A stretch of 29,828 nt of DNA from a virus. Positions 1 to 29,828 of this stretch are shown piece after piece. The translations under genes and the position numbers were made by a program. How positions within the stretch are numbered: the first letter of the stretch is position 1; every line of letters begins with the position of its first letter. Where the stretch lies: IMG/VR virus record IMGVR_UViG_3300021962_010783, positions 1 to 29,828 of that record. The stretch is one strand, 5' to 3'. A model generated the notes under the pieces. It did not search any database and was not told where the DNA came from. It saw only the letters and a program-made list of their open reading frames with translations.

Positions 1-182
1 GTAAATTCGATAAACTTTCCGTAAAGCGACTTAACGATAAGGATTGCTAACGTAACACTGAGTGTTGAACCAATAGCGTAATATTGCCAATTCTTCGAAA
101 ATGAAACTGCCTCAGTGATAAAGATAGCTGACGCTGCACCTAGCAGACCAGCAATAAAGCCGAATATTATTAGATTTTTCAT
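1..182 (-). CDS. Small membrane protein, 3' end outside window
   Basis: The first 60 codons are visible, starting MKNLIIFGFIAGLLG; the gene runs off the left edge. There is a hydrophobic N-terminal segment (about residues 3-24) that could be a signal anchor, and a second hydrophobic segment (about residues 36-52), so this is probably a two-pass membrane protein. The start follows a GTATATTA box by 5 nt, the same arrangement as several other genes here. No family is recognised. Confidence 0.6.
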   Translation of the reverse strand, partial: MKNLIIFGFIAGLLGAASAIFITEAVSFSKNWQYYAIGSTLSVTLAILIVKSLYGKFIEF

Positions 183-187
183 AATAC

Positions 188-195
188 TAATATAC
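188..195 (-). promoter_or_regulatory. GTATATTA promoter-like box, class B
   Basis: GTATATTA followed by GTATT and then the ATG of the leftmost gene. The same core and spacing precede six other starts in the window. The stretch TATATTAG also matches 7 of 8 positions of the Bacteroidota housekeeping -7 element TAnnTTTG. Promoter function is inferred. Confidence 0.45.
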
Positions 196-432
196 TCAAA
201 AGGGGACGTCTAGGGCCACTGCCTCCATGTGAGATTCTTTGACTCGGTATTGATGTAACTTGTCGACAAATTCATTCTTCTGCATGCCGAACATTGAACA
301 GCGGTCTGCAAATGGAGTGCCGTCTTCGTCTTTAAAATCCGAAGTAATCCATTCTTCGTAAAAATAACCCAGTGCATGGTCCCAGCCATACACTAGCGTT
401 TTGTCAATTGCCTGCTTTGTATATCTGCTCAT
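196..432 (-). CDS. Hypothetical protein, 78 aa
   Basis: A short soluble protein rich in aromatic and charged residues (GWDHALGYFYEEW near residues 17-29). No signal peptide, membrane segment or known motif is seen. Its ATG overlaps the TGA-type stop region of the upstream phosphoesterase gene by 4 nt, implying translational coupling. Function unknown. Confidence 0.7.
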   Translation of the reverse strand: MSRYTKQAIDKTLVYGWDHALGYFYEEWITSDFKDEDGTPFADRCSMFGMQKNEFVDKLHQYRVKESHMEAVALDVPF

Positions 433-1121
433 AAAAATACTATTTCATTTGTCTCTGGATTCCAATCGATTTGAAATGGCTTGTTTGCATACAAGTAATG
501 TTCATTCAAAACGGCTGCATTAAAATAGTGTGTTGTGCCATCAAACTTATAACCATATCCAGTATGAATATGACCACATACGTGGATCTTTGGCTTGACC
601 TCCTTGATTCTAGCTGCGAGTAATTCGCAGCCTAGTGGAATACTTCGATTGCCCTCGACCGTATCGTTGAATCCCCAAGCTGGGCCATGCGTAATTAAGA
701 TGTCTATACCTACTGGAATTTGTGCCCATTTTTCAGCAAGCTCTTCTCCCTGTCTTGGTAAATTAAAGGCCCAATTATAGAATTCAGGTTGCCATGGACT
801 ACCCCAAATTTTGATAGCTGTCGAATAATCTTCGCCAACTACATACATGTTGTCCTCTAAATAATCTATCTCTGGATATTTTTCTAACATCTCTTGAATC
901 TTCTCAGCATTATCTTGAAAACCCCAATCGTGATTGCCAGCAATGAACACTTTATGCTCATAACCTGGGACATTCTTATACCAGTTAAAGAAATTTTCAA
1001 GTTCATGTTCATAACCCATTGATGTTAAATCTCCTGCATGCAGAAGTAATTCTCCTCCAAGTAGATCATGTGTAACTCGACTATGTTTATTATGCGTATC
1101 TGAGATTAGTGTTATTACCAT
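429..1121 (-). CDS. Calcineurin-like metallophosphoesterase
   Basis: A 230-residue protein with the ordered metal-binding motifs of the calcineurin-like phosphoesterase superfamily: SDTH (D8, H10), HAGD (D31), GNHD (N63, H64), THG in the middle, and GHIH near residue 185, followed by FNAAVLN. These enzymes use two metal ions to hydrolyse phosphomonoesters or diesters; the substrate (nucleotide, nucleic acid or protein) cannot be told from sequence. It is cytoplasmic, with no signal peptide. It follows the thioredoxin gene by a few bases and overlaps the next small gene, so the three probably share one transcript. Confidence 0.88.
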   Translation of the reverse strand: MVITLISDTHNKHSRVTHDLLGGELLLHAGDLTSMGYEHELENFFNWYKNVPGYEHKVFIAGNHDWGFQDNAEKIQEMLEKYPEIDYLEDNMYVVGEDYSTAIKIWGSPWQPEFYNWAFNLPRQGEELAEKWAQIPVGIDILITHGPAWGFNDTVEGNRSIPLGCELLAARIKEVKPKIHVCGHIHTGYGYKFDGTTHYFNAAVLNEHYLYANKPFQIDWNPETNEIVFL

Positions 1122-1127
1122 ATTTTC

Positions 1128-1403
1128 TTAATTTACCAACAGTTCACTTATCATGGCTTCTATTTCAGAAGCCTTTCTTACACCCACGATATTTTTTACA
1201 ATTTGCCCGTCTTTTTTAAAGATTAAAGTTGGGATACTTCTGATTGCATGCTCATTGATTGCAGCTGAATCTTCATCTGCATTGACTTTACGAATCGTAA
1301 CATCTTCATTATCAGCATATTTTTCGATCAGCCCATCAATGATTGGCCCCATTACTTTACATGGACCGCACCACGGAGCCCAAAAATCTATCACTTCTAC
1401 CAT
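1128..1403 (-). CDS. trxA: Thioredoxin
   Basis: A 91-residue single-domain thioredoxin, slightly shorter than the usual 105-110 residues because the N-terminal helix/strand is trimmed. The redox motif WCGPC lies at residues 11-15 within FWAPWCGPCK, and the cis-proline motif SIPTLIF is near residue 57. It would reduce disulphides in the cytoplasm; phage thioredoxins commonly support ribonucleotide reductase or act as polymerase factors, but neither partner is in this window. A weak AATAAATA box lies upstream in the gap after the lectin gene. Confidence 0.93.
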   Translation of the reverse strand: MVEVIDFWAPWCGPCKVMGPIIDGLIEKYADNEDVTIRKVNADEDSAAINEHAIRSIPTLIFKKDGQIVKNIVGVRKASEIEAMISELLVN

Positions 1404-1426
1404 AAAAGTCTTTACTTATTTTATAC

Positions 1427-1434
1427 TATTTATT
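1427..1434 (-). promoter_or_regulatory. Weak late-promoter-like box AATAAATA
   Basis: AATAAATA in the 40-nt gap between the lectin-type gene and thioredoxin, about 23 nt before the thioredoxin ATG. By T4 geometry this would give a leader of about 18 nt. A GTATAAAA stretch follows directly, so which element is used is unclear. Confidence 0.35.
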
Positions 1435-1443
1435 TGGAAAAGG

Positions 1444-3744
1444 TTAATTCCTAAAGCCAGTACGGACTAGATAGAAATTAGTTGTGCCGCCTGCCGTTAA
1501 CGAGGTCAGCGATAGAGTTTGTACACCAGGATAAGTTGAAGTTAGATTAGCTGAACTTGAATTGATTGTACTCCATTGACTTGTTTGAAAAATTCGGTAA
1601 CTAGGTATGGTATTTGCCCATGATGGAATTTTACCGTTTGCTCTTGCAAAAATCAAATAAACATCAGTAATCGATAGAGTCGAATTGCCATTTACGTCCA
1701 TTCGATAATAATCTTTAGAATTAAAACTTTGTGATAGAACTTTCTGATTAAACGATTCAGCGTCAGTCGAAGTTGGTAATCCAATTGAATCAATCTGAAT
1801 TACTAATTTAAAGTCATACTTACTAACCCCTAATACAGTTGAAAATGAATATGTACCAGAAGATGAAGTTGTATCTTTGCTGTGGACAGTATAAGCTGTG
1901 TCCGCTTTTAGCTTATAATATAGAGTTAATTCTATATTTTGAACGCCGACTCCTTCTGAAGAATACACTGTGCCGCTTTGCGTAAATGGCCCAACCACGA
2001 TTTCTCCATTTGAAGAGAATGCAAATCCACAAGTACCACTAGTTAATTGAGCTCTAAATAGAGTACCATCAGTTTGATTTGAATATGAATATGAGGCAGA
2101 TGTATTTGAAATGTCTGTCCAAGTAACTCCAGAGTTAGTAGATCTTTGCCACTTTACGATTGTACCAGTGTATCCACTAAGAGTCAATGTGCCCGAATTC
2201 GTTGAGGTCGTGTGAACTGCCGAGGAAACAGATCCGCCGACTGGTGGAGTTCCAGAAGTTACTGTGATAGTCTTTGCGTCTGAATTGATTGCGCTACCAC
2301 AGTTTGGCGTTTGTACTTGAACTCGATAATAATATGTACCAGCTGAACTAACTGTCTCAGTTAAACTAGTTGTCGTATTTGAAATATCAGTCCAGTTTAC
2401 ATTATCGGTTGATCGCTGCCATTTATTAATATTACCCTGTTGACCAGATAAGGTTAACTCGACTTGCCCGCCTGCGCAAATCGAATTATTTGCTGCGAAT
2501 ATTGTACCGGCTTTGGTTGGCTTAACTGCCAAGTAAATACTAGATGAGGCTAAACCGGTACATGATTGTGGGCTCGTTGAGTTTACGATAGCTCGATAAT
2601 AAGTAGTCTTAGTTAGATTCGTAACAGTTATGCTCGATGACGTGCTTGATATTGTAACACCAGCCGTAAAGAAATTATCAAATGAATATTCCCATCTCGC
2701 GATACTGCCAGTATAGCTATTGAGAGTTAGAGTCGTACTATTACTACCGGAACATACATTGATATTACCGCCGCTAATGTATCCACTTGACGCTCCAGAT
2801 ATTTCAATATTGCGAGTCGAAATCGTAATGCTTGAAGTTAGATCATTTGGCATATCTCCATATTCACAAATATATCCAGGTAAATTGGTGTTGGGCAGGT
2901 CATTCCATGAACCGGCATTACCTGAATAGAATTGGCCATAATGTTCCCCGCCTGAGTTATTCGGTTCACCACCTGCCCATTTTGCGTATTGGCCAGTTGT
3001 TGCAGTACTACCGCTAGAAAATTGTGTTCCCTTTTCAGGACCAGTTATCCAGTGCCATTTTTGTTCTACTGCGGCTTGCGAAGCGTACGCTGTAGTTCCT
3101 TTAGCAGTATTGACTTGAGTTACCTCATCCGATGCACCAAACCAACCATCATTTGCCATTAATTTCCAAACAAAGTTATTTTCAGCTTCAGAGGTCATTG
3201 TTGCCAAATAACCAGCTCTACCGAAATATGATCGGTTTTCAGCAGAGGTTTTTGAGTTTGTCCATGATGTACTACCTGATACATACTCGTAGAAGTGTTC
3301 AGTTAATGGATTATAGAATACTATGCCTGCAACAAACGTTACTCTTCGTTGAAGAGCATAACACGTACTAGAGGTAGATTTAAATTCAACTCCTCTTAAA
3401 ATAGTTTCCCAGTTAGCAGCAGTCGTCGTACCGTTAAATACTAAAATACCAGTTGTCGTATTGAAAGCCGATACTGTAATGCCCGATGGCAGAGTGGCAG
3501 TTGATCTTAATTGATCACCGCTAGTTCCACTAATGTAACTTTGTGATATTTGAACTCTAAACCCAGTTATTGTGCCGTTAGCCGTTAATGTAACGTTGGG
3601 ATCAACTTTTGTCCAAGTATTGTGACTTACTGATAGAGTAGATGAAGTTCCTCCCAAACTTACTGTCGTAGCCTGAGCCATTGCTAGTATTGGAAGTACT
3701 AACGTCAATATAGTTAATATGAAACGTCTAATCGGTGCCATCAT
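1444..3744 (-). CDS. Secreted C-type-lectin / Ig-like repeat protein with dockerin-like C-terminus
   Basis: A 766-residue exported protein. Residues 1-24 form a signal peptide ending AMAQ. A beta domain with cadherin-like character (about 28-140) is followed by a C-type-lectin-like domain (about 144-296) with hallmarks GEPNN (259-263), WND (280-282) and YICEYG (291-296). Three Ig-like repeats follow (about 320-585), each with a KWQRSTxxxxWTDISN-type core. A C-terminal module (590-766) contains a dockerin-like DVNGNSTLSITD segment and is related to part of the T9SS-tagged protein encoded at 7.3-9.3 kb. There is no obvious T9SS tail, so its release or anchoring route is unclear. It is last in the CsgG-like/barrel operon and starts at a TAATG overlap. 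Glycan or protein binding at the infected-cell surface, or virion adhesion, is inferred. Confidence 0.85.
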   Translation of the reverse strand: MMAPIRRFILTILTLVLPILAMAQATTVSLGGTSSTLSVSHNTWTKVDPNVTLTANGTITGFRVQISQSYISGTSGDQLRSTATLPSGITVSAFNTTTGILVFNGTTTAANWETILRGVEFKSTSSTCYALQRRVTFVAGIVFYNPLTEHFYEYVSGSTSWTNSKTSAENRSYFGRAGYLATMTSEAENNFVWKLMANDGWFGASDEVTQVNTAKGTTAYASQAAVEQKWHWITGPEKGTQFSSGSTATTGQYAKWAGGEPNNSGGEHYGQFYSGNAGSWNDLPNTNLPGYICEYGDMPNDLTSSITISTRNIEISGASSGYISGGNINVCSGSNSTTLTLNSYTGSIARWEYSFDNFFTAGVTISSTSSSITVTNLTKTTYYRAIVNSTSPQSCTGLASSSIYLAVKPTKAGTIFAANNSICAGGQVELTLSGQQGNINKWQRSTDNVNWTDISNTTTSLTETVSSAGTYYYRVQVQTPNCGSAINSDAKTITVTSGTPPVGGSVSSAVHTTSTNSGTLTLSGYTGTIVKWQRSTNSGVTWTDISNTSASYSYSNQTDGTLFRAQLTSGTCGFAFSSNGEIVVGPFTQSGTVYSSEGVGVQNIELTLYYKLKADTAYTVHSKDTTSSSGTYSFSTVLGVSKYDFKLVIQIDSIGLPTSTDAESFNQKVLSQSFNSKDYYRMDVNGNSTLSITDVYLIFARANGKIPSWANTIPSYRIFQTSQWSTINSSSANLTSTYPGVQTLSLTSLTAGGTTNFYLVRTGFRN

Positions 3745-4193
3745 TACATTTTATTAACTGCGTCAACTATACTCTTTTTTACAGCGCTTGCAAACGTAGT
3801 TTTTTCAAATGGCAAATTACTATCCTTTAACTCGATGAATGTTGATTTAACTGTGGTCTTTGCAGTACCTTCACCGATATAATCTTTGCCGTCCTTAGTT
3901 ATCTTAATCTTTACAATAGTTTCCTTTTTAGTTGCAGTAAAGGGACCGATTGCGATACCAGTAGTTGGTGCTTCAATACTAACAATTTCGACAATGATTG
4001 GCGAACCGTCTTGGCAAATAGAGAATTTCTCAGATAAAACTTCTTCAGTAATCTGCTTAATACCAAAGATTACTCGATTTGAATTCATTTCCGGCGCGTC
4101 TGCTGTTGCAAACACCTTTTCAACTTTGTAACAGTCACCTGCCGTAAAGCTAGTCAGAATGAATAATGATAGGATGAGAAGTAGGTTTTTCAT
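3744..4193 (-). CDS. Small secreted/periplasmic protein
   Basis: 149 residues beginning MKNLLLILSLFILTSFTAG, a clear signal peptide, with a Cys at about residue 21 that could be lipidated or form a disulphide with Cys60. The remainder is a mixed alpha/beta domain with beta strands such as ETIVKIKITKDGKDYIGEG and a C-terminal amphipathic helix. No family is recognised. It sits between the barrel gene and the lectin gene, with its stop overlapping the lectin start (TAATG), so it may be an accessory factor of the CsgG-like/barrel system. Confidence 0.75.
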   Translation of the reverse strand: MKNLLLILSLFILTSFTAGDCYKVEKVFATADAPEMNSNRVIFGIKQITEEVLSEKFSICQDGSPIIVEIVSIEAPTTGIAIGPFTATKKETIVKIKITKDGKDYIGEGTAKTTVKSTFIELKDSNLPFEKTTFASAVKKSIVDAVNKM

Positions 4194-4195
4194 AA

Positions 4196-5770
4196 TTAAA
4201 GAAGTATTTTTCCACCGGTTAGAACTTGATAGTTTAACATGTTCTTATTCCATTCATAAGTCCCGGAAAAACTTATGTTGTATTTGAATTTCTTCGTGAT
4301 TGAGTAATCCCAAGAACTAAATGGTACAAGTAGGATTCCAGAATCCCACCACTTACCTTCATAGAATTGAGTAAATGGAGAATAAACGCCGAGTAACAAT
4401 ATTGTACCTGTAATCTTTTTACTCTTGCCTGGTGTAAACAGATAGAAACCACCACCTACTGCGGATAGGTTAGTAAAGGCAGTCTTACCTAATTTACCTA
4501 CTGTAAAGTTTGCTCCACCCATTAATGAAAGCTTGCCATATCTTTTTGAACCCAATACTGTCGACGTATTGAAGAAGTCTTTATCGAAGTTTATCATGCT
4601 TGAATTTGCGGTAATTAAGGTCGCAGTCTTCTTTGTCCAAGCTCCATAAAAAGTTATATTCGAATTATTAATCGATGTTGTAAAGTTGCCTAGAAAACCT
4701 TTAGCGAAAGTATTCTTTGTATTTGAATGAGTCATACTCATTGTAAATTTAAATTGGTCCTTTTCTCCTTCCTCTGCGCTACGAATCGCAACAAGATCTC
4801 CAGTACCAATTAACGAACCGACTCTAGCTCGGTTTTTATCTCCGCTCTTGCTGCTTCCTCCCGAACTACCACCGGATCCGCCTTCTGAACCTCCACTTGC
4901 TTCTGCCGCATTTGACACAGAATTAGTCGTTCCACCGTTACCGCCTGAAGTAGTTGTGGTCGTTTCACCGTTGCCGCCAGTCGGCTGAGGATTTGTTCCA
5001 CCGGTTCCAGTTGGAGTACCTGATCCACCACTACCTGATCCACCAGTAGTTCCTCCTGAGCCAGAGCCTGATCCACCAGTATTACCACCTGAACCTGATC
5101 CACCGCTACCTGATCCGCCTGATCCTGAACCGCCAGTGTTGCCGCCTGATCCTGAGCCAGAACCACCGGTATTTCCACCAGATCCTCCAGTATTGCTGCC
5201 AGATCCATTTGAACTTCCGCCATTATTACTACTTGATCCAGCAGAACCAGACGACCCTGATCCTCCTGAGTTGCTGCCTCCATTAGCTGAACTGCTGTTC
5301 GAATTATTTGAATTACCGTCTGAGTTACCTGAACTACTTGATGATGAGTTGTTTGTTGCATTGCCTAAGGCATTGCTGACTCCACCAGTTGAAACTGACG
5401 CGACACTACCGGCTAACTGAGCAGACATTGTTGCTACAGATGTGATGTTAGTTAGAGTTGAAATAATATTGTTTGTTACAATTAGATTAGTGGTTGTGGT
5501 AGTTGCCGTAACTAAACCATCACAAGGCTTATTTGAATTTATTGCTGCAGTGGAATTCATCCATGCAGTAAATACGCCATTATTAAAATCTGCTTGAGAA
5601 AACGTGCCGACCTGTCCGTAATAAGTAACTGCAATATTCTGCTGATTGGCCGGAATAGTTATCGTCTTAATCAGTTTAGTACACGGATCTACATAAGTAT
5701 ACGTATAGCTTTGAGAAAAAGCTACAGTAGAGAAAAGTATTGAAAATAGTAGAACCGCATACCGTATCAC
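4196..5770 (-). CDS. Outer-membrane beta-barrel with long Gly/Ser repeat linker
   Basis: 524 residues. A signal peptide (about 1-19, ending AFSQ) leads to a small N-terminal domain with two Cys, a Ser/Thr/Asn-rich stretch, then about 130-150 residues of Gly/Ser/Asn repeats (GGSGSGSGG, GGNTGGSG), and a C-terminal domain (about 340-524) of alternating hydrophobic/polar strands with aromatic girdles, typical of an outer-membrane barrel. The start is GTG and overlaps the CsgG-like stop by 4 nt (GTGA), indicating coupling. The linker could display the N-terminal domain or span the cell envelope. The barrel is called from composition only; no named family is recognised. Confidence 0.75.
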   Translation of the reverse strand: MIRYAVLLFSILFSTVAFSQSYTYTYVDPCTKLIKTITIPANQQNIAVTYYGQVGTFSQADFNNGVFTAWMNSTAAINSNKPCDGLVTATTTTTNLIVTNNIISTLTNITSVATMSAQLAGSVASVSTGGVSNALGNATNNSSSSSSGNSDGNSNNSNSSSANGGSNSGGSGSSGSAGSSSNNGGSSNGSGSNTGGSGGNTGGSGSGSGGNTGGSGSGGSGSGGSGSGGNTGGSGSGSGGTTGGSGSGGSGTPTGTGGTNPQPTGGNGETTTTTSGGNGGTTNSVSNAAEASGGSEGGSGGSSGGSSKSGDKNRARVGSLIGTGDLVAIRSAEEGEKDQFKFTMSMTHSNTKNTFAKGFLGNFTTSINNSNITFYGAWTKKTATLITANSSMINFDKDFFNTSTVLGSKRYGKLSLMGGANFTVGKLGKTAFTNLSAVGGGFYLFTPGKSKKITGTILLLGVYSPFTQFYEGKWWDSGILLVPFSSWDYSITKKFKYNISFSGTYEWNKNMLNYQVLTGGKILL

Positions 5771-6480
5771 TGTCTAAATACGCCCTTTTTAATCAGCTTT
5801 GATACTACTCGAGAAGCTGCTGTCTCTAGGGCCTTTTTAGTTGATATACCGATCGTTGATTGATTAAATTTAACTTCATCAATTCCATCAAGCAATGTCG
5901 CTTTCTTTACTGTAACTGCTTCGCCTGAACCGGAGCCAGTTATAATTTCACCAGTTTCTGCATCAACGAATCGTACTTGTAAACCCATCGTAGTTTTTTG
6001 GCGAACTTCTGCTCCGCCGACTTGAATATCTTCATCTTCGCTTACTGCAAAATCATATACTTCAATATAGACAAAATACTTGGCTAAGATAACGTTGCCT
6101 TTAACTTCTATTTTATTCTGAGAAATTCCTTTGTCTGACGCTTTATCTTGAGCAATCATCTTATTCTTAATTTCAGCTTTGTCTTCTGTGAATATAAAAC
6201 GGTCAGTCATCTCTAAGTATTCTAACACGATGTTAGCAACACCCAGTCCAACTCGTTTATCTCTTAGTTCTGGATACATTGCATAAACGTCTTCATTAAT
6301 TCCAATTTGTAGAACTTGAATTGGAATAACGATTGTATCTGTATACTCGCCTAGTGCACTGATTGATTGTTTCTTTTCGAACTCAGCTTGATAGGTCTCA
6401 GTCTTTGTACTGCCTATTGATTGAGCTGATGCTACGATTGACCATAGCGCGCTAGCGGCAAGGATTAAGAGTCTTTTCAT
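5767..6480 (-). CDS. CsgG-like secretion channel protein (curli-type)
   Basis: 237 residues. The ATG that gives a normal signal peptide (MKRLLILAASALWSIVASAQ) was chosen; an upstream in-frame extension is Cys-rich and overlaps another small gene. The mature part resembles the CsgG/HfaB fold: an N-terminal strand (VIPIQVLQI), an amphipathic helix pair (VGLGVANIVLEYL), DRFIFTEDKAEI, then KVxGNVILAKYFVYIEVYDF and LQVRFVDAETGEIITGSGSG, matching the order of the CsgG core strands and transmembrane hairpin region. CsgG forms a nonameric outer-membrane pore exporting curli subunits. No Cys lipobox is present, unlike E. coli CsgG. It heads an operon with a barrel, a small secreted protein and the lectin protein. 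Family call is from pattern recognition and should be confirmed by profile search. Confidence 0.7.
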   Translation of the reverse strand: MKRLLILAASALWSIVASAQSIGSTKTETYQAEFEKKQSISALGEYTDTIVIPIQVLQIGINEDVYAMYPELRDKRVGLGVANIVLEYLEMTDRFIFTEDKAEIKNKMIAQDKASDKGISQNKIEVKGNVILAKYFVYIEVYDFAVSEDEDIQVGGAEVRQKTTMGLQVRFVDAETGEIITGSGSGEAVTVKKATLLDGIDEVKFNQSTIGISTKKALETAASRVVSKLIKKGVFRQ

Positions 6481-6482
6481 TT

Positions 6483-6587
6483 TTAATTCACAATTTTTGC
6501 TGCAAGTATTGCAATGAATACGAACCATGCCACAACTGCAGTTGCAGCCCAACCTTCATCCATAAACCAGGCAGTAAACCTTTTCAT
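6483..6587 (-). CDS. Small single-pass membrane peptide, 34 aa
   Basis: A short ORF starting MKRFTAWFMDEGWAATAV with one transmembrane helix (about residues 14-30) ending KIVN. It fills the gap between the two-pass membrane protein and the CsgG-like gene, with its stop 2 nt before the CsgG-like ATG, which argues it is real and co-transcribed. Function unknown; small phage membrane peptides can be lysis or envelope modulators. Confidence 0.6.
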   Translation of the reverse strand: MKRFTAWFMDEGWAATAVVAWFVFIAILAAKIVN

Positions 6588-6604
6588 AGAAAAGTTATTT
6601 TTTT

Positions 6605-6964
6605 TTATTCTCCAGAAACGTTAGATAACGATTGCCCGTCTTCTTCGTCTACTTTTTGAATCAGCATCTTATCGCGATCTTCAGAGTTAAACCAGTAATC
6701 AACTACTTTGTTTAAGTTTCCAACAAATGCACCTAATAGGATTAGCAGCATTTCTTTCCAATCTTCTCCAATTGTTGCACCAATGAATACGCCAGCATTG
6801 ATTCCAACAATGATTAGCGTAAATAATCCCAATACAATTGCTGTAATTTTCCAACGGTTGCTTTGCATTTGCTGCAACATGTAATAGAAACGATTCTTTT
6901 CGTCTACTTTAACATAATCGGCTGGGCCTAAACCCATTGCCTTTTTTAACTTATCGAGTGCCAT
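6605..6964 (-). CDS. Two-pass membrane protein, holin-like candidate
   Basis: 119 residues with a soluble N-terminus (about 1-37), two hydrophobic helices (about 39-61 and 69-86), and a charged C-terminal tail. The motif AFVGNLNKVVDYWFNSEDRDK after the second helix resembles the xxFWFGSSxxSxxK ending of many small phage membrane proteins. Size and topology fit a holin, but the endolysin genes are on the other strand 3 kb away, so holin function is only a possibility. Confidence 0.65.
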   Translation of the reverse strand: MALDKLKKAMGLGPADYVKVDEKNRFYYMLQQMQSNRWKITAIVLGLFTLIIVGINAGVFIGATIGEDWKEMLLILLGAFVGNLNKVVDYWFNSEDRDKMLIQKVDEEDGQSLSNVSGE

Positions 6965-6982
6965 CTACGTATCGAATAATTT

Positions 6983-7312
6983 TTACCAAGGATCTTCTTC
7001 CTCTTTCTTAGGTTTTGGTGCAGGCTCAGCTGCGGGTTTCTCAACAACTTTTTCTCTGATAATGGTTTGACCACCACCACTTGATGAATTGTTTTTAGAA
7101 GAGTTGTCGACGTTTAAGATAATGTTTGGTTGTTGTGCTGCTGGTTGAGCGACCTGTTCAGTCTTGGTCTCTTCCTTTTCACCTCCAAAAATAGCTTCAA
7201 TGTGAGTTGCAACATAACCACCAACTGCAGTTACCGCTGTAGTTGCGATACCAATGATAGTTTTCTTTAGCGTTGACATTCCGCCTTCGTTGCCTTCTTC
7301 GTTCTCTGCCAT
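6983..7312 (-). CDS. Membrane-anchored protein with Pro/Lys/Glu-rich tail
   Basis: 109 residues. A hydrophobic segment (about 17-35, TIIGIATTAVTAVGGYVA) is followed by a low-complexity hydrophilic tail: KEETKTEQ, a Ser/Asn/Gly stretch, then alternating Pro/Lys/Glu ending EEEDPW. The layout suggests a single-pass protein with an extended tail in the cytoplasm or periplasm. No family is recognised. It lies downstream of the T9SS-tagged gene on the same strand. Confidence 0.7.
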   Translation of the reverse strand: MAENEEGNEGGMSTLKKTIIGIATTAVTAVGGYVATHIEAIFGGEKEETKTEQVAQPAAQQPNIILNVDNSSKNNSSSGGGQTIIREKVVEKPAAEPAPKPKKEEEDPW

Positions 7313-7335
7313 AGGATAATAGATTTTTTTATTAT

Positions 7336-9261
7336 TTAATTCGACTTAATTACTCTTTTTGAGATAATACCATTCTCTGTCGTAAGCACGGCAATGTAAG
7401 TACCAGCTGGCAAATATCCAAGGTTAGCGTTATATGAATACTGTCCTTCTGGAAATCTTTGCGACGGAAGTACTTCTGCTACTAGCTTACCACTAACGTC
7501 TCTGATTCCCAAATTAGTCTGACCTTCTTCTTTTACATTAAAGACCAAGGTAATTTGATTTGCAGTTGGGTTCGGATAGACTAGCATATCTGCAAGCTCT
7601 CCAATGTTTACGTTTGGTGCAGCAACTCGACGGACTTCAATACGACCCTCAGTTGGAGTAATATTCATATCCCTTGAATTCGCGTTACCTGCATATTTTC
7701 TGGAAACATAGAGCGGGCTCACTGTCCATTGAGTCTGTGGAGATTTTGCAATAAACTGTAAGTTAAGAACCTGATCATTATTACTGATTAGATTCTGGTT
7801 GTTGTGGGGATCATAACCTCCCCATTCAACTGTTCCATTACTTGGATTGAAGAAAGTCTGCCATGAAGCAACGGCTTCAGTAGTCTGAAGAGATTTGAAT
7901 TCCAATAGAGATTGATCGTAATTCAATGCAAGTTGAAGAGAGCTTAGATCAACTCCAGTTAAAACTTTAACTGGTACATTTACTAAGTTACCTTCCGCAA
8001 CTGACAGAGTTGGCATATTAACTTCAAAGGTTTGTAAAGTAGGATCGTCATATTCGACTGTTGCATCGATGATGTAAAGGCGTGCATTGTTTGGATTAAC
8101 GATCTTGATTGGAGTTAAACGTGCCATGTTGTAACCAGTTCCGTTAGCATCACCAGGTACAGCTACGTAATAAACTACTGAATCCGGTTGACCTGGAAGA
8201 ATATTAAATGTGAAGTTAGTTACACCGGCAATAGTTGAAGTATAGTTAGTTGAAGGGCTGTTTGTGATCGTATCATATTGGCCTTGAGTAAAGAACTTGA
8301 TATCAGGTACACTATTTGGCCATACTGAGAATCTACCAGCGATTCTACCAAATACGCCATATGCGTCAGTGATTGAGATATCGTTTGTACCGTTTACGTC
8401 AGCTGCATAGAATTCAAATGCAGTTGGAGTTGCTTGACCTAGCACCCATTGGTTGATCTTGTGAGCGTCTGCTGTTGAAATAACGTTACCGACTGACATT
8501 GTATCACCTTTAACGTAGAGGCGAACATCATAGTAAGTAGTATCTAACCATTCATCAAATGCGAAATAACCAGTCGTATCAGTTGTTGCGGTTGTCCAGT
8601 TAGTCCACGTTGAACCAGTCTTTGGTTTAGATTGAAGAGCCAGCGTTAAGTTCTTAGCACCAGAACCAGTAACGTTTTTGAAACGACCGTGGTATTGGAA
8701 TTGTTGTAGATCGAACGAACCACCATATGAATATGCAGTAAGCGTTGTATCTGCACCAGCATTAGTTGCGGCTAAGTTCGTAAAAGTTTGTACACCGCTT
8801 ATCTCTAACGAATCGATACTGCCATAAAAGCTTTGGAAGTTCGCAGAGTGGCGGAATTTAATTTTAAATAGTTCTCCATCTGGAATATCAAATGTTGCAC
8901 TACTTCCAGTATAAGCTAAGGTAATTGTAATGTGACCGTTAATAGTATCGGTCTTATATTGCATATACTGCGAGAACGTATTATTTAGAGAAGTAACGAC
9001 TGGTGCTTGACCATTAAAGGCAGCATTATCGTACCAAACTCTAAACTGCATACCTGCAATTAGAGAAGAGGTATTGTTGTGATAGTAAAGTTTTGCAATT
9101 GTCGAGTCAGCTGCAACTGTACCTACTTGGTATGAAGTATCAACAAGAACATACACACCAGCAGCGGGAGCAGTTGGGCCAGTCTGAGCCAATAATTTTG
9201 AAGGGGTAACTGCGAAAAACGCAATTAGGAGAATGCCCAGAAGGGCCTGTAATTTTTTCAT
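7336..9261 (-). CDS. T9SS-sorted secreted protein with cohesin- and dockerin-like domains
   Basis: 641 residues. Signal peptide at 1-25 (ending LLAQ). Cohesin-like beta-sandwich about 35-165; a beta domain about 190-255; dockerin-like helices with ISTADAHKINQWVLG (261-275) and DVNGTNDISITDAYGVFGR (289-307); a second cohesin-like domain about 415-545 (VNVPVKVLTGVDLSSLQLAL); and a C-terminal domain 558-641 starting YPNPT (562-566) with AGTYIAVL and ending SKRVIKSN, the signature of the Por secretion (T9SS type A) sorting domain. The protein should cross the inner membrane by Sec and the outer membrane by the host T9SS, then be attached to the surface or released. A GATAAATA late box lies 24 nt upstream of the ATG. 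An unusual cargo for a phage genome. Confidence 0.88.
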   Translation of the reverse strand: MKKLQALLGILLIAFFAVTPSKLLAQTGPTAPAAGVYVLVDTSYQVGTVAADSTIAKLYYHNNTSSLIAGMQFRVWYDNAAFNGQAPVVTSLNNTFSQYMQYKTDTINGHITITLAYTGSSATFDIPDGELFKIKFRHSANFQSFYGSIDSLEISGVQTFTNLAATNAGADTTLTAYSYGGSFDLQQFQYHGRFKNVTGSGAKNLTLALQSKPKTGSTWTNWTTATTDTTGYFAFDEWLDTTYYDVRLYVKGDTMSVGNVISTADAHKINQWVLGQATPTAFEFYAADVNGTNDISITDAYGVFGRIAGRFSVWPNSVPDIKFFTQGQYDTITNSPSTNYTSTIAGVTNFTFNILPGQPDSVVYYVAVPGDANGTGYNMARLTPIKIVNPNNARLYIIDATVEYDDPTLQTFEVNMPTLSVAEGNLVNVPVKVLTGVDLSSLQLALNYDQSLLEFKSLQTTEAVASWQTFFNPSNGTVEWGGYDPHNNQNLISNNDQVLNLQFIAKSPQTQWTVSPLYVSRKYAGNANSRDMNITPTEGRIEVRRVAAPNVNIGELADMLVYPNPTANQITLVFNVKEEGQTNLGIRDVSGKLVAEVLPSQRFPEGQYSYNANLGYLPAGTYIAVLTTENGIISKRVIKSN

Positions 9262-9285
9262 TTTGCCTACGACCTTTTTTGTAGT

Positions 9286-9293
9286 TATTTATC
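9286..9293 (-). promoter_or_regulatory. Late-promoter-like box GATAAATA
   Basis: GATAAATAACTAC upstream of the T9SS-tagged gene. Spacing to the ATG is 24 nt, giving an A/G-rich leader of about 19 nt without a convincing Shine-Dalgarno site. It matches the T4 late box TATAAATA at 7 of 8 positions. Confidence 0.6.
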
Positions 9294-9327
9294 TGGTCGG
9301 GCTTAAAAAACTACAGAAACTACAGAA

Positions 9328-9717
9328 CTATCTTTTAACTTTTCGTAAATTTTGCAACACCCAACGACGAGCTTCCTTTTGATCTCGTTCGGCTGTCCGA
9401 TGAGCACTTACTTCGTGGGGATGGTTTTCGTAGGATCTACCGTATCTGTCATAGTACTTTGTATACATCCCATCAATATTTTGTTTAAAGTGAGTGTATT
9501 CATGAATTATAGTATTGACCCATTCAATTAAGGTCTTGTGTTTAGTCGGATTCAAATAGATGATATTGTCTTCTGAATCGTATTCGCCATAAAATTCAAG
9601 CTTTGATCTGAACCTGATCTCCAGAGTCGACAGGTCATTATGGATGCTTGCCCCATACCGGTCAATGCACCAGGCCAATGTTAAATTTGCAGTCTTTTTA
9701 GAGATAAGCCGGCTCAT
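9328..9717 (-). CDS. Zincin-type metallopeptidase-like protein
   Basis: 129 residues. The ATG used here is exactly 5 nt downstream of a GATAAATA box; an in-frame TTG 60 nt further upstream would run through that promoter and is rejected. The protein carries HEYTH (72-76), the HExxH zinc-binding helix, followed by a His/Glu-rich segment HPHEVSAH (99-106) whose Glu102 may be the third zinc ligand. This pattern fits a minimal zincin of SprT- or M-clan type. Substrate is unknown. It is divergently transcribed from the endolysin gene, with opposed late boxes between them. Confidence 0.72.
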   Translation of the reverse strand: MSRLISKKTANLTLAWCIDRYGASIHNDLSTLEIRFRSKLEFYGEYDSEDNIIYLNPTKHKTLIEWVNTIIHEYTHFKQNIDGMYTKYYDRYGRSYENHPHEVSAHRTAERDQKEARRWVLQNLRKVKR

Positions 9718-9722
9718 GATAT

Positions 9723-9730
9723 TATTTATC
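9723..9730 (-). promoter_or_regulatory. Late promoter box, leaderless geometry (zincin gene)
   Basis: GATAAATA followed by ATATC and then ATG. Taking the T4 late box as about -13 to -6, the A of the ATG would be +1. This box decides the start of the zincin gene. Confidence 0.7.
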
Positions 9731-9753
9731 GCTTTTGGAAAAAGCTTCGACTT

Positions 9754-9761
9754 GATAAATA
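9754..9761 (+). promoter_or_regulatory. Late promoter box for plus-strand lysis pair
   Basis: GATAAATAATACC on the plus strand, 21 nt before the ATG of the GH19 endolysin gene; the predicted leader is about 16 nt. It forms a divergent pair with the box driving the zincin gene, the two being separated by 23 nt. Confidence 0.65.
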
Positions 9762-9782
9762 ATACCAAATAACCCAAATTGT

Positions 9783-10604
9783 ATGATTTTAAAAGTTGGA
9801 TCGACGGGTGATCTAGTCAAAAAATTGCAAGAAAAGCTCGGTCAAGCCGCCGATGGTAACTTCGGCCCAGGCACTGAAAAAGCTGTCAAAGAATGGCAGT
9901 CAAAAAACGGTCTTACGGCAGACGGTATCGTCGGTCCAGCGACCCTAGCAAAAATGGGAATTAGCGAGGCGGCTGCACCAGCTGCGCCAATTTCAGCTGG
10001 CCCATTAAAGTTAGAAAAATTAAAAGGCCATGTACCTGATTCGGTAATCGCACAGATTCCAGAAGTTGCAGCAAAATTCGGTATTACGAATAGTCTTAGA
10101 CTTGCCCACTTCCTAGCTCAATGCGGTCACGAGTCTGGTGGTTTCAAAGCGGTTCAAGAGAATTTAAATTACGGTGCGAAGGGTCTTCGTGGAATCTTCG
10201 GTAAGTATTTCCCAACTGATGCAAAGGCCCTAGAATACGAAAGAAAACCTGAAAAAATCGCAAACCTAGTTTACGGTAACCGTATGGGTAATGGAGCTGA
10301 GGCAACTGGCGAAGGCTATAAGTTCAGAGGTCGCGGTTACATTCAATTGACCGGTAAAGCTAACTATACAAACTTTGCAAAGTTTATTGGTGAAGACACA
10401 GTTGCAAACCCAGATCTAGTTGCAACAAAATATCCTCTCGCATCAGCTGCATTCTTCTTTCAATCAAATGGCCTTTGGGCAATTTGCGATAAGGGAGCAG
10501 ACGATGCAACTGTAACTGCAGTTACTAAGAGAGTTAATGGCGGCACAATAGGTTTGCCAGACAGAATCAAGCATTTCAAGGAGTATTACAATGCTCTTTC
10601 CTAA
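9783..10604 (+). CDS. Endolysin: peptidoglycan-binding domain plus GH19 (chitinase-like) domain
   Basis: 273 residues. Residues 1-58 form a PG_binding_1 domain (GSTGDLVKKLQEKLG, DGNFGPGTEKAVKEWQ, DGIVGPATLAKMG). An Ala/Pro linker (61-75) leads to a GH19 lysozyme/chitinase-like domain (about 80-270) with GHESGG (catalytic Glu117), a second likely acid Glu126 in VQENLNYG, and the conserved GRGYIQLTG (183-191). It would cleave the glycan strand of peptidoglycan at lysis. No signal peptide is seen, so it needs a holin or other release. It is one of only two plus-strand genes, starting a short unit that ends at a strong terminator. Confidence 0.92.
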   Translation: MILKVGSTGDLVKKLQEKLGQAADGNFGPGTEKAVKEWQSKNGLTADGIVGPATLAKMGISEAAAPAAPISAGPLKLEKLKGHVPDSVIAQIPEVAAKFGITNSLRLAHFLAQCGHESGGFKAVQENLNYGAKGLRGIFGKYFPTDAKALEYERKPEKIANLVYGNRMGNGAEATGEGYKFRGRGYIQLTGKANYTNFAKFIGEDTVANPDLVATKYPLASAAFFFQSNGLWAICDKGADDATVTAVTKRVNGGTIGLPDRIKHFKEYYNALS

Positions 10605-10623
10605 AAATAACCTGAAATGAATT

Positions 10624-11214
10624 ATGAGTTACACAAGAGAACAAATCGAAGCGGCTGTTAAAGCAAAGGGCTATGCATGGTTCGAAGGAGCAAAGGACTT
10701 TGATGTTAACATCGTTGGCGTTAGAAACTCTGCAACTGGCAATGCTGTGACGAATGTATTTGATGACCACATTACCGTTTCTTACAAAGAAGGCGGCAAT
10801 TGGAAGTTTCACATTTGGCCAGCAACAACCGATCCTGGTAAAAAAGGCGTAATGGAATACCACAATGCAGCTGGTGTTGCCCGCTTAGTTGAAGGCCAGT
10901 ATCGCGGTTCACACACATTGGGTTTACACCAAGGTAAGTATGAAGCGTTAAAGCAACAAAAGCCGGTTAAGGTATATCGCGATGCAAACCGTGATATGAC
11001 CTACAACGAGGATAAAATTGCTGAAGGAATTTTTGGAATTAATATCCACAAAGCTGGAGCTGATTCTACTTATGTAGAGAATTGGTCAGAAGGCTGCCAA
11101 GTATTCAAGAAAGCAGCGGACTTTGAAGCCTTTATGGCAATTTGTCGTAAAGCTGCCGCAGTTCACGGTAAATCTTTTACCTACACTTTGATTGAATCTG
11201 CAGACATTGCATAA
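10624..11214 (+). CDS. Putative L,D-transpeptidase (YkuD)-like cell-wall protein
   Basis: 196 residues. The region GINIHKAG (138-145) followed by NWSEGCQVF (153-161) resembles the catalytic HxxG...SxGC arrangement of YkuD-fold enzymes, with His142 and Cys158 as candidate catalytic residues. No signal peptide. It lies 19 nt downstream of the GH19 endolysin on the same transcript and before the shared terminator, so a role in peptidoglycan breakage or modification is likely. The YkuD assignment rests on motif shape only; an alternative is an unrelated cysteine hydrolase. Confidence 0.6.
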   Translation: MSYTREQIEAAVKAKGYAWFEGAKDFDVNIVGVRNSATGNAVTNVFDDHITVSYKEGGNWKFHIWPATTDPGKKGVMEYHNAAGVARLVEGQYRGSHTLGLHQGKYEALKQQKPVKVYRDANRDMTYNEDKIAEGIFGINIHKAGADSTYVENWSEGCQVFKKAADFEAFMAICRKAAAVHGKSFTYTLIESADIA

Positions 11215-11237
11215 TACTTGATCTTCTGCCTAAATAT

Positions 11238-11265
11238 AAAGGGACTCAATTGAGTCCCTTTTTTT
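11238..11265. terminator. Bidirectional intrinsic terminator
   Basis: A perfect 24-nt palindrome with arms AAAGGGACTCAA / TTGAGTCCCTTT, followed on the plus strand by a run of seven T. The minus strand carries the mirror, but its T-tract after the stem is interrupted. It separates the convergent plus-strand lysis pair from the minus-strand prs gene and should stop both. Confidence 0.9.
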
Positions 11266-11266
11266 A

Positions 11267-12223
11267 TTAGTTAACCTCTAACAACCGATCAAGCGCTTCT
11301 TCTAATGAAGTTGAACTTGTGATTGCTTTGATTGTTGCTGCAATTGCGGTTGCACAACTGACCGTTTCAATCTTATTATTAATTACTTCTTGCTCAATAG
11401 AATCGCTGATAATTAATTTGTCCAAATATTCAGACATCATAATTCGTGGATGGCCTTGACCAGATAATACTCCATGCGTAATGCATGCTGAAACCTGGGT
11501 TGCTCCACCCTCTTTTAATAGTTGTGCAGCTTTGATTAGCGTACCGCCTGTGTCAATCATATCATCGATAATAATTACATGGCGGCCACTAACATCGCCG
11601 ATTAAATCCATTCGCTCAATCGAATTCGGCTTATCCCTTAATTTAGACAGCATTGCGAATGTCGAATCGGGAAATTGCTTTAAAAATTGCTGATAGAATT
11701 TGTTTGCTCTTTTAACACCGCCGGCATCAGGCGAACAGATTGTATATTGATCGGCTGGCAAATTGCGGAGAAAAGTGCTGAATACAATATGACCTGAAAT
11801 CAGATTAAGCGGCCCATTGAAAAAGCCTTGAATCTGATCAGCGTGTAGGTCCAAGCAAATTAATCGATCCGCACCGGCAGTTTGAATTAAGTCTGCCATT
11901 AGTCTTGCGCCTATTGCACCACGAGGTCCCTCCTTGCGATCTTGGCGGGAATATCCATAATACGGCAATATTGCTATCACTTCTCTAGCTGAAGCTCTCT
12001 TGGCCGCATCTAAGGCTAACAGGAGTTTAACGATTTCAGTTGGACTAGACGTCGTACAGACTAGAAAGACCCTTTTTTCTCTGACCGATTCACCAAACTG
12101 TGGGCTCATCTCTCCGTCAGAGAATTGATCTATCTTTAATTTTCCTAAGTTTGTATCTAATGCATCAGCAATACGCTGAGAAAGTTCAAGATTGTTGACT
12201 GAGAAAATTTTGTAGTCGGTCAT
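11267..12223 (-). CDS. prs: Ribose-phosphate pyrophosphokinase (PRPP synthetase)
   Basis: 318 residues, full length for the family. It contains the ATP/flexible-loop motif PYYGYSRQDRK (about 107-117), the DLHADQIQGFF motif (about 144-154), SPDAGGVKRA (about 184-193) and the PRPP-binding loop VIIIDDMIDTGGT (about 235-247). It makes PRPP from ribose 5-phosphate and ATP for nucleotide and NAD synthesis. Its start overlaps the preceding membrane-protein stop (ATGA), and it ends the operon at the bidirectional terminator. RpiB, which supplies ribose 5-phosphate, is encoded upstream in the same direction. Confidence 0.96.
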   Translation of the reverse strand: MTDYKIFSVNNLELSQRIADALDTNLGKLKIDQFSDGEMSPQFGESVREKRVFLVCTTSSPTEIVKLLLALDAAKRASAREVIAILPYYGYSRQDRKEGPRGAIGARLMADLIQTAGADRLICLDLHADQIQGFFNGPLNLISGHIVFSTFLRNLPADQYTICSPDAGGVKRANKFYQQFLKQFPDSTFAMLSKLRDKPNSIERMDLIGDVSGRHVIIIDDMIDTGGTLIKAAQLLKEGGATQVSACITHGVLSGQGHPRIMMSEYLDKLIISDSIEQEVINNKIETVSCATAIAATIKAITSSTSLEEALDRLLEVN

Positions 12224-12561
12224 GAGTTTAGTTGATCAATTTTTGCGAGGCTATTTGCAGGTACAAAGGTTGCAATTGAACTCTTGTTACCGATCTTTAA
12301 GATAACTTCAACAATTACAACATTGTGTTTGTCTAGAACAGGTTCAGCAACCACCTTTGCCCAACAGCTAGGATGATTGTCGTTTAGTGAACCTTTTGAT
12401 GAATTATACCAGTAGGTTTCGCCAATCTTTAATCGATTCGAATACTCCTGTAATTTTAGTTTTAGAATGGCCTTTTTATATTTAGCGCGATTGATTAGAA
12501 TCAGTGCAATTATACTGACTGAAACTAGGACCATTAATGCGAGCGAGTAATACAGATTCAT
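12220..12561 (-). CDS. Single-pass membrane protein, 113 aa
   Basis: An N-terminal transmembrane helix (about 5-24) is followed by a basic stretch (NRAKYKKAILKLKLQEY) and a small beta-rich domain (about 45-108) with WCAK-like core CWAKVVAEPV. The basic residues after the helix place the soluble domain in the cytoplasm by the positive-inside rule. It lies between the topoisomerase medium subunit and prs, coupled to prs by ATGA. No family recognised. Confidence 0.7.
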   Translation of the reverse strand: MNLYYSLALMVLVSVSIIALILINRAKYKKAILKLKLQEYSNRLKIGETYWYNSSKGSLNDNHPSCWAKVVAEPVLDKHNVVIVEVILKIGNKSSIATFVPANSLAKIDQLNS

Positions 12562-12565
12562 TGGA

Positions 12566-13930
12566 CTATTTGGAGTTTTTTAGATTCTTTTTAAGCTCAA
12601 CTAAATCTGTTTTATACATATCAATTGGCTCAGTCTTTTTTACTATAACAAGTTCATCGGATTTAACTGCAACTTCAGTAAGCAGTTGTTCATACAGTTC
12701 TTTAGTTAATGAGCTAATTGCCATCGACAGTAGATAATTGTATGACTCGTTGACTAGATCAAATTTCAATTTCTCAAGTTCAGCAACGAGCTCAGCTTTA
12801 GGTCGATTGTTTATCTTTAGCTTGCCTTCGATTATCAACTTAATAAACTTTGCTCTATTTGACAAGAACGTCAATTCACGATTCAGTTTGTCAATTAGAT
12901 AGGCTTTACGCTTGTCATAATAACTCAATCTAAACTGTACAAAGTATTCGACTAATTCTGAAACTGATTCAAATATTTTGAGCTTACCATGTTCGTCCAA
13001 ACAGGTTAGGTTTTCAGTTTCGTTCTCTTGCATCTTAAGCAGAGAATCTAGTTTGCCCTTCTTAAGTAAATCAGCTAATGTATTTCTTGAAAACTTGAGA
13101 GTGTAATTTATTCCGCCTGAACAGTTATCATCATATGAATAGATTGTACCTTTTTCCAATAGGGAATTTAGGTGAGACTCATATTTTTGATAAGTGATAG
13201 ATGGTGGTAATTCTGAAATCTCGACAGTCGTTGTGTTTGCAACTTTGTACGAGCCGCTCATCACATACTGATTTGGATTACCAGTCGGCTTGACTTCGCC
13301 TGAGAAATCTTTCCACCATGGTACAAGAGTTGGGACCTTTTTTCCGGCTAAGACATTGAGACATGCATCGATTAAGTCAATCGGATTTCGGTTTAGAATG
13401 TTTGTCGCAAATCCAACTGCAATACCTGAAGATCCATTTAGCAAAACTGCTGGAATAATTGGTAAGAAGAAAGCCGGTTCAATTTGAGAACCTTCTTCAT
13501 GTCGAGATTCCAATAATTCAAAGTCCTTGTATAAGAGTCTAAAATTCTTGGTCGTTCTTGTTGAAATATAACGAGCCGCACCAGCTTCTGGCGAGCGTAG
13601 CGAACCAAATTGCCCTATCTCTTCAAGTAAAGGCAACGAATTCTTAAATGATTGAGCCATTCCAATGATGGCTGAATTGAGAGAACCGTCACCATGGTGG
13701 TAGTGAGCATCTGCTGCGACCTTACCACCTAATTGAAATATCTTTAATGGTTTCTCGGTGCCAGATTTCCAAACTTTATCTGAAATATAAATGATCTTAC
13801 GCTGAGTCGGTTTAAATCCATCAATCACTGATGGGATCGCTCGATTCTCAAGAGTATACATTCCATAGAGCGCATAGTCTTGATCTAGGTATTGTGTTAT
13901 TGATTTTCTTATAGTTGCTATTTTTGCCAT
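12566..13930 (-). CDS. 52: Type II DNA topoisomerase, medium (cleavage) subunit, T4 gp52-like
   Basis: 454 residues, close to T4 gp52 (about 440) and far shorter than cellular GyrA/ParC, because the C-terminal beta-pinwheel is missing. Conserved features: VIDGFKPTQRKIIY (36-49), HYHHGDGSL (76-84), and the catalytic tyrosine Tyr121 in GAARYISTR. The tower and coiled-coil regions follow to the C-terminus. It pairs with the large subunit encoded upstream to relax DNA and decatenate replication products. Unusually, a SulP transporter gene lies between the two, and the start overlaps its stop by 13 nt. Confidence 0.93.
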   Translation of the reverse strand: MAKIATIRKSITQYLDQDYALYGMYTLENRAIPSVIDGFKPTQRKIIYISDKVWKSGTEKPLKIFQLGGKVAADAHYHHGDGSLNSAIIGMAQSFKNSLPLLEEIGQFGSLRSPEAGAARYISTRTTKNFRLLYKDFELLESRHEEGSQIEPAFFLPIIPAVLLNGSSGIAVGFATNILNRNPIDLIDACLNVLAGKKVPTLVPWWKDFSGEVKPTGNPNQYVMSGSYKVANTTTVEISELPPSITYQKYESHLNSLLEKGTIYSYDDNCSGGINYTLKFSRNTLADLLKKGKLDSLLKMQENETENLTCLDEHGKLKIFESVSELVEYFVQFRLSYYDKRKAYLIDKLNRELTFLSNRAKFIKLIIEGKLKINNRPKAELVAELEKLKFDLVNESYNYLLSMAISSLTKELYEQLLTEVAVKSDELVIVKKTEPIDMYKTDLVELKKNLKNSK

Positions 13931-15033
13931 AGTGCGCTCTTTTTTATCGAATAGTAGAGTATTGTTCCAGCAATAACCCCTAACGCTAAGTTATGAGTTA
14001 CTAATGCTATGCTAGTAGTACCAAAAAGTACAATCATCTTGTATACGTTCAAGGTCTTTAGTGCTTGCCAATCGCCAGTTTGAATAACGACAACTACCAT
14101 AACTCCAATTAAGCCAGCAAGCGGAATGAGTTCAATCCATTTACCTAAAGTTAAGATGATAAGCGCTAAACCAAAAGCGGCCGCTAACGACGAGAGTCTA
14201 TGCTTTGCACCAGCAGCTAAGTTCAAATTCGTTTGTCCAATTAATACACAGCCTCCCATAGAATTGAATAAGCTACTGACTATATTACCTAGGCCTTGAG
14301 CAAAAGTTTCTTTCTTTTTACTACCTTCATTACCAACTGCAATTAGAGATTCAGTTAGGCCAGATATTGCAACACCAAATGAATATGGTAATACTGCAAG
14401 TATGGCAGACCAACTTAAAAGTGGCATGGTAAAAGTTGGCAAACTTGCTGAAACTGGGGAAATGTCTCCAACTGTCGGTAACATTAATGGGACTCCTAAT
14501 AGTATACCAATTGCTAAAGCTGATAAAGCTGGCGGAAAACTAAATCGAGTTATTGATTTCCACATAGCAATTGCAGCAAGGCTAATGACACCCAGTGTTG
14601 CAATTAATTCGAGAGTAGATGGCTTGCCGATATCTAAATAGTGTAGCTGACTGCTAAAGATCATTATCGCTAATGCAACTAGGAAACCTGACATAACCAG
14701 TTTCGGTATTTTATCAAATATTTGCCAAGCGCCGCTTATCCAAATAATTAATTGAATTAAGCCCGCGACCAAGACGCCAGTAAAAAGATATTCCATTCCA
14801 TGCGAATTAACTAGTGCCGCTAAGATTACAGCAGTTGCACCAGTTGCTCCACTAATTAATCCAGGTCTACCTCCAAAAATAGCGGTTGACAGTGCCATAA
14901 AGACAGCTGCCCATAGACCAACTTGCGGCGCTGCTCCAACTAATAGCGCAAATGAAATTGCTTCAGGTACAAGTGCAACTGAAATAGTTAGACCGGATAA
15001 TAACTCTTTTCGAGCTTGAGTAAAATTCATCAT
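13918..15033 (-). CDS. SulP-family anion transporter, no STAS domain
   Basis: 371 residues, almost entirely hydrophobic helices. The N-terminus has the SulP signature region (SGLTISVALVPEAISFALL, GAAPQVGLWAAV, SGATGATAVILAAL), typical of sulphate/bicarbonate/chloride carriers. Usual SulP proteins are about 500-600 residues with a cytoplasmic STAS domain; here the chain ends after the membrane core (about 11-12 helices), so control by STAS is absent. The start ATGATG overlaps the topoisomerase large-subunit TGA and the end overlaps the medium subunit, so it is tightly embedded in the operon. The substrate cannot be determined. A rare cargo for a phage. Confidence 0.88.
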   Translation of the reverse strand: MMNFTQARKELLSGLTISVALVPEAISFALLVGAAPQVGLWAAVFMALSTAIFGGRPGLISGATGATAVILAALVNSHGMEYLFTGVLVAGLIQLIIWISGAWQIFDKIPKLVMSGFLVALAIMIFSSQLHYLDIGKPSTLELIATLGVISLAAIAMWKSITRFSFPPALSALAIGILLGVPLMLPTVGDISPVSASLPTFTMPLLSWSAILAVLPYSFGVAISGLTESLIAVGNEGSKKKETFAQGLGNIVSSLFNSMGGCVLIGQTNLNLAAGAKHRLSSLAAAFGLALIILTLGKWIELIPLAGLIGVMVVVVIQTGDWQALKTLNVYKMIVLFGTTSIALVTHNLALGVIAGTILYYSIKKSALWQK

Positions 15034-16865
15034 ACTGATAATTTAAGCAACTTTTCTTTTCTGATTGACGAGTCGTTGCCAAACCAATTATTTAGGCTCT
15101 CTTTATATGAGCCGTCATTATCAATCTTAACTAATACTGGATTGTGAATGATTTCTTTATATTCATCATCCTCCAATGCAGCTAAACCTTTTTTGTATTC
15201 AACGTTCCAGCCCTTTGCGCCAGTTTTCTTTTCCCATTTCTGGTAGTCTTCATTTGAATAGAACGGTAAAACTTCTTTGCCTTTTTTTGCTACAACTAAT
15301 GGCGTCATAACTTTAAAGACTCTGTCATGTGCAAAGAGTTCTGGCCAATATCTAGCAAAGAAATTGATCAACATACCAGCAATTGAGTCTCCGTCTGGAT
15401 CAGCGTCAGTATAGATTAAGATCTTACCATATCTTGGATGGCGAGCATCTTCACCAAGTTTAATACCTAACGATGCCATTAGTTGCACAACTTCTTCGTT
15501 TTTGATTACCTCAGCATGCTTTAGTTCAGCAACGTTTAGGAATTTACCACGTAATGGAAAGGCACCGAATGTCTGAGGATCTCTAAATTTACGAACAGCT
15601 GATAGAGCTGACATTCCTTCAAAAATACCAAGAGAACATTTTTCTCTGTCTCGGCCTTTTGCATCGATCAGCTTTAGAACCTTTGCCGTAGACAAAGACT
15701 TATTGAGTTTTCGTAACTCAGCTTTCTCTTCGGCCTGTTTCTTTTGTTCAATCCAATCAAGTAATGATTGGACAACTTCAGATGCAAAGATTGCCTTTGC
15801 AAATTTCTCTGAAACCTTATGTGCAGTTTGAAAATCTTTAGGTTCAGTAATAAGCTTCTCTTTAGTTTGCGAAGAGAAACTAGGATTAATGATAGTACAG
15901 TTGAGAAATAAGAACATGTGGTTTCTAATCTCAGCTGGTTTTGTATCAACTTTATATTTCTTTTTGATTAAGCCTCGCAACTGCTCAATCGTTTGGTAGA
16001 TGATATAATTCTCATGAGTACCTCCATCTTTAGTTAAGATGGAATTAACAAATGATTGAGATTGATAACCGTCTTTTGATACTCCAATTGCAAAGTCCCA
16101 ATGTTCAGATCTTTCCCAAATTGAATCTTTTACGAATAGATCAACGTATTCCTTAAATGTTTTGAATTTGAATTTATCTTTGCCAAATTCGACCTTAAGT
16201 CCTGGATTCGCCGCTGCAATTTCAATGACTCGCTTGCGCATCATTTTAATATGAGCTTCACCGATTGAGGCCATACCGAACTGGCTTAGATCTGGAGTAT
16301 ATGTTATTTCAGTAAAGCCTTGAGTACTCTTTGAAATTTTTGCAGGAGTTCGGTTCGCCATGTGTTGCGAAAATGCCTGATAAAACCGGTTTTTGCCGTC
16401 GGCTGTATCCACGATAAACTTGTCGGAAAAGATGTTGACGAGACTCGCTCCAACTCCATTTGTACCCGCAACGGTTCGACCTTCGGTGTCGTCGAAGTTT
16501 GAGCCAGCTCTGAGGTTTGAGAAGATAAGCTCCGGAATCCAGACCTTGTGCTCTGGATGCTGAACAACTGGGATTCCACCATTGTCCCAGACTGATATTG
16601 TGGTCGCATCTGCAGTTACTTTAATTGTATTGATCTTGCCGGCTCGCTTATGCTCATCAACTGAGTTTGAAATGATTTCATCAAATAGTTTTAAGAAACC
16701 TGGATTATAGGTTAACTCCTCCTTTTCAAAGAATCCGCCATCTCCTAGAATCCATTCATTTGATGTGTGTGGCTTAGTTGAGCCGATATACATGCCGGGT
16801 CTCTTGAGAACGTGTTCGATCTCATCCAGCAATTGATACTTCTTTCCTATGTCTTTTACTGCCAT
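15030..16865 (-). CDS. 39: Type II DNA topoisomerase, large (ATPase/TOPRIM) subunit, T4 gp39/60-like
   Basis: 611 residues, matching the sum of T4 gp39 plus gp60, so the two parts are fused here. The start giving MAVKDIGKKYQLLDEIEHV was chosen; it lies 2 nt after the HAD stop. GHKL ATPase motifs: DEIISNSVDEH (62-72), WDNGGIP (93-99), GTNGVGA (134-140). The TOPRIM domain has EGMSAL in its Glu motif and DADPDGD (487-493), which binds Mg2+ for cleavage. It works with the gp52-like subunit in phage DNA replication. Confidence 0.94.
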   Translation of the reverse strand: MAVKDIGKKYQLLDEIEHVLKRPGMYIGSTKPHTSNEWILGDGGFFEKEELTYNPGFLKLFDEIISNSVDEHKRAGKINTIKVTADATTISVWDNGGIPVVQHPEHKVWIPELIFSNLRAGSNFDDTEGRTVAGTNGVGASLVNIFSDKFIVDTADGKNRFYQAFSQHMANRTPAKISKSTQGFTEITYTPDLSQFGMASIGEAHIKMMRKRVIEIAAANPGLKVEFGKDKFKFKTFKEYVDLFVKDSIWERSEHWDFAIGVSKDGYQSQSFVNSILTKDGGTHENYIIYQTIEQLRGLIKKKYKVDTKPAEIRNHMFLFLNCTIINPSFSSQTKEKLITEPKDFQTAHKVSEKFAKAIFASEVVQSLLDWIEQKKQAEEKAELRKLNKSLSTAKVLKLIDAKGRDREKCSLGIFEGMSALSAVRKFRDPQTFGAFPLRGKFLNVAELKHAEVIKNEEVVQLMASLGIKLGEDARHPRYGKILIYTDADPDGDSIAGMLINFFARYWPELFAHDRVFKVMTPLVVAKKGKEVLPFYSNEDYQKWEKKTGAKGWNVEYKKGLAALEDDEYKEIIHNPVLVKIDNDGSYKESLNNWFGNDSSIRKEKLLKLSV

Positions 16866-16867
16866 AA

Positions 16868-17290
16868 TTATTCGTTCGATGGAAATACTTCTATCGTTAC
16901 ATTTTTCTTGACTAAATCTGACCAAATACCATCGTATCTGGTCGCTCTAACTATATGATTGTCGATCCAGTGATAGTTGCCACCGCGTGGCTTGCCCATC
17001 AACAGGCCGTGATATTTAAAACCATGTGAATCTAACCAAACTTGAGTAACTCGACGATGATCTTCAGTTCTAGAAGTAAAGAACGTAATGATATGACCTT
17101 GATCAAACCACTCGTTAATTATTGTTACTGCATCTGGATATGGAGCAACAGTTAGCATTCGATCAGGTTCCTCGTTTGGTACGTCTTCAGTTATTGTACC
17201 ATCGATATCAATCAAATAGTTTTTGATACCTTCTGGTAAAACTGGGCTAACCAGTTGGTTTGAGTCGTCTGTTTTATTAATTAGTTCCAT
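16868..17290 (-). CDS. HAD-superfamily phosphatase
   Basis: 140 residues. HAD motif I is LIDIDGTIT (about 26-34, nucleophile and acid Asp28/Asp30), motif II FFTSRTE (about 69-75), and a motif III/IV region LLMGKPRGGNYHWIDNH with Lys and Asp. With almost no cap domain it is a minimal HAD hydrolase that could act on large phosphorylated substrates such as DNA or RNA ends or sugar phosphates. It lies just upstream of the topoisomerase gene. A GTATAAGA box sits 6 nt before its ATG, inside the preceding small ORF. Confidence 0.85.
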   Translation of the reverse strand: MELINKTDDSNQLVSPVLPEGIKNYLIDIDGTITEDVPNEEPDRMLTVAPYPDAVTIINEWFDQGHIITFFTSRTEDHRRVTQVWLDSHGFKYHGLLMGKPRGGNYHWIDNHIVRATRYDGIWSDLVKKNVTIEVFPSNE

Positions 17291-17381
17291 TGAGTATCTT
17301 ATACACGATCTTAATTAAAAAGATTAAGCTGCCGGCCTTGATTAGTAAAGGCCAGTTCAAATTAATCTTAGTAAGCTTCAT
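17277..17381 (-). CDS. Small membrane peptide, 34 aa
   Basis: Begins MKLTKINLNWPLLIKAG and has one hydrophobic stretch (about 11-28) flanked by lysines; ends NGTN. It fills the gap between rpiB and the HAD gene and overlaps the HAD start by 14 nt. A GTATATTA box lies 6 nt before its ATG, overlapping the rpiB stop. Promoter plus position support it, but no homolog is recognised. Confidence 0.55.
   Translation of the reverse strand: MKLTKINLNWPLLIKAGSLIFLIKIVYKILNGTN
17297..17304 (-). promoter_or_regulatory. GTATAAGA promoter-like box, class B (HAD gene)
   Basis: GTATAAGA, then TACTCA, then the HAD ATG. Same layout as the GTATAATA/GTATATTA boxes elsewhere in the window. Confidence 0.4.
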
Positions 17382-17387
17382 TTAGAC

Positions 17388-17395
17388 TAATATAC
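17388..17395 (-). promoter_or_regulatory. GTATATTA promoter-like box, class B (34-aa peptide)
   Basis: GTATATTA then GTCTAA then ATG. The surrounding bases AGTATATTAGT are identical to those before the leftmost gene of the window. It touches the rpiB stop codon. Confidence 0.45.
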
Positions 17396-17829
17396 TAAAA
17401 ACTGATCTTATTGACCCGGTTTTCGTGGCGGCCTCCTTCAAATTCGGCCTCTAAAAATGCATCAACTATTGCTTTAGCTTCGTAAGTGTCTACGAATCTC
17501 GCTGGAATACATAAGGTATTTGCATTGTTGTGCTGTTTAGCTAGCGCAGCAATTTCAGGTTCCCAAGCAATCGCCGCTCTAACCTTTTGGTGCTTGTTGG
17601 CAGTCATTGCAACCCCATTTGCTGACCCACAAATCAAGATGCCAGTCGTATCAAAGTTTGACACGTTCATTGCAACTTTGTGAGCATAGTCTGGATAATC
17701 GACTGAGTCTGCTGAGTCTGGTCCCAAGTCCCAAACTGCATGGCCTAACTCTTCTAAGTGATTAATCAACTTTGTTTTGAGTTCAAAACCGGCGTGATCG
17801 GATCCGATTGCGATTCTAAGTTTAGTCAT
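17395..17829 (-). CDS. rpiB: Ribose 5-phosphate isomerase B
   Basis: 144 residues, full length. RpiB/LacAB motifs: GSDHAG (9-14), the active-site loop GILICGSANGVAMTANKH (63-80) with Cys67, HNNANTLC (100-107), and GGRHENRVNKI near the C-terminus. It interconverts ribulose 5-phosphate and ribose 5-phosphate, the substrate of the PRPP synthetase encoded downstream in the same direction. The GSANG loop, where Gly-Thr-Gly is commoner, resembles my recollection of Bacteroidota versions, which hints at a host origin. The start overlaps the preceding stop by 8 nt. Confidence 0.95.
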   Translation of the reverse strand: MTKLRIAIGSDHAGFELKTKLINHLEELGHAVWDLGPDSADSVDYPDYAHKVAMNVSNFDTTGILICGSANGVAMTANKHQKVRAAIAWEPEIAALAKQHNNANTLCIPARFVDTYEAKAIVDAFLEAEFEGGRHENRVNKISF

Positions 17830-18085
17830 CTTCGAAATGTTCTATGGAAATTGATAAAAGTTCGGTTTCCGGAGTTCTCTTCTTTGGGATCATTGCTGCT
17901 ACTGTACTGTAGGCGGTCCATGTACCATTTACTGTAAAGTGAATAGAATCTCCATCAGTAGATTCGCTCCATTTCTTAACGGTGCCTAAGTCCACTAAAT
18001 TGTCAAGCATGTACCTAACCCGTTCAATCGAGTAGGCATTATCTGCTCTGACGTAAAATTCAATAAACCGAACCATCGTTAGCAT
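17822..18085 (-). CDS. Hypothetical protein, 87 aa
   Basis: A small alpha/beta protein: FIEFYVRADNAYSIERVRYMLDNLV reads as strand then helix, followed by strands SIHFTVNGTW and ELLSISIEHF. It ends FEDD. Another ATG at codon 4 is an equally possible start. The 3' end overlaps the rpiB start. No family recognised. Confidence 0.65.
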   Translation of the reverse strand: MLTMVRFIEFYVRADNAYSIERVRYMLDNLVDLGTVKKWSESTDGDSIHFTVNGTWTAYSTVAAMIPKKRTPETELLSISIEHFEDD

Positions 18086-18118
18086 TATTTACTTACGATC
18101 GGCTCAAAGTTTTTGAAA

Positions 18119-19297
18119 TTAGTCCAAATTTAGGTCTGGGATTGCAGGTAAGCGATACTTCATAGTATTCAATAACTGAGAAACATTATTGATCTTAACG
18201 GTATCGTGCCAAAACGGAGTCTTGGTCTTTGCATTTAGGACTACACTCATATTGGATAGGCCAATTGCTCGTTGAATATCTCGTGGACTAGCTGCAATTG
18301 ATTTAGCTCTAAGTTCGCCGTCAATTTTCTTAATGATCATTGGATTTCTAAGGCCAACCATATTTACTTGCCAACCGCCTGGACGGCTAACTTCTCTAGC
18401 CCATTCAATCTCAAACAGATAGAGGCGACGACCGCCCTCTTGTTCTTTACCCAATAGAAAGACTAGGCCGCCTGGATAAATGCGATCTTCATTAACTGGC
18501 TTTTCGCCAACTCCTTCCGGTGAGGTGGAGTCTTCATCTGATTCAGCTTTTGGATCAGAATAAATTGCAGAATATGATTTTGAACCAGCATCAATTAATC
18601 TCTCAATCCAACCCTGATTACGTAATTGTTTGAAAACTAGATTTTCAACTGAGAACTCGCCAGTTTCAGCGAGCCCGTCTTTGCGAGCTTTCATGATCTT
18701 GGTTTTTAAAGCGCCAACTCTTTCAAGTAATTCTCTTGCTTCAAATTCGCTAGACCCATCCGCTAAATTCTTTTCAAGTTCTTCTATTTCAGTTATGTAA
18801 GCTTCAACTTTACGTTTAACATCCAATTCATCGATAGTTGGCTCGTTCCAAACTGGTTTCTTAATCCACTCGTTCTTCATTAACGAGAATAATCCTGATG
18901 ACACGTGGGGCTCATTCTCGTCCTGGGCATATAGTTCAACATCATGGTCTTTGATGATGACTGGGTGCCTCATATTCCATATAAAGCGCTGGCCGTCCAG
19001 TGCCTTCTTTACTAATTCAATATCGTCACCGATTGATTTAAAATCTAGGATAACATGGACATCTAGATCTGAATACTCAGTCCATGTATAATTTGCGATT
19101 GAGCCGGTTAACTGTACGTCAACGACCGGTACTGTCAATTGCAGACCCTCATAGAAATCTTGGGCAATAGCAAGCAATTTAGTTCTGACCATTGGGTCAA
19201 ATTCTTCGCCGGCCCAAAACTTTGGATTTAATTCTTCTTTGTAATAAGCTGATGACTCGGAAAGCCAGGTCTTTCTGGGCTGTACATAACTCTTCAT
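18119..19297 (-). CDS. Nucleotidyltransferase-like protein with N-terminal LxE tag
   Basis: 392 residues. The N-terminus MKSYVQPRKTWLSES fits a capsid-targeting peptide with a possible cleavage after LSE (residues 12-14). A nucleotidyltransferase pol-beta-type motif follows: TGSIANY (64-70) and SDLDVH (76-81), with Asp77 and Asp79 as metal ligands. Then comes ELYAQDENEPH and a helical region (about 140-215) with GEFSVENLVFKQLRN. This architecture recurs in T4-like phages to my knowledge. The rest of the chain (about 245-392) is unknown. The ATG is exactly 5 nt after a GATAAATA box, implying late expression. It may be packaged and injected; its target is unknown. Confidence 0.78.
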   Translation of the reverse strand: MKSYVQPRKTWLSESSAYYKEELNPKFWAGEEFDPMVRTKLLAIAQDFYEGLQLTVPVVDVQLTGSIANYTWTEYSDLDVHVILDFKSIGDDIELVKKALDGQRFIWNMRHPVIIKDHDVELYAQDENEPHVSSGLFSLMKNEWIKKPVWNEPTIDELDVKRKVEAYITEIEELEKNLADGSSEFEARELLERVGALKTKIMKARKDGLAETGEFSVENLVFKQLRNQGWIERLIDAGSKSYSAIYSDPKAESDEDSTSPEGVGEKPVNEDRIYPGGLVFLLGKEQEGGRRLYLFEIEWAREVSRPGGWQVNMVGLRNPMIIKKIDGELRAKSIAASPRDIQRAIGLSNMSVVLNAKTKTPFWHDTVKINNVSQLLNTMKYRLPAIPDLNLD

Positions 19298-19302
19298 AGA
19301 GT

Positions 19303-19310
19303 TATTTATC
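19303..19310 (-). promoter_or_regulatory. Late promoter box, leaderless geometry (nucleotidyltransferase)
   Basis: GATAAATA then ACTCT then ATG. The box overlaps the stop codon of the preceding 72-aa gene. The ACTCT spacer is identical to that before the tagged gene at 24.5 kb. Confidence 0.72.
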
Positions 19311-19527
19311 AGTCAAAGTTTACATCAAAGGGTTCGCCGTTAACATAAACTTCTTGGATATCTTTGCCCTGTCTGTGGATATGCAGGACATATCGATATG
19401 GATCTTTAATTTTATCGTACACTAATCGGGTTCCATCCCCCAATACGACAGTTACTTCATCTCCGCCTGGTTCAAGGCTTAATTTGTTTTTGCGATACTC
19501 GTCGGCGACTTGGATTCTTTTGCTCAT
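19309..19527 (-). CDS. Hypothetical protein, 72 aa
   Basis: A small soluble, beta-rich protein (DEVTVVLGDGTRLVYDK, YRYVLHIHRQGKDI) ending VNFD. A GTATAATA box lies 6 nt before its ATG. No family recognised. Its stop overlaps the late box of the nucleotidyltransferase gene. Confidence 0.65.
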   Translation of the reverse strand: MSKRIQVADEYRKNKLSLEPGGDEVTVVLGDGTRLVYDKIKDPYRYVLHIHRQGKDIQEVYVNGEPFDVNFD

Positions 19528-19533
19528 GGCTAT

Positions 19534-19541
19534 TATTATAC
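19534..19541 (-). promoter_or_regulatory. GTATAATA promoter-like box, class B
   Basis: GTATAATA then ATAGCC then ATG. The 12-nt stretch GTATAATAATAG is identical to that before the three-helix membrane protein at 25.7 kb. Confidence 0.5.
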
Positions 19542-19542
19542 A

Positions 19543-19755
19543 TTATTCGTTTATTAAGATTTCACAGTCGTCTAACTTACTGACTCCCAATCCCATAATC
19601 TTAATTGGAGTTTCGAATTGAGCCTTGACCCAATTGATTGCTGCATCTGGGGTTTTAGCACCGACTAATTTGACAAAGTCTTGTCGAGTGTTCCAAGCAG
19701 GCTTCCTAAATTCAGGATCTTCGTAGTGTAGGTAATAGACTGTATAACCTTGCAT
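19543..19755 (-). CDS. Hypothetical protein, 70 aa
   Basis: Small soluble protein: strand (YTVYYLHY), then a helix-rich middle (KTPDAAINWVKAQF), then a C-terminal strand (IKIMGLGV) ending ILINE. GTATATTA lies 5 nt before the ATG. No family recognised. Confidence 0.62.
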   Translation of the reverse strand: MQGYTVYYLHYEDPEFRKPAWNTRQDFVKLVGAKTPDAAINWVKAQFETPIKIMGLGVSKLDDCEILINE

Positions 19756-19760
19756 GAGGT

Positions 19761-19768
19761 TAATATAC
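19761..19768 (-). promoter_or_regulatory. GTATATTA promoter-like box, class B
   Basis: GTATATTA then ACCTC then ATG of the 70-aa gene, preceded by TTTG. Confidence 0.42.
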
Positions 19769-19776
19769 CAAAGAAA

Positions 19777-20169
19777 TTAGCTTTCGTATATGGTGCCGTC
19801 GATCTTGCCCCAGTCTCTGAGCAATTCGCCAGCTTTCGAATTGGCCTCGTTCTCGTGGTCAGAACCAGTTTCGCCATTTAGTTTTTCGCCACGTTCAAGC
19901 TGGTGAGCATGAACTAGCTCATGAGCAAGAGAACGCAACCAGTCAGCCTTTGTTCTTTTACCACGAAGAACAAAGATTCGATAACTGCCAGGTTGAAAGT
20001 ATGCCATTGATCTCTTCTCGACTGCAAATGAATGGTCATCTCCAAATTCTATAGTTGGACACTCTTTAATTCCAAGTTGCTCGCATGCCCATTTGATAAA
20101 AGGCTCTTCACCTTCAATTGAAATAGTATTAAATGATTCAAATAGCTTAATATATTTAGTAGTTGTCAT
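19777..20169 (-). CDS. Zincin-type metallopeptidase-like protein with N-terminal LxE tag
   Basis: 130 residues from the start giving MTTTKYIKLFESF; an extra Met codon lies directly before it, and the longer in-frame extension only reads through the acidic tail of the overlapping upstream gene. The N-terminus carries the tag with LFE (9-11). HELVHAHQ (83-90) is the HExxH zinc helix, and DHENEAN (104-110) offers the third ligand. It overlaps the upstream acidic-tailed gene by about 14 nt. A tagged, possibly capsid-packaged peptidase; the substrate is unknown. Confidence 0.72.
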   Translation of the reverse strand: MTTTKYIKLFESFNTISIEGEEPFIKWACEQLGIKECPTIEFGDDHSFAVEKRSMAYFQPGSYRIFVLRGKRTKADWLRSLAHELVHAHQLERGEKLNGETGSDHENEANSKAGELLRDWGKIDGTIYES

Positions 20170-20836
20170 CATCGTCTTCGTCATTTTCGTTTTCATCCTC
20201 GTCATCCTCGTCTTCTTCGTCTTCGGGAAACCTTTCGTCTAGCATGGCTTGAATAGTTGACTCAGGTATAGCACTCTCATCCATCCACTCAGTCGCCCAA
20301 TCGCCAATGTCATCGGCGAGCCTTTCAATTTCTTGAGGCCCATTGTCGTTGAAGTTTAGGTAAGATGCGCTATAGAATTCGGTATTTGAAGTTTCATCAT
20401 AGCTAAAGGAAACATCCTTTGAATCATATGAAACGCTAGTTGTTACATTAAACCCGGTAATGTACTCACCCTCAATCTCAATAAAATCTGCAAGATTCTG
20501 AACTAGGCCGAGGTCAACCATTCTTTTTAATTCGTCTTGCGTGTTGCCCTCAATCTCTAGAAAGATTGGCCTGATTTGCATATCTTGCTCCATCCACATT
20601 CGAATTCCATCGCCATACACTTCTAAATCCATCCAATCGTTGACGCTTGCACTATAATTAAATTGAATTGTGCCAGTTTGATAAGCTCCAACACTAGTAT
20701 TATTCATCGCCATATTGATTGCATCAGCGAGTCGCATAACAATATCAAGCTGATGTTCAGTTAATTTGATCTCTTCTTTGGGATCTTTCTCAAAAGATTC
20801 GCTGACAAATTGTTCAAACAGTTTGATGTGCTTCAT
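20156..20836 (-). CDS. LxE-tagged protein with acidic C-terminal tail
   Basis: 226 residues starting MKHIKLFEQFVSES, a tag with LFE (6-8) and a second possible site at VSE. The body is a mixed alpha/beta domain with TQDELKRMVDLGLVQ, a short helix motif seen in other proteins of this window. The last about 25 residues are almost pure Asp/Glu/Asn (DEEDEDDEDENENDEDDDD), encoded by an imperfect triplet repeat. Such tails can act as DNA mimics or bind basic proteins. AATAAATA lies exactly 5 nt before the ATG. Function unknown. Confidence 0.72.
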   Translation of the reverse strand: MKHIKLFEQFVSESFEKDPKEEIKLTEHQLDIVMRLADAINMAMNNTSVGAYQTGTIQFNYSASVNDWMDLEVYGDGIRMWMEQDMQIRPIFLEIEGNTQDELKRMVDLGLVQNLADFIEIEGEYITGFNVTTSVSYDSKDVSFSYDETSNTEFYSASYLNFNDNGPQEIERLADDIGDWATEWMDESAIPESTIQAMLDERFPEDEEDEDDEDENENDEDDDDNY

Positions 20837-20841
20837 ACTGT

Positions 20842-20849
20842 TATTTATT
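20842..20849 (-). promoter_or_regulatory. Late promoter box, leaderless geometry (acidic-tail gene)
   Basis: AATAAATA then ACAGT then ATG, in the short gap after the lysozyme gene. First base differs from the T4 consensus. Confidence 0.62.
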
Positions 20850-20851
20850 TT

Positions 20852-21652
20852 TTAAGCCGCGTTTACTATTTTTGATAGAGTTTGTGCTCGATTGCCAACT
20901 TGGCTTGCCCAACTAGATCTTAACATTTCAGCTGAAGCTTTAGCATAGTCGTATGTTGAAATATATCGAAGAAAGTTTTTGAACTCGCTTAGTCCTTGCT
21001 TGCCCAGATTGAAAGCCATTTCAGTTAATACACCCTTTATTGAATCAGGCAGTGAAGTCCAATTGGGCACAAGACTTTGTGCTTGTTCATAAGCTGCTTT
21101 TAAGTCCTGCATTAGCAGCGTAGATATCTGCGAATCAGTTAGCGCAGCTTTACCTGATTTGACTTGTTGATAATTAGCGCCGATTGAACTAATTCGCTGA
21201 AGTGAATCCTGTCTTGATAGATTAAAGCCGACTCCAATCGTTGGAATACCTTGACTATCTAGATATACTTTAGATTTAACTCCCTCATGTTGTTTAACTC
21301 TAGGTAGAATGTCAGCAATAATCTTTTCAGGTGGAGTAACTGGCAATGCAGTTAGGGCCAAAACATCCTTTGCTCCAATTCGGTCAATGTGGATATTAAT
21401 AGTTTCAGCATAATCATCATCAAAATAACCAAGTTCGCCCTTAAGTACGGCATCAATTGTTTTGTATGCATATTTGTCGCTTCCGGACATTAATGCATTA
21501 ATTTGAACAACTGTCTGCCTATCTGGAATCGCTTGAATAGCTGAGGTTAATTCAATTTCGTCTGTGCCTGGACCAGCGGCTGCTGCGTCTATACGATCCG
21601 CAAGTTGGCTGATTGACCATGACTCAAATAATAAAATACTCCTATTCTTCAT
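20852..21652 (-). CDS. GH24 T4-type lysozyme with N-terminal LxE tag and annexin-like segment
   Basis: 266 residues, using the ATG (sixth codon of the longest frame) that lies exactly 5 nt after a GATAAATA box; it gives MKNRSILLFESW with LFE. Residues about 25-95 contain AAGPGTDEIELTSAI and DKYAYKTIDAVL, resembling an annexin half-repeat (GxGTDE). The C-terminal domain (about 115-266) is GH24: Glu123, Asp132 and Thr138 in HEG...YLD...PTIGVGF have the same spacing as T4 lysozyme Glu11/Asp20/Thr26. It should cleave peptidoglycan. The tag suggests it is carried in the capsid rather than serving only in lysis. Confidence 0.88.
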   Translation of the reverse strand: MKNRSILLFESWSISQLADRIDAAAAGPGTDEIELTSAIQAIPDRQTVVQINALMSGSDKYAYKTIDAVLKGELGYFDDDYAETINIHIDRIGAKDVLALTALPVTPPEKIIADILPRVKQHEGVKSKVYLDSQGIPTIGVGFNLSRQDSLQRISSIGANYQQVKSGKAALTDSQISTLLMQDLKAAYEQAQSLVPNWTSLPDSIKGVLTEMAFNLGKQGLSEFKNFLRYISTYDYAKASAEMLRSSWASQVGNRAQTLSKIVNAA

Positions 21653-21657
21653 AGGAT

Positions 21658-21665
21658 TATTTATC
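21658..21665 (-). promoter_or_regulatory. Late promoter box, leaderless geometry (lysozyme)
   Basis: GATAAATA then ATCCT then ATG. It overlaps the TGA of the 35-aa ORF upstream and decides the lysozyme start, excluding a start five codons earlier that would lie within the box. Confidence 0.72.
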
Positions 21666-21771
21666 AACCCCAGCCTCGGCCTGAATGTTCCATGCTCTTA
21701 AGTCGCTGTTCCTCAAGCCAAGTAAGAAACTCGAGTACTTTGTTTAATCTTTCTTTGATTTCGTTAAACAT
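21664..21771 (-). CDS. Small helical ORF, 35 aa
   Basis: Starts MFNEIKERLNKVLEFLTW, an amphipathic helix, then Lys/Glu-rich, ending GRGWG. It fills the gap upstream of the lysozyme gene and overlaps the tiny zinc-ribbon ORF by 28 nt in another frame. CATATTTG, close to TAnnTTTG, lies 6 nt before its ATG. Plausible but unproven. Confidence 0.4.
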   Translation of the reverse strand: MFNEIKERLNKVLEFLTWLEEQRLKSMEHSGRGWG

Positions 21772-21848
21772 AATATACAAATATGAGTGGTTCCTCCTAA
21801 AATTGGGATAGGCCGGTTGCAGACTTTGCACGAACTAATTGAATCCAT
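21744..21848 (-). CDS. Tiny zinc-ribbon-like protein, 34 aa
   Basis: Starts MDSISSCKVCNRPIPIL; Cys7, Cys10, Cys24 and Cys27 form a CxxC-x13-CxxC zinc-ribbon pattern, with a Lys-rich end (TKSKKD). A perfect TATAAATA box precedes the ATG by 6 nt. Four well-placed Cys in 34 residues plus that promoter argue for a real gene despite its size. It could bind nucleic acid or a polymerase subunit; this is inference. Confidence 0.6.
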   Translation of the reverse strand: MDSISSCKVCNRPIPILGGTTHICILCLTKSKKD

Positions 21849-21854
21849 ATAGGA

Positions 21855-21862
21855 TATTTATA
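21855..21862 (-). promoter_or_regulatory. Late promoter box, perfect TATAAATA (zinc-ribbon ORF)
   Basis: TATAAATA then TCCTAT then ATG, overlapping the stop codon of the thioesterase gene. It matches the T4 late box at all 8 positions. Confidence 0.7.
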
Positions 21863-22271
21863 GTTTGGAAGGCGGCAGTAATTGAGTATTCATGTGAGTA
21901 TCTTTGACACTCTTTGAAATTGGAATTGGGCTACCATCTTCATCGATTCTGACAAAGACAATCTTTGTGTGTAGCACAGCCTCTTCATCGTGAGTGTACA
22001 CATTGAAAGCCCGTGCCTCAACGTGAAAAGTTGCAGAGGTGTTGCCAATTTTGACAAGTTCGCCATAGATCTTGACCAATGATCCTTCTTTTGCAGGCTT
22101 TTTAAAGACACATTCATCGATTCGAATCGTCACCATACGTCGATTGTGACAGACTTCCATTGCATAGGCAGCAGCTGCTGCGTCTAACCATGCAAGTAGT
22201 TTACCTCCAAACAAGTTGCCGTGAAAACCTAGATCTGATTTTTTAACTGGGTGTGTTGCTAATAATTCCAT
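21858..22271 (-). CDS. Hotdog-fold acyl-CoA thioesterase
   Basis: 137 residues, single hotdog domain. HGNLFGGKLLAWLDAAAA (17-34) is the helix region of YciA/BFIT-type acyl-CoA hydrolases, with Asn19 and Asp30 as candidate catalytic residues, followed by five strands (MVTIRIDECVF, LVKIYGELVKIG, ATFHVEARAFNV, VLHTKIVFVRI). It would hydrolyse acyl-CoA in the cytoplasm, possibly to alter membrane lipid or acyl pools during infection. Its start overlaps the upstream DNA glycosylase gene by 29 nt. An uncommon phage gene. Confidence 0.88.
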   Translation of the reverse strand: MELLATHPVKKSDLGFHGNLFGGKLLAWLDAAAAAYAMEVCHNRRMVTIRIDECVFKKPAKEGSLVKIYGELVKIGNTSATFHVEARAFNVYTHDEEAVLHTKIVFVRIDEDGSPIPISKSVKDTHMNTQLLPPSKL

Positions 22272-22695
22272 TTATTGTTCTATGATATTCTAAATATTGT
22301 ACTAAAACTTTGTCAGTTGCATCCGTCGTAAAGTCTTTTAATTGAAAAATCTTCCAAGAGTCTATTGCATATTTGCCAATACCTGGCATTTTAGCCAGAG
22401 TTTGGACTGGGATCCCGGTTGGATTTGGCCATTCGCTTAGAGCTTGCAACCAAGCTTCACTAAATGCTCTAATTGATTTTGCACGCCGATTATAAAAACC
22501 CAAAGGCCTAATCGCTTCAACTATTTGAGATTGCTCTGCGCCAACGACTGCGAGAGCATTCGGCCATCTATCAAAAAAAAGTGGACGACATGCATCCACC
22601 TGTTTCCAACTAGTTTGATTGAGCATTTGACAAACGACTAACATTTGCCATGGATCTTCAACTAATTCCTCTTGTCGTGTTCTTACTGGCTGCAT
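22243..22695 (-). CDS. HhH-GPD DNA glycosylase, MBD4-like
   Basis: 150 residues. The order of motifs resembles the MBD4 catalytic domain: DPWQMLVVCQMLNQTSWKQV (14-33), IRPLGFYNRRAKSI (62-75), the helix-hairpin-helix MPGIGKYAIDSWKIF (103-117) with catalytic Asp112, and TDATDKVLVQYLEYH (124-138). The lysine of bifunctional EndoIII-type enzymes is absent at the usual site, so it is probably a monofunctional glycosylase. MBD4 removes T or U from mismatches with G, which arise from deaminated cytosine or 5-methylcytosine. No iron-sulphur Cys cluster is present. It could repair phage DNA or attack host DNA. Confidence 0.8.
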   Translation of the reverse strand: MQPVRTRQEELVEDPWQMLVVCQMLNQTSWKQVDACRPLFFDRWPNALAVVGAEQSQIVEAIRPLGFYNRRAKSIRAFSEAWLQALSEWPNPTGIPVQTLAKMPGIGKYAIDSWKIFQLKDFTTDATDKVLVQYLEYHRTINGIISNTPS

Positions 22696-23054
22696 TATGG
22701 CATGTGCTTACGCAAATACTCTAGATGTTTTTGAGTCGCGGCAACCTTTAGGTGCCTAATTAATTTCTTTTTGGCAATCCAATATCTCCAAAATAATGGA
22801 TTGAATGGATTAAGCCAAATGGACATTGGTACCGTCCATTGAATTCGACCGTCGATATAGGCTCCATTATAGTTTAGCGTGAGCGCATACACCTTACGTA
22901 GCCCAGCCGGTGATTTATATTCAGGGCTCTTGAATTCTAACCATGAATATCCAGCCGCGCCACACGATTCCATTGTCCAATTATCGTAATCTGTTTCCAT
23001 TGAAACAATCATGCTCAGTGCATAGGTTGAATCAACTAATTTTCTGTTTGTCAT
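22695..23054 (-). CDS. Hypothetical protein, 119 aa
   Basis: Soluble protein with aromatic-rich stretches (DYDNWTMESCGAAGYSWLEF, YIDGRIQWTVPMSIWLNP) and a basic C-terminus (KKKLIRHLKVAATQKHLEYLRKHMP). The YIDGRIQWTVP core looks conserved-family-like, but I do not recognise the family. The stop overlaps the glycosylase start (TAATG), so the two are coupled. Confidence 0.65.
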   Translation of the reverse strand: MTNRKLVDSTYALSMIVSMETDYDNWTMESCGAAGYSWLEFKSPEYKSPAGLRKVYALTLNYNGAYIDGRIQWTVPMSIWLNPFNPLFWRYWIAKKKLIRHLKVAATQKHLEYLRKHMP

Positions 23055-23097
23055 GTGTCGATGTTTAATAAAATAATACTGAGATTGTCGATTCGGT

Positions 23098-23241
23098 TTA
23101 CTCAGAGGGTTTGCTTGAAATTAGACCCATTTCCGTAAGCCTACGTAAATCTTCTTCAGTTAAGATAACTTCAGATAAACCCAATTCAAGTATTCGAATT
23201 AGTTCGTCATCTGATAAATTTGAATTGACTACTTCTGCCAT
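23098..23241 (-). CDS. Small helical ORF with LTEEDLRRLTEMGL motif, 47 aa
   Basis: Starts MAEVVNSNLSDDELIRI and contains two helix-type repeats, SDDELIRILELGLSE and TEEDLRRLTEMGLIS, related to a motif in four other proteins here. Its ATG overlaps the stop of the upstream 138-aa gene (TAATG), which supports translation. Unknown function, perhaps a protein-interaction module. Confidence 0.58.
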   Translation of the reverse strand: MAEVVNSNLSDDELIRILELGLSEVILTEEDLRRLTEMGLISSKPSE

Positions 23242-23657
23242 TATTGACACTGTTCTATTAATCGGTTAACTTCAGCCATGACGCTCTCTGCGTTTGGCCA
23301 ACACTTTAAAGAATCGCCATAGTGTCGAGTATCAAAACCTATTACATAATCGTCAGGTAAAACCCGACTACGATCTATCTCTGGCCAATCTAGCTTTTCG
23401 GCAAATGTTGCAAAGGTTAGGCCCCCATGCACTGACACTGGAATATCTTCATACTCCATACCCCACCAACGATGACCAGCTGGCAGGCAAACATATCCAT
23501 TACCCCAACCTCTTTCATTAAACATTGTTTGAACCAAGCCAAGCGAGAGACTTTCAAGCTCCTCATGCAGTTTGCTCTCTTTGACAAACCCATAAATCGG
23601 TGTCAAGCCAAGAGATCGTAATCGCTTGATTTCAACTTCAGTTAACGCTGAATCCAT
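23241..23657 (-). CDS. Conserved phage-type protein with VHGGLTF motif
   Basis: 138 residues. The N-terminus has LTEVEIKRLRSLGL, the shared short helix motif. The body has GWGNGYVCLPAGHRWWG, YEDIPVSVHGGLTFA and DDYVIGFDTRHYGD, a pattern I recall from an uncharacterised family found in many phages and bacteria (GNGYVxLPxGH, VHGGLT, GFDTxHxGD). Its chemical role is unknown. It overlaps the downstream small ORF and the upstream gene. Confidence 0.68.
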   Translation of the reverse strand: MDSALTEVEIKRLRSLGLTPIYGFVKESKLHEELESLSLGLVQTMFNERGWGNGYVCLPAGHRWWGMEYEDIPVSVHGGLTFATFAEKLDWPEIDRSRVLPDDYVIGFDTRHYGDSLKCWPNAESVMAEVNRLIEQCQ

Positions 23658-24025
23658 GAGTCTAGTTTAGTTAAGCCATTTACACTCTTGACCCAATCAA
23701 CTGCCTCTTTGAAAGTTGAGAAATAATACTTAGCAAACTGGCCATCGACAAACTGTAGTCGAACTTCAGCTTTACACATCACAGTATCTCCAACAATATC
23801 GTATCGATCGCTATTTTCCTTCAAGAAATCCCAGTGATATGTGAATTCTTTTGTATCATGGTCCCAATATCGGTGGTCACCGACCATTCTTTCCTGTAGT
23901 TCAAGAGCTAGCCCAAACCACTTGGTGACATTACGTTCAGGCCTGATGTAAAAACGTTCGCTGACGTGTTCCTTTGTGATCTCACATGAGACTACATGTG
24001 CAGGATTTAAAAATTTAATCGTCAT
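23642..24025 (-). CDS. Hypothetical protein, 127 aa
   Basis: The ATG giving MTIKFLNPAHVV was chosen because the upstream 28-aa peptide ends with TGA overlapping it (ATGA); the longer frame begins at TTG. Mixed alpha/beta, with CEITKEHVSERFYIRPERN near the N-terminus and a C-terminal segment YYFSTFKEAVDWVKSVNG resembling a ligand-binding strand-helix. No family recognised. Confidence 0.62.
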   Translation of the reverse strand: MTIKFLNPAHVVSCEITKEHVSERFYIRPERNVTKWFGLALELQERMVGDHRYWDHDTKEFTYHWDFLKENSDRYDIVGDTVMCKAEVRLQFVDGQFAKYYFSTFKEAVDWVKSVNGLTKLDSWIQR

Positions 24026-24108
24026 ATCCAATATGAAATTAATTGCCAAAAGCCAATACCGGCCAAAAAATAAACAAGGTTATTCAACCATTTAGGGTAG
24101 TTTTCCAT
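24022..24108 (-). CDS. Tiny single-pass membrane peptide, 28 aa
   Basis: Starts MENYPKWLNNLVYFLAGIG and is nearly all one transmembrane helix ending SYWI. Its TGA overlaps the next ATG (ATGA), which is the best support for real translation. Similar in style to the 34-aa peptides elsewhere in the window. Function unknown. Confidence 0.5.
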   Translation of the reverse strand: MENYPKWLNNLVYFLAGIGFWQLISYWI

Positions 24109-24134
24109 AGGGTTAATTTACCCAATTTGGAAGA

Positions 24135-24539
24135 TTATCGGCCGCCTCTGGCCTTTAGATCAGCGATTTGATTCTCAGTAAAACCGAAACGTCGTAGAGC
24201 TCTATAAAAAGGTTCAAATCCTGGGCCACCATATGTATACCAAACTGCCTTTGCTCGACGAACTAATTTTTCAACGTCAGTTATCAGCTTTGCCATCTTT
24301 TCGGCTTCGCTTGGCCAAGGCTCTCCATTTTCCTGACGTTTGCCACGGCTCACAGTTAAATTGCGAGCTCGCATTATGTCCTTTGCCTCTGGACTTTCAT
24401 AACGAATTAATGAAGTATATCGACGATTCTCCTGTTCAGTTGGTTCAGGATTAAGACCAAGATCTGCCATGCGATCTCTCTCATCCCAACTGAAACCGTC
24501 ATTAGATTCAAATACTCTCCATGATTTAATGTACTTCAT
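24135..24539 (-). CDS. LxE-type-tagged unknown protein with RMADLGL motif
   Basis: 134 residues starting MKYIKSWRVFESND; VFE at 9-11 is a possible processing site. Immediately after comes SWDERDRMADLGLNP, related to SLEEINRMAEAGLMT in the tagged protein at 27.1-28.0 kb, so the two share their first about 35 residues. The remainder is helical and basic (MRARNLTVSRGKRQ, VEKLVRRAKAVW, FYRALRRFGFTENQIADL). Perfect TATAAATA lies exactly 5 nt before the ATG. Probably a late, packaged protein; function unknown. Confidence 0.7.
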   Translation of the reverse strand: MKYIKSWRVFESNDGFSWDERDRMADLGLNPEPTEQENRRYTSLIRYESPEAKDIMRARNLTVSRGKRQENGEPWPSEAEKMAKLITDVEKLVRRAKAVWYTYGGPGFEPFYRALRRFGFTENQIADLKARGGR

Positions 24540-24544
24540 AGAGT

Positions 24545-24552
24545 TATTTATA
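24545..24552 (-). promoter_or_regulatory. Late promoter box, perfect TATAAATA, leaderless geometry
   Basis: TATAAATA then ACTCT then ATG. Perfect match to the T4 late box; spacer identical to that before the nucleotidyltransferase gene. Confidence 0.75.
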
Positions 24553-24559
24553 GGAGAGC

Positions 24560-24706
24560 CTATTCGCTCTCAACTAAAAATTCATCAACGTCAAATAGAT
24601 TGAAGTCGTCCGCTAGTTCAAGCAGCACATGAGTTTCTCGATCAGATTTTGCTTGTTTGAGTTTAATTTTAATCCATTGAGATAGAGCAACTTGGTCAAT
24701 ATTCAT
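24560..24706 (-). CDS. Hypothetical small protein, 48 aa
   Basis: Starting at the ATG 10 nt after the upstream stop gives MNIDQVALSQWIKIKLK; helical and rich in Leu/Asp/Glu, ending EFLVESE. The longer reading frame overlaps the upstream gene without an ATG start. No family recognised. Confidence 0.52.
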   Translation of the reverse strand: MNIDQVALSQWIKIKLKQAKSDRETHVLLELADDFNLFDVDEFLVESE

Positions 24707-24716
24707 AATGTCAAAT

Positions 24717-25217
24717 TTAAGAAAATTCAGTTGCTGACGAGACTCTAAGTCCGTCAATTATCAAATCATCATAACGTTCGTTGTCTAACCAGAACATACC
24801 ATGGCCTTTGGCTCTTTGGGTTTTTCGGTATTCTTCATTCACCACTAAACCTTCAGGCTGACCCCATTCAAGCGCCATCTTAATAAACTTCTCAACATCC
24901 CATTCATCGCCGTATTCGTCCACAACTCTACCTGACCGAATGAATGCGAGTAATTCCTCTTTATTTGAATAGTGTTTGTTCTTGTGAAAGTTCCAACAGA
25001 ATTTCCAACCTCCACTACGTTTACCTAAATGAATTGCGGTGTCCTCAACAAATTCGTCCCATGGACTTTGATATTCCCAATCACCGACTTGAATTGATCT
25101 GAATGCTCGTTCAATCTCGCCTGGTTCCATGTCTAATTTTTCAAGTCGCTGTTGCAATCTGACTTTACGGTCAGTCATTTCATCTACTGTCGGTATTCGG
25201 TAATAATTTGTTCCCAT
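24717..25217 (-). CDS. MGTNYY-family conserved protein
   Basis: 166 residues. It begins with the distinctive MGTNYY, followed by a central IHLGKRSGGWKFCWNFH and a later VVDEYGDEWDVEKF, a set of motifs I recognise from a widespread uncharacterised phage/bacterial family (MGTNYY ... HIGKSSxGWxF). No Cys-rich zinc ribbon is present, unlike some members. Function unknown. Confidence 0.72.
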   Translation of the reverse strand: MGTNYYRIPTVDEMTDRKVRLQQRLEKLDMEPGEIERAFRSIQVGDWEYQSPWDEFVEDTAIHLGKRSGGWKFCWNFHKNKHYSNKEELLAFIRSGRVVDEYGDEWDVEKFIKMALEWGQPEGLVVNEEYRKTQRAKGHGMFWLDNERYDDLIIDGLRVSSATEFS

Positions 25218-25219
25218 GA

Positions 25220-25441
25220 TTATCTGTGCTTATTAATTGTAATGAATTCGACTGGTGCTAAGTTATCCAATTCAATTTGTCGAAATTCTCTAACTAGATG
25301 GTGGACTGCAAGCTCAAGGCGATCGACTGAGCCAGCTTCATTTAGATTAACCATTTCTCCAGATAATCGGATTTGATTAGCAACAATAGTATTCCGATCG
25401 TGATCGATCTTTTTAACTATTATTTCGTATTGAGTTGTCAT
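25220..25441 (-). CDS. Hypothetical protein, 73 aa
   Basis: A strand-turn-strand N-terminus (QYEIIVKKIDHDRNTIVANQ) followed by a helix (VDRLELAVHHLVREFRQIEL) and a C-terminal strand. Its start overlaps the upstream membrane gene by 4 nt (ATGA). No family recognised. Confidence 0.62.
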   Translation of the reverse strand: MTTQYEIIVKKIDHDRNTIVANQIRLSGEMVNLNEAGSVDRLELAVHHLVREFRQIELDNLAPVEFITINKHR

Positions 25442-25713
25442 AGAAAATTATGTTGAGACAGCCATAGCGCAATCACGCTGCCAGTAACTCCACCGGCAAC
25501 ATAGCCTGCCCATTGATGAATTGAATCAGTGGATGACGCAATCTTTTTAATTACGAAATATCCCAGAGAAGCAATCATGATGTCTGTGATGATAACTGAG
25601 CTATAGTTATAGGTAACTACTCCTCGCTGGTTAATTGTCACCAGAAAATACGAGGACATTTGTATCACAAAGAAGAGTGCAAAGCCTTTGGCTCGACTTT
25701 TAAGTTTTTCCAT
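25438..25713 (-). CDS. Three-helix membrane protein, 91 aa
   Basis: A basic N-terminus (MEKLKSRAKG) and three hydrophobic helices (about 10-27, 39-55 and 68-86). A GTATAATA box lies 7 nt before the ATG, and a hairpin region is just upstream. Small multi-pass phage membrane proteins include holins and superinfection-exclusion factors; nothing here tells which. Confidence 0.65.
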   Translation of the reverse strand: MEKLKSRAKGFALFFVIQMSSYFLVTINQRGVVTYNYSSVIITDIMIASLGYFVIKKIASSTDSIHQWAGYVAGGVTGSVIALWLSQHNFL

Positions 25714-25720
25714 AGACTAT

Positions 25721-25728
25721 TATTATAC
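25721..25728 (-). promoter_or_regulatory. GTATAATA promoter-like box, class B
   Basis: GTATAATA then ATAGTCT then ATG, sharing a 12-nt core with the box before the 72-aa gene at 19.5 kb. Confidence 0.5.
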
Positions 25729-25751
25729 TATAAAAGCCTGGAAAGGGCAAA

Positions 25752-25792
25752 GCCTAATTAAACTTTAGTAAAAGTTAGGCAGTTAGCTAACT
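25752..25792 (-). terminator. Hairpin region after beta-barrel gene, possible terminator
   Basis: Two inverted repeats lie in the gap downstream of the barrel gene: the palindrome AGTTAGCTAACT, and arms GCCTAA/TTAGGC enclosing a smaller CTTT/AAAG pair. The T-tract is poor, so termination is uncertain; an RNA-processing or stabilising stem is also possible. Confidence 0.4.
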
Positions 25793-25797
25793 ACTCA

Positions 25798-26664
25798 TTA
25801 AAAGCCAGTTCCGACTGCAAATAGAATTGGATTACTCTTTTTAAAACCAGTATTAGATTTATCGATTGTACTATTAACTCGAATACTACTATTTAGAATA
25901 AAATTCTTTCCTACTTTCCAATCTAACTGTACACCATAATATGCATCCAGATTAAAATCTGCTAGATATGAAATATTAAGAGTGCCATCTGTAAAGCTTC
26001 GATGAATATCACTAACCAAAACCAATTGTGGAGAAACTGTAACTCGATTCATTTGAATTGGATACGCCCAAATTACCATTGCGCGGGTAATTAACTGTTT
26101 TGATGGAGGCATTATTGGATAGATGTTTGCGACCCAATTACCCAAAGAATCTACCACATATTCGCCTTGCCATGGGCCTTGCCACTCGCCCCACCAGGTT
26201 TGAGAGGCGGTTAAGTTATAACCAAAGTTTCCAAACCTCCTGGTTTTAAAGAGATCAATAATAGACAGGTTAAGATTTTTTTGAAATGTAAAATCAAATG
26301 CGCCAATTGCCTGTAGAGTAGTTTTTCGAGTAGAGGTCTTTCGGGTTATGGCCCAACCTAGTCCATAATATTTCCAGCTTGGATTTATTGATACTAGCGC
26401 TGAATTGGTCCATGTACCACTAGTTGATGCTTTGCTAATTGCCAAGTTAAGGGTCGTTGAAACCTTTCGACCAACAACTCCAAGTGATAGGTCTGACGTA
26501 TTGAGTACATCCTTTGAAAAATCAATATAGGATTGAGTTGTGCCTAAGTTATTCCATTGAGAATTAAATTCAAATAGTTCCTGTGGAGTAAGCTTAACTG
26601 TGTCTTGTGCAGTTGCGATAAACCAGGTTAGGCCAAATACCGTTAATAATATTAGTTTTTTCAT
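25798..26664 (-). CDS. Outer-membrane beta-barrel protein
   Basis: 288 residues. Signal peptide about 1-19 (ending FIATAQ). The mature chain is composed of alternating amphipathic strands with many Trp/Tyr/Asn residues (WWGEWQGPWQGEY, VSPQLVLVSDI, DAYYGVQLDW) and ends with GTGF, a terminal Phe as in outer-membrane barrels recognised by BamA. It resembles in style the barrel domain of the Gly/Ser-linker protein at 4.2-5.8 kb. It has no obvious CsgG-type partner here. It could alter receptors on the infected cell. Confidence 0.75.
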   Translation of the reverse strand: MKKLILLTVFGLTWFIATAQDTVKLTPQELFEFNSQWNNLGTTQSYIDFSKDVLNTSDLSLGVVGRKVSTTLNLAISKASTSGTWTNSALVSINPSWKYYGLGWAITRKTSTRKTTLQAIGAFDFTFQKNLNLSIIDLFKTRRFGNFGYNLTASQTWWGEWQGPWQGEYVVDSLGNWVANIYPIMPPSKQLITRAMVIWAYPIQMNRVTVSPQLVLVSDIHRSFTDGTLNISYLADFNLDAYYGVQLDWKVGKNFILNSSIRVNSTIDKSNTGFKKSNPILFAVGTGF

Positions 26665-26668
26665 AAAT

Positions 26669-26676
26669 TATTATAA
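26669..26676 (-). promoter_or_regulatory. Weak TTATAATA box before barrel gene
   Basis: TTATAATA then ATTT then ATG. Similar to class B boxes, but without the leading GT and with short spacing. Confidence 0.3.
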
Positions 26677-26700
26677 AAGTCTAACCTGGTAAAAACTTAA

Positions 26701-27114
26701 TTAAACTTTAATTTTAGTAAACGTTATGCCCTTTACTGAATACTCAGCTGGGCCGTTGATTAAGTTGGAGAGTAGAGTCTTAACTTCATTCGCCGGTACG
26801 CTAAAATCTTTGACACCACCAGTAACGTATCGACCAAAGGTTAGAGAATTATCTTCCTCTTTTTTGAGGTATTTGAAATTAATATCTGGAAATGGATCAG
26901 TGAATGACGCTTGTATACCAGTTAGTGCATAGATAAAGGTTTTGCCACTTGGTGTAACGATTACTATTTGATTAAAAATCTTGTCAGCCGTTCTCTTTTT
27001 AACAGTAACCTTTGGCGATGGATAATTAATTACGCCACTTGAATCAGCTACACTAAAGTCGATCATCTCAACTTCTTCATTTAGCCATTGTGTAAAACTT
27101 TTAAAGCCATTCAT
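26701..27114 (-). CDS. LxE-tagged small protein
   Basis: 137 residues starting MNGFKSFTQWLNEEVEM, with LNE (11-13) as a possible processing site, in the style of T4 internal-protein tags. The rest is mainly beta strand (VKVTVKKRTADKIFNQIVIV-type region, TFIYALTGIQ, FGRYVTGGVKDF) with one helix (EVKTLLSNLING). It overlaps the upstream tagged gene by 4 nt (ATGA), so the two are co-expressed. Function unknown. Confidence 0.65.
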   Translation of the reverse strand: MNGFKSFTQWLNEEVEMIDFSVADSSGVINYPSPKVTVKKRTADKIFNQIVIVTPSGKTFIYALTGIQASFTDPFPDINFKYLKKEEDNSLTFGRYVTGGVKDFSVPANEVKTLLSNLINGPAEYSVKGITFTKIKV

Positions 27115-28046
27115 CGTTGTGTGATTGTTTTTGATAAGGCCGTATCGACCAAGCCTTGGTCAATTAATTTTCGCCATAAATCAATTTTACGAGCGGCCCA
27201 ACTAGAAACTTCAATGGGTGAGGCTAACCAGAATTTAACACCATCCGGTAAACCATCAGTCAACACCTTATCGAGCAATTCGTTGTAATAATTTTCAGCT
27301 CCCCAAAGAGGCAAGCTTGGGAATCTGCGTTGAATAATTTGGAATCTCTGTGCCAATTGTTTAGCTGAACCACCGCTTGCTAGAAATTGCAAATATCGTT
27401 CAAGTACCCATTTGTGATCTTTGAATTTAGGCTCCAAGAATTCTCTAATCTCGGCAATCACTGCCTCTTTTGCTCTAGTTTGAGCTACAGTCTTGCGGCT
27501 CGGCACAAATCGTTCTTCAATTGCCCATCGCTCATTGAGCTCCTGCATTGCACCTCTATAAAAACTAAGCCCGCCGCCTGGAGCCTTACGTAGAATAACT
27601 TGCAATCGATCGCCAATATTGTGTCGCGCATAACCAGTTGCTTCATAGAAGATAAGTTGTTCGGATTGGCGGTATTGTTGTGGGTCTGTTGAGTATTGCC
27701 AAAGGTTAGCTCGTTCAGAATCAGTGTATTGAATTTCTCGACTCCAGACCAAGGTCGCATTTGCTAATTGCTGTACTGTGCTGGTTGGAGTCCAACCGGC
27801 CTTGAAAAAGGCTTCGGCTTCTGGTGTGTGAATTGCCTCAATCGCAGGTAGCGAACTTAACAGGGCTTTGCCGCGGTCTGACCATGGATTGCTCTCACCA
27901 GCTTCGCGTAAGATTTGCTTGATTACTGTACGAGTTGCCTCAATCTTTTCTGCACCAGTCATAAGCCCAGCCTCGGCCATTCGATTAATTTCTTCGAGAC
28001 TCCAGCCAGTTGATTCAAATAGACTATATGACTTAAGGTACTTCAT
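27111..28046 (-). CDS. Large LxE-tagged unknown protein with RMAEAGL motif
   Basis: 311 residues starting MKYLKSYSLFESTG (LFE at 9-11), then SLEEINRMAEAGLMT, paralogous over this stretch to the tagged 134-aa protein at 24.1-24.5 kb. The rest is helical with many Arg/Gln/Trp; candidate features include LQVILRKAPGGGLSFYRGAM (about 150-170) and WRKLIDQGLVD near the C-terminus. No known catalytic motif is seen. A TATAATAT box lies 5 nt before the ATG, and a GATAAATA box lies 64 nt upstream of it. Probably packaged; function unknown. Confidence 0.68.
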   Translation of the reverse strand: MKYLKSYSLFESTGWSLEEINRMAEAGLMTGAEKIEATRTVIKQILREAGESNPWSDRGKALLSSLPAIEAIHTPEAEAFFKAGWTPTSTVQQLANATLVWSREIQYTDSERANLWQYSTDPQQYRQSEQLIFYEATGYARHNIGDRLQVILRKAPGGGLSFYRGAMQELNERWAIEERFVPSRKTVAQTRAKEAVIAEIREFLEPKFKDHKWVLERYLQFLASGGSAKQLAQRFQIIQRRFPSLPLWGAENYYNELLDKVLTDGLPDGVKFWLASPIEVSSWAARKIDLWRKLIDQGLVDTALSKTITQR

Positions 28047-28052
28047 TGATTA

Positions 28053-28060
28053 TATTATAC
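28053..28060 (-). promoter_or_regulatory. GTATAATA promoter-like box, class B
   Basis: GTATAATA then TAATCA then ATG of the 311-aa tagged gene. The overlapping TATAATAT also keeps the 5-nt late-type spacing, so the two classes may intergrade here. Confidence 0.45.
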
Positions 28061-28109
28061 ACACGCGACTGGCGTTTGGATTACTCCGCTAATTGTTTTT
28101 GTTCAGAGT

Positions 28110-28117
28110 TATTTATC
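28110..28117 (-). promoter_or_regulatory. Distal or orphan late box GATAAATA
   Basis: GATAAATAACTCT is identical to the nucleotidyltransferase promoter, but GAA stands where its ATG would be. It would give the 311-aa gene a leader of about 58 nt. It lies beside a weak AAAGG/CCTTT hairpin after the upstream gene. Confidence 0.55.
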
Positions 28118-28132
28118 CAAAGGGTCAGCCTT

Positions 28133-28864
28133 TTATAATTCGCTAAGCAGGATCATCTCCTTGTCCCAAGCGCCAAGGATCTGCCAATAGAAACCAAACG
28201 GGCTCTGCACAAGCAGGATCGGATCGCGCCTTTCATAGGCCTTACGAAACTTATCAGGTTCAGCAATGACGTAGAAGACAGGTTTCTTGTTGCACAGGGC
28301 CTGCAGCTGGTCAGTATAGTCACGCATTACCATGATCGCTTCATCGGGAAATTCAGGCACAAAGAGATCGGAAGTATTCATGACCAAATCATATTTGTCA
28401 AGTAGAACCTCGATCTTTTCGTCGGTCGTATTTTGAAACTGCATAAAGAACTCGCTAAACTCTGCCCACTTTAGTCGATTCTGTAGTCTCTCAATCAGGG
28501 CCTCGACTTCGCGGCGTGAATAGCTTTGTGTGATCAGCTCCTGCTTGTATTTAAGCACCGAGATCTTATCTTCCAAATTGGATAGGGTCCATGGCGTTGG
28601 CACCGTTTCCAATTGGGCTAGCACATCGATTGGCTTGATTCGAATCTTTTGTGGCTCGCTTGCCTTGATTGACTCGCTATCGCTCATGCCACCAACAGTA
28701 ATGCTACTAACATTAAACAGCCCACTGCCCCGATAACCTGAACTGTAATTCTTAAAGTCAAAGAGATAGTTTTCGTCCAGCCCGTCTGAGTGGCTGATCA
28801 TAATGCTGGCCTTTGGTGCGGGTGCTGGTTTGGGTTTAATAAACCGCTTAAGTAATTCTAGCAT
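28133..28864 (-). CDS. Hypothetical protein, 243 aa
   Basis: The first ATG (MLELLKRFIKPKPAPAP) is preferred over an upstream in-frame TTG that overlaps the SPFH gene. A basic Pro-rich N-terminus is followed by a Ser/Gly region and a helical, coiled-coil-like middle (DKISVLKYKQELITQ, EVEALIERLQNRLKWAEF), then an alpha/beta C-terminus ending FYWQILGAWDKEMILLSEL. No family recognised. Codon use is more G+C-rich than in genes to the left. Confidence 0.65.
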   Translation of the reverse strand: MLELLKRFIKPKPAPAPKASIMISHSDGLDENYLFDFKNYSSGYRGSGLFNVSSITVGGMSDSESIKASEPQKIRIKPIDVLAQLETVPTPWTLSNLEDKISVLKYKQELITQSYSRREVEALIERLQNRLKWAEFSEFFMQFQNTTDEKIEVLLDKYDLVMNTSDLFVPEFPDEAIMVMRDYTDQLQALCNKKPVFYVIAEPDKFRKAYERRDPILLVQSPFGFYWQILGAWDKEMILLSEL

Positions 28865-28871
28865 GTGGTTG

Positions 28872-29729
28872 TTATTTGATGCCAATCATTGCATTAGTCT
28901 TATCGCCCAACATCGTTTCGGGCAATTTACCGTTCCATTTGTTGATCCACTCAAGCTGTAGTAGCATTGGTGTAATTGTCTGTTGCTTGAGTCGGTTGGC
29001 CTCAGCCTCGGCCTTGGCTGACGTCAGCATGGCTTGGGCGTTACCGGCAGCGGTGGCAACCTTGATCTTGGCCTCAGCCTCGGCCTGCTTGACCTTGTTC
29101 TCAGCCGTCAGCGCCGACTGTACTGCATTGTTCTTGGCTTCAATCGCCTTTTTGAAAGTTTCCGGATAGATTAGGTTTGACGTGAACTGGGCTAGAATAA
29201 AGCCTTCCGGTACCAGGTGGTCTTCCAAGACCTTGCGAACCTTGATTTCAAACTGCTCACGGTTGGAGATCATCTCATCCGCCGTATAGGAATTGGCCAC
29301 AACTCGGAAAGCATCATAGACTGCGGTCTTTAGGAAGCCTGCTTCAATCTCAGCTAGGGTCACTCGATATTTCTGGAAAATATAGGGCACCTTTTCGCGC
29401 TTGACTGAATAGTTAAGTAGCGGTGAGACGTGGAATTCCGAGCCGTCCTTGGAATTGACAACAAAAGATTCGTCGACCTCGCTTTCGCGGTCTAGCTTGT
29501 ATTCCTTGTGCTGCACAAATGTTGGAAACTCGACGATCTTGGTTGAGATTGGATTATAGAAGACCCAACCAGTAACTTCAGTCACGTCATCGACGCCCTT
29601 GCCGTCGCCATAGAGATTGACCTTGACGCCAACATGGCCGGCATCGATTCGTTCGCAACCAGTGATACTAAAGATTAATAGAAACGCCGCAAGACCGGCG
29701 AATAGAGCAAGTTTAAGTGGAGTAGCCAT
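28872..29729 (-). CDS. SPFH/band-7 (prohibitin-like) lipoprotein
   Basis: 285 residues. The N-terminus is a lipoprotein-type signal with SITGC (Cys25 as likely lipidated residue). The band-7/SPFH domain (about 28-195) contains GHVGVKVNLYGDG, TGWVFYNP and the EFHVSPLLNYSV / IEAGFLKTAVYDAFRVV region. It is followed by an Ala/Glu/Lys-rich coiled coil (about 195-255: AENKVKQAEAEAKIKVATAAG) and a short end. SPFH proteins form oligomeric rings on membranes and scaffold proteases or microdomains. A phage copy might modify host membrane quality control or block superinfection; this is inference. The DNA is locally G+C-rich. Confidence 0.87.
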   Translation of the reverse strand: MATPLKLALFAGLAAFLLIFSITGCERIDAGHVGVKVNLYGDGKGVDDVTEVTGWVFYNPISTKIVEFPTFVQHKEYKLDRESEVDESFVVNSKDGSEFHVSPLLNYSVKREKVPYIFQKYRVTLAEIEAGFLKTAVYDAFRVVANSYTADEMISNREQFEIKVRKVLEDHLVPEGFILAQFTSNLIYPETFKKAIEAKNNAVQSALTAENKVKQAEAEAKIKVATAAGNAQAMLTSAKAEAEANRLKQQTITPMLLQLEWINKWNGKLPETMLGDKTNAMIGIK

Positions 29730-29731
29730 AA

Positions 29732-29828
29732 TTATTCTGGATTTTGTTTTTGATTAAAGAATTCTTTGAAGGGTTCGCGCCACAGCGCGGTGATTGAGAG
29801 CCAAGCCGCCAGAAAGCTGATGACGAGT
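29732..29828 (-). CDS. Membrane protein, C-terminal end only
   Basis: The last 31 codons of a gene entering from the right edge: a hydrophobic helix LVISFLAAWLSITALW followed by a charged tail REPFKEFFNQKQNPE. The stop lies 2 nt before the SPFH ATG, consistent with one operon. Too little is present to name it. Confidence 0.5.
   Translation of the reverse strand, partial: LVISFLAAWLSITALWREPFKEFFNQKQNPE

Follow-up and report, generated by a model that had tools for sequence, protein, structure and literature searches.

What a phage gains from a tight row of genes for exported proteins, with a CsgG-like product at one end and a lectin at the other, is the question raised by this locus. The window, by which we mean the whole stretch of DNA analysed (29,828 nucleotides), is a 29.8-kb linear virus record with genes for topoisomerase II subunits, a GH19-type endolysin and other phage genes. 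An earlier note on this DNA had described four of its genes as an operon and proposed that they place an adhesin on the infected cell.

Extent, conservation and neighbours of the operon

The coordinates and joints of the tight four-gene operon were found to be correct, with all four genes on the minus strand: the CsgG-like gene (5767-6480) and that of a barrel protein, here BarLink (4196-5770), share a 4-nt GTGA overlap, a 2-nt gap separates the BarLink stop from the start of the small gene Sm149 (3744-4193), and Sm149 overlaps the lectin gene (1444-3744) through TAATG. The best start of the CsgG-like gene was the ATG at 6480, which gives a protein of 237 aa; an alternative TTG at 6552 would add a stretch absent from the relatives. 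The signal peptides claimed for all four products were also recognised, as an N-terminal hydrophobic segment with an x-A/S-Q-type cleavage site usually next to it, a call that rests on a crude hydrophobicity test passed by 24/24, 29/29, 29/29 and 47/47 members of the four families.

The four genes are real as a unit, but the unit is larger, as one further exported protein and two small membrane proteins encoded upstream in the same operon had been missed. The largest of these genes, CohT9 (7336-9261, minus strand), encodes, behind a signal peptide and an N-terminal cohesin-like part, a dockerin, then a cohesin and finally a sorting domain of T9SS type A. The two genes for small membrane proteins lie on the same strand within 6605-7312: TM109 (6983-7312), with one transmembrane segment and a Pro/charged tail ending in D/E-P/S-W, and TM119 (6605-6964), with two transmembrane segments and a conserved DYWFNSEDRDKM tail. 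TM119 gave no significant match in Pfam or PHROG, and is holin-like in topology only. On the opposite, plus strand, the neighbouring gene (9783-10604) encodes the endolysin, of PG_binding_1 plus GH19-like composition.

Loci for comparison were drawn from one collection and recruited by similarity to the window proteins. In the CsgG-anchored set, 75 neighbourhoods were complete with 6 kb on each side, and these contained BarLink in 75 cases, Sm149 in 74, CohT9 in 72, TM109 in 72, the lectin in 71 and TM119 in 40. Dereplication at 95% left 25 neighbourhoods, with BarLink, Sm149 and the lectin in 25 each and CohT9 and TM109 in 24 each. The CsgG-like and BarLink genes were both present in 40/40 CohT9-anchored and 29/29 Sm149-anchored dereplicated loci. 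The expectation that the genes keep together in relatives was therefore borne out by neighbourhoods from three anchors.

The CsgG-like protein is encoded by at least 591 IMG/VR contigs, and its gene was single-copy in all 14 of the large records examined (138-344 kb). Among GenBank phages, it was found only in Flavobacterium phage immuto. When bacteria were searched, a relative was detected in 2 of 84,980 species genomes, both metagenome-assembled and with a phage-type neighbourhood, and the one strong match among 395 Bacteroidota genomes was the MAG used as centre. This near-absence from bacteria supports the phage origin assumed before, the module being phage-specific and not a passing host gene. 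Recent acquisition from bacteria is ruled out by the same near-absence. The CsgG-like gene of these 591 or more contigs and of one cultured phage lay in the same ~8-kb block in every neighbourhood that could be read. Such a block must be worth its cost to the phage, yet the genes in it are either unannotated or labelled hypothetical.

Genes for endolysins and for holin-like or spanin-like proteins are frequent neighbours of the module, a setting that would fit a lysis role. An endolysin gene was present within 8 kb in 14/40 CohT9-anchored and 14/29 Sm149-anchored dereplicated loci, and the small genes nearby included a holin of PF05105 in 11 loci, a holin-like coiled-coil protein with a weak match to phrog_9316 in 9, and a further short two-transmembrane family in 41. 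Since lysis genes are common though not constant neighbours, surface display has its chief competitor in a function in lysis. The complex of CsgG-fold protein and barrel would then breach the outer membrane late together with the holin-like small proteins, replacing spanins or working beside them, and the surface proteins would aid the release or dispersal of progeny; a phage CsgGF pore has been proposed for lysis in the methylophage Melnitz (PMC9004378). However, a lysis module would have no need for a lectin, a cohesin or a T9SS sorting domain, the endolysin is not constant, and other holins lie beside the module in some genomes, so that we hold this reading to be unlikely and prefer surface display. 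In the same block, relatives often encode additional exported proteins, namely a metalloprotease-like protein with HExxH, whose cluster spans 68 loci, and, in 25 loci, a non-specific endonuclease; both would suit an envelope role.

The CsgG-fold protein, its paralogue and the barrel protein

An alignment of 23 sequences from phage relatives was used to predict the structure of the CsgG-like protein as a monomer, with a mean pLDDT of 68.8. The CsgG fold that had been claimed for it was recovered by this model, as the best 8 of 999 aligned chains (VIA) were all CsgG, with Z of 12.3-13.2 over 171-203 residues. The membrane-bound form of CsgG, 4uv3, was matched over 191 residues (Z 12.7), and Foldseek returned 4uv2 (E 2e-8). 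Behind CsgG in the structural ranking came Cj1090c (Z 11.3), PelC (9.9), FlgT (9.4), LptE (about 9) and TraT (about 8).

The CsgG-family profile search that the earlier note had called for gave the opposite outcome, with no PF03783 match in the window protein even at E 1; among 24 relatives, one matched PF03783 at E 0.001. The window protein had no meaningful match in Pfam, PHROG or NCBIfam, and profile searches of the PDB with the 24-sequence CsgG-like profile, the BarLink family and the Sm149 family produced only chance or low-complexity matches. Compared with bacterial profiles, the CsgG-like profile matched PF03783-type proteins of Bacteroidota weakly from end to end (E 4.6e-5, probability 68%) and did not match the true curli CsgG of Bacteroidota (probability 0.2%). 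With a CsgG fold by structure and no match to the true curli profile, the product is therefore a CsgG-fold protein and not curli CsgG. CsgF (PF10614) and curlin (PF07012) were absent from the window and from 14 related records in a search that detected the E. coli control, and a curli system as a whole is thereby ruled out.

With boundaries placed by hand, hairpin 1 had 22-23 residues compared with 25 in true Bacteroidota CsgG, and hairpin 2 had 27-28 compared with 37; the second strand of hairpin 2 was not seen in the monomer model. The shorter second hairpin makes a pore built from the CsgG-like protein alone doubtful. A lipobox-like motif was present in 52/137 CsgG-like relatives, and the window protein has none.

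The earlier note had proposed an export or display system, which can be read as a genuine oligomeric pore of type VIII kind, built from the CsgG-like protein and secreting the lectin or another substrate. Its core idea of an adhesin on the infected cell is supported, but the use of the CsgG-like protein as the export channel for the lectin is not, given the lack of PF03783, the short hairpin 2 and the absence of CsgF and curlin. The top fold matches, all CsgG and including the membrane-bound 4uv3, together with a first hairpin of near full length, do argue for such a pore; against them stand also the missing lipobox of the window protein and a substrate that would be much larger than curlin, and we regard an export pore of this kind as decidedly improbable. 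The display reading retains the CsgG-fold protein in another capacity, as part of a putative complex with its paralogue and the barrel.

The paralogue is Sm149, which had been described as a small periplasmic protein. Small and exported it is, but its kinship to the CsgG-like protein had been overlooked: the two families were aligned by hhalign at 97.6% (E 3e-12) over 116 columns that reach the C-terminal end of Sm149. Judged by this alignment, the operon holds two related proteins of CsgG-like fold.

In BarLink, the signal peptide is followed by an N-terminal domain with two invariant Cys, a helix at residues 84-127, a Gly/Ser linker and a predicted 12-strand outer-membrane barrel (residues 319-523, ~4199-4825); the N-terminal half of the model was poorly predicted. 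The outer-membrane barrel with a Gly/Ser linker was thus seen correctly before, but the linker length of 130-150 residues was not, as the disordered segment spans ~188 residues (~4826-5389, 36% Gly and 28% Ser). Across BarLink relatives, linkers of 70-269 residues rich in Gly/Ser/Asn/Thr were found. The best structural matches of the barrel were autotransporter translocators (NalP, Z 21.2), with the amyloid exporter FapF lower (Z 15.6), at sequence identities of about 6-11%. In type Va autotransporters the helix lies directly before the 12-strand barrel, an arrangement not found in this family, in which the linker separates the two. A BFVD search with BarLink returned generic phage barrels only, and no credible match to the barrel was found in 198 Bacteroidota genomes.

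The cohesin protein and the lectin

The strongest evidence for surface display, as read from sequence, is the T9SS-sorted CohT9, which lies outside the four-gene set. In this protein of 641 aa, the dockerin was located at ~8335-8505, the cohesin at ~7633-8025 and the T9SS sorting domain at ~7348-7581. The cohesin scored 48.4 bits against PF00963 (cut-off 24.1) and was detected in 32/39 relatives, and the sorting domain scored 41.3 bits against PF18962 (cut-off 27) and 46 against TIGR04183 (cut-off 23) and was present in 39/39 relatives. A PNP sorting motif was found in 101/108 CohT9 proteins. The family profile also matched the solved dockerin 4uyp_B (E 4e-4), the cohesins 6kg8 and 6kgc, and T9SS C-terminal domains.

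Flavobacterium, a genus with a T9SS, is the host of phage immuto. In this phage and others of the immuto type CohT9 is split, with one part containing the dockerin region and no sorting domain, and the next gene encoding the cohesin and the sorting domain. This is the arrangement expected if a dockerin-cohesin joint links the two parts.

The lectin gene (1444-3744) encodes a signal peptide, a C-type lectin domain (~2863-3297), Ig-like repeats and a C-terminal dockerin-like domain (~1627-1782). The earlier description of this product as a lectin is supported by the EPN and WND motifs in the window copy, and the family has a dockerin-like loop at the C-terminus, although the window lectin itself fell below the Pfam thresholds (PF00059 17.4 vs 22.6 bits, Ig_7 17.8 vs 27.3 bits). 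In the dockerin-tailed partner family (n = 47), the sugar-binding fold was Lectin_C (PF00059) in 33, Laminin_G_3 in 12 and PA14 in 2, and EPN and WND occurred together in 87 of 129 lectin-like proteins. The lectin family profile matched mannose-receptor-type lectins (best E 2e-35). The PF00404 dockerin was detected at E 0.01 in 10/47 lectins and 12/39 CohT9 proteins, matches that are weak, with the window copies below threshold. The PNP sorting motif was found in 0/129 lectin-like proteins, and the window lectin has no T9SS sorting domain. The possibility that a diversity-generating retroelement targets the C-type lectin was also considered and rejected, as no reverse transcriptase was present in the window and eight related records; no template/variable repeat was found in the window.

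The sorting signal in 39/39 CohT9 proteins could also be taken to mean that phage cargo is plentiful enough to saturate the T9SS, in which case host receptor adhesins would be lost from the surface and the lectin would be secondary; RemA, a host lectin adhesin, is indeed displayed by the T9SS (PMC11205867). Such jamming of the system would leave the conserved dockerin lectin, the CsgG-like protein and BarLink unexplained, and it seems to us very unlikely. C-type lectin folds serve in phage adsorption proteins, and virus particles might pick up the exported proteins at lysis and so adsorb better, but with Sec-type signal peptides throughout, a T9SS signal on CohT9 and no diversity-generating reverse transcriptase in nine records, decoration of the virion is extremely improbable.

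The display model and known systems

The best explanation of the operon, to which we would give an even chance of being right, is that phages of Bacteroidota encode it as a module for displaying proteins on the host surface. CohT9 would be exported by Sec, its sorting domain would be recognised by the host T9SS, and the protein would be anchored outside the infected cell. The lectin, having no sorting domain, would be held on CohT9 via a calcium-dependent joint between its dockerin and the cohesin. Together with Sm149 and BarLink, the CsgG-fold protein would form an outer-membrane complex which, by analogy with PelC-PelB and LptE-LptD, would most likely be the site where the lectin exits or is anchored, and the two small inner-membrane proteins may serve or time this complex. 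The outcome would be a sugar-binding coat on the infected cell or on what is left of it. This coat could hide the receptor glycans of the phage itself and so guard against superinfection, or it could bind nearby cells and progeny to one another. Receptor masking, cell capture and help with release are the candidate purposes of the module.

Several observations weigh against the display model. A lectin of 300-770 aa would have to be unfolded for a channel of CsgG size, and its crossing is unexplained. The weak dockerin matches, the sub-threshold window lectin, the middling confidence of the CsgG-like model and the poorly predicted N-terminal half of BarLink point the same way.

The open-access literature yielded no paper on cohesins or dockerins of phages or on phage proteins sorted by the T9SS, which is a weak negative, and no virus system of this make-up was found in searchable open-access papers. 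It is plausible, if to our mind a little short of an even call, that large Bacteroidota phages remodel the infected cell's surface with a T9SS-routed cohesin scaffold, a dockerin-tailed lectin and a dedicated CsgG-fold/barrel complex, a previously undescribed strategy. If true, a phage would turn the host T9SS and a cohesin-dockerin joint to its own use, and the puzzle of curli-type genes in marine phages would gain a second lineage sharing only the CsgG fold. The module is tractable because phage immuto and its Flavobacterium host are isolated in culture.

Curli clusters of CsgG and CsgF, some with CsgA/B, have been described in pelagiphages and a methylophage, and the roles discussed for them are sibling capture or aggregation, superinfection exclusion and lysis (PMC7029224, PMC9004378, PMC9599517). 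Like these phage type VIII clusters, the module has a phage-encoded CsgG fold within an operon of exported proteins. However, their CsgG is near alphaproteobacterial CsgG and is accompanied by CsgF and, in some, curlin repeats, whereas in the module CsgF and curlin are absent, the window protein has no PF03783 match, and the CsgG-fold protein is combined with a T9SS-sorted cohesin protein, a lectin with a dockerin and a barrel of 12 strands.

The barrel and its partners have parallels of their own. As in type V autotransporters and FapF, BarLink has a 12-strand barrel with a preceding helix, but unlike them it has a disordered linker of 70-269 residues between the two. As in PelC-PelB and LptE-LptD, a periplasmic protein of related fold (PelC Z 9.9, LptE about 9) is encoded beside an outer-membrane barrel, although the substrates of those systems are polysaccharide or LPS and no sequence relation to the phage proteins was shown.

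The display side resembles cellulosome scaffolds in that one gene cluster encodes a cohesin scaffold and a dockerin-tailed binding protein; in contrast to cellulosomes, the module is phage-encoded, its scaffold is T9SS-sorted and its cargo is a lectin rather than a hydrolase. With the RemA and SprB adhesins it shares sugar-binding display on the surface via the T9SS. In RemA and SprB, which are host-encoded, the lectin and the sorting signal are on the same chain, whereas the phage module splits them over two proteins. In Flavobacterium, overexpression of RemA, a T9SS-displayed lectin, leads to more aggregation (PMC11205867).

Putative exported enzymes in and near the module

Near the module, a small protein with a signal peptide and a metalloprotease-like HExxH motif was encoded at many of the compared loci (a cluster of 68 loci, among them L003, 7486-7974, and L005, 12829-13320), frequently directly after Sm149, the small exported short paralogue of the CsgG-like protein. 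Within the module of many relatives, a DNA/RNA non-specific endonuclease (PF01223) with a signal peptide was found, at 25 loci in all (L016, 13241-13825; also L021, L023, L028 and others). In the cultured Flavobacterium phage immuto, a gene annotated as NUC1 lies immediately upstream of the lectin gene.

Small membrane proteins at the compared loci, and two genes of the window

Some homologues of TM119, the module protein with two transmembrane segments, carry a C-terminal tail with a calcium loop (DxDGDG) and Cys (L129, 9384-9974; L084, 8914-9486), whereas others do not. A PF05105-type holin, distinct from the module's conserved small membrane proteins, was encoded near the module at L018 (14066-14500) and 10 other loci.

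In the window, a sulfate-permease-like gene (13918-15033, minus strand; PF00916, E 3e-35) lies between the genes of both phage topoisomerase II subunits, and the product of 18119-19297 (minus strand) weakly resembles nucleotidyltransferases, with 22.0 bits against PF01909, barely above the cut-off, and a match to phrog_36119.

Bacterial genomes and bacterial CsgG

Two bacterial metagenome-assembled genomes (L083, a 254-kb contig, and L084) seem to include contigs of module-bearing phages, as binning contamination or carried phage. The Bacteroidota CsgG proteins of L143 and L148 are 460-467 aa long; they are extended at the C-terminus by roughly 200 aa, a region resembling an outer-membrane barrel.

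Follow-up and report, generated by a model that had tools for sequence, protein, structure and literature searches.

A gene for a modular protein, called the scaffold below, heads a conserved gene block in phages of Bacteroidota. The protein is rather likely to be a phage-encoded surface scaffold of the anchoring or adaptor scaffoldin kind, which would be exported by the type 9 secretion system (T9SS) of the host and would dock lectin proteins encoded in the same block. The window, i.e., the whole 29,828-nucleotide stretch of viral DNA analyzed here, is an IMG/VR record (IMGVR_UViG_3300021962_010783) that also encodes members of PHROG families, among them an endolysin, phage topoisomerase II subunits and a baseplate-hub/lysozyme-like protein. 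From the N- to the C-terminus, the scaffold consists of a signal peptide, a first cohesin, an X/CnaB-like domain, a dockerin-like module, a linker, a second cohesin, and a T9SS type A tail. Downstream of it in the window, small membrane proteins are followed by a CsgG-like protein, by two secreted proteins, one Gly/Ser-rich and the next of 149 aa, and by a 766-aa lectin protein, and this order is kept across loci with small changes (Table 1).

Table 1. Features of the scaffold gene and its surroundings in the window.
Feature	Position	Strand	Description
Scaffold gene	7336..9261	-	641 aa, ATG start, ORF limits exact
Signal peptide	9184..9261	-	residues 1-26; N-terminal sequence and hydrophobic core among orthologues
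Cohesin 1	8698..9168	-	residues about 32-188; PF00963 and VIA fold match
X-module/CnaB/SdrD_B-like beta domain	8506..8700	-	residues about 188-252
Dockerin-like module	8326..8505	-	residues about 253-312; F-hand loop at 8365-8400
Cohesin 2	7624..8049	-	residues about 405-546; best PF00963 stretch 413-543
T9SS type A C-terminal sorting domain	7339..7590	-	residues 558-641
Small one-TM protein	6983..7312	-	TM by eye; syntenic with immuto gp16, 47.9% over 48 aa
Small membrane protein, 119 aa	6605..6964	-	55-84% identity (A5 alignment); PHROGs match weak
CsgG-fold secreted protein	5767..6480	-	ORF listed 5767-6552, ATG at 6480; AF2 model
Gly/Ser-rich secreted protein	4196..5770	-	beta-rich C-terminus; A4 alignment; immuto gp18, 39.7%
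149-aa secreted protein	3744..4193	-	remote relative of CsgG-like protein; immuto gp19, 56%
Lectin protein, 766 aa	1444..3744	-	signal peptide, C-type lectin-like, Ig_7-like, CnaB and dockerin-like C-terminus
Endolysin-like gene	9783-10604	opposite to scaffold	adjoins block
T4-late-like box GATAAATA	9286..9293	-	32 nt upstream of scaffold start codon; weak

Both ends of the scaffold bear the export signals that a preliminary description of this DNA had claimed. The N-terminus is MKKLQALLGILLIAFFAVTPSKLLAQ, and a rule based on hydropathy, used in place of SignalP, detected an N-terminal hydrophobic core in all 72 of 72 orthologues with at least 600 aa, versus 48 of 346 background ORFs; this rule superseded a stricter first one, under which 41/72 scaffolds and 197/666 background ORFs were positive. 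The proposed T9SS sorting tail came through the profile check, in which TIGR04183 matched residues 561-639 with 46 bits (cut-off 23), and PF18962 matched the tail with 41.3 bits (cut-off 27). The tail model aligned with the PorU tail 6za2_A in the VIA comparison (Z 10.1, rmsd 2.2 Å, 82 aligned), and RbmA, an Ig-like fold, scored equally (Z 10.1); the fold alone is thus unspecific, and the sorting assignment is drawn from the sequence model, not from the fold.

The two cohesin domains named in the same description were borne out by sequence and by fold. PF00963 matched the scaffold in two stretches with 48.4 bits (cut-off 24.1), and in the VIA comparisons the cohesin 1 model aligned through residues 34-188 with 3ul4/6kgc (Z 14.4, rmsd 2.6-2.7 Å, 139 aligned) and the cohesin 2 model with 2vn6 (Z 11.1, 140 aligned); a cohesin was found in 18 of 19 records. 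The AF2 model of the scaffold was built from 31 sequences (mean pLDDT 78.1, pTM 0.60), with low confidence in the linker (about residues 379-411). The X-module gave only a weak match to SdrD_B (PF17210, E 0.047, under the cut-off), and its region is covered in the match of the model to the CohI-X-DocII structures 4fl4/3kcp. Residues 32-308 of the model align over 4fl4_I and 3kcp_A, which we take to be CohI-X-DocII fragments of CipA, with an rmsd of about 10 Å, so that the domain order is common to them and the domain arrangement is not.

The dockerin-like repeats described earlier were upheld in part. The module is matched by dockerin 4uyp_B over residues 255-309 (E 0.0015, family profile against the PDB), and its residues D288 and D299, which the dockerin consensus would place at positions 1 and 12 of an F-hand loop, do not vary among the 31 aligned sequences. 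However, PF00404 had no match on the scaffold at E ≤ 1, and the module is named dockerin-like; judged from its residues, one of the two loops looks canonical and the other degenerate. The same family profile picked up cohesin, dockerin and T9SS chains together in the PDB: the T9SS tails 8glj and 8glk, the cohesins 6kg8 and 6kgc, and 4uyp_B were found with E of 0.0015-0.0035, and 5jvk matched across the tail region with E 0.00014.

The tail recurs throughout the family. In a search keyed on the CsgG-like gene, TIGR04183 scored over the cut-off in 39/40 and 37/41, i.e., 76 of 81, phage records, and the tail match is far beyond chance. It is nearly always the sole T9SS tail of a record, also in contigs of 308, 343, and 373 kb; a second tail over the cut-off was detected in G011 and G017 and a weak second match in G006, and in G032 and G033, whose contigs begin at the CsgG-like gene, the tail sits in another ORF. 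Residues P563, P565, G591, and Y622 of the tail are invariant among the 31 sequences. Median dN/dS was lowest in the dockerin module (0.06), followed by the cohesins (0.09 and 0.10), the tail (0.12), and the signal peptide (0.28), as estimated by a simple Nei-Gojobori method from 20 disjoint orthologue pairs, of which 18-20 were usable per module, with dS saturated in some. These ratios indicate purifying selection on every module, by which the tail appears to be maintained. The loci are not independent of one another and fall into 30 clusters when their scaffolds are grouped at 85% identity. Four loci (L071 and L073-L075) have a divergent scaffold, with a tail and a dockerin-like stretch that was missed by the jackhmmer dockerin profile; the L075 scaffold has 19% identity, and immuto (see below) was its only match when it was used as query.

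The scaffold gene is a phage gene and no stray host gene. Relatives of the scaffold, searched with the scaffold alignment as the key, were found on 325 IMG/VR contigs, of which 80 were kept, and a scan of viral contigs keyed on the CsgG-like gene found 92, of which 80 were kept; the scaffold as a single-protein query had no match among viral contigs, the back-translated patterns being too specific. In a tblastn search of 50,697 phage records, relatives were present only in four records of the Flavobacterium phage immuto (33% identity over 90% of the query), and the 82-aa tail alone, used as query against the phage collection, had no match and missed immuto too. A search of 84,980 species of bacteria and archaea gave no more than two loci (L083 and L084), both on block-bearing phage contigs inside published metagenome-assembled genomes (MAGs). 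One of these lies in a Bacteroidetes bin and the other (L084) in a Sphingomonadaceae bin, which suggests that this phage contig was probably mis-binned. A terminase was detected on one of the two MAG contigs and in 13 of 18 records or genomes tested. A recent acquisition of the gene from the host as a moron was rejected, as both loci in bacterial and archaeal genomes carry the phage block and one of them a terminase. The Bacteroidota host that the preliminary description had read from the tail agrees with the Bacteroidetes bin and with the host of immuto, a Flavobacterium.

The partner of the scaffold would be the lectin protein, whose Lectin_C and Ig_7 matches are both under the cut-off and which has no T9SS tail. 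Its end is homologous to the X/dockerin segment of the scaffold (34% identity over 191 aa), in agreement with the dockerin-like modules that the preliminary description had placed in both proteins. By jackhmmer, the module was found in 72 of 81 loci, and in two ORFs in 53 of those. A second dockerin protein is encoded downstream of the scaffold in 50 of the 60 loci with at least 5 kb of downstream sequence; ten of the 60 have no downstream dockerin protein, and that of immuto is located upstream. Ten second proteins were scanned for domains, and the N-terminal parts over the cut-off were a C-type lectin in six (three with Laminin_G_3 and one with Ig_7 in addition), Ig_7 alone in one, GEVED in one, and none in two; PF00404 gave matches under the cut-off in four of the ten (E 0.0013-0.047), and no enzyme domain was found in any of them. 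Among 79 close, non-independent pairs, 11 have dockerin modules of at least 0.65 identity with N-terminal parts of at most 0.31, and this combination of a kept module and a replaced N-terminal part would fit swappable cargo on a fixed plug. In nine of the 79, the dockerin modules are only 0.27-0.32 identical though the scaffolds are 0.75-0.81 identical, which would speak against tight co-evolution of the partners. The conserved pairing and the split genes of immuto make the assembly of cohesin and lectin proteins raised in the preliminary description more plausible, whereas the strongly differing dockerins of these nine pairs count against it. A diversity-generating retroelement acting on the lectin was rejected, as a reverse transcriptase was absent from 19 of 19 records searched.

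The gene of the CsgG-like protein is linked to that of the scaffold. With the scaffold as the key, 67 of 67 loci for which 2.5 kb or more of downstream sequence is available have it within 3.5 kb on that side, and the linkage was 42/42 once the scaffolds of the first set were removed; three CsgG-like loci (L078, L081, and L082) showed no dockerin scaffold upstream. The AF2 model, with a pLDDT of only 67.9, aligned with CsgG (4uv3/6l7a) at Z 13.3; the best eight rows were all CsgG or curli complex (Z 12.6-13.4), the next family reached 10.7, and the top 25 Foldseek rows were again CsgG or curli complex. At the sequence level, PF03783 matched one of 23 members (E 0.0016), and CsgG was not matched in a PDB sequence search with the protein. 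The window protein, which reads ...IVASAQSIGS, has no lipobox cysteine at the cleavage site, and for this reason it is named CsgG-like and not CsgG. The 149-aa protein was related to it by hhalign (96.8%, E 2e-10, 115 columns). PDB profile searches with the 149-aa and the Gly/Ser-rich proteins gave only chance-like matches, and the C-terminus of the latter is suspected, by eye, to be an outer-membrane barrel. The 119-aa membrane protein has 48 invariant residues in 16 sequences and is conserved above most of the block; its look suggested a holin, an assignment that PHROGs did not support. Positions 1128-1403 (-) encode a small thioredoxin-like protein (WAPWCGPCK by eye), to which blastp found related ORFs in no more than 3 of the 81 loci.

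Flavobacterium phage vB_FspM_immuto (MW353175-MW353177, Immutovirus) is a cultured relative with the same block, whose phages were isolated on Flavobacterium sp. LMO8; the available excerpts of PMC7077304 deal with this host strain and other phages. Its scaffold is 33% and its CsgG-like protein 71% identical to those of the window. Unlike the window, immuto encodes the scaffold as two proteins and has the lectin gene upstream: gp14 comprises a signal peptide, cohesin, X and dockerin, and gp15 its own signal peptide, a cohesin and a T9SS tail over the TIGR04183 cut-off, with the dockerin-lectin gp13 adjoining them. The two genes lie at L002:11598-13422, and the new signal peptide of the second replaces the linker of the window scaffold. 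This fusion/fission relation suggests, without proving, that the scaffold parts act together. By analogy, the three genes mirror the logic of anchoring scaffoldin, adaptor scaffoldin and dockerin partner in cellulosomes.

Late expression, which had been claimed from a late box upstream of the gene, is weakly supported. The T4-late-like box is present, but the word ATAAATA shows no enrichment across the window (10 occurrences versus 7.7 expected; 22 of 100 shuffles reach 10), and a box within 120 nt upstream was found in only 9 of 29 scaffold orthologues. For five of ten DATAAATA words (at 24552, 21665, 20849, 19310, and 9730, minus strand), the distance between the first base and an ATG is exactly 13 nt (p about 2e-7 in a post hoc binomial test), so that a T4-late-like box nearly touching the start codon may be a real late-type promoter; the box of the scaffold itself is not among these five sites.

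Known systems resemble parts of this arrangement. Cellulosome scaffoldins (CipA CohI-X-DocII, ScaB) have the same Coh-X-Doc order and folds (4fl4, 3kcp), whereas the protein described here is phage-encoded, has a T9SS tail, and its partner carries lectins instead of enzymes. Cellulosomes are anchored by different means, and the T9SS tail stands in the place of these anchors here. As 0 of 10 partners have an enzyme domain, the scaffold does not fall into the cellulosome scaffoldin class, and the likeness would lie in how it works only. T9SS sorting domains in phage genes have been described: in the available excerpts, the T9SS cargo of Cryophage consists of variable genes, termed a unique occurrence, for which use of the host T9SS is presumed (PMC7468147), and ORFs with T9SS sorting domains lie beside crAss-BACON ORFs (PMC6949934). 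These are, as far as the excerpts go, variable accessory enzymes/PA14 or proteins of unknown role, whereas here one conserved scaffold in a fixed block is found on hundreds of contigs. In PMC7113391, T9SS is present only as a reference. Pelagimyophages and an OM43 phage encode CsgG/CsgF, which likewise include a candidate outer-membrane pore of the CsgG fold in a conserved cluster without curlins, according to the excerpts of these reports (PMC7029224, PMC9004378); in contrast to these, the window protein has no lipobox cysteine and is encoded beside T9SS-tagged cohesin and dockerin-lectin genes. A literature search, covering mostly open-access papers without bioRxiv preprints, had no phage cohesin-dockerin-T9SS protein among the matches listed. 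T9SS-tagged phage proteins have precedent, and the conserved cohesin-dockerin scaffold is a new form of them.

The following mechanism is proposed. The scaffold would pass through the inner membrane via Sec and, directed by its type A tail, through the outer membrane via the host T9SS, a route that the sequence strongly implies, and would end up exposed on the infected Bacteroidota cell or be shed from it; infected cells probably display it. We infer that its two cohesins dock the dockerins of the co-encoded lectin, Ig, and GEVED proteins, and possibly also those of other scaffold copies, which would give chains. With less confidence, the CsgG-fold protein and its neighbors may form or gate an outer-membrane pore, which would let the tail-less dockerin proteins out or aid assembly. 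More speculatively, the lectin coat might mask receptors against other phages, or might make infected cells adhere to sugars, to particles or to their sister cells, leading to aggregation. A fuller version, in which a polymerizing cohesin/dockerin scaffold clads the cell via T9SS, with exchangeable lectins and the CsgG-like protein as a second exporter, and thereby controls binding and infection, is put forward tentatively. To our knowledge, such a self-assembling coat, put by a phage on the surface of its living host, would be without precedent.

The same genes could instead serve lysis or release, if the outer membrane were breached or remodeled by the pore of CsgG fold acting together with the surface protein and the small membrane proteins, the cohesin protein being a helper only and lectin docking incidental. 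The adjoining endolysin-like gene points in this direction, as does the proposal, in the excerpts of PMC9004378, that CsgG is a lysis-timing pore in the OM43 phage. However, the endolysin lies on the other strand, the block of immuto sits among replication and nucleotide genes, the small membrane protein lacks a holin match, and the conserved cohesin, dockerin, and T9SS modules would be left unexplained; we regard a role in lysis as unlikely.

Still more doubtful, and about equally so, are two further possibilities. Phage virions frequently bear domains of the Ig-like, lectin, and carbohydrate-binding kinds, and the protein might be an adhesin of the particle whose T9SS-like tail is just an Ig-like domain; against this, the N-terminal hydrophobic core is present in every orthologue examined, the tail is under selection and matches the sorting model beyond its Ig fold, and the gene lies outside the tail and capsid clusters in the window and in the annotated stretch of immuto. 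Many Bacteroidota live on polysaccharides, and with such cohesin, dockerin, and lectin parts the displayed lectins might tether polysaccharide for host enzymes and, in the manner of cellulosomes, nourish the infected cell, but the scanned dockerin proteins are all free of enzyme domains.

If the lectin-docking surface scaffold is the right reading, some widespread phages of Bacteroidota, with contigs of up to 373 kb, would rebuild the surface of the infected cell via the host secretion system, beyond lysis, and would keep one scaffold while the lectins are swapped. The block also gives a context for the CsgG-like genes of phages, which have an unclear role according to the excerpts of PMC7029224 and PMC9004378. 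In immuto, a cultured phage with its host, export and docking would be directly testable, as would any influence on superinfection or aggregation.

Follow-up and report, generated by a model that had tools for sequence, protein, structure and literature searches.

Candidate T4-type capsid-targeting tags at the N termini of unrelated proteins in an uncultured phage and its giant relatives

The window analyzed here, a 29.8-kb viral fragment without capsid genes, carries on its minus strand seven genes whose products begin with similar short peptides. These seven N termini had been pointed out in a preliminary description, and we confirm that they are real, correctly placed, and above chance. In full, the tag is 10 to 14 residues long and consists of a Lys-rich start, aromatic residues, and then [LIVFW]-x-E-[S/A/N], the hydrophobic residue lying two places before the Glu. 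Unrelated proteins here share a short N-terminal peptide with the (L/I)xE ending of the T4 gp21 cleavage rule, F, V, and W also occurring at the hydrophobic position.

The first tagged protein, nucleotidyltransferase-like and 392 amino acids long (positions 18119 to 19297), bears the tag MKSYVQPRKTWLSE↓S (19256 to 19297; the arrow marks the proposed cut) and matches PF01909 with 22 bits (cutoff, 21) and phrog_36119 at 1e-36. Tags of its orthologs have diverged, though most still have xE at this boundary, and residues 1 to 18 of its predicted structure lie below pLDDT 50. The predicted structure (pLDDT 71) matches no PDB entry at E ≤ 0.001; its top-ranking structural matches (E 4e-3) are AAD(9), CdnD, and CdnE, which fit the Pfam class and are silent on substrate. 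Next lies a zincin-like metallopeptidase (19777 to 20169), with DUF6782 and M78 matches that both fall below cutoff. It had been read as starting with TKYIKLFESF; an in-frame ATG at 20169 is the probable start instead, giving the tag MTTTKYIKLFE↓S (20137 to 20169). The orthologs in L001 to L004 keep TTKYIKLFES, and the homologs in G001 and G002 have no tag. A 226-residue protein with an acidic C terminus (20156 to 20836) has the tag MKHIKLFEQFVSE↓S (20798 to 20836) and scores P = 1.0 in the motif model described below. Its site was originally placed at LFE, residue 8, but the conserved site is VSE↓SF at residue 13, with INE↓SF in relatives, and ortholog tags read MKHIKLFEQFINE↓SF and MKYLHKFTTFINE↓SF. 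The T4-type lysozyme (266 amino acids; 20852 to 21652; PF00959, 3.7e-13; P = 0.94) begins with MKNRSILLFE↓S (21623 to 21652), the ortholog sites being LLFE↓A and WINE↓A.

The remaining three are hypothetical proteins. One of 134 amino acids (24135 to 24539), without a Pfam or PHROG match, carries MKYIKSWRVFE↓S (24507 to 24539; P = 0.999), and its L003 ortholog carries MKYLKSWRVFE↓S. The gene for a 137-residue protein (26701 to 27114), which shares 4 nt with its upstream neighbor, encodes the tag MNGFKSFTQWLNE↓E (27076 to 27114; P = 0.58); a G005 homolog with 31% identity has MWVKLFENWLRE↓D. The third, of 311 amino acids (27111 to 28046), starts with MKYLKSYSLFE↓S (28014 to 28046; P = 1.0), and its L004 ortholog, 41% identical, keeps LFES at residues 9 to 12 within a tag that is otherwise mostly different. 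Its assignment as an ADP-ribosyltransferase (FYRG) was rejected, as the RG is not conserved in that ortholog, and its predicted structure (medium confidence, pLDDT 72) did not match any fold in the PDB at E ≤ 0.001. Neither the 134- nor the 311-residue protein has a match in the phages database; a viral_contigs search returned one locus for the former (the contig of L001) and none for the latter, and their L003/L004 and G002 homologs were found by tblastn on selected related loci.

Among the orthologs of window proteins, the hydrophobic-x-E is retained directly before the conserved domain while the remaining tag changes, and the codon for the retained Glu shows synonymous GAG/GAA changes. An alignment of 48 tagged representatives from near relatives (MAFFT) gives the consensus MxxxKxFxxFxNE, with almost no conservation after it. 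The preferred sites in tags are NE↓[S/A/N] and FE↓S.

A bare LxE-type criterion, on which the preliminary description leaned, carries no weight in the window: 11 of the 39 ORFs there fit the expression M-x(4-13)-[LFWVI]-x-E, against 11.6 expected from internal Met positions. The same expression is enriched in the distant relatives W01, W02, and G009, and on these three alone, with the window excluded, an unsupervised two-component motif model was trained. At P > 0.9 the model recovers 4 of the 39 window ORFs (expected, 0.0 from internal Met positions and 0.3 from shuffles); at P > 0.5 it recovers five, all among the seven. The nucleotidyltransferase and the zincin escape the model, the latter having been scored from an upstream ATG; the assignment of these two tags is based on orthologs. 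A stricter expression, written after the sequences had been seen, matches 6 of 39 ORFs against 0.7 expected. Across 995 ORFs from the window and five relatives, the [LFWVI]-x-E-type motif peaks at residues 6 to 15, with densities of 8.5 and 13.4 per 1,000 positions in the two bins there and 1.3 to 7.9 in the others.

As a positive control for the model, T4 is only partly good. Two of its internal proteins (starts MKTYQEFIAE) score P 0.82 to 0.83, under the 0.9 line, and 2 of 238 ORFs exceed that line, neither of which is known to be cargo. At the same threshold, crAss001 yields 1 of 45 ORFs and phi14:2 yields 2 of 60 (first 50 kb of each), which suggests a false-positive rate of 2 to 3%, above that of the internal-Met control. 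Phage Molly (2 of 187 ORFs versus 1.1 expected) has hardly any such tags, if any; Lak-B5 has 11 of 283 versus 1.9 to 3.6 expected (260 of 544 kb covered), and the cultured relative Chryseobacterium phage MA9V-1 has 10 candidates versus 2.0 expected. Some matches are plainly not cargo, such as a topoisomerase subunit of G004 to G007 and the protease ORF itself. A second motif, RLxxLGL, follows the tag in 7 of 150 tagged proteins (P > 0.5) and occurs in 2 of 922 others from near contigs; this pattern was written post hoc and looks SHOCT-like (E 0.87 match).

A TAAATAA box precedes several of the tagged genes on the same strand. The spacing to the start is 4 nt for the nucleotidyltransferase (box at 19302 to 19308), acidic-tail (20841 to 20847), lysozyme (21657 to 21663), and 134-residue (24544 to 24550) genes and 62 nt for the 311-residue gene (28109 to 28115). 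In near contigs, the box occurs within 45 nt upstream of 39 of 89 tagged genes (P > 0.9) versus 115 of 842 untagged genes (P < 0.1; p 1e-10), often at a fixed box-to-ATG distance of 4 to 5 nt. Late-promoter-like boxes are enriched at tagged genes in most relatives, with no association in G009; five promoter patterns were tried per group, and each of the two reported outperformed the others in its group. The tagged genes may be expressed late.

The preliminary description held that the lack of a gp21-like prohead protease in the complete genome would speak against capsid targeting, a point that is answered in relatives only. PF03420 (S77, gp21-like protease), whose search recovers T4 itself at 4e-113, is found in 9 of 19 related records, exceeding the curated cutoff in 5 and falling below it in W01 to W04. 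The window has no PF03420 match, which is uninformative since it is only a fragment, and no capsid protein was found among its scanned proteins. G001, G002, G003, G007, and G009 have tags and no PF03420 match, all being fragments or of unknown completeness; G009 holds a gp23-like gene. In G005, G006, W01, and W02, the protease ORF extends into a scaffold-like segment in which Y[LIV]AE is repeated in tandem. Such protease-linked parts contain 8 to 16 [LIV][AGS]E sites in five genomes, versus 0.8 to 1.4 expected by composition, and MA9V-1 has 15 [LIVF]NE[SAG] sites versus 0.43 expected. The fused region, with its arrays of sites, is probably the scaffold core of these relatives. A gp23-like capsid protein is present in 10 of 14 records, and 9 of these 10 N termini have [ILM][NH]E↓[SAND], mostly (I/L/M)NE, at the presumed propeptide boundary, which was placed by analogy with T4; Molly is ambiguous. 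In G004 and G005, the neighbor of the capsid gene encodes a short, repetitive, K-rich protein that has a tag-like start.

Published accounts, as excerpted, describe T4 IPI to IPIII and Alt as bearing an N-terminal propeptide of 10 to 20 residues that gp21 removes, gp23, gp24, and core proteins being further substrates of this protease; the cargo is diverse, with only the targeting sequence in common (PMC5694885, PMC3012670, PMC7411985). Whereas four such ejected proteins are named for T4 in these excerpts, the relatives studied here have about ten to perhaps 150 candidates. They also differ from T4 in that protease and scaffold-like region form one ORF with tandem sites and in that the site favors NE↓[S/A/N] and FE↓S. 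Head-internal proteins of SPN3US and phiKZ are likewise reported in excerpts to be cut by the prohead protease and then ejected (PMC5694885, PMC7411985). However, most of the propeptides described in those excerpts exceed 100 residues, and SPN3US uses an AxE motif, whereas the window tags are short and T4-like and show neither feature. DarB of phage P1, a defence protein directed to the head by a signal within its N-terminal 30 residues (PMC9024508, in part), resembles the window proteins with their putative N-terminal head-targeting signal. The available text on bS21-encoding freshwater Bacteroidetes phages (up to 331 kb) makes no mention of tags or internal cargo, and titles and abstract openings yielded no literature on such tags in this lineage. 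For MA9V-1, the main text describes an SDS-PAGE gel, and the term "mass spectrometry" is absent from it (PMC10537231).

The tags are thus very probably T4-type capsid-targeting propeptides, whose cargo would be loaded into the head, cut by a gp21-like protease, and probably ejected. This targeting part of the earlier interpretation is well supported, by the protease and by the capsid and scaffold-like sites, all in relatives; the whole interpretation, in which the proteins are packaged, injected, and serve as host-takeover effectors, is partly supported, and those roles are predicted from sequence. In the proposed mechanism, late-made proteins would bind the prohead scaffold through the 10- to 14-residue tag, and the gp21-like protease would cut the tags after hydrophobic-x-E, in the same step removing the capsid-protein propeptide and shredding the scaffold. 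Mature cargo would remain in the head alongside DNA and probably be ejected into the next host, there to exert its putative functions.

A markedly less probable reading keeps prohead targeting and cleavage of the tag but has the proteins remain in the capsid, with a part in head assembly or DNA condensation. The K-rich protein encoded beside the G004 and G005 capsid genes resembles a core protein, as this would predict, yet lysozyme, metallopeptidase-like, and nucleotidyltransferase-like cargo is odd for a head structure. Moreover, 311 of 372 tagged clusters are confined to a single genome, as effectors rather than assembly proteins would be, with the caveat that the genomes compared are distant.

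It is highly improbable that the tag is an address for something else, such as membrane association, a phage compartment, or secretion. Lys-rich, partly amphipathic N termini do serve such roles; against this, the tag is most constrained at its terminal hydrophobic-x-E in the compared orthologs, similar sites are present in the capsid protein and, as tandem arrays, in the scaffold-like region linked to the protease, and no long signal-peptide-like hydrophobic core is apparent by eye. Slightly less probable still, and already disfavored, is that Lys-rich starts in AT-rich DNA, or a promoter-plus-start cassette spread by recombination, produced the resemblance without function. The chance-level count of the bare motif and the often fixed box spacing, as in a copied cassette, agree with such an origin, but the model was trained outside the window and checked by internal-Met and shuffle controls, and the Glu and hydrophobic residue persist despite synonymous codon changes and turnover elsewhere in the tag.

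The T4-type targeting system favored here possibly operates on an unusually large scale. Relatives of 635 and 735 kb have 186 and 176 tag candidates in 169 and 143 families, counts that are in-sample and include false positives. A function census covered tagged representatives from near relatives (48 of 50) and from W01/W02 (140 of 168), together with 140 of the 539 untagged proteins of W01/W02; with 22, 69, and 93 Pfam families, respectively, it separates tagged from untagged sets only weakly. Topoisomerase, helicase, and the protease itself are likely false positives in the tagged sets, and the W01/W02 tagged set contains a tRNA synthetase and polyphosphate kinase. The largest relatives may tag over a hundred proteins in this way. 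Tentatively, and with somewhat more doubt than confidence, we propose that in the 635- to 735-kb relatives about a sixth of genes, from more than 100 unrelated families, are capsid tagged, often through a modular cassette of late box, start codon, and tag, such that the head would deliver a whole proteome at infection and any gene captured behind the cassette would become cargo.

The tag makes it possible to list, from sequence alone, the proteins probably brought into host cells by giant uncultured phages, most of which standard annotation leaves as unknowns. If this holds, many hypothetical proteins would become candidate injected effectors, for example, anti-defence or takeover proteins, and what huge capsids contain besides DNA would become, via the tag, a directly testable question.

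All seven N-termini that the preliminary description had singled out as capsid-targeting-like tags were confirmed in place, on the minus strand of the window from 18119 to 28046. A plain hydrophobic-x-E rule is useless here, being satisfied by 11 of 39 window ORFs against 11.6 expected. A narrower motif has its maximum at residues 6-15 (995 ORFs from the window and five relatives; genes were called from the first ATG with a simple script). An unsupervised two-component motif model was trained on the ORF starts of three distant relatives, the megaphages W01 (LR756501) and W02 (LR745206) and the record G009, and then run on all other records. Tags of two kinds emerged, one running from a K-rich start to [IFL][NK]E, the other reading K[HY]IKxYKxFE/S (the slash marks the presumed cut), and the model placed 4 of 39 window ORFs at P>0.9, with 0.0 expected from internal Met.

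At this threshold, with internal Met as the reference, the related records G001 to G007 have 16/92 ORFs (0.3 expected), 14/174 (1.3), 10/103 (0.3), 12/270 (1.6), 13/149 (0.6), 13/158 (0.9), and 7/87 (0.8), respectively, and Molly has 2/187 (1.1); the cultured Chryseobacterium phage MA9V-1 has 10/253 (2.0 expected). The largest counts are in-sample, coming from the training genomes: 176/940 in W01 (8.6 expected from internal Met, 11.9 from shuffles), 186/879 in W02 (7.0 and 15.2), and 62/228 in G009 (1.5 and 4.2), where 24 of the 62 belong to a single repeated family. These paralogs, many in tandem, start MKHIKPYKIFESxSPNFPTTREEVIEVC or a near variant (gene starts at 61424-68101 and 183146-191717 of the G009 record, loci L120 and L126, also 831 and 1502, locus L117) and are a candidate amplified cargo family. 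Some matches are false, among them a topoisomerase subunit in G004 to G007. As crAss001 and phi14:2 score 1/45 and 2/60, background was taken as 2-3%, a cautious figure for a false-positive rate that is a rough estimate. T4 gave 2/238, neither being an internal protein; two of the T4 internal proteins reach P 0.82-0.83. A stricter regex, composed after the data had been seen, finds 21/940 in W01 (1.8 expected) and 39/879 in W02 (2.2 expected). We therefore judge the true number per megaphage to lie somewhere from tens to about 150-160.

The presumed cleavage site recurs among orthologs, suggesting selection on it. Nucleotidyltransferase orthologs carry WLSE/S, WIAE/S, FINE/G, FLTE/G, or LFE/D immediately ahead of the same domain, with no such tag plain in Molly and Lak; residues 1-18 of the predicted nucleotidyltransferase structure have pLDDT <50. 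The acidic proteins have VSE/SF or INE/SF, the lysozymes LLFE/S, LLFE/A, or WINE/A, and the 311-aa protein keeps LFES in an ortholog of 41% overall identity. E and S codons of the site show synonymous changes between orthologs. The zincin is the exception, its G001 and G002 homologs lacking the tag.

As to the gp21-like protease on which the earlier proposal depended, PF03420 (S77) matches 9 of 19 related records (5 above the curated cut-off; T4 as positive control), and the 29,828-base window, a fragment of the phage genome, has no PF03420 match. In G005, G006, W01, and W02, the protease forms the N-terminal part of a 663- to 807-aa ORF, the rest of which carries Y-S-E-Y-[LIV]-A-E repeats (tandem in G005, where the ORF is at L047, 10109-12097). 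In five genomes, such ORFs hold 8-16 [LIV][AGS]E sites versus 0.8-1.4 expected by composition; the G004 count covers the post-ATG part only, because the first ATG falls within the ORF. The 1347-aa fusion of MA9V-1 (L186, 126501-130544 of the phage record) has 15 [LIVF]NE[SAG] sites versus 0.43 expected. This region, dense in putative cleavage sites, is putatively scaffold-like. Among 14 records, 10 have gp23-like capsid proteins, with N-terminal sites LNE/A, INE/S, INE/A, INE/N (three), MNE/N, IHE/N, and LNE/D, and Molly ambiguous; the presumed MA9V-1 capsid protein, assigned by position, has FINE/A and FLNE/S. Cut positions are presumed with T4 as guide. A small K-rich repetitive protein with a tag-like start adjoins the capsid gene (G005 L047, 7992-8342; G004, 159054-159413), resembling an internal or core protein.

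BLASTP clustering of the 515 tagged proteins, with the tags cut off, produced 372 clusters, of which 311 have a single member; counted within one genome, W01 has 143 clusters and W02 169. The 48 aligned near-relative representatives share the consensus MxxxKxFxxFxNE and hardly anything beyond. Several otherwise unrelated proteins have a short RLxxLGL-like segment, perhaps SHOCT-like, ~10-20 residues past the tag (window 24135-24539, 27111-28046, and 23241-23657; several in G001); this pattern, chosen post hoc, occurs in 7/150 tagged (P>0.5) versus 2/922 other proteins of the near contigs.

In most relatives, tagged genes are also enriched for an upstream late-promoter-like box, for which five patterns were tried per genome group. 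In near contigs, TAAATAA lies ≤45 nt upstream of 39/89 tagged (P>0.9) versus 115/842 untagged (P<0.1) genes (p 1e-10), and in the window of 4/7 versus 4/32 other ORFs (p 0.02), as at 19302-19308, 20841-20847, 21657-21663, and 24544-24550. The W01 and W02 form, TAATATATA, precedes 46/176 tagged versus 49/620 untagged genes (p 1e-9) and 66/186 versus 51/570 (p 6e-16), respectively; G009 showed no association. The T4 late promoter is TATAAATA, which the box resembles. Distances from box to ATG fall into two classes, one of 4-5 nt and one of about 16-26 nt (a bimodal distribution), and the short class is enriched in tagged genes (5 nt in W01, 16/176 versus 3/620); a box so close to the ATG would give leaderless late mRNAs. 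TAAATAA also stands upstream of a protein with cohesin (PF00963) and secretion-system C-terminal sorting (PF18962) domains (7336-9261) and of a plus-strand peptidoglycan-binding and GH19 protein (9783-10604), which scores as untagged (P 0.013) in contrast to the tagged lysozyme (20852-21652). This virus contig further encodes a sulfate permease family membrane protein (13918-15033; PF00916, 3e-35).

In the available text of the sources, T4 is the model for tag, gp21 cleavage, head cargo, and ejection (PMC5694885, PMC3012670, PMC7411985), four ejected T4 proteins and about 50 SPN3US head proteins are described (PMC5694885, PMC7411985), and P1 DarB adds to T4 another known example of capsid targeting (PMC9024508). 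A literature search with most subscription journals outside its coverage found no mention, in the text available, of such tags in this lineage. The simplest reading of the tags is the T4 system: the tag would bind the scaffold and be cleaved by the gp21-like protease, and the cargo would stay behind in the head to be ejected together with the DNA. We infer that the tagged proteins would be injected and may serve as effectors.
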